Below are positions 1 through 27,545 of a stretch of 27,545 bases of DNA, piece by piece (position 1 is the stretch's first letter; every line of letters starts with the position of its first letter). Source of the stretch: a virus. Location of the stretch: positions 1-27,545 of IMG/VR virus record IMGVR_UViG_3300006754_000120, one strand, 5' to 3'. The translations under genes and the position numbers were made by a program. Under the pieces are notes generated by a model. It was not told where the DNA came from. It worked only from the letters and a program-made list of their open reading frames with translations, and made no database searches.

Positions 1-1
1 A

Positions 2-169
2 GAATCGCATGATGGAGCTTATATTATCGTAAAGGGTGCATTCTCCCTACTTACAGGAGAAATGACTGCTATCGTAGCTTTAGGGGCTTCAAAAGCGTAT
101 CCTATCAATAGTGTATTAACTAAAGCTGAAGCACAAACCTTGGCAAACAGTGGGGTATTTACAGGATGA
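2..169 (+). CDS. 3' end of an unrecognised phage gene (partial)
   Basis: The reading frame is open from the left edge and ends at TGA 167-169, giving the last 55 residues of a protein whose start lies outside the window. The visible part is mildly hydrophobic and rich in Gly, Ala, Thr and Ser (it includes LLTGEMTAIVALGASK), with no cysteine and no motif I recognise. Its stop overlaps the start of the transglycosylase gene as ATGA, so the two are translationally coupled and in the same operon. Position just before lysis and tail genes suggests a small structural or virion-associated protein, but that is only context. Confidence 0.6.
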   Translation, partial: ESHDGAYIIVKGAFSLLTGEMTAIVALGASKAYPINSVLTKAEAQTLANSGVFTG

Positions 170-630
170 TTAATTGTATAGAATCTATTACAAAGTGGGC
201 GCTTGACGAATTAGATATGTATTCTGATGATGCTCATGCAATGATAATGCGTACAGGTATGGCCGAGTCAGGTTTTAGAGCTCTTGCTCAAGAAGGTGGT
301 CCAGCTATTGGCTTTTTCCAAATTGAACCTGCAACCCTTGGGGATACAATGGAAAATTATGTTATGTACAGACCTGAATTAAAGACTAAACTCTATGCAT
401 TGGGATTTGATGATGTAGATTCTGAGATTAGATTAATGTCTAACATAGCTCTGCAAGCTGCATTTTGTCGGTTAAAATATCGAAGAGATAGTAAGCCCCT
501 CCCTAAGTGGGATGATATTGAAGGGCAAGCAAAATATTGGAAACGCGTATATAATAGTGAGCTTGGAAAAGGGACTGTTGAACATTTCCTTAAAGCTAAC
601 GATGGGTACAATTTAGATTATGAGGGCTAG
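166..630 (+). CDS. Lytic transglycosylase-like peptidoglycan hydrolase
   Basis: This 154-aa protein resembles the short phage lytic-transglycosylase (SLT/lysozyme-fold) family that cleaves the MurNAc-GlcNAc bond of peptidoglycan. Visible hallmarks are an Glu-Ser pair at 34-35 (candidate catalytic Glu34), the segment GGPAIGFFQIEPAT at about 44-57, and a C-terminal YWKRVYNSELGKGT segment typical of this group. No signal peptide or membrane segment is seen. It overlaps the preceding gene by ATGA. The next gene is a small membrane protein that could be a holin, so this may be the endolysin; a virion-borne murein hydrolase for DNA entry is the alternative. Family assignment is fairly secure, the exact role is inferred. 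Confidence 0.75.
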   Translation: MINCIESITKWALDELDMYSDDAHAMIMRTGMAESGFRALAQEGGPAIGFFQIEPATLGDTMENYVMYRPELKTKLYALGFDDVDSEIRLMSNIALQAAFCRLKYRRDSKPLPKWDDIEGQAKYWKRVYNSELGKGTVEHFLKANDGYNLDYEG

Positions 631-637
631 TGCAATA

Positions 638-832
638 ATGACAACAGATGAGTTGCGTAAAGATATGCATTCTAAAGTAAAAGAAATTCTCACGCAAGTA
701 AAATGGACTAATGGACGAGTAAGTAAACTAGAATCTTGGAAGGACCAGGTTTCTGGAGCACTAAAGATAATACTAATAGTAGCTGCACTTCTTGCATTTT
801 TGTTTAAGATGGGATGGCTGCGGATAGGATAG
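638..832 (+). CDS. Small one-TM membrane protein, holin-like (XhlA-type layout)
   Basis: This 64-aa protein has an N-terminal charged amphipathic helix (about 1-38, with NGRVSKLESWKDQVSG) followed by one hydrophobic span at about 41-58 and a short basic tail. The layout matches many small phage membrane proteins, including hemolysin XhlA-type holin partners. I chose ATG 638 because GAGGG lies about 12 bases upstream and the upstream gene stops at 630; an in-frame ATG at 620 would add six residues but has no ribosome-binding site. Position right after a murein hydrolase supports a lysis role, but the sequence alone does not prove a holin. Confidence 0.6.
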   Translation: MTTDELRKDMHSKVKEILTQVKWTNGRVSKLESWKDQVSGALKIILIVAALLAFLFKMGWLRIG

Positions 833-836
833 ACAG

Positions 837-1724
837 ATGAAATGTTCACATTGTAATTCCTTTAATGTGATTAAGTATGGTATAAGGAAGACAGGTCGTG
901 GAAACTCTCAAAGAATGAAATGCACTGATTGTGCTAGAGAGTTTAGTTATAAAGAGTCGGATATAGTAAGGCGAGCGGTAGTAACACCAGATAAGCATTT
1001 TCCGTTAGCCGATATGGGAGCAATATCATGTTTGACTCAGGCTATAGAATTGGTAGAGCCAGACATATATGTAGATTTAGGTGATGTGGGAGAATGGTCC
1101 CACTTCTCAAGGCATAAGTATAAAGGCAGAGAGAAGCCACCATTAGAGTTTATGTTACCAGACTGCGATAGAGATGTTAAAGATGTTAATGCAGGTATGG
1201 ATATTATAGATGAAGCCCTTGACAAGGTAGGGTGTAAAGAAAAATATATGACTGAAGGTAACCATGATGATTGGTTGAATCAGTTTACAACCCAACATCC
1301 TTTTATTGATTATCGATTTAAGGATAAGGTGAGACTGGACGAACGAGGTTATACTTACTATCCAATGGGTAAGTACCTGAAAATAGGGCACTTACACTTC
1401 TATCATGGAGTACACTATGGTGGTCAGTATCATACAGCGAACCACCTCAGAAGGCTAGGAGCAAATGTAATGTATGGGCATTGGCATGATATACAGCATA
1501 TGACAATGACACATATGGATGGGCCTATAGGAGCATGGTCAATAGGATGCTTAAAGGATATGGCTGCAGAGTCTAATGTTTGGCTTGGGAATAGGAAAGT
1601 GAATTGGGGGCATGCATTCGCTATTGTTGAATGGTATGGCGATGAAGGTAACTTTACTGTAGATATAGTAACTATAATAGATGGCAAGACTTGTGTTTGG
1701 GGTCAACCACTAAAAAGTAAGTAG
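837..1724 (+). CDS. Zinc ribbon-calcineurin-like metallophosphoesterase fusion
   Basis: The 295-aa protein begins with a zinc ribbon (Cys3-x2-Cys6 and Cys29-x2-Cys32, with KYG and Q-x-MKC between, as in transposase/InsA-type ribbons). A metallophosphoesterase domain follows. Its two-metal motifs are all present: D52-x-H54, G82-D83, G141-N-H-D144, H190-G191 and G214-H-W-H217. These residues bind two divalent metals and hydrolyse phosphate mono- or diesters; the substrate is unknown. The ribbon suggests nucleic-acid binding, which would fit a nuclease or nucleotide phosphodiesterase. It lies four bases after the holin-like gene, within the late block. The start at ATG 837 keeps the first Cys pair. 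Confidence 0.85.
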   Translation: MKCSHCNSFNVIKYGIRKTGRGNSQRMKCTDCAREFSYKESDIVRRAVVTPDKHFPLADMGAISCLTQAIELVEPDIYVDLGDVGEWSHFSRHKYKGREKPPLEFMLPDCDRDVKDVNAGMDIIDEALDKVGCKEKYMTEGNHDDWLNQFTTQHPFIDYRFKDKVRLDERGYTYYPMGKYLKIGHLHFYHGVHYGGQYHTANHLRRLGANVMYGHWHDIQHMTMTHMDGPIGAWSIGCLKDMAAESNVWLGNRKVNWGHAFAIVEWYGDEGNFTVDIVTIIDGKTCVWGQPLKSK

Positions 1725-1732
1725 GAGGATTT

Positions 1733-1912
1733 ATGGAGAAATGGTTTAAAGATTTCATGAATAAAAGAATAGAGGCTTCAAAAAAAGAGGTGACGACTCC
1801 TGAAAATGTAGTTGAGACTGTATTGAAATATCCTGAGAATTATAGTGCACGAACTTTGAAGATAGCTAATTCTATCAATAGAAAAGGAGGGTCTAATGCC
1901 AACAATAGGTAA
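1733..1912 (+). CDS. Small hypothetical protein (59 aa)
   Basis: A short reading frame starts at ATG 1733, six bases after a strong AGGAGG, and ends at TAA 1910-1912. The protein begins MEKWFKDFMNKRIEASKKEV and is charged and probably helical, with no cysteines or membrane span. Its last 17 bases overlap the start of the next gene, whose own AAAGGAGGG ribosome-binding site sits inside this gene. It fills a gap that would otherwise be empty between the phosphoesterase and the 71-aa gene. Function is unknown. Confidence 0.65.
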   Translation: MEKWFKDFMNKRIEASKKEVTTPENVVETVLKYPENYSARTLKIANSINRKGGSNANNR

Positions 1913-2111
1913 AAAGAAATTTGGGTATGACCTTAAAGGTATAGCTAAAGCAAAGAAATATGCTGAGAAAACTGGAAAACCTATGAAGGTAGATTCTGGG
2001 ATATATGGCAAAACTAACCAATATCCAGCTAATAGAGCTGAGGCTAAGTCTCCAGTTCGTAAAAAACCTTATACACTAAAAAGAAACTTAAAGAAGAAGG
2101 GAATGTCATAA
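1896..2111 (+). CDS. Small very basic protein (71 aa)
   Basis: Preceded by a strong AAAGGAGGG site, this 71-aa protein is strongly Lys/Arg-rich (about one third of residues) with no acidic stretch, no cysteine and no membrane span. The C-terminal half is dominated by basic clusters (VRKKPY, LKRNLKKKG). Such composition suggests nucleic-acid binding or packaging with DNA in the capsid, but this is inference from charge only. Its TAA overlaps the ATG of the next gene (TAATG), so the two are translationally coupled. Confidence 0.65.
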   Translation: MPTIGKKKFGYDLKGIAKAKKYAEKTGKPMKVDSGIYGKTNQYPANRAEAKSPVRKKPYTLKRNLKKKGMS

Positions 2112-2416
2112 TGATTGGATTAGATTTTATAGTAGCTAAAGTAGGAGGTCAAGCCGCAGCTTATGCAGGTGCAGGTATTGCAGGCGTAATAGTAGCTTGG
2201 GGATTAAAGAAGATACCAAATAATGTCTTGAAGGCTAAATTTGGATACTTTATGTATGGAGCAGGTGTAGCATGCACTTTAGGTCTATCTAAGTTTAAGT
2301 GGACTGCGGCTGTTTGGAATAAATATATTGAACCGTGGGTTATTGATGCAATAGATAATATTGTTAATAATGGCATTTCAGAGTTTGTCAAAGGACTTCG
2401 CTCAGACAATGCCTAA
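2111..2416 (+). CDS. Small membrane protein with glycine-rich hydrophobic segments (101 aa)
   Basis: This 101-aa protein has a long Gly/Ala-rich hydrophobic segment at about 12-34 and a second weaker one at about 44-60, then an amphipathic C-terminal helix with many Ile and Asn residues. It could be a two-span inner-membrane protein and is a second candidate holin, or a small virion/ejection component. Start ATG 2111 overlaps the previous stop (TAATG); its own stop overlaps the start of the tail gene by eight bases. No family is recognised. Confidence 0.65.
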   Translation: MIGLDFIVAKVGGQAAAYAGAGIAGVIVAWGLKKIPNNVLKAKFGYFMYGAGVACTLGLSKFKWTAAVWNKYIEPWVIDAIDNIVNNGISEFVKGLRSDNA

Positions 2417-4487
2417 AAAGTTATTACAAGTTAGGAAGTTTGATGGTGGGTTAAATAATAACTCATCAGCTACTGATATTGCAGATAACGAGTTTCAGGT
2501 TGCAACTGATGTTATAGTCAGTAAGCTAGGTAAAGTAGTTATGATGGGTGACATGGATAGTGGCCCCACTAACGACCCTTCTGATGATACTAAAGCTTTT
2601 GTCCCTGGAAGAAACCTATTTGCTTATGATAATGATAGAGACGGGGATGGGACTCTTTCGCCTTGTAGTAATTACATTGCGTTAAATAGTACTGTATTAA
2701 GGCATTGGGATAGCAATGATGAAACATGGCGTAATATAGAAACAGGTCTGACTTCCAATGGAGAGTTTGACTTTCAGGTAATCGATGGTATAGTAAGATA
2801 CAGTGACGGTGCATTTTCTGTAGGTAATGCAAGGGGCTGGTGGGGCTATGTAAGTCGAGTTCATTTTACTGGGGCAACTCCTGGAGGCTCTGAGATAAGC
2901 TTTACTGGTATGTATCAAAATGCAGCAAATATAGTTAAACCTGTAAGGGCATTAGTTGGAAGAGCTCAGCATACTTGTATTGCTGGGGGTACAACAACCT
3001 TAAATGCCAATGGTGATGCTCAAGCTGAGTTTAATGATTGGGGGGCTGAAATTGCAGCAGCTAGAACTGCATCGACTGAGTACACTGCTGTAAATATAGA
3101 TGATACTAATGCGGCAGTTATTATAACAGCATTTGTAGATAATGATAGTTTGACAACTGCCACTCATTCTGGTTCTTGGGATAATGGAGATGAGTATTCT
3201 ATATGGCCACCTTCAGGAGGAATATTATTAAATTGCACTGTAAGTAGTTCAAGTGATATCGGCTCAATCCCAGATGGCACTTATAAGGTTGGGGTTACTT
3301 TTGTATATGATGGGTTACAAGAAAGCAATGTATTAGAAGCAGGTGGAGAGTTAGCTTTAGGAGGTTCTAATTATAATTATTTATCGAATGTTGATATAAG
3401 ATTTCGTTCAGACTCAGCGGCCCCTGGATATGATGAGAGGATTTCTGGAGCTAGAGTATATTTAAGAGATAAATCAGATAAATCAAGGTCATGGCATTTG
3501 ATGTATGATGTGAATTTTACTGATGGATGGAGATTTGCTCTTGATAATGATTATGAATCTTCAGTAGGGGCAGCAACAGTATTTGAAGAATATAATGCTA
3601 CTACAGCTACATTTGATGATTTTATTAAGATAGCAGTCGATAATTATACATCATTAAGTGCAACTACTTATCAAACGATTAATGGTTATAGTCCTTCTGA
3701 AGCTATTGATGTGGAATATAAAACATCAGCTGTTGTCAATGGCATACTATATGTAGGGAATATTAGACAAGATGGTAAGTACTTTCCTGATAGAATGATA
3801 AAATGTGCTTCAGTTCGAGATGGGATAGCCTATGATGTCTTCCCTGCTAGTAATTTTATTGATATTGCGACTAGTGATGGAGATGAAATAGTTAAACTTG
3901 AATCATTTGCGGATAAGGTGTTACAATTTAAAAAGAAAACTTTATATATTGTTAATTATTCTGAGGAGGTTGGAGATTTTGTAGAGAGAGAATACTATGG
4001 TATGGGAATAGAGCATCCCGCGCATGCATTTAAAACTCCTCATGGGATAGTATTTATAAATAAGGGCGGTTGTTATTTATATAATGGTCAAGATTTAACC
4101 AATCTTACTGCTAAAATTGATGATAGATTTGATAAGGGAGCTATTACTTATTCTGCTGGAGCAATGACAAATCCACTAGCAGGTAATACCTTATTAAACT
4201 CTATTGAATCCTTTGAGACATCGGGTGACCACGACATGGCTGAATGCCCTGAGTTCTTTTATTGGGATGCTAATTTTGGACAGTGTAGACATAATGAAAC
4301 ACATCAGTTTTTAGGAAATATGAATTATGATGGAGGATATGGAGCTACTGGAACAAGTATGGCTGGGATGAACTTTCAGTCAGGATTTACTGATTTTAAT
4401 TCACCACCACCTGCAACTACAGGTAATTGGGTTTGGAATCCTGATTGTGGTGATTTGGGTTGCTGGGAAGATACAGGGGCGAATTAA
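2409..4487 (+). CDS. Tail nozzle / stabilisation-like beta-propeller protein, N-terminal part
   Basis: This 692-aa protein starts with a pattern seen in many phage tail proteins of the P22 gp10 / T7 gp12 nozzle type (KFDGGLNNNSSATDIADNE). It continues as repeated beta-rich segments, such as FADKVLQFKKKTLYIVN near 500-517 and GIVFINKGGCYLYNG near 546-561. Such proteins close the DNA channel of short tails. The last 85 or so residues differ: they hold five cysteines (CPEFFYWDANFGQC, DCGDLGCW) and look like an inserted surface module. I chose ATG 2409 over 2361 because AAAGGA precedes it and the extra residues would overlap the 101-aa gene by 56 bases. The stop overlaps the next start (TAATG). 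The next gene looks like the missing C-terminal blades. Fold and role are by resemblance. Confidence 0.6.
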   Translation: MPKKLLQVRKFDGGLNNNSSATDIADNEFQVATDVIVSKLGKVVMMGDMDSGPTNDPSDDTKAFVPGRNLFAYDNDRDGDGTLSPCSNYIALNSTVLRHWDSNDETWRNIETGLTSNGEFDFQVIDGIVRYSDGAFSVGNARGWWGYVSRVHFTGATPGGSEISFTGMYQNAANIVKPVRALVGRAQHTCIAGGTTTLNANGDAQAEFNDWGAEIAAARTASTEYTAVNIDDTNAAVIITAFVDNDSLTTATHSGSWDNGDEYSIWPPSGGILLNCTVSSSSDIGSIPDGTYKVGVTFVYDGLQESNVLEAGGELALGGSNYNYLSNVDIRFRSDSAAPGYDERISGARVYLRDKSDKSRSWHLMYDVNFTDGWRFALDNDYESSVGAATVFEEYNATTATFDDFIKIAVDNYTSLSATTYQTINGYSPSEAIDVEYKTSAVVNGILYVGNIRQDGKYFPDRMIKCASVRDGIAYDVFPASNFIDIATSDGDEIVKLESFADKVLQFKKKTLYIVNYSEEVGDFVEREYYGMGIEHPAHAFKTPHGIVFINKGGCYLYNGQDLTNLTAKIDDRFDKGAITYSAGAMTNPLAGNTLLNSIESFETSGDHDMAECPEFFYWDANFGQCRHNETHQFLGNMNYDGGYGATGTSMAGMNFQSGFTDFNSPPPATTGNWVWNPDCGDLGCWEDTGAN

Positions 4488-5131
4488 TGGCACAAGTATC
4501 TGGAGCAACTAGCAATGGTATTGGTGCACAAGCATTAGATTGGCAAGACTTCTTCTCTGGTGTTAAAATACCTATGATAGGATATGATGTTAAATCTGAT
4601 TCAATAATAGTATTTAAGGGTGCTGATTATTCAGCAGAGACTGGGAGAGATATACTTCATTTCGATATCAAAACAGGAGCGTGGACTAAAGGAGACACTA
4701 AAATTATAGGGACTGAAGATATTAGCAATCCAATATTAAACAGTGATGGGGAACTTGTAGTTGCACACACAGGTACTGGAATCTTTACTGCATGGGACTC
4801 TTCTCCAAAAGTATCGAGTGATTTTGAATTAAAGTCAAAATCTTTTGATATGGGGAATGCAGCTATGAAAAAGAGATTGTATAAAATTATTGTTGAATAT
4901 AAAGGCACAAGTGCATCAAATATAGATGTTACTGTAGAATATGACCAGAGTGGGACTAATACATCTGTGGGTTCCTTAAGTAATAAAACAAATTATGGTA
5001 TACTTGAACTCTCTGTTACTCCTGTAACCTTTAGGGATGTGTCTGTTAAATTCGAGGCTTCTGGAGCATTAAGTACTGTATTTGAATTGAGTAGTTATAG
5101 TTTAGTATTTAGGGCATTTACTCCACGATGA
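4487..5131 (+). CDS. Tail nozzle-like protein, C-terminal part (split gene)
   Basis: This 214-aa protein continues the beta-propeller pattern of the preceding gene. It has IPMIGYDVKSDSIIVFKGAD then ILHFDIKTGAWTKGD, the kind of blade found in single-chain nozzle proteins. It ends with a beta-sandwich-like region (SKSFDMGNAAMKKRLYKIIV) also common at the end of such proteins. The start at ATG 4487 overlaps the upstream stop by one base; an upstream in-frame start at 4460 is possible but less economical. I infer it assembles with the upstream product. It ends with ATGA coupling to the next gene. Confidence 0.55.
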   Translation: MAQVSGATSNGIGAQALDWQDFFSGVKIPMIGYDVKSDSIIVFKGADYSAETGRDILHFDIKTGAWTKGDTKIIGTEDISNPILNSDGELVVAHTGTGIFTAWDSSPKVSSDFELKSKSFDMGNAAMKKRLYKIIVEYKGTSASNIDVTVEYDQSGTNTSVGSLSNKTNYGILELSVTPVTFRDVSVKFEASGALSTVFELSSYSLVFRAFTPR

Positions 5132-5334
5132 GAGACGATGTCAGAAGATTGCATCATAAGCGTGCAACAAGAAACAAGACAGGGCTCGGTATCCCAAAGA
5201 ACCACGAAGGTGCTAATGGAGATATTAGAATTTCAGAATATTTAGGAGATATTTATATCTTCGCAAAATACAATAACAGGTGGTACCATTCCCAGATGAC
5301 TGATGGGTTTAGTGTCGCTACAAGTAAAAAATAG
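5128..5334 (+). CDS. Small conserved-type tail-region protein (68 aa)
   Basis: This 68-aa protein has a basic N-terminus (MRDDVRRLHHKRATRNK) and a compact beta-rich C-terminus with GDIRISEYLGDIYIFAKYNN and RWYHS. Short proteins of this kind sit next to nozzle/tail genes in many environmental phages and may be a small beta domain contacting the tail. It starts within the stop of the preceding gene (ATGA), so it is translated with it. No enzymatic motif is visible and the function is unknown. Confidence 0.6.
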   Translation: MRDDVRRLHHKRATRNKTGLGIPKNHEGANGDIRISEYLGDIYIFAKYNNRWYHSQMTDGFSVATSKK

Positions 5335-5343
5335 GAGGCCAAC

Positions 5344-5979
5344 ATGGCTGAAATGAAAAGTTGGGATGAAAGAGAGCATTATGTAGGCGCTCAACAATCT
5401 AGTGCTATTCACACAAAAAAGGTTACTGCTGAGACTTCAGAGTTCGAACAGAGACTTCTTGATAAACAAGATGAGATTGATAAATCTGCTGCAGATAAAC
5501 TAGCCGAAGAAGAGAATAAAGGTTTCTGGGGTTGGCTAACTACAGTAGGAACAACTGTAGGTTGTATGGCTCTTACTAGTGGTACCATGACTCCTCAATG
5601 TCTTGCTTTAGGTGCTGCTGCTGGTGGTGGAGCTAGGGTAATAACTGATTTAACTAGTCATGCTGAAGGTGCTCCTGAAGGTATTGATGTCTCTGGTGCT
5701 AAGTATAATAAGCAAGCTTGGGCTAATGTTGAAGGCGATATTCAAAGTCAGCTTGATGCATTGATAGAGTTTGATGAAAATGTATGGAAGCAAGATGTTT
5801 TATTGCAAGCTGGAGATACATGGACAGCATATAAATGGGGTGCTACTTTAGATACATTAGGTATCTTTGGCGGTGATGATGTTGCCACTGTAGACCTTGT
5901 GCCTGATACAAAAATAGATATCAATAAAGAATTAAACTTTAGTAACTCTTATACCCCACCAAAAATAGAAACCCTATAG
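5344..5979 (+). CDS. Candidate internal virion / ejection protein (211 aa)
   Basis: A strong AGGAGG precedes ATG 5344. The 211-aa protein has a charged helical N-terminal third (about 1-58), then a Gly/Ala/Thr-rich hydrophobic segment at about 60-98 that could insert into a membrane, then a mixed region rich in Trp and Asp. Charged coil plus glycine-rich hydrophobic patch is typical of phage internal core proteins that are ejected to form a channel, such as those placed between nozzle and giant internal-protein genes in podoviruses. No sequence family is recognised; the role rests on position and composition. Confidence 0.55.
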   Translation: MAEMKSWDEREHYVGAQQSSAIHTKKVTAETSEFEQRLLDKQDEIDKSAADKLAEEENKGFWGWLTTVGTTVGCMALTSGTMTPQCLALGAAAGGGARVITDLTSHAEGAPEGIDVSGAKYNKQAWANVEGDIQSQLDALIEFDENVWKQDVLLQAGDTWTAYKWGATLDTLGIFGGDDVATVDLVPDTKIDINKELNFSNSYTPPKIETL

Positions 5980-5992
5980 ACTAGGAGAGATA

Positions 5993-7594
5993 ATGCCAAG
6001 TTGCACAGAACAAGGACAGGTAACATGCTGGGATGGGTCATGTCAAAATACTTATGCTGGCTGCCCTGAAGTTACTGAAGGAGAAGAAGGCTCTTATGTT
6101 TCAGGTGGGGAGCGTGGACCATATGAGAATCCTTGGGAGGACCAAGATGTACTTCTAGGTTGGATATATGAAAATATGGGTGGTGAAGGCTATTTTGATA
6201 TGAGCCAAGAGGAATTTGCAACAACTTATGGCGATGAATGGATGGAATATAACCCAACTCAGGCAGAACTTATTTATGACCAATTAGGGCTATTAGACTG
6301 GGCAGAGGATGTTAGAGATGAAGAATTTGAAATAAATAGAGAAGGACTAGACCTTAAAGACAGAAGCTTGATGCACTCTTTAGATTTAGCCCGAACAGGA
6401 GCTGAGAATGATTTATATAGTACTGTATTGCAATTAGAGGGAGTCACTCGGAGAGGTCGTGGTGTCCGTTCAGGTGAGGCTAAAAAGCGGAGTGCTAGAG
6501 CTTTTAGTAATATAGAAGATGAATATACTGGAGCTGAGGATGAAACGCAAATTAAGAGAGAAGGTGTAGTATTAGATAGAGAAGCATTAGATAATGCATA
6601 TGACCAATCTCTAATAGATTTTGAAAGTAGAGAATTAAATTTAATCCAAGATGTGTATGCTCTTGAAGACCAATTTGAAGAAAACTTATGGGCTCAGATA
6701 AATCAAAGGCTAGCTAACGAAGTATATGCTGGAACATGTGGGGGGCCTTATGATTCAGAATGTGAAAATGGGGAGTGTATTGGTGGAGTTTGTGTAGATA
6801 ATGGAGATGAAACTCCTCCTGGAGTAAGCTGTGAGGACCTGGGTGATTATACATGTCCTGATGGGTCCTGTGCAATTTCTCCAGGTATGTGCGAAGACTT
6901 TATTGCCACAGATGATTGCATACCTCCACAAGTATTTGACCCTGCAACTGGAGGCTGTGTCGATGTATCTGAGGATACAACAGGTGAGGTTGATGAATTT
7001 ATTGATAATGATATTGATGCTGATATAGTAATTGATGATTATACTAGTTGTAATGAAAGTGGTGGAATAATGGTAGATGGAGTTTGTTCTAATGACCCTA
7101 TCCATACCGAAGCTATAGATTGGAATCAAGTTCCTGAAGGAGTTTGTGATGAAATAAATGGTGATAATTGCTACACACTTGACCCTCAAGGAAATCTTTC
7201 ACTCACAGTTCCCTTTAGTTATTTACAGATGATATTAATAAATTATGGGCCTGACTTTATGGATTCAGTAGTTGACATGTGGAATGCAACTCAAGACCAA
7301 GATGACTCTTATGGAAGCCAATGCACAAGTGATACTGAATGTGGTTCAGGCATGGAATGCTATGTAACCTCAACAGGGTTTGGTAACTGTACTCCTGTTT
7401 CTACTGGAGGAGGGACCTACTCAGGACCAGGAGGGCCTTCAGGGGCAACACAAACATCTTATGCTGGGATGAGTGGGACTGCTGGTAAGATGGGTGATTT
7501 AGGAGGTGGTGGCCATAGTGGTGAGGATGAGTGCGGAGGATGCCCAGCTGGGTCAGAATGTTTAATGGGCACATGTGTTAATTATATGGCATAA
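5993..7594 (+). CDS. Cysteine-rich modular virion-type protein (533 aa)
   Basis: The 533-aa protein has a central charged helical region (about 105-245, with DVRDEEFEINREGL and RRGRGVRSGEAKKRSARAF) of the kind found in internal virion proteins. Cysteine-rich modules flank it. I count 26 cysteines in even-numbered clusters. Two modules have the same spacing, C-x7-C-x4-C-x6-C with a CxDGSC core, at 4-24 and 280-300. Others resemble small disulfide knots (QCTSDTECGSGMEC near 442; CGGCPAGSECLMGTC near the end). A Gly/Ser-rich linker lies near 470-510. So many paired cysteines suggest disulfides and an extracellular or surface-exposed part. Ribosome-binding site AGGAGA precedes the start. Function unknown; adhesion or virion stabilisation are guesses. 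Confidence 0.65.
   Translation: MPSCTEQGQVTCWDGSCQNTYAGCPEVTEGEEGSYVSGGERGPYENPWEDQDVLLGWIYENMGGEGYFDMSQEEFATTYGDEWMEYNPTQAELIYDQLGLLDWAEDVRDEEFEINREGLDLKDRSLMHSLDLARTGAENDLYSTVLQLEGVTRRGRGVRSGEAKKRSARAFSNIEDEYTGAEDETQIKREGVVLDREALDNAYDQSLIDFESRELNLIQDVYALEDQFEENLWAQINQRLANEVYAGTCGGPYDSECENGECIGGVCVDNGDETPPGVSCEDLGDYTCPDGSCAISPGMCEDFIATDDCIPPQVFDPATGGCVDVSEDTTGEVDEFIDNDIDADIVIDDYTSCNESGGIMVDGVCSNDPIHTEAIDWNQVPEGVCDEINGDNCYTLDPQGNLSLTVPFSYLQMILINYGPDFMDSVVDMWNATQDQDDSYGSQCTSDTECGSGMECYVTSTGFGNCTPVSTGGGTYSGPGGPSGATQTSYAGMSGTAGKMGDLGGGGHSGEDECGGCPAGSECLMGTCVNYMA
6002..6064 (+). repeat. Cysteine module, copy 1 (C-x7-C-x4-C-x6-C)
   Basis: Codes for residues 4-24 of the 533-aa protein: four cysteines with a CWDGSC core. 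Spacing is identical to the second copy in the same protein, so the two are probably duplicated structural units. Confidence 0.6.
6830..6892 (+). repeat. Cysteine module, copy 2 (C-x7-C-x4-C-x6-C)
   Basis: Codes for residues 280-300 of the 533-aa protein: four cysteines with a CPDGSC core, matching copy 1 in all three spacings although other residues have diverged. Confidence 0.6.
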
Positions 7595-7616
7595 TATTGA
7601 TTAAGGAATTGTTAAA

Positions 7617-9257
7617 ATGGCAAAATATATAGCACCAGAAGTTAAGGATATAAGTAGCAGCTTATCTTTAGAAGATACGATAAGAGCATTGGCTGATAGT
7701 GCTTTGACAGGCCTTGAGCATTATGCTAAATTAAAGGGTGCTGAAAATAGGTTTGATGTTAATGTTAACCTAAAATCATTAAATGCATCAGTAAAAGATT
7801 TAAAATGGACAACTTCAACTCCAGAAGACTTCGAGAATGCTCTTACAGCTGTTGATAACCTTATTAGTCCTGAGAGTATGAAAGGCCTGAATAATAGTAC
7901 TAAAGAAACTATATCAAGTGCTGCCACCATATATAAGTCTAAGATTGAAAAAGAGCAAGCCTTAAGAAGTCAAGCAGATGTTGCAGAAGCTGATTTAAAT
8001 ATATTGCTAAATAAATTAGACAGCTTGGGTAACAGTGCGTTAGGTAATAGTGAGTATGATACTGTAGAAGCTCTAGAGGTTCTTGAACAAATTAGACTAG
8101 CTAAGCAGCATAATATCAAAGAGATATCAAACTATTTAGATAAGCAAGCGTCAGAAAAACTTCTTCAAGGTAATAATGAACTAGCCACAAGAAACCTATT
8201 GCAATCAATAGATATGGATAGCACAAAGGAGGGTATTTCTCTAGAAGTATCTTCAGACCTAGCTAATTATTATAAAAAAGCTTTTGACTATCTTAACATG
8301 GAACAGACATCATTTGACAAGGAGACAGGAATGACTACCTTCAATGTGAAGGAAAATGATGAGCTGGCTACATGGAATGCATGGATGCTTGGGGATGACC
8401 CAAAAACAGCGAAGATTGAGAAGGGCTTATTTGGCACTGCAAAAGATGCATTTGATAAGTACCAAACTGCACAAGAAGAATTTAGCGAAGATATAAGCCA
8501 ATTCGATACAGGTGAAATAATAGGTATGGTAGACGAGGGTATCAATGCAAAATCATTAGGCTCAACTGAGCAAATTACATCTAAGAAGATAATTGATTAT
8601 TACTTTAGTGGGCAAGCGCCAGATAAGAATATGGATTATTATGAGTCAGAGTTAGGAGCTTACAATGCAGCAATGCATTTAAAGAATCAATTCCTTGAAG
8701 GAGATACTCCAGCTGATAGAGATATTAATGATGAGATGATAAAATATAGAAGTGACTTATACAAAAAAGGTGTTACCTCATTCGAGGCTCAAGAGGCTAA
8801 CGAAGCCCTCAAGAACGATGCTATTAATCGTGTTAATCGTGTGTATAGCGCTATTGGAATTTCTAAAATAGATGAGAAGTCTGAAGAGTTTTCACCCACA
8901 ATGGCTAAGGATATTAAAATAAATCTTGGTGAAGCTATGTATACGAATATAGATTGGGGTACTGGTGGGTCCGAAACAGAGCATATACCAAAAATAGAAG
9001 AGTTAAGAAAGGCTATGATTACAGGGAAAAATACTGATATAATCATGGAGCAACTTGTAGATGAATACCTTGATAGAGATGGAAGAGAGCTTAATAAAGA
9101 AAAAGTAATGCGTGCATTTGAAGTAATTGGTGAGATTGGCAATAAGCCAGAAATGATGGAAGCGGTAACTAGGTTCTACAATATATTAAGGGCTTTCGAT
9201 TCTACTGAAATGGTCTATCCATCAAGCGCAGATACAAACGATTCTTTTGCAGAATAG
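7617..9257 (+). CDS. Helical candidate internal virion protein (546 aa)
   Basis: This 546-aa protein appears almost wholly alpha-helical, acidic and free of cysteine, with long heptad-like runs of Leu, Lys, Glu and Asp and no membrane span or enzyme motif. It lies between the Cys-rich protein and the giant protein, where podoviruses keep internal-core/ejection proteins. AAGGA sits about 9 bases before ATG 7617. I infer a structural role inside the capsid or ejection conduit. No family is recognised. Confidence 0.55.
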   Translation: MAKYIAPEVKDISSSLSLEDTIRALADSALTGLEHYAKLKGAENRFDVNVNLKSLNASVKDLKWTTSTPEDFENALTAVDNLISPESMKGLNNSTKETISSAATIYKSKIEKEQALRSQADVAEADLNILLNKLDSLGNSALGNSEYDTVEALEVLEQIRLAKQHNIKEISNYLDKQASEKLLQGNNELATRNLLQSIDMDSTKEGISLEVSSDLANYYKKAFDYLNMEQTSFDKETGMTTFNVKENDELATWNAWMLGDDPKTAKIEKGLFGTAKDAFDKYQTAQEEFSEDISQFDTGEIIGMVDEGINAKSLGSTEQITSKKIIDYYFSGQAPDKNMDYYESELGAYNAAMHLKNQFLEGDTPADRDINDEMIKYRSDLYKKGVTSFEAQEANEALKNDAINRVNRVYSAIGISKIDEKSEEFSPTMAKDIKINLGEAMYTNIDWGTGGSETEHIPKIEELRKAMITGKNTDIIMEQLVDEYLDRDGRELNKEKVMRAFEVIGEIGNKPEMMEAVTRFYNILRAFDSTEMVYPSSADTNDSFAE

Positions 9258-9272
9258 AAATAAGGACTGATA

Positions 9273-12200
9273 ATGGCAACAAACCTTTCGTATGATGAGC
9301 AGATAGAAGCTTTATTAAATGCTGTCAATGACTATCAATCTCCCATTGATACATCTCCTCCTGTTGAAGTCGAGGATAAATATAACCTATCATGGGCTGA
9401 AGCTGCAGCTCAATTAAGAGGTATAGGCTATATACAGGAACATGACTGGACAGAAGAAGACTTTTCATTTATAGACCCTGTTACTAATGAGACATGGTAT
9501 AAAAATACCATTGCTAATGACAGACCTTTTTATAATCTCCTTGCTGAAAATATGGACAAGCCATTTGTCAGTAGACTATTTGATTCATCAGCGCCTTCAA
9601 TCCAAGGTCAAGATGATGAAGGAAATCTAGTTGATATAACTCACTTAATGGCATCATCTGATAATTTAGTATATCCTACAGTTGTTGCTAATCCCGATAA
9701 CCCATCCGAACTTATAGACCTTACAGATGTGGGGCTTGCTGGCCTCTGGGAAGGCATAGACCCTTATGACCATGCAATAAGTAGCGGCAATTATATTGAA
9801 TTTCCTGATGAGCGTAATGCTCGTGCATTTGGAGAACATTATAAGAACTTTATTCCTCCTAAGAAAGAGGAAGATAGAGTTAAGAATGGCTGGTCAAAAA
9901 AGAAGCCTATAGCTGTTACTGATGCGCAATTTGTAATGGGCTACCTCCAGCATAGAGAAGAAACTAATGGTGATGGCTGGGATAAATTAGAACGAATCAA
10001 TGAAGAGATTCCCATAGAAATTAGAGCGCATTTACCTGAAGGTCATAGACATTATTGGGAAGCTGGGTTAGGTGATATTGGTAAGCATGCGGCATGGAGC
10101 AAAATCTGGGGTGCAGCTTATGTTTTGCCTAGTGCAATAACAGGCCCTCTAGAGAGTATCTATTCTAAGAGTGAGGCTATCCTTGAAGCTGATTTCGGTA
10201 AGTTAGGAAGTGCAGTATATGATATAGCGATGGGTGAGAACCCTGATGAGATTCTCAATGGCTTTAAAGAGTGGAGAGCAGAAACAGGTAGAGTTGGTAA
10301 GGTGTTAGATGAAACTAGCAATACTATGGAATTAGTCCAAGACTATTTTGCTAAAAAGTCTGAGGCTGCATTTAAACAGCAAATGGATAACCCCAGATGG
10401 CAAGCATATAATGTCCATTTAGATAAAATTAGAGAAAAGAGTGTCCTCCCATGGAAAGATGACTTTATGGGTGTTGATGATTTTGGTACTTATTTATTAG
10501 ATGCAATGTCTTCTCAAGTTGCAACTTATGGAGCGGGGGCCGTAACCTTTGCAGCAACTAAAAGTATGCCTGCAACCTTAGCGGCAATAAGAGGCGGTGC
10601 ATTTATCATGGAAGGTACTGATGAATGGAGACAAGAGTATAGTCATTTCCGCGCTCAAGGTTTATCTCCACAAGAAGCTTCAGAAAGAGCATGGGTAGGA
10701 TATGTATTATATGGTACAGGCGCTGCTGCTATTGAAGGATGGGGTGCTAAACAATGGCTATCACCTAATGCCAGAGCATTACTGGAGAATGATAAAAAGA
10801 TTTTATGGGATAAAGTTAAGAATGTCGTAAGAAAGGTTCCGAAGACAGATAAGATTGGGAAAGTATTCCCTTCTGCTCCTAAGCGTGGTGCAGGTAAGTG
10901 GGCTACAGACTTAGGTAAGATGTCAGTAATAAGACCAGTAGCAGAATACATCACCGAGGGAAGTCAAAGATTATTTCAAGGTGTAGTGCAAGAAAGATAT
11001 ACTGATGTTAACTGGTCAGAAGCTTATGATGAAGCTAAGGAAGAGGCTAGAGCAGGTGCAGTATCCGCATTGTTTATGGGTGCTGGTGTAGATGTAACAA
11101 CTGGTTTATATGAAGCAACAACTGGTTATTCTGCCTATAAAGTGAAAAAAGAAAAGTCTCAATTCGACAGAAAGGTAAGCGAAGCTGAAGAAGCTGAGAT
11201 AGTAGATGAGAAGACTGAAGGTAAGCAGCCACATGAAGTAGTAGCGATGGCTACCATAGATAAGTTTATGGAGGGGGACAACTTTACCGAGGAGCAATTA
11301 GGTCCTGATGCATTTCAAAGATTAGAGAATCTCGACATAATAACAAGTCCTGATAATATATTAGATGCATTGAAACTTGGTGGTGAAGAAGCAATTATTG
11401 ATGCAGGTTATAGCGTTGAAGAAGTGCTTAATGAGATAGAATCTTACTATGGAGAATCTACCCCAGATATAAGGGCTAAAGCAGAATCGGCTATTAGAGG
11501 CAAGAAAACTCAAGATGAGGTTATACTACCAGGAGTAGAGGAATCTCCTGTTACAGGGCCTGTTACGGCTCCAGAACAGACCCAAGTTGCCCCTAAAGTT
11601 GTTATCCCAGGTGTACAAGTCGCTACTGCAGACGATTTTGATGTTGATACAACTGAAGATGAAGGAGTCGAAGAAGAGGTAGAAACAGCCCCTGTAATAA
11701 TTCCAGGAGTGACTGTAGCTACTGCTGATGATTTTTTTATTGATGATGAAGATGTTCCTACTGAAGTGCCAACGGGAGAAGCTCCAGTTGAAGGAAAGAA
11801 ACAATCACTTGTCGGACTAACACCATTGAAAAAGGAAGAAGCAATAAAAGATGCGTTTCCAATAAATCGTTCCAGTAAAAGTATAACTCAAATTAAAAAT
11901 ATGATGAATAGTTTTATGAGAAGATATAATAGTTGGGTAGATGATGAGGGAGTAACTAGGGTAGAGCTTGATGATTTTATTGCTAATATTAAGCTTGAAG
12001 ATTTTGCATTGATGATACAATTAGCAAATTCAAAAGAATACATGGACTCTCCTAAACTTATTGGTTACCATAAACCTTTGAATGCAGAGTTTCACAATCT
12101 GGTACTGAAGTTAGATGAGTTTACGATTCCTACTCAAAAAGAAGCTCCAGTTGAAGATACTAGAATTGCTAGGTTTGAAGAAAACTTTAAAGCATTATGG

Positions 12201-15200
12201 GGAGTAGAAGAAAGACCTGCGTTAGATGATATTATTAAGTTTGAGGGTAAAAATTATAAGATTATAGATGTTAAAGATGCAAGTGATGTAATGATACAGC
12301 AGATGCAAGATAATATTTTAGCTGGCCAAGAAGAAGGTATTTCAGGCATTGAAGATATAATGTCTAAAGAAGAATTTGAACAAACTGGGCTGTATCAATT
12401 ATTTAGCTTAGAAGAAGTTGAATTTAAAGGGAATTTAACATTTCCTGTTGGTGGAGACACAGTATTAATAGATGTTCCTATTAATGAACTTGTTGATAAA
12501 GGATTTACATTTAAGCCAGAAGGAGTTGAAGTACAACCTCCAGTTGCTGGCTATGACTTACAGCAAAGAGATATTGAGACTCAAAATAAACTTGAAGATG
12601 TTCCATTACCTCGTGGTTATAAGCATTATAAAGTTGCAATGGCAGATGTCCCCTTAGAAGGAGACAAGAGACCTAAGCTAGTTGCAGGTAAACCTATTAA
12701 ACTTAAAGGTTCTAAGAGAGAGTTTTTCTTATACAAGGATAAGGAAGAATATAAGGTAGTAGATTCTCGGACTGGAACATTCTTAGGTAGCTGGAGAGGG
12801 ACACAAAAAGATGCCATTGAGATAGCGCAAAGAAATTTAGATAAGGCCATTAAAAGTGGTGTATATAAAGATGCTATAGTTAGTACAGAGAGAAAACTAG
12901 CCTCTAGACCTCAGTATCAAACTATAGGTCAAGCAATAGGTGACTTACTAGATGAACAGGATTCAGGCTTTCCATTAATATCAGATGCTGATGAGCAATT
13001 TCAAAAGATTATAACTAAGCTTAAGAAAGATTTCCCAGATGTAATTACATTAGTAGTTGAGAATCTATATGATGACCATGGGATTGAAGTTGCAGGGATT
13101 GCATTTGAAAGTTTAGTTGCATGGTCTAATAGTAAGGCTACTTTAGATACTGCCCCTCACGAATACTTCCATGTATTATTTAATGCATTAAAGCATGTTG
13201 CTGAGATAGATGGCAACACTCAAGTGAAGGAACTTATTGATGGTGGGCTTAAAGAATTTGGCTGGAATGAAGAAGAGTTAGTACAAAAAGTTGCAGAGCT
13301 ATATACTGAAAAGGTTTTAACTGACAATGAAGGTGTTGTTGATAAATCATTAACAGCTAGACTTAAGACTTGGCTCCGTAAGGTATGGAATGCAATAAAG
13401 AAAGCCTTCGGCAAGAAGATAAAAGGTAAGACCTATGCTGAGCAATTAGCAGATATATTCTTTAATGCTACTGATAAATATGTAGATGTTGAAGATGTCA
13501 GGGTTAGTATCCCTGTATCTCAGCTAGTTCGTGATGCAAAGGCAAGATATGCGGGTGCAGGTTTTGCAGACCCTTTTAATCTTGAGAGTGAAGCACAATA
13601 CAATAAGCATGCTATAGGTCGAGTTCTTGCAATGCAAAGACTTGCTAGGCTCTCAGCTGTAGATTATAGCGTTAGGCCTTTACAGGAACTTGATAAGAAA
13701 TTTAATGTAAAGAAATATGCAAAGGGTATTAAAATTGACTCTGACCTTATTAGGGCTATTACTAAGAGATTGTCTGGTAGAGAATATCAGTTAATTAATA
13801 AGATAGTAACTGATAATGGCTTGATGGGTGAGAAGATGAGCATTGAAGATTTCAAAGCTATTGTTCTCTCATATTACTTCCCACTTAGAATACAAAGAGG
13901 GATGGCTAAGGATGAAGCTATTTCTCAAATGTACACATCCTTTGCATTGGACGATTTTAATAATGACTATGGGGAATGGAGCTTTAAGGTTCCTATTACT
14001 GTTAGAGAATCTCATCCGTGGTTTACGAAGTCAGATAATAATACTATTGGTTGGTTTAGAGGAGATAGTAACCCAGAGAATACTAAAGAATTTAGATTAC
14101 AAGAATTGCAATCTGATACATTCCAAAGAGATTTAGGTAAAGGGAACCAGCAATTAGCTATTCTAGGTCAAAAAGTTAGCAAAGAAGACCTTGCTATTCA
14201 AAATGACTTCCTTAAGAATATTGGACATGGCTCTTGGGAGAAGTTCTTATTTAATTCAGTAATGCAATTTCTTAATGACAATAACTATTCAAGTGTGTTG
14301 ATACCTTATGGCAATACAGTTAAAGAGATACAAAACTTTGATAAGATTGAAGAGAAATTAGAATCCTTACCTGCTGAGATTGAAGCTCAAGAATCTCTTG
14401 TTGATAAACTAGACGCGTCTCCTGAATATATTAAAGCCTTAAAAGAATTTAAAGCATTAGCTCCTAAAATCAAGAAGTTATTTAATGACAATAAGCTAGC
14501 AAGTATAATTGCTGAAAATGAAGGTGAACCTACTGTATGGACTTTTAATCAAATAGATGGCAGTAGCTGGAGTGTACAATGGCATTATGAGCCAGTAGAA
14601 CCTACAAGTAAAAAAGAGATTGCGAATGACAAACAGCTTTGGGATGACATTATATCAAACCCTTATAATTATGAATTTAAGTCTGTAGCTGGAATGGAAA
14701 CTTATTTACATAAAACGAAAGATAAAAATAAGACTGTTCGTAGATGGAGTGAGTTGAATAGTCCAGGGCAGGCAGGGCATGATGCATACTGGGATGCTAA
14801 TAGAGAACATACAAAACTAGATAAACTTAAGGATGATTTAGGTCATTATGTAAGGGCTAAAGGTTCAGTAGATAGGATTATACATAGATATGATATGTTT
14901 AAGAAGTTTATCTTAAAGAATCGTAAAGGATATGCTGAATTATATACTGATGATAAGGGAAGAAAATGGGTTAAAACATGGTTAACTGAAAAGGATGCTC
15001 TTGCTGTGCCAATGTATCAACAGTTAAAGAATGATACAGAGGCTTGGGATAAGGCTATGATACTTATCGATGGTGCTTATAGAGAGATGAGTAACGATGC
15101 TAAGGCATTAGGAAAGAAACTTCCATTGGGTGACTTTGTAAGGGTTATGAATGATGAACTACCTGACAGAGCATCTGATGTATTTAATGCATGGCTAAGA

Positions 15201-18200
15201 TTAAGGTTCCCTAATGGTCGTAATAGATTAATGTCTCAGACAGTTGAAGGTCCAGATGGAAGATTTATGTCTGAAGGAGACTTTGCTAAGAGCTTTGCTG
15301 GGGTATATAATGACTTTGAGGATGGGTTGTCTAAGATTGAATCCGATGACTATCTAATGTCTGCTAAGCATGGTGAAAGTGTCGAGAAAGTTTTCTTATC
15401 TGAGATAGGTGCTCAAATGAGCATTGAGGGATTTGCTAAATTTATGAATGCCGCTATCGATGCTGACTATAAAGATTGGTCAACCAATGAACTTCCAAGG
15501 CATGCACTTATTAGTTTTAATGCATTAACTCCTAAGCAGCAGCTTAATCTTAAAAGACTGTATGTGCGTGCAAATAGTGTAGTTACAGCGAATCAAGGTA
15601 AGGTTATGAATGTAAGAAACAACCTTATCTATAACGAATCTCTTATTGGTGGCTTGCAATTAAAGGGGCCAGTAAATCCATTCAATGAAGAGACAAGCTC
15701 AATGCGTGAGCCTAAGATGATTTATGAGATTGCTAATCCTGATATGAAGTCTCGATTACTTTGGTTGAATAAAACTGATATGTTTATTACCACGAATAGA
15801 GACCCTCTTGATATCTTCGGGACTAAGGACCGTACCTTTATCAAGGGAGCTCCTTATACTTTAGAAGAATGGGATGATTTTGAAGATAGATTAAATAAGT
15901 TTGTATATGAAGAGGATGATGTCTTTGGATTAGTGCCTTTATTCTCAAGGTCAGAGAAGGGCAAACTTGCATTTGCCGCTATTAGTAAGAAGCAATTAAA
16001 GATTGCATCAGACCCTAGGATTCTAAAGGCTTACTGGTCAGCAGAAATCAAGGCTTTTAAGGAGTCTAATGACTCCGTTGAAGATATTAAAGCATTCAAA
16101 GCTCAAATAAACAACTTCAATGGCTATAGAGAGGGCGAACAGAAGTTTAAGGACCCTCAGTGGCTTGCAGGAGAAATCGCTCGCTATGAGGCCTATAAAG
16201 AGCTCATGCCATTAAACATGATATCTGATGGTGCTAACTTCTTTAAGAGAATAGCTATTGTAACAACCCCTGTATTCACCTCTCCTTTAATGGAAGATAT
16301 AACAGGAGCTTACTTTGATTTTAATAATATAACATTTGTAGATAAGAATGGTGTTGAGCAGAAAGCTGTTGATATAGTCCCTGGATTTAAAGATAAAATG
16401 TCATATAGTGATGGAACTACTCTTATTGGAGCAAATACTTTTAACTTAGCTAGCAATGCATTTGGATTAGACAGAAGTAGGAAGATTATTAAGACTATCG
16501 TATGGAAATCTGATAAGTCTCTTGCAATGAAACATGAAATGCAATTACCCCCAGCAGGACTCAAGTTATATGAGGGATATGGTACTAAAGCACAGAAGCT
16601 TGTAGCTGAAGTTCGTAGTGATAATAACTTGTATGTTGGAGATAAGATTGTTAATATGATTTTCTCTGATGATGAAGCTAAGATATTTACAGGGAAGTCT
16701 GGTGATATAGTAACAGTAAGGGCTAATGAAATTGGGTTAATTAATTATGCATCAAAGCATGGCTCTGCTAAGTATCCAATACAATCTCTGAACTTTGTTG
16801 ATAATGAAGAAGTCCTCAGTAGCTTTAATGAGAATGTCTTACCTAGAATTAGAGAAAGACTAGGTAGAATGCTCCTACTTACAGGGCATCCAAAGGATAA
16901 TGCAGAAAGAATTTATGGTTGGTTAAAGACTCTTCGCTCTGATGATATTATGGCTCCATCTAATGTACTAGTAGAAAAGAATAAGGCTGCTAGATTAGGC
17001 ATGCATTCAGATAATGAGCCTATGTTAAATGTATTAATGAAGACTCAGTTAATTGAAGGTGCGCTGCAGGCTGACTTTACTGAAGGTGTTCAGTTGCACT
17101 CTGCTCCTGACTGGACTGATGTTGTGCCTGAAGGTTCTGTCTCTATTGCATTGGAAGATGCTAGAGCTGTATTAAAGCCTTACGCTCAGGCTAAAGGGTT
17201 AGATTTAAAAGTTATTGGTAAAGATTATCTAAAGAAAATCAATCAATGGTTGATTAATAATCCTATATATGTACGAGTATCTCGCTCACCTGTTGTTGGT
17301 ATAAATGGAGCTTACCCTGCAAGGGTTTCTGAGCTTCACGATAGAGGTGGTCAGATTTTATTAAATACAAGTCAAGGATATAAGAATCTTGAATTTGACT
17401 TTGATGGAGATACTATTCAATTAGATGTTATAGATGAAGCTGAGTATCTTGCATTGAATGAAATGTTAGATAAGGCATTAAAAGATGGTCGCGTACAAGC
17501 TATTGATTTAAATAAATATGAAAATGATGCTGCAACCTATTCAGATTTATCTAAGAGAGAAAATGCATATGTATTAGCTGAGAAGTTTGGTACAGGGGCT
17601 AGAGCCATTGGAGAGATATCTAATGTTCAGGCTGTACATGGGATGCTACAACATACATTTGGTTACATGGAAGTTACAAATGATGATGGTTCAGTAGAAT
17701 ATATCCATGTTAAAAAATATCAGCATAAAGAATTATTTGAAGAAGGTGGTCTAAATGAAGTAATGACTATTGAAACTCAAATAAGAACATGGCAGCAGGC
17801 AGCACTTGATAATGGTAAGTATTTATTGCTTGATGCTTGGGAATATAGTCAAGAGAAACTATTTAGAAAGTTATTTACTGTTACTAGTTTAGTTGATGGC
17901 AAATTAATAAGTGCTCATTCTTTGAATGATGCTCAATGGGATGCTATGAAGCCTCTAGTAGATATGTATAAAATTCCAGGTCGCATTCGTAATGGGGGTA
18001 CATTTAATGAACAATATAGAATGGATACACAATTAATAGAGAGCCAAAGATATCTTGAATTTACAAAAGATAGAGAAGGTTATTATAGACGAGTATTATA
18101 TAGCCCTGAGAATCAACCTAAAGATGCTGGCATTGCTGTTCCTGGTGAAGAAGTTTCAGGTCCAGTTACTGTAGGGAGACTTCAATTTAGGGATGCTAAA

Positions 18201-19157
18201 GCTCCAATAGAATCTGTGGCTACTGCCTTAGCTGAAGTTTGGGAGCCAATACAGTTGAATGAACCTGAAAGAATTACTCCTGCAAGATTTATACCATTAG
18301 TGTATAAGTCTGTACACCAACAAGCTATGAAGTTATTAGATGAGTCTAAAGAAAATGCAGTAGACACTTGGTTGGCTATGGACTTTACTAAAGCTGATAT
18401 GATTAAGCACGGTATGGAAGGACATGAGTATGCGCAAGAACTACATAATGCACTTGTAACTGCACTTGTTCCTCAGACAAAGAAAGGGACTGCTGTTGAT
18501 ATTAAATGGGCACAACATTCTATATCTGCTATAGCTTCTGGCAGGAAGACTAAGACTACAAGGACCAAAGAACTCCCTGTTGGTGGTACATTCCAAATTA
18601 ATGGTGTTGAATATATTATAACTGCAGTTGAACAGAAGTCTTTAGCTCAAGTTATTGCACATGATTATAGGGATGAGGGTTATAATACTCCTAAAGAATT
18701 AGAGAGTGCATTAAAGAATCTTGGACTTAAGATGGATATGGGTCGTAAATTAAATGTGCATACTTTTAAAGAATATAAGGAAGATGATATTGGCGGTGAG
18801 TTTGCTGGATATGTTGGTCCTCAATCTTGGGGAAGGAATCCTGTGTTACAGAAATTTCAATTAGAATTTGAAGAGAAATTTGCTAACTTGCATCCAATAG
18901 CACAAGAGGTTGCTACCTATTCTTTCTTAGAAGGGCTGCCAAGCATTAATGATAAGATGGAGCAAGTAAGAGGGAATAATAGAAATGTATTGCCTCCATT
19001 CTCTAATAAGAAGACTACATTAGATGCAACTATTATGGCTAATTACTCTATGAAGTATAATGATATAATTAACGATAGAGAGAAACGATTAGAAGAGCCA
19101 TCTCATTTCTCTAACCTTACAACATTTAAGAATATTATTAGAAGGGCGTGTCCATGA
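9273..19157 (+). CDS. Giant polyvalent virion protein with candidate two-barrel RNA polymerase domain
   Basis: This 3294-aa protein is the centre of the window. Modules in order: a YPTVV...IEFPDERNARAFGEHYK module (about 131-190) common in phage internal proteins; Ala/Gly-rich hydrophobic stretches (about 410-450, 473-493, 585-620) that may enter a membrane; an acidic linker with a repeated IPGV-ATADDF motif (750-821); an HExxH metallopeptidase-like module (H1296-E-Y-F-H1300, E1342 as possible third ligand); an ELQSD module (1611-1615); a candidate RNA polymerase (about 2280-2910) with DFDGD at 2709-2713; and an ASCH domain (3077-3168). The size and mix match large polyvalent proteins packaged and injected by phages, as with N4 and crAss-like virion RNA polymerases. 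AAGGA precedes ATG 9273. The last four bases overlap the next gene (ATGA). Domain calls vary in strength; the ORF is certain. Confidence 0.9.
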   Translation: MATNLSYDEQIEALLNAVNDYQSPIDTSPPVEVEDKYNLSWAEAAAQLRGIGYIQEHDWTEEDFSFIDPVTNETWYKNTIANDRPFYNLLAENMDKPFVSRLFDSSAPSIQGQDDEGNLVDITHLMASSDNLVYPTVVANPDNPSELIDLTDVGLAGLWEGIDPYDHAISSGNYIEFPDERNARAFGEHYKNFIPPKKEEDRVKNGWSKKKPIAVTDAQFVMGYLQHREETNGDGWDKLERINEEIPIEIRAHLPEGHRHYWEAGLGDIGKHAAWSKIWGAAYVLPSAITGPLESIYSKSEAILEADFGKLGSAVYDIAMGENPDEILNGFKEWRAETGRVGKVLDETSNTMELVQDYFAKKSEAAFKQQMDNPRWQAYNVHLDKIREKSVLPWKDDFMGVDDFGTYLLDAMSSQVATYGAGAVTFAATKSMPATLAAIRGGAFIMEGTDEWRQEYSHFRAQGLSPQEASERAWVGYVLYGTGAAAIEGWGAKQWLSPNARALLENDKKILWDKVKNVVRKVPKTDKIGKVFPSAPKRGAGKWATDLGKMSVIRPVAEYITEGSQRLFQGVVQERYTDVNWSEAYDEAKEEARAGAVSALFMGAGVDVTTGLYEATTGYSAYKVKKEKSQFDRKVSEAEEAEIVDEKTEGKQPHEVVAMATIDKFMEGDNFTEEQLGPDAFQRLENLDIITSPDNILDALKLGGEEAIIDAGYSVEEVLNEIESYYGESTPDIRAKAESAIRGKKTQDEVILPGVEESPVTGPVTAPEQTQVAPKVVIPGVQVATADDFDVDTTEDEGVEEEVETAPVIIPGVTVATADDFFIDDEDVPTEVPTGEAPVEGKKQSLVGLTPLKKEEAIKDAFPINRSSKSITQIKNMMNSFMRRYNSWVDDEGVTRVELDDFIANIKLEDFALMIQLANSKEYMDSPKLIGYHKPLNAEFHNLVLKLDEFTIPTQKEAPVEDTRIARFEENFKALWGVEERPALDDIIKFEGKNYKIIDVKDASDVMIQQMQDNILAGQEEGISGIEDIMSKEEFEQTGLYQLFSLEEVEFKGNLTFPVGGDTVLIDVPINELVDKGFTFKPEGVEVQPPVAGYDLQQRDIETQNKLEDVPLPRGYKHYKVAMADVPLEGDKRPKLVAGKPIKLKGSKREFFLYKDKEEYKVVDSRTGTFLGSWRGTQKDAIEIAQRNLDKAIKSGVYKDAIVSTERKLASRPQYQTIGQAIGDLLDEQDSGFPLISDADEQFQKIITKLKKDFPDVITLVVENLYDDHGIEVAGIAFESLVAWSNSKATLDTAPHEYFHVLFNALKHVAEIDGNTQVKELIDGGLKEFGWNEEELVQKVAELYTEKVLTDNEGVVDKSLTARLKTWLRKVWNAIKKAFGKKIKGKTYAEQLADIFFNATDKYVDVEDVRVSIPVSQLVRDAKARYAGAGFADPFNLESEAQYNKHAIGRVLAMQRLARLSAVDYSVRPLQELDKKFNVKKYAKGIKIDSDLIRAITKRLSGREYQLINKIVTDNGLMGEKMSIEDFKAIVLSYYFPLRIQRGMAKDEAISQMYTSFALDDFNNDYGEWSFKVPITVRESHPWFTKSDNNTIGWFRGDSNPENTKEFRLQELQSDTFQRDLGKGNQQLAILGQKVSKEDLAIQNDFLKNIGHGSWEKFLFNSVMQFLNDNNYSSVLIPYGNTVKEIQNFDKIEEKLESLPAEIEAQESLVDKLDASPEYIKALKEFKALAPKIKKLFNDNKLASIIAENEGEPTVWTFNQIDGSSWSVQWHYEPVEPTSKKEIANDKQLWDDIISNPYNYEFKSVAGMETYLHKTKDKNKTVRRWSELNSPGQAGHDAYWDANREHTKLDKLKDDLGHYVRAKGSVDRIIHRYDMFKKFILKNRKGYAELYTDDKGRKWVKTWLTEKDALAVPMYQQLKNDTEAWDKAMILIDGAYREMSNDAKALGKKLPLGDFVRVMNDELPDRASDVFNAWLRLRFPNGRNRLMSQTVEGPDGRFMSEGDFAKSFAGVYNDFEDGLSKIESDDYLMSAKHGESVEKVFLSEIGAQMSIEGFAKFMNAAIDADYKDWSTNELPRHALISFNALTPKQQLNLKRLYVRANSVVTANQGKVMNVRNNLIYNESLIGGLQLKGPVNPFNEETSSMREPKMIYEIANPDMKSRLLWLNKTDMFITTNRDPLDIFGTKDRTFIKGAPYTLEEWDDFEDRLNKFVYEEDDVFGLVPLFSRSEKGKLAFAAISKKQLKIASDPRILKAYWSAEIKAFKESNDSVEDIKAFKAQINNFNGYREGEQKFKDPQWLAGEIARYEAYKELMPLNMISDGANFFKRIAIVTTPVFTSPLMEDITGAYFDFNNITFVDKNGVEQKAVDIVPGFKDKMSYSDGTTLIGANTFNLASNAFGLDRSRKIIKTIVWKSDKSLAMKHEMQLPPAGLKLYEGYGTKAQKLVAEVRSDNNLYVGDKIVNMIFSDDEAKIFTGKSGDIVTVRANEIGLINYASKHGSAKYPIQSLNFVDNEEVLSSFNENVLPRIRERLGRMLLLTGHPKDNAERIYGWLKTLRSDDIMAPSNVLVEKNKAARLGMHSDNEPMLNVLMKTQLIEGALQADFTEGVQLHSAPDWTDVVPEGSVSIALEDARAVLKPYAQAKGLDLKVIGKDYLKKINQWLINNPIYVRVSRSPVVGINGAYPARVSELHDRGGQILLNTSQGYKNLEFDFDGDTIQLDVIDEAEYLALNEMLDKALKDGRVQAIDLNKYENDAATYSDLSKRENAYVLAEKFGTGARAIGEISNVQAVHGMLQHTFGYMEVTNDDGSVEYIHVKKYQHKELFEEGGLNEVMTIETQIRTWQQAALDNGKYLLLDAWEYSQEKLFRKLFTVTSLVDGKLISAHSLNDAQWDAMKPLVDMYKIPGRIRNGGTFNEQYRMDTQLIESQRYLEFTKDREGYYRRVLYSPENQPKDAGIAVPGEEVSGPVTVGRLQFRDAKAPIESVATALAEVWEPIQLNEPERITPARFIPLVYKSVHQQAMKLLDESKENAVDTWLAMDFTKADMIKHGMEGHEYAQELHNALVTALVPQTKKGTAVDIKWAQHSISAIASGRKTKTTRTKELPVGGTFQINGVEYIITAVEQKSLAQVIAHDYRDEGYNTPKELESALKNLGLKMDMGRKLNVHTFKEYKEDDIGGEFAGYVGPQSWGRNPVLQKFQLEFEEKFANLHPIAQEVATYSFLEGLPSINDKMEQVRGNNRNVLPPFSNKKTTLDATIMANYSMKYNDIINDREKRLEEPSHFSNLTTFKNIIRRACP
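11598..11743 (+). repeat. Short duplicated motif in an acidic linker of the giant protein
   Basis: Residues 776-789 (VVIPGVQVATADDF) and 808-821 (VIIPGVTVATADDF) match at 11 of 14 positions, 32 residues apart; a partial third copy (VILPGV) is at 750-755. They lie in an Asp/Glu/Pro-rich linker, so they may be short binding or processing motifs rather than a folded domain. Confidence 0.75.
13056..13410 (+). other. HExxH metallopeptidase-like module within the giant protein
   Basis: Residues about 1262-1379. HEYFH at 1296-1300 follows a threonine-containing turn (ATLDTAP), as in zinc peptidase-type modules of phage and conjugative-element polyvalent proteins. In that family, HExxH supplies two zinc ligands and the catalytic Glu, and a Glu on a later helix is the third ligand; E1342 in ELVQKVAELYTE is a good candidate. 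A basic helix with Trp follows (about 1365-1390). Possible roles are self-processing of the giant protein or attack on host proteins after injection. Confidence 0.65.
13980..14330 (+). other. ELQSD module of phage polyvalent proteins
   Basis: Residues about 1570-1686. GWFRGD is followed by LQELQSDTFQ (Glu1611-Leu-Gln-Ser-Asp1615) and later by a helix and strand ending SSVLIPYGNT. This order (GW-F-R, ELQSD, a helix, then a strand with PxGxT) recurs in large phage and mobile-element polyvalent proteins. I recall the pattern but not its biochemical function. Confidence 0.5.
16122..17990 (+). other. Candidate single-chain double-psi beta-barrel RNA polymerase domain
   Basis: Residues about 2284-2906. 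Landmarks in order: SDG at 2379-2381; lysine-rich strands (K2404, K2407, K2412, K2415, K2420); SKHGSAKYP at 2494-2502, loosely like the lysine-bearing segment of an RNAP beta barrel; an R-S-P strand about 38 residues before the key motif, as the R-A-P strand precedes NADFDGD in RNAP beta-prime; EFDFDGDTIQLDV with D2709, D2711 and D2713 as the metal-chelating triad; IGEISN at 2779-2784; and QAALDNGKY at 2842-2850, matching the D-x-x-K helix seen after the active site in single-chain family members. Known members are QDE-1-type polymerases, YonO and the crAss-like virion RNAP. Catalytic activity is inferred. Confidence 0.72.
18501..18776 (+). other. ASCH (PUA-like) domain at the C-terminus of the giant protein
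   Basis: Residues 3077-3168. The signature is IASGRKTKTTRTKELPVGGT at 3087-3106, followed by the strands of TFQINGVEYIITAVEQKSL, a YRDEGYNTPKELESAL helix, and a closing VHTFKEY strand. This order matches stand-alone bacterial ASCH proteins, whose SGxKTxTxR segment lines a cleft that binds RNA or modified nucleosides. Attached just after a candidate RNA polymerase, it could bind transcripts, the promoter strand or nucleotides. Confidence 0.8.
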
Positions 19158-22100
19158 GCAAGTGTAGTACACAAGATATGATAGAAATGATGAGAACTCT
19201 AAGGAGCGTTGAGTCTGATGAAAACTATCAAAGAGTTAAGGCTGTCTTTAGTAATGCTGAGGAAACTGAAAAGAGATTAGATGCGAAGATAACTGAATGG
19301 GAAAATAATAATCCATTCTATGAAGAGATTTCTGACGAAGACTGGGTTAAGATGTATGGCGATGAAACTGAAAGAGCTTCATTAGCTGATAAGCTTTGGA
19401 CAATTCTAGGAGATAACCCTCATATAGCAGAGTTAATAGAGCAGGAAATGATATATGACCTAGCTAGACCTGAAGCTAACTATCCTATAGGTATGGTTGA
19501 ATGGGCTGATAATGGTAAAGACATTAAATTGAATTATGGTAAGGTTCCTAAGGATAGTCTAAAGAAATGGATTTTAAAAGCTAATGGATGGGCTAAGGCA
19601 AAAGGCGAGAAAATGAATCGTGGGTTTTATAAGAAGACTTCTTTAGCTCATGGCTTACCACAGAATATTAAATATGATGACCCTACTGCAGGGTATGCTA
19701 TTATGGCTGAGGCGAAAGATACACATGCAGATGGAATTGGGTTTAGAATATCTCAGTATATGCATGATGATGGTAAACGCGGTTATGGAATGCAGGATAT
19801 TTATGATAATTTATCTAAGCTATTTGAGAATATATCAGAAGAAGGCAGAAGGAATTGGGGGGCAAAGAATAATATAAAGTCTGAAGATACAGGTACTCCT
19901 ATAAGACAATGGATTACTGAATTATTTACAATGGCAATGCATGGGCAGGCTATATTTGTCTCTGAAAGTATGGCTGCAGAAGATAACCAATTTAATGAAG
20001 CTGGCACTTATATCTTTACTCAAAGAGCTCCTACAGGTAAACAATTTGATAATGGCGATGCTATATTTCATTGGCAAAAGCCTATTAAGTTAGAAGACTA
20101 TAATCCTGAAATTCACGGTAGTCCAGGTAATAAGTTAGTGTTTAAAGACGCTAAAGGTAGAGAGCGACATGACCTTATGGAGTTCTTTAAACTTAATGTA
20201 CCTCTTAATAAAGCTAGGATGGAAAAGTTTCAGAAGAGCTTAGAAGATGCTCGTGAAATTGATAATGAGGTTGCTAAAAAAATAGTTGAGATAACTAAGA
20301 TTTCATATAATAAGATAATTAAAGAAATACAAAATTGGTTTCCTAGTTTAGATAGTGGCCTTATTTATAATATGTTTACTCTTGATGAAGAAGTGGAAAC
20401 TATACAGCAATTCTTAGATAGAAGTGTATCCTCAGAAGAATTAAGAAACAACACTCTTAATACATATAACTATCTTCAAAACAACTTCACCCAGTATTCA
20501 TTAAGCGAGCCATTCTTCTTTAATGGGGATACATTGCAGTACAAAGAGAATCACTGGCCTGCATTGTTTGATGCATTTTATGCTGTAATGTTAAAGGATA
20601 GCATCTCAGATTTAGAGTCAGAAATGGATAGAGTAAGAATAGCAAAGAATCAAGCAAAGGGTTCACAGAAAATTGCATTTAGAAAAACTCTTGAAGGCTT
20701 AAAATCTAGCCATAAAAAATCAATGGACACTTTTACAAGGTTAATAGAGGATGATAATGTAGATAATATAGGTCGTCAGATTGCTACAAGAAGGTCATCT
20801 AAATATGCTAAGCATATCAGTAATGCATTTGATATGTTAAATATGCGTAAAGATGGAGATGTTTATAGAGATTATCTTAAACAAGTTATGACTACACCAG
20901 CAACTAATAATTTAACTGAAAGACTATTGGTTGCATTAAGAACTTCAAAGGATTATTCTGGAGTACAAGATGCTATTGTTGCATTATATAAAAGAACTCT
21001 TGGGCACAAGGATGCAAGAAGTCAAGTGTTCGGGTTTGAGACAGCTGATGAGAATTGGAGTCCAGCAGCATTATCTGTTATTCGTTCCTTTAATAACTGG
21101 AGCACTATGAAGCTTGGAGGTGTAGGCTCTCCTATTACCAATTTAGCTGGCCATATACAAAAAATGATTCATGGCGGCAGAGATGCTATGATTAAAGCTA
21201 GACAAGATTATGTGAAATTAAAAGATAATGATGCATTTAAAAGATTAATTGCGGATTCAGGTGTTGTTGAATTTGAAGAGTTTTATGGAGCATCTATAAT
21301 TGAAGACTTGGAGGCTTTAGAGCTTAAGAAAGATGCAATCAATAAATTAATGGCAGCTACTTTAGGATATTGGAAAGAGGTTAGTGAAGGAGGGAATAGG
21401 CGTACAGCTGAGGCTAAACTTAAGAAGTTTTTCTTAGAGACATTTAAACAAGAGATGAACTTCGATGCTATTTATTCACCAGAAGAAGCTAAGAAGATGT
21501 CTAAGAAGTTGAAGCAGGAAAAAAGAATTGCTCAAACATCTAAGTTGGTTAATTTTGCGATTAATAGGGAATATAATCAATCTCAAGCATTAAAAGATGT
21601 GTCATGGGCTTCTATTGATGCGGGCAAAAAGGGGGCTACTTTAATATTGGATAAGCTTGCAAAAGTTTTATCAGCCTTGCCTACAATGTCACAAACTGAG
21701 AAAGAACTTAGAATGAGCTCAGTTATTATGGCTTATGATTCATTAAAGAAATTTAATCTTGTAGTTAATCCAATAGATGAGCTTGCTGATAATGAGAGAG
21801 CTTTGGTTATTAAGTGGGGTCGTATTTATACAAGGCAGTTTTTAGATTTTGGAATGTCAAGTAGTGATGCAGGTGAGGTATTTGGCGCCCAAATAGGCAA
21901 GCTAATGAGTAAGTTTTCTATATGGAAGCAGCAGAAATATATTAAAGATTCAACTATGTTTACTGATGCTATGAGGACTCAAAGAGATGATGACAAACTT
22001 ATGTCTGTTATAAACTCATGGTTTAAAGTTTGGCTTAAAGGGATACCTCTTCCTGGCAGGATTAAAGGACAGAAATTTACTCGAACAACTAATGTGGATA

Positions 22101-22588
22101 TGGCAATGGTTAGGTCTTTCTTATGGAGTCAGGGATTAGTGCAGGGAATATTAGATGTAGGAATGATTGCACTTGAATTAATAGGCTTTACTGCATTAAG
22201 GCAGGGAGCAAGTGCTTTATTTATAGCAGCAGGAATACGAAAAGGGAATCCTTTGGGCTCTTCGTATATGGCTTTTAGGCTTTTACCATTTGCTATTGCA
22301 ATGCAAATGATGGCAGGGAATTTAGATGATGAAGATGATTGGCTTAAAATGCTGAAATATTATATAAGACATATTCCAATTACAGGATTAGGCTTTTCAA
22401 TGCTTTCTGAACTATCATTGTCATTATCGGCTGGGGCTTATGGAGATGTGAAAATTGCAACCGAAGGAATTAAGGATGCAATTAAGACAATGCTACCTGT
22501 ATCGCAGGGAGTAGCTTCACCATTAGTTGATGCAGCAGGTAAATTAATTGAACCTGATAAGAAGAAGAAAAAGTCTAAGTATCGTTAA
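19154..22588 (+). CDS. Second giant virion-type protein with C-terminal membrane segments
   Basis: This protein of about 1144 aa starts at ATG 19154, inside the previous stop (ATGA); a GTG at 19148 is a less likely start. The N-terminal two thirds are soluble and helical. From about residue 640 it resembles the C-terminal regions of phage large polyvalent proteins: MKLGGVGSPITNLAG at 652-666, then long helices, then hydrophobic stretches at about 985-1028, 1036-1058 and 1075-1100 that may span or enter a membrane. It ends in a very basic tail (KKKKKSKYR). By analogy with N4 and T7, a partner protein that forms the passage through the cell envelope for the DNA and the giant polymerase protein is plausible. 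No catalytic motif is recognised. Its stop overlaps the opposite-strand stop by four bases. Confidence 0.75.
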   Translation: MSKCSTQDMIEMMRTLRSVESDENYQRVKAVFSNAEETEKRLDAKITEWENNNPFYEEISDEDWVKMYGDETERASLADKLWTILGDNPHIAELIEQEMIYDLARPEANYPIGMVEWADNGKDIKLNYGKVPKDSLKKWILKANGWAKAKGEKMNRGFYKKTSLAHGLPQNIKYDDPTAGYAIMAEAKDTHADGIGFRISQYMHDDGKRGYGMQDIYDNLSKLFENISEEGRRNWGAKNNIKSEDTGTPIRQWITELFTMAMHGQAIFVSESMAAEDNQFNEAGTYIFTQRAPTGKQFDNGDAIFHWQKPIKLEDYNPEIHGSPGNKLVFKDAKGRERHDLMEFFKLNVPLNKARMEKFQKSLEDAREIDNEVAKKIVEITKISYNKIIKEIQNWFPSLDSGLIYNMFTLDEEVETIQQFLDRSVSSEELRNNTLNTYNYLQNNFTQYSLSEPFFFNGDTLQYKENHWPALFDAFYAVMLKDSISDLESEMDRVRIAKNQAKGSQKIAFRKTLEGLKSSHKKSMDTFTRLIEDDNVDNIGRQIATRRSSKYAKHISNAFDMLNMRKDGDVYRDYLKQVMTTPATNNLTERLLVALRTSKDYSGVQDAIVALYKRTLGHKDARSQVFGFETADENWSPAALSVIRSFNNWSTMKLGGVGSPITNLAGHIQKMIHGGRDAMIKARQDYVKLKDNDAFKRLIADSGVVEFEEFYGASIIEDLEALELKKDAINKLMAATLGYWKEVSEGGNRRTAEAKLKKFFLETFKQEMNFDAIYSPEEAKKMSKKLKQEKRIAQTSKLVNFAINREYNQSQALKDVSWASIDAGKKGATLILDKLAKVLSALPTMSQTEKELRMSSVIMAYDSLKKFNLVVNPIDELADNERALVIKWGRIYTRQFLDFGMSSSDAGEVFGAQIGKLMSKFSIWKQQKYIKDSTMFTDAMRTQRDDDKLMSVINSWFKVWLKGIPLPGRIKGQKFTRTTNVDMAMVRSFLWSQGLVQGILDVGMIALELIGFTALRQGASALFIAAGIRKGNPLGSSYMAFRLLPFAIAMQMMAGNLDDEDDWLKMLKYYIRHIPITGLGFSMLSELSLSLSAGAYGDVKIATEGIKDAIKTMLPVSQGVASPLVDAAGKLIEPDKKKKKSKYR

Positions 22589-22758
22589 GACTTATTAACT
22601 ATATAGGGGCTTTGCATTAGAGCGTCTGCAGTTTTTGAATCACCTCTTTTTATAGCTGATTCTATTTGCTGAGCAACTACCATTGCATTAGACCAAAAAT
22701 AATCTTGTGTTTCAGTCGGCTTCTTTTCTATCGGGGTTTCTAGTTTTGCTTTGAACAA
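22585..22758 (-). CDS. Short overlapping ORF at the end of the early operon (57 aa)
   Basis: The frame runs from TTG 22758 (or from ATG 22683, giving 32 aa) to TAA 22587-22585. The translation looks protein-like (ETQDYFWSNAMVVAQQI, then IESAIKRGDSKTADALM) and fills the otherwise empty interval before the convergent giant gene. The TTG start overlaps the upstream nuclease gene by 47 bases, and no clear ribosome-binding site is visible for either start. The frame is +1 relative to the nuclease gene, so a frameshifted extension of that protein is an alternative. Function unknown. Confidence 0.4.
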   Translation of the reverse strand: MFKAKLETPIEKKPTETQDYFWSNAMVVAQQIESAIKRGDSKTADALMQSPYIVNKS

Positions 22759-23086
22759 GTTCTATCCATTCGTTTAAAGGGACAGCCACATATGGCTTAG
22801 TCCCATTCTTTTTAATAACAAGTGCAGGGACACATTCTTCTTTAATGTTAGCTTCTGTCTGTCGGACACAAGCCCAGAAATTAAGTTTTTCTACATTTTT
22901 ACATTCAATACTGTAAGGGATAAGCTTTCGAGCAGCTGGTGATAGGACTATATCCTCACCATTAACACCCATGATTTGACTTTTAATGTCATCATCATGT
23001 AAGAAAGGGAATGCCTGTCGTAGTTCATCCCTTACAAAGTTTTGAAGTCTTCTTCCTTTAGCCTTAGAGGACCTAGGATTAGCCAT
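22712..23086 (-). CDS. PD-(D/E)XK nuclease-like protein (124 aa)
   Basis: The 124-aa protein starts with basic residues and KGRRLQNFVRDELRQAFP, typical of short phage PD-(D/E)XK nucleases. The candidate active site is D45 (GED) followed by E61-C-K63 (IECKN), then a helix with NFWACVRQTE and a strand plus KPYVAVPLNEW ending. This spacing suits a Holliday-junction-resolvase-like or other restriction-fold endonuclease cutting DNA during recombination or host-DNA breakdown. Its ATG overlaps the stop of the 70-aa gene upstream (TAATG). The fold assignment is fairly good; substrate is unknown. Confidence 0.7.
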   Translation of the reverse strand: MANPRSSKAKGRRLQNFVRDELRQAFPFLHDDDIKSQIMGVNGEDIVLSPAARKLIPYSIECKNVEKLNFWACVRQTEANIKEECVPALVIKKNGTKPYVAVPLNEWIELVQSKTRNPDRKEAD

Positions 23087-23298
23087 TAGATATCTTTCTG
23101 TATGTTTTTAAACAGATTTGGTTCTTCTCTCTTAGCACATTTATCACATATTTCTTTAGAAGTGACATTATCAGTAAGGCTCCGTATAGCTGGGTGAGGG
23201 AATTTAATTTCATAAACACTCCTCCTCCTAATCCAGCTCTTATAACAAAGGTGACATATTGAATTGTATTTCTCTCCTAGATACTTTAAGCGCTCCAT
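23086..23298 (-). CDS. Small zinc-finger-like protein (70 aa)
   Basis: Two Cys pairs, C15-x2-C18 and C51-x2-C54, frame a basic central segment (SWIRRRSV), a layout that would bind one zinc ion. Small proteins with two CxxC knuckles are frequent in phage early operons and often bind nucleic acid or host proteins, but no specific family is recognised here. It is coupled to the downstream nuclease gene by TAATG. Confidence 0.65.
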   Translation of the reverse strand: MERLKYLGEKYNSICHLCYKSWIRRRSVYEIKFPHPAIRSLTDNVTSKEICDKCAKREEPNLFKNIQKDI

Positions 23299-23322
23299 GC
23301 GGCCTGATAATATATAATGACT

Positions 23323-23547
23323 TTAATTACAAGCACAAGTATTATCATTGCGATTGCATTTTTTGCATCTATTATTATGACCTCCTTTGAAATCTAAGTC
23401 CCTTATAACTTCATCAAAGTCCAGCTTATTGTGGAAAAGTTGCCTTATTAAAAGTTCAAGTTTATACACATGATAGGTAAATGCAAATACTAGATACATC
23501 AGTATCACTAATATAATTACTATTACTAATTGTAAAGGGTCCATCAT
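23323..23547 (-). CDS. Small membrane protein with Cys-rich tail (74 aa)
   Basis: One strongly hydrophobic span (about 5-27, starting right after MMDP) is followed by a charged region and a cysteine cluster at the end (C61, C64, C71, C73). The likely topology is a membrane anchor with a small metal-binding or disulfide tail. GGAGG precedes the start region by about 11 bases; starts at 23547 and 23544 are equally possible. The first bases overlap the end of the 57-aa gene. Function unknown. Confidence 0.6.
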   Translation of the reverse strand: MMDPLQLVIVIILVILMYLVFAFTYHVYKLELLIRQLFHNKLDFDEVIRDLDFKGGHNNRCKKCNRNDNTCACN

Positions 23548-23717
23548 TGTTCAAATACCTCCGATATTTTAAAATGCATCTCTTGCATTATGGTTAAGTA
23601 CTTTAAATACAGTCGCTTATAGTTATCTCTATCTACTTGTAATTCCATAAGTTTATCTTTTAAACAATATAGACAGCCTGTGTCTATCTCTGTTTGATTA
23701 CAATATGAGCAATGCAT
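23544..23717 (-). CDS. Small zinc-finger-like protein (57 aa)
   Basis: ATG 23717 follows directly on the TAA of the upstream nuclease-like gene, and the frame ends at TGA overlapping the next start. The 57-aa product has C3-x2-C6 and C15-x2-C18 knuckles (MHCSYC, GCLYC) followed by a charged helix (LMELQVDRDNYKRLYLKY), the layout of a zinc knuckle plus coiled coil. It lies in what would otherwise be a 170-base gap. Function unknown. Confidence 0.65.
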   Translation of the reverse strand: MHCSYCNQTEIDTGCLYCLKDKLMELQVDRDNYKRLYLKYLTIMQEMHFKISEVFEQ

Positions 23718-24131
23718 TTAATTATCCTCTGTCATTTTAATTAAGCCATCAATAATAGCTCTTAAATTTAAAAGTACCATCTTAGAATCCATATTATCAC
23801 CTCCGTAAGTAGTTTTCTTATTAGGCATCTTATTGCATAACTCCTTTAATTTATCAACAGGAAACAATAAGGAACAGTATATTTCATCATTTTTAACAAG
23901 GTTATGTACCCATACATCTGATTCAGTTGCTCTTATACCACTTTTCTTTCCTTTAAATTCGTATTCAATAGCTATATTGCCTGTTGATGCCCATATATCT
24001 CTTTCAGTTTTTACCTCTACCTTGGTATTACCTGAGAATAATTTATCAATATACTTCTCCCATTTCTGGCCAAAGTTTAAATCAATATCAAATTTCTTTA
24101 ATTCTCTTATATCTGTTGATTCATTTATCAT
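23718..24131 (-). CDS. PD-(D/E)XK-like endonuclease (137 aa)
   Basis: The start is ATG 24131, with GGAGAG eight bases upstream and TAATG overlap with the upstream gene; a TTG at 24146 is less likely. The 137-aa protein has FGQKWEKYIDKLF, then KVEVKTERDIWASTGNIAIE and KKSGIRATESDVWVH. This series (Glu helix, E39-x-K41, TGN-x-A-x-E, SGI-x-T-x-SD-x-W) matches a short phage nuclease family with the restriction-enzyme fold. It probably cuts DNA, but the substrate is unknown. It is the second of three such proteins in this operon. Confidence 0.65.
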   Translation of the reverse strand: MINESTDIRELKKFDIDLNFGQKWEKYIDKLFSGNTKVEVKTERDIWASTGNIAIEYEFKGKKSGIRATESDVWVHNLVKNDEIYCSLLFPVDKLKELCNKMPNKKTTYGGDNMDSKMVLLNLRAIIDGLIKMTEDN

Positions 24132-24586
24132 TATATTTCTCTCCAAGGTATTATATAGTGTTCTTTATTGTTGTCTTCATAGCGCTGCTTTGGGTGTTTC
24201 TCGGCTATTTCTTTAAGCGAAGTATACATTATCTGTTTTAATACATTAAAGGTCGTAGAATAGGCGAATACACATATAGGAGCTACTTGTTCCCAGTTAT
24301 CATACTCTTCCATATCTTCAAGTTTTAAATGCAGTACATCTCTACATCCCTTAGATTCTATGAATACAAACTGTCCTTTAGTTACAGCACATGCGTCAGG
24401 CATATTCCTTAAGAACTTAGGAAACTTCCAGAATACCTCAGAAGGTATTTGGTCTTTCTTCTCATCGAAGCCTATACGCTTATAGTATGACTCTTTACCC
24501 TTAAAGTATTCATCTGTTTTAACTTGAGCTATGTCCACCCTATTAGTATTACGCTCTTTAAATGTTGATTCTGCATCTGTTTTCAT
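24131..24586 (-). CDS. PD-(D/E)XK-like nuclease (151 aa)
   Basis: The 151-aa protein contains a candidate restriction-fold active site: P63-D64 in FLRNMPDACAV, a strand, then E77-S-K79 in FVFIESKGC, followed by LKLEDMEEYDNW as the conserved helix. The sequence between D64 and E77 is twelve residues, normal for PD-(D/E)XK enzymes. It is coupled on both sides (ATGA with the 60-aa gene, TAATG with the next nuclease gene). The role could be recombination, replication-fork processing or host-genome degradation. Confidence 0.65.
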   Translation of the reverse strand: MKTDAESTFKERNTNRVDIAQVKTDEYFKGKESYYKRIGFDEKKDQIPSEVFWKFPKFLRNMPDACAVTKGQFVFIESKGCRDVLHLKLEDMEEYDNWEQVAPICVFAYSTTFNVLKQIMYTSLKEIAEKHPKQRYEDNNKEHYIIPWREI

Positions 24587-24765
24587 TTCTTTACCTCACA
24601 AAATAGTTTACACTCAGTACACATAGGTTTATTATTATATATTCTTATCTCAGCTGAGTGGCAATCACTTAAAGGTATAGGGTCTTTTATGAATGATATA
24701 TGAAAAAGTACAACTAATGTTGTTATGAATGTACATATCCATATTACGAATCCTAAATCTTTCAT
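24583..24765 (-). CDS. Small membrane protein with four cysteines (60 aa)
   Basis: An N-terminal membrane span (about 5-27) is followed by a short region with C35, C49, C52 and C56 (CTECKLFC). It might place a small metal-binding knuckle at the membrane, like the 74-aa protein farther along the operon. Start ATG 24765 overlaps the upstream stop (ATGA). No known family. Confidence 0.6.
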   Translation of the reverse strand: MKDLGFVIWICTFITTLVVLFHISFIKDPIPLSDCHSAEIRIYNNKPMCTECKLFCEVKK

Positions 24766-25007
24766 TCTTTCTCCTTTTTATATTCAAATCCTACAGGATA
24801 AGGTGTTTTGCGTTCTTTACGCTTTGCTTTAGCTCTATCTAATCGAGCATAAGCCTTTTTTTCTTTACAATTATGGTAAGTGCCTGTTTTTTTATCAAAT
24901 AATCCCCAACCATAATCTGTTTCAGCCCAATGGACTTTTCTAGAATCACATCTACAGTACTTACAACCCCTAGATGTATATCCGAATTTCTTGCTTTTTG
25001 TATACAT
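24762..25007 (-). CDS. Small basic Cys-containing protein (81 aa)
   Basis: The 81-aa protein has C15-x2-C18-x-C20 near the start, then W and GWGLFDKKTGTYHNC with H45 and C47, and a very basic Lys/Arg-rich C-terminal half. The Cys/His set may bind zinc, and the basic tail may bind nucleic acid. A GAAGGATG stretch provides the ribosome-binding site. It is the first gene after the structured leader at 25021-25090, which could therefore control its translation. Function unknown. Confidence 0.65.
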   Translation of the reverse strand: MYTKSKKFGYTSRGCKYCRCDSRKVHWAETDYGWGLFDKKTGTYHNCKEKKAYARLDRAKAKRKERKTPYPVGFEYKKEKE

Positions 25008-25020
25008 ATCATCCTTCTAT

Positions 25021-25090
25021 CCCATAGCCACAGGATTGTTAATTCGTGGTATTGCTCCTACAGCAACTGAAAATCACTTGCCTGTGGCTC
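25021..25090 (-). ncRNA. Candidate structured leader RNA
   Basis: This gene-free interval of about 90 bases holds a nested inverted repeat. A 9-bp closing stem pairs 25026-25034 (AGCCACAGG on +) with 25081-25089 (CCTGTGGCT on +). Inside it a hairpin pairs 25052-25056 with 25062-25066 (TTGCT/AGCAA, five-base loop), and a short GTG/CAC pairing may stack between. No U-tract follows the stem on the minus strand, so it is not a normal terminator. It sits just before the 81-aa gene's ribosome-binding site. It could be a leader element, processing site or riboswitch-like structure; no known RNA family is recognised. Confidence 0.4.
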
Positions 25091-25099
25091 TTTAGGGAA

Positions 25100-25294
25100 T
25101 TACTTTACTCCAAATCCATACTTACGCTTTAATCTTTTTAAAACTCGTTGAATGGTATTTGGTGGGGGTTCATGTACTATAACCTTATTGTTTAGTACAC
25201 TTTCAATACGAGTATGAACATCTAATCTGTCTTCTTCGGGAATATAGTCGAAATATTCTTCTAAGATTTCATATGCTCGTTTATAATTAGCCAT
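25100..25294 (-). CDS. Small hypothetical protein (64 aa)
   Basis: A 64-aa acidic-then-basic protein: an acidic helical first half (YEILEEYFDYIPEEDRLD) and a basic C-terminal half (IQRVLKRLKRKYGFG). It overlaps the end of the DUF932 gene by eight bases, so it is translated with it. No cysteines, membrane span or family is recognised. It is followed by the structured interval at 25021-25090. Confidence 0.6.
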   Translation of the reverse strand: MANYKRAYEILEEYFDYIPEEDRLDVHTRIESVLNNKVIVHEPPPNTIQRVLKRLKRKYGFGVK

Positions 25295-26042
25295 TTAATG
25301 CATACTCATTTGTGAATGTGTTATGCAATTTAATTTGCTTATCCATTCGATGCAGTGGTGCAGTTTTCTTTAAGGCTTCAGTACCTGCATTATATAGTGT
25401 CCAAGCAGTGCCAGTATTAAAGACTTCATGAGAAGGCTTCTTCCATTCATTCTTAACTACTGGTAATTGTCGTTCACTTATAACGCCATGTCCATACAAT
25501 CTACCCATCATACTATAAGCATCATTATTGCTAATGTATATCTCTTTCATTTGTTGTGAATCAGCATGTAATGTCTTAAACTTATTCTCTGCATCCATTA
25601 AGGCTTTAAATATTAGGGTACTTAATTCATCTAATATAGCACCTTGATGCTTTCTCATTACAGTAACCTTCCCATTCATCATAAGGTTCTCACATACGAA
25701 GACTGTCGCTCCAACTGCTAAGCCTAATGACATTGATTTATCATATGAATTACGAATGCCTATAGATAAGCCTATATCTTCAACCATTTCTTCAAGTCCC
25801 ATACCTTCTTCGGCAGGAGTCTTAAATGTCATAGTTCCAAATAGCTGCTTACCTTCTCTGGCTATCCCATAACTCTCAGTATCTAAACTGCGGTTAGGCA
25901 GTATTTTACCAGCAATATCCTTTACATTATCAATAAAGTCTACATGTGATACTGGTTGATATGAATTAGTTTTCTCAGGAAGCTCAATTTCTCTTAAGTC
26001 TTCCATTTTTACTACATTTGATGTAATTAATGTTGCTCCCAT
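25287..26042 (-). CDS. DUF932 family protein (phage/plasmid-like)
   Basis: The 251-aa protein shows the DUF932 core: a beta-rich region ending in GIRNSYDKSMSLGLAVGATV and then FVCENLM (residues about 95-121, with N98-S-Y-D and C117-x-N119), followed by a long helical half. DUF932 proteins are common in phage and plasmid early regions near recombination genes; their biochemical role is not established, to my knowledge. AAAGGAC lies eight bases before ATG 26042, directly after a small hairpin. It follows the Gp157-like gene, a frequent kind of neighbourhood. Confidence 0.75.
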   Translation of the reverse strand: MGATLITSNVVKMEDLREIELPEKTNSYQPVSHVDFIDNVKDIAGKILPNRSLDTESYGIAREGKQLFGTMTFKTPAEEGMGLEEMVEDIGLSIGIRNSYDKSMSLGLAVGATVFVCENLMMNGKVTVMRKHQGAILDELSTLIFKALMDAENKFKTLHADSQQMKEIYISNNDAYSMMGRLYGHGVISERQLPVVKNEWKKPSHEVFNTGTAWTLYNAGTEALKKTAPLHRMDKQIKLHNTFTNEYALNG

Positions 26043-26063
26043 TAGTTACTGTCCTTTCTCTAA

Positions 26064-26078
26064 AGGGGCCTAGCCCCT
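26064..26078 (-). terminator. Short GC-rich hairpin before the DUF932 gene
   Basis: AGGGGC at 26064-26069 pairs perfectly with GCCCCT at 26073-26078 across a three-base loop. On the minus strand it is followed by TTTA and then the DUF932 ribosome-binding site. It may be a weak terminator or attenuator, or an RNA stability element between the two genes; six base pairs and a short T run make termination uncertain. Confidence 0.35.
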
Positions 26079-26083
26079 GTTGA

Positions 26084-26581
26084 TTATTTAAGTCCTGCTA
26101 CGAAGTCTTTCTTTACAAGTCTGACACCTTTAATTTCGACACCTGCCTTTAATTCGCTCAATATACGCTTTTTATCAAGCTTTCTAGTAGTCACTGGTAC
26201 CCAGTACTCGTCAGGTATCTTATCCTCGTCTATGATGTCTACAGCTCCTGCAGAAGACCTTACCTTAATTGGGTTCAAAGCAGAGTGTTTAGGCAATGCC
26301 TCAGTTAATTGGTATTGTCCGACTACATATGCCTTGATTCTTTCTTGCTCATTCTTTAAGAATTTCACATATCGCTTAGCTTTATCTATTTGGGCAGTAA
26401 ACAGTTCTATCTCTTTATCAAAGTCTTTGAAAAAGAAATATATACCATCTTCTTTGGCCTCTTGTTCTATTCTAAGTTCATCTATGCGGTCTCTTAATTC
26501 ATCTGAATCAAAGATGTCTAACTCTTGTGTAGTAAAAAGTATGTCTCTTGAGATATCAATTAAACTTCTACTCATCGCCAT
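26084..26581 (-). CDS. Siphovirus Gp157-like protein
   Basis: The 165-aa protein has the Gp157 family layout: an N-terminal helical coiled coil (about 5-90, with KDFDKEIELFTAQIDKAK), then a C-terminal beta part with RSSAGAVDIIDEDKIPDEYW, then TRKLDKKRILSELKAGVEIK and a closing VRLVKK strand. The family is frequent in phage recombination/replication operons and is thought to act with DNA metabolism genes; its exact role is unsettled. Start ATG 26581 overlaps the end of the 56-aa gene; an internal Met at 26575 is also possible. Confidence 0.8.
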   Translation of the reverse strand: MAMSRSLIDISRDILFTTQELDIFDSDELRDRIDELRIEQEAKEDGIYFFFKDFDKEIELFTAQIDKAKRYVKFLKNEQERIKAYVVGQYQLTEALPKHSALNPIKVRSSAGAVDIIDEDKIPDEYWVPVTTRKLDKKRILSELKAGVEIKGVRLVKKDFVAGLK

Positions 26582-26738
26582 ATTTTTCTTCTAATTCACT
26601 ATAATGCTCCATGACACTTATATATGTGTTTTTATCTAAGCCAGTTACCATTCTTGCATTAGGGTCATACATATTATATTCACCACTTTGTTGCACTTCT
26701 TTATAAGCATTAAAATCTGCTTCTGTTGGTATACTCAT
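26568..26738 (-). CDS. Small conserved-type early protein (56 aa)
   Basis: A 56-aa protein starts at ATG 26738 inside the stop of the ATPase gene (ATGA) and ends at TAG 26570-26568. It contains YKEVQQSGEYNMYDPNA and a helical end (YISVMEHYSELEEKYGDE). An SG-x-x-NM segment followed by a Y-x2-L helix recurs in small proteins of phage early regions. No catalytic motif is visible. Coupling on both sides shows that it belongs to the same operon as the ATPase and Gp157-like genes. Confidence 0.65.
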   Translation of the reverse strand: MSIPTEADFNAYKEVQQSGEYNMYDPNARMVTGLDKNTYISVMEHYSELEEKYGDE

Positions 26739-27545
26739 TTAAAGTCCTTTGCTGTTGTGAACCTCATCGGTTCGTTTAGTGTTTCTTTTGCAGGGGAAAG
26801 TCTTACATTGTCTACATCTAGCTTTATATTAAGAGATTCCCTCTCTCTATTAGCTATAGTTGTAACTGTAAGTGTTTTAACTAATCCCTCACTGTCTTTT
26901 TTAGGAGTGATACCCATTATTTTATTAGCATTATAGGCTACTCTAAATGAACCTCTAGCTGATGCAATATTCATACCCTCTTTAAAAGCTTCTTTTCCAA
27001 TCTCAGAAACTACGAATACTACTATGTTATTCTGTGTAGCTAGCTCCATCATAGCTTGGGATGCTTCCTCTACTTTCATATTATTATCTTTATGATTAGA
27101 GTGGAATAATCCTAAGTGGTCTATGACTACTATTTCAGGCTTTAATGGCTGCATTTGGATTCTTTTCTGAACCTCATAAGCTTTACAAGGAGAATAATCA
27201 ATAGTAAGCCATTTAAACTTATCACTAACTCTACCACCTTTAAGTAGATAGCTATTTAATTCACCTTCATCCATACCAGTTTCCATCATTGCAAACCTAG
27301 ACATCATTTGTCTTGCTGACATCTCAAGTTCTAAGAAATAAGTAGGTCTCCTTAATGCATTTAACCAATTTTGTAATAACATAGTTTTCATAGATTTAGG
27401 AGGACCTTGAAGGATTACTACCTCCCCAGGATATATAGGAAATTTCTTTCCATATAGCTCACCTATATCTATTGGTTTAATATCAGACCTAATAAAGCTT
27501 ACTAACATATCTTCCATAGCCTCAGCGCTCATTGCATTCTGTGAT
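26735..27545 (-). CDS. RecA/DnaB-superfamily ATPase (5' end may lie outside window)
   Basis: From ATG 27532 the protein is 265 aa; the frame stays open to the window edge, so the true start may be upstream. It is a P-loop ATPase of the RecA/DnaB type. The Walker A-like segment is GPPKSMKT (43-50), with Met in place of the usual second Gly. FLELEMSARQMMSRF matches the DnaB-type H1a region, IVVIDHLGLF is Walker B, and ASARGSFRVAYNANKIMGI is the late DnaB-like motif with the arginine. It may be a replicative helicase lacking the primase-binding domain, or a Sak4-type single-strand annealing protein. The Gp157-like neighbour favours replication/recombination. Family is secure, exact role not. Confidence 0.8.
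   Translation of the reverse strand, partial: SQNAMSAEAMEDMLVSFIRSDIKPIDIGELYGKKFPIYPGEVVILQGPPKSMKTMLLQNWLNALRRPTYFLELEMSARQMMSRFAMMETGMDEGELNSYLLKGGRVSDKFKWLTIDYSPCKAYEVQKRIQMQPLKPEIVVIDHLGLFHSNHKDNNMKVEEASQAMMELATQNNIVVFVVSEIGKEAFKEGMNIASARGSFRVAYNANKIMGITPKKDSEGLVKTLTVTTIANRERESLNIKLDVDNVRLSPAKETLNEPMRFTTAKDFK

Follow-up and report, generated by a model that had tools for sequence, protein, structure and literature searches.

This locus raises the question of whether a phage protein of 3294 amino acids (aa) is an RNA polymerase (RNAP) that is carried in the virion and injected into the host together with a second giant protein, P2. Cellular-type virion RNAPs are already known in crAss-like phages, jumbo phages and phage P23-45, and neither the giant injected RNAP as a kind nor the fold for virion RNAPs is new. 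An injection programme of this kind is likely here, and we give a probability of about 0.78 to one specific reading: virion RNAP and ejection protein in one, the 3294-aa protein would enter the host in company with P2 and transcribe the early genes.

Gene order and relatives of the two giant genes

The window, by which we mean the whole stretch of DNA analysed, is a complete virus record of 27,545 bases. Its genes that bear on the question are the following:

2361..5131, plus strand: nozzle-like tail protein, split in two ORFs (2361-4487 and 4460-5131); assigned from position and appearance
5344..9257, plus strand: three presumed ejection-protein genes (211, 533 and 546 aa); assigned from position
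9273..19157, plus strand: giant ORF of 3294 aa (N-terminal module, linker, zincin, variable cassette and RNA polymerase), with homologues in the related virus records G001, G002, G003 and G004
19154..22588, plus strand: partner P2, ~1144 aa, with C-terminal hydrophobic segments; directly after the RNAP gene in all relatives
22585..27545, minus strand: early/replication operon (PDDEXK nuclease, DUF932, Gp157/Gam-like and DnaB-type helicase genes), the proposed template

Both giant ORFs of the original prediction, 9273-19157 and 19148-22588, were found. The start of the first at 9273 has a purine-rich region upstream and is conserved with G001; the second as first called has 1146 codons for amino acids, and its start is probably the ATG at 19154 and not the GTG at 19148, because its relatives begin with MSKC or MSQC. 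On the 5' side of the giant ORF lie a lysozyme-like gene, a metallophosphoesterase gene (PHROG 221), the nozzle-like gene (two ORFs in the window and G001, one in G003) and three late genes, and the block from the nozzle-like gene through the giant ORF is syntenic in G001. The giant ORF does therefore stand at the end of the predicted nozzle and ejection series, with "nozzle" and "ejection" as positional assignments because none of these genes has a significant match in Pfam or PHROGs. On the structural strand it is the last gene but one; the replication genes are on the other strand. Rfam detected no RNAs in the window.

Neither giant protein has a named relative. Whole-protein searches with both (P0001 and P0002) gave no match in Pfam, PHROGs or PDB sequences, large pieces of them matched none of 50,697 phage records, and searches of genome contigs returned no relatives. 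The giant and P2 are neighbours in four related virus records and in a near-identical fifth, a copy of G004; of these, G001 (47,974 bases) was found with a DNA pattern for EFDFDGDT, and G002 (57,687 bases), G003, G004 and its copy by profile searches. G001 is syntenic with the window along the window's whole length, and its 2996-aa giant has 43% identity in the 1399 C-terminal columns, with a middle part that is almost unalignable; the giants of the other three records are about 25-28% identical to that of the window over about 770-1150 columns. This conservation rules out chance for the giant ORFs. Three further candidates were dropped, L002 because its 46% match, which spans about 35 residues, was due to chance, and L004 and L005 as contigs without an RNAP in which EFDFDGDT strings occur by chance.

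G001 and G002 have terminase, portal, scaffold-position, head, phosphoesterase and nozzle proteins in common, which indicates a coherent phage lineage. The G001 terminase, portal (of the P22-type family) and head protein belong to PHROG 38, 156 and 1328, respectively, and the nearest terminases from isolates are about 25% identical. The gene order, in which phosphoesterase, nozzle and ejection genes precede a giant RNAP gene, made the Crassvirales a candidate group, which was rejected on account of the head and packaging genes; the corresponding proteins of the Cellulophaga phage phi14:2 fall in PHROG 6681, 6547 and 11589.

The RNA polymerase module of the giant protein

Within the giant ORF the following parts, all on the plus strand, can be told apart:

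9273..11192: N-terminal Ala/Gly-rich module (aa 1-640), a candidate ejection/membrane-association module from homology and hydropathy
12885..13469: zincin-like metallopeptidase domain (aa 1205-1399), HEYFH at 1296-1300
13470..15014: variable cassette (aa 1400-1914), not common to the relatives by alignment
15015..19154: RNA polymerase region (aa 1915-3294), 43% identical to G001 and about 25-28% to G002, G003 and G004
16380..16712: candidate second barrel DPBB-B (aa ~2370-2480), with D2380-G2381, K2404, K2407 and K2420 invariant in five sequences
17070..17501: catalytic double-psi beta-barrel DPBB-A (aa 2600-2743), from AlphaFold2 (AF2) models and structural matches
17397..17411: DFDGD metal-binding motif (aa 2709-2713), whose three Asp do not vary among five sequences
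17595..17813: conserved post-barrel element GARAIGEISN...QQAALDN (aa 2775-2847), a candidate bridge-helix region with invariant GEIxNxQ and QAA[LF]DN
18495..18767: segment (aa ~3075-3165) absent from G002, G003 and G004 by alignment

The polymerase candidate of the original prediction proves genuine: the C-terminal part of the giant is confirmed as a multisubunit-type (double-psi barrel) RNAP module that is highly diverged from cellular RNA polymerase. AF2 was run with five sequences on two overlapping segments and gave models of low overall confidence (mean pLDDT 42 and 45), of which DPBB-A is the best-confidence and only reliable part, with pLDDT ~70-86 over much of the stretch around the motif. 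The top 50 matches of DPBB-A in a structure search against the PDB are all RNAPs, catalytic subunits, led by the non-virion RNAP (nvRNAP) of phage AR9 (Z 14.0, rmsd 2.7 Å, 140 residues) and including PhiKZ (Z 13.1) and E. coli beta' (about 13); the barrels modelled from the two segments, taken alone, give Z 12.5-14.0 and rmsd about 2.7-3.2 Å. Foldseek was also used to search with the modelled barrel. Among viral predicted structures the top three matches are unnamed proteins of 15-26% identity (E 1e-22 to 1e-12), which are probably further members, and the named matches after them are mostly RNAPs. Unnamed relatives in UniProt include A0A516LSI3.

The motif itself reads DFDGD in the window and G001, DYDHD in G002, DSDGD in G003 and DNDGD in G004. 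Invariance of the three aspartates and of several surrounding residues at only ~25% identity argues for a selected catalytic site, and between the window and G001 the RNAP region ranks with the best conserved parts of the giant; no other phage RNAP was recognised among the G001 genes scanned. Strings like EFDFDGDT do arise by chance, as in the two contigs without an RNAP mentioned above, and the DFDGD might in principle be such an accident in an unrelated structural protein; the Z 14 fold match and the aspartates invariant in the relatives already refute that reading, to which we give practically no weight.

By sequence, the likeness to known virion RNAPs is confined to ~50 residues and falls short of significance when a whole database is searched. 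The family profile run against 177,635 PDB sequences gave only two matches with E < 10, 8h2n and 8h2m (E 0.55 and 0.86), both of them the tape-measure virion RNAP of P23-45, and this weak match lies exactly over the catalytic motif, where hhalign gives E 0.0023 and 39% identity over 49 columns. Neither hmmsearch nor hhalign gave a significant match of the window RNAP to phi14:2 gp66.

Two further elements of the module are more tentatively placed. The AF2 model of the DPBB-B region is too poor to show a fold, and the invariant DG..K..K...K pattern at residues 2380-2420 suggests a second barrel with catalytic lysines. The GEIxNxQ...QAA[LF]DN element, the candidate for the bridge helix and trigger loop of two-barrel RNAPs, may lie where a bridge helix would be expected; hhalign sets its "QQAALDNGK" on "LNAFVDNAK" of phi14:2 gp66 in an alignment that is not significant. 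By eye, we take the segment at aa ~3075-3165 to resemble an ASCH domain, for which Pfam gives no support.

Accessory modules, P2 and the proposed early template

Compared with G001, the N-terminal module has 31% identity at aa 244-837 and 43% at aa 5-64. The Ala/Gly-rich hydrophobic stretches predicted for the first 620 residues are present (residues 278-296, 421-439 and 594-612), and similar ones are found in the G003 and G004 giants, but their 19-residue Kyte-Doolittle mean peaks at only 1.31, below the ~1.6 usually taken as the yardstick for a membrane helix. The hydrophobic segments of P2 are clearer, with a peak of 1.66 at residue 996 and peaks of 1.65-1.79 among its four complete homologues (the window included). 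From this hydropathy a role of P2 as membrane partner is plausible. P2 adjoins the giant in all relatives examined, as its obligate neighbour.

The N-terminal module, RNAP and P2 are constant, and the exchangeable pieces stand between the first two. The zincin region is 54% identical to G001 and aligns at 24% with degenerate HEFAE/HEYAE regions of G003 and G004; the G002 giant has no zincin, and Pfam gives no match for this domain in the window. The variable cassette at aa 1400-1914 has no aligned homologue in G001 and no Pfam or PHROG match; we take its part at aa ~1600-1680 (LQELQSD) to resemble a polyvalent-protein domain, again without support from Pfam. The G003 and G004 giants include a helicase of the SF1 type, recognised by AAA_30 (E 8e-22 and 3.5e-23) and UvrD_C_2, and a cassette of ~130 residues follows the zincin in G001 but precedes the helicase of G004 (35% identity, E 4e-20). 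Several enzymatic or effector domains (the HEYFH zincin motif and the RNAP, and in relatives the SF1 helicase) thus share one chain beside virion genes, although the polyvalent Pfam domains LPD38 and MPTase-PolyVal match nothing in the window or its relatives. The zincin and exchangeable cassettes are best explained as accessory domains, in a multi-domain design that resembles phage polyvalent proteins (Iyer et al. 2017, PMC5512222).

The minus-strand operon would be the template of the injected enzyme; the window stops before the early region begins. The shared promoter motif that the original prediction proposed to look for did not emerge from intergenic DNA of G001, and that of G002 gave only AT-rich simple words. 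N4-type hairpin promoters are not in excess in G001 or the window, 3-nt-loop hairpins are not above expectation, and 64 sigma-70-like sites were found against 73.7 expected.

Comparison with known virion RNA polymerases

The layout of the window, with a C-terminal RNAP in a giant protein after presumed ejection genes and an obligate neighbour, is that of phage N4 gp50, phi14:2 gp66 and P23-45 gp96, which experiments have shown to be virion RNAPs. N4 gp50 (Schitoviridae) is alike in its workings, a ~3500-aa ejected RNAP with a membrane N-terminal domain that is delivered together with other ejection proteins; it is ejected with two other proteins, transcribes the early genes and is thought to stay on the ejectosome through its N-terminal membrane domain (PMC12633501), and it is also described as containing a zincin-type MPTase (PMC5512222). 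Its polymerase fold, however, is T7-like and unrelated to the double-psi barrel of the window. The phi14:2 enzyme (PDB 6VR4) is a single-chain giant RNAP that ends the tail/ejection series of a short-tailed phage, with a giant neighbour (gp67, 1797 aa) and a PHROG 221 phosphoesterase gene upstream, and the crAss-like enzyme (gp66) is part of the virion and goes in along with the DNA (PMC7886860). The original prediction called that enzyme a DFDGD polymerase, whereas the motif of phi14:2 gp66 reads DFDID in its record.

P23-45 gp96 has the catalytic-motif sequence closest to that of the window giant and is likewise a DFDGD double-psi barrel RNAP in a giant protein with metallopeptidase and membrane domains. 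It is a virion RNAP fused to the tail tape measure (PDB 8h2m/8h2n), transcribes the pre-early genes and has been proposed to sit at the pore that the tape measure forms (PMC10770324). P23-45 thereby adds an arrangement to those of N4 and the crAss-like phages, and "third arrangement" is not accurate for the window. The two differ in that the P23-45 RNAP is N-terminal in the tape measure of a long-tailed phage, whereas that of the window is C-terminal (aa 1915-3294), has a zincin upstream and a partner P2, and belongs to a phage with a P22-type portal. In the open papers we found no account of this lineage, of a C-terminal RNAP preceded by a zincin in a phage whose portal is of the P22 type, or of the helicase fusion.

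By analogy with these systems, the giant RNAP would be packed in the capsid and, with P2, threaded through a short tail after the other ejection proteins. It could then be anchored near the inner membrane by its N-terminal module and the C-terminal hydrophobic segments of P2, and would start transcribing the early (minus-strand) genes before any phage proteins are made.

The RNAP might instead be made late and act inside the infected cell as a non-virion enzyme for late genes, its size reflecting a fusion of accessory domains. P23-45 gp64 and the AR9 and PhiKZ nvRNAPs are indeed non-virion enzymes of the same fold, and AR9 supplies the best structural match of the catalytic barrel; but the AR9 and PhiKZ enzymes are multisubunit RNAPs of jumbo phages that are not fused to ejection modules, and a giant N-terminal module is missing from phage RNAPs of the non-virion kind, for example gp64 (616 aa). 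The place of the giant gene on the structural strand, away from the replication genes and always paired with P2, also speaks against a late intracellular role, which we consider unlikely. We think it less probable still that the giant is a packaged polyvalent (multi-effector) protein whose RNAP-like module is degenerate, or serves priming, interference with host RNA polymerase or genome pulling without productive transcription. The modular inserts and the zincin would suit such a protein, as would the DYDHD motif of G002 and the degenerate zincin motif of G003 and G004, and Vibrio phage VvAW1 (NC_020488), with a distantly similar portal, encodes a giant multi-domain "DarB-like" polyvalent protein at the same place, right after an ejection gene, with LPD38 (E 5e-44) and no DxDGD-type motif; the place of that VvAW1 gene is also a precedent for the virion RNAP-ejection reading. 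Loss of polymerase function, however, fits poorly with the invariance of the three metal-binding aspartates and several of their neighbours, or with the high conservation of the RNAP region between the window and G001.

A more far-reaching reading sees a new family of injected transcription machines, where one giant ejection protein would combine membrane module, peptidase, two-barrel RNAP and, in some members, an SF1 helicase. That helicase and polymerase jointly pull the genome in while transcribing it, with host RNA polymerase unneeded at entry, is a speculative possibility, which we regard as doubtful.

The window and its relatives would represent a further lineage with virion RNAPs, of compact (records about 48-58 kb) and presumably short-tailed phages that have P22-type heads; none of its members seems to have been named or cultured. 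As these proteins match no curated family, injection of a phage's own RNAP is likely to be commoner than annotation shows. The RNAP-zincin-(helicase) fusions and the conserved P2 offer a handle on the passage of giant enzymes through a tail and on whether genome entry is coupled to transcription, and a barrel sequence most like that of the P23-45 tape-measure enzyme bears on the origin of single-chain two-barrel RNAPs.

Insertions within the giant RNA polymerase protein of relatives

The giant proteins of several related virus records, homologues of the window's 3294-amino-acid RNA polymerase protein, carry the following internal features:

L022:3943-5745, SF1 helicase (AAA_30 + UvrD_C_2) fused within the G003 giant
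L023:7466-9118, SF1 helicase (AAA_30 + UvrD_C_2) fused within the G004 giant
L003:3562-3954, ~130-amino-acid cassette, G001 giant (amino acids 1513-1635)
G004 giant, amino acids 729-867, ~130-amino-acid cassette

The two cassettes are 35% identical (E 4e-20) and lie at different locations in their respective proteins; the cassette is a mobile domain.

Metal-binding motif of the G002 giant

The giant open reading frame of relative G002 (in L020) has DYDHD as its metal-binding motif, which retains all three aspartates and has histidine where glycine is otherwise found, seemingly an unusual form for this RNA polymerase fold.

Neighboring genes and the minus-strand operon

The nozzle-like protein (window 2361-5131) is encoded by two overlapping or adjacent open reading frames; it is also split in two in G001, but is a single frame in G003. 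The G001 early region encodes a peptide deformylase (L009:6771-7178; PHROG 2890, E 2e-27). Between the Gp157-like and DUF932 genes of the window's minus-strand operon is a GC-rich hairpin with a 3-nucleotide loop (26064-26078; plus strand AGGGGC CTA GCCCCT), and G001 has a similar hairpin in the equivalent location. Such a hairpin may act as a weak terminator, or it may mark a processing site.

Follow-up and report, generated by a model that had tools for sequence, protein, structure and literature searches.

Giant RNA polymerases carried in virions have precedents among phages (PMC10770324, PMC5512222). N4 gp50 and its relatives in the Schitoviridae are described in PMC5512222 and PMC12633501 as ejected RNA polymerases of about 3500 aa, which include an HExxH metallopeptidase and are encoded among virion genes. 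In the crAss-like phage phi14:2, the giant virion protein gp66 (PDB 6vr4) holds both polymerase barrels in one chain, its D-x-D-x-D loop reads DFDID and is accompanied by a VDNAK segment, and a large partner gene directly adjoins it. The Thermus phage P23-45 encodes gp96 (PMC10770324), a giant protein of the virion that combines a two-barrel core with a metallopeptidase domain; gp96 serves as tape measure in a phage with a very long tail and has its RNA polymerase at the N-terminus. Single-chain two-barrel polymerases also include YonO of the SP-beta prophage (PMC5467207) and QDE-1, neither of which forms part of a giant virion-type phage protein. Polyvalent phage proteins, as PMC5512222 presents them, are very large and multidomain, with HExxH motifs and exchangeable domains; their RNA polymerase modules are of the N4 type, and no two-barrel RNA polymerase was found in the passages of that paper that were searched.

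The window analyzed here is a virus record of 27,545 bases, in which an open reading frame at 9273-19157 (+) remains open for 3294 aa. Residues about 2300-2900 of this giant protein are best explained as a single-chain two-barrel RNA polymerase core, and the protein as a likely ejected virion RNA polymerase, a reading to which we assign a probability of about 0.78. The core had been proposed in an earlier note from a series of motifs, and both conservation and the predicted fold now support that proposal. The same note knew of no precedent for the set of domains, but P23-45 gp96 already joins a DFDGD polymerase to a metallopeptidase (PMC10770324). By its motifs the window protein resembles gp96 in this respect, and it resembles phi14:2 gp66 in having both predicted barrels in one chain of a giant, probably virion-borne protein with a large partner gene beside it, whereas its core lies towards the C-terminus in a phage with a P22-like portal and its similarity to gp96 is marginal beyond the region of the aspartate triad. 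Since giant virion RNA polymerases are known and gp96 provides a two-barrel case with a metallopeptidase, the kind of protein is not new; the family to which the window protein belongs is best read as a new and highly divergent family of virion RNA polymerases.

The giant protein had no Pfam or PHROG family match even at E ≤ 1, and its sole match in NCBIfam fell far under the cut-off of that model. A phmmer search of the core against PDB sequences returned nothing relevant. Since Pfam, PHROG, and NCBIfam all leave the polymerase core unlabelled, current annotation cannot see proteins of this type. The only match in a tblastn search against isolated phages was a 41-residue patch shared with mycobacteriophage metallophosphoesterases (E 3e-3), which was taken as chance.

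Conserved motifs of the family

The final alignment (A3) comprises 12 sequences from environmental virus contigs, in which the relatives share 17-49% identity with the window protein and five members with DHDGD are mutually closer (55-90% identity). One relative, G001, is a 47,974-base record that is probably near-complete, as a 141-bp repeat with 99% identity occurs at its two ends; its giant protein of 2996 aa is 43% identical to the window protein over 1399 aa. Two scans of prokaryote genome contigs yielded no relatives, and the family was found neither in the isolated-phage collection nor in the open-licence papers searched.

The motif series listed in the earlier note is in place in the window protein. 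The putative metal-binding loop DFDGD (D2709/D2711/D2713; aa 2709-2713, 17397-17411, +) is kept as D-x-D-G-D in all 12 members, as DFDGD in two, DGDGD in three, DNDGD in one, DYDGD in one, and DHDGD in five, so that the residue between the first two aspartates may be F, G, N, Y, or H. Distant members lacking DFDGD were recruited by a scan for the motif QAAxDN[AG]K, and 10 of the 12 members were found through this motif and not through DFDGD; the invariance of the three aspartates, proposed beforehand as a check, was therefore an independent test, which the family passed. Most of the proteins recovered by a scan of viral contigs for FDFDGDT were small (about 250 aa) and unrelated, and the bare DFDGD motif is thus not diagnostic.

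Several other positions are invariant in all 12 members. These are the Asp-Gly pair D2380-G2381 within "SDG" (16410-16415, +), the lysines K2407 (16491-16493, +) and K2420 (16530-16532, +), DEAK at aa 2467-2470 (16671-16682, +), R2671-x-P2673 (17283-17291, +), and Q2842-A-A-x-D2846-N-x-K2849, which in the window reads QAALDNGK (aa 2842-2849, 17796-17819, +) and is a candidate bridge helix. The distance from R-x-P to the triad, given in the earlier note as about 38 residues, is exactly 38 in the window and 38 or 40 in every member. The lysines had been placed differently: the segment SKHGSAKYP, put forward at about 210 residues before the triad, is not conserved in the 12-member alignment, and the two lysines that are invariant, K2407 and K2420, precede the triad by 302 and 289 residues. 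The alignment provides a motif set for finding further members, with a core of about 860 aa.

Predicted fold and relationship to known polymerases

AlphaFold2 gave no usable model from the single sequence (pLDDT 31), whereas aa 2200-3060 (15870-18452, +) modelled with the A3 alignment reached a pLDDT of 74.5 and a pTM of 0.73. As the earlier note had anticipated, the model points to two-barrel RNA polymerases, which make up all seven PDB fold matches at E ≤ 0.001. The top match was the crAss-like phi14:2 virion RNA polymerase (E 1.3e-8), followed by QDE-1, represented by three chains, and the others were P74-26 gp62 and P23-45 gp64. Bacterial, plastid, and phage AR9 RNA polymerase chains ranked next, and the bacterial and plastid beta-prime-type chains superposed at 3.3-3.4 Å over about 140 columns with a probability of 1.00. 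Whole-length TM-scores to solved structures were modest (TMq 0.37 at best) and rmsd values were large over long alignments, and the match therefore supports the core fold and not the whole architecture. Among predicted viral structures there were clear relatives without an assigned name (27% identity, TM 0.70).

Two double-psi barrels likely form the core of the modelled fold. The likely lysine-bearing barrel, DPBB-A (aa ~2376-2491, 16398-16745, +), is suggested by model strands and invariant residues, and the likely aspartate-bearing barrel, DPBB-B (aa ~2605-2720, 17085-17432, +), by the model and by alignment with beta-prime and P23-45 gp96; the boundaries of both were read from predicted secondary structure and not from superposition. 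A predicted helix at aa 2833-2845 leads into QAAxDN[AG]K. By contrast with this double-barrel prediction, N4 gp50 has the unrelated T7-type (palm) polymerase fold.

At the sequence level, the family is marginally similar to known RNA polymerases, the best hhalign E-values being about 1.6e-4 to 2e-3 at probabilities ≤ 50%. The family profile runs in register through R-x-P...DxDGD with beta-prime (E 3.4e-4, 94 columns) and with P23-45 gp96, and these two had the highest profile scores against about 700 unrelated ORFs plus DxDGD-bearing ones. In gp96 the distance from R-x-P to DFDGD is also 38, DG and EEAK occur in matching order, with EEAK at a place comparable to DEAK, and identity around the triad is 35% over 51 columns. 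Significant sequence homology was found neither to gp96 (E 0.0017, 16% probability) nor to phi14:2 gp66 (hhalign E 0.29), and the sequence families of both are fold-level relatives only. The weak gp66 alignment falls on its VDNAK segment, which lies about 240 residues from the triad compared to 133-165 residues for the corresponding spacing in the window family.

Virion context and proposed function

The giant gene is placed after tail-type genes, and a relative of the 1146-aa protein encoded at 19148-22588 (+) lies directly downstream of it in all 12 records, with a length of about 1,150-1,240 aa where complete. Homology of this partner to phi14:2 gp65 was not detectable, although the partner genes of the two systems are similar in position. 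Seven of the 12 records encode a P22-like portal; one of the seven is the near-complete G001, where an SU10-type capsid protein is encoded as well. A zincin-type metallopeptidase motif, HEYFH (aa 1296-1300, 13158-13172, +), is suggested by motif and conservation; HExxH is found upstream of the core in seven proteins, including those of the window and G001, and is missing in five, at least two of which are cut by contig ends. The large-protein cassette, the P22-like portal, and HExxH support the location of the core in a virion-type protein. T7-type RNA polymerase (PF00940) was not found in the window or in G001, G003, and G006, with T7 as a working positive control. The 546-aa protein encoded immediately upstream (7617-9257, +) possibly belongs to the same ejection or virion set, judging by its position.

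The giant proteins of relatives carry GHKL ATPase, GNAT, 2OG-Fe(II) oxygenase, circularly permuted YpsA (SLOG), and FtsK-gamma domains. With its multidomain organization, its zincin-like motif, and enzymatic domains exchanged between members, the giant protein has the polyvalent pattern, and the window family is comparable to the polyvalent proteins of PMC5512222. The FtsK-gamma DNA-binding domain was identified at aa 941-992 of the G001 giant protein (L008/L010; E 1.1e-10) and was not detected in that of the window. Past the polymerase core, an ASCH/PUA-like segment was recognized by eye at aa ~3070-3130 of the window protein and also in G001, and the giant protein of G008 (L280) has a cpYpsA SLOG domain (aa 4137-4219) at approximately the same place. 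An acidic linker of the window protein (window ~11590-11745) contains the short motif IPGVxVATADDF twice, and the G001 giant protein has a similar repeated VVTADDF/VVTAADF; the repeat is perhaps a packaging or processing signal.

In the proposed mechanism, conserved lysines would come from the first barrel and the metal-binding loop D-x-D-G-D from the second, with QAAxDN[AG]K, a segment resembling a bridge helix, coming next in the chain. The core is situated towards the C-terminus of the multidomain (polyvalent) protein, in a phage of the P22-portal type. Most likely the giant protein is carried in the capsid and enters the host with the DNA and with its large conserved partner encoded downstream; the peptidase may process it, and the two-barrel core would then transcribe the first phage genes independently of the host enzyme, in the manner of N4 gp50, phi14:2 gp66, and P23-45 gp96. 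The conserved motifs, the predicted fold, the family, and the synteny are results of the analysis, whereas catalysis, template type, packaging, and the role in early transcription are inferred by analogy with these three proteins (PMC10770324, PMC5512222, PMC12633501).

An active two-barrel polymerase could also be made during infection to transcribe later genes, like YonO or P23-45 gp64, and single-chain two-barrel RNA polymerases outside virions do exist (PMC5467207, PMC10770324). However, the known non-virion enzymes are far smaller, YonO for example being ~100 kDa (PMC5467207), whereas the core is here fused into a multidomain protein of more than 3000 aa with HExxH, located after tail-type genes and beside a conserved large partner, which makes a non-virion enzyme unlikely. 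That the barrels make another product, as an RNA-dependent RNA polymerase, a primase-like enzyme, or a PolD-like DNA polymerase, is suggested by the rank of QDE-1 as second-best fold match and by the presence of the same two barrels in PolD (PMC10770324, PMC4996933), but the top fold match, the phi14:2 virion RNA polymerase, is DNA-dependent and the tailed-phage context favors transcription of DNA, so that we regard this as quite unlikely.

It is very improbable that the two barrels have lost catalysis and persist as a structural or DNA-binding relic, as might be supposed for a giant, structural-looking protein of very divergent sequence: the three aspartates, both lysines, and R-x-P are invariant in 12 members, whose identity to the window protein falls as low as 17%, which argues that catalysis is retained. 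An EF-hand or another calcium-binding loop, or a chance match, would be hardly credible as an explanation of D-x-D-G-D. A profile search of PDB sequences did rank centrins first (E 2.2e-4) and unrelated proteins also carry FDFDGDT, yet the centrin match falls on the DG/lysine region and not on the triad, the invariant glycine occupies loop position 4 where EF-hands have glycine at position 6, and the fold search gives RNA polymerases; an EF-hand identity was rejected on loop geometry and fold. The preferred reading therefore remains an ejected virion RNA polymerase with a two-barrel core. On balance, though with less assurance, we also favor its wider form, namely that these single-chain two-barrel RNA polymerases form a deeply divergent lineage not described before, which occurs as a module of giant ejected polyvalent proteins in P22-portal phages, has a constant large partner, and serves early transcription independent of the host RNA polymerase, convergent with the T7-type virion polymerase of N4. 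If this is true, the two-barrel superfamily, to which cellular RNA polymerases belong, would gain a new branch carried by tailed phages whose genomes measure ~50 kb, and a giant ejected RNA polymerase would have arisen with two unrelated folds, the T7 type in N4 and the two-barrel type here, in phi14:2, and in P23-45.

Other genes and other groups with polymerase motifs

Among the tail-type genes of the window, 837-1724 encodes a protein in which metallophosphoesterase-like motifs (GNHDD, GHWHD) follow a zinc-ribbon-like CxxC...CxxC segment at the N-terminus; it has no Pfam match and is conserved in G001. At the other end, a convergent block of minus-strand genes (22585-27545) includes a DnaB-like helicase (26735-27532), a Gp157-like gene (26084-26581), and DUF932 (25287-26042), and is likely the early or replication region.

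Two ORFs from viral contigs of 116-127 kb, L011 (4548 aa) and L029 (1617 aa), combine R-[FY]-P with DFDGDTVQ and fall outside the family by HMM; they possibly represent another two-barrel RNA polymerase group. The ORFs L020, L021, L023, L025, L032, L034, and L036, of about 800-1060 aa, carry RYPHxGxxxIP...ADFDGDTVQVIP and are likely stand-alone single-chain two-barrel polymerases.
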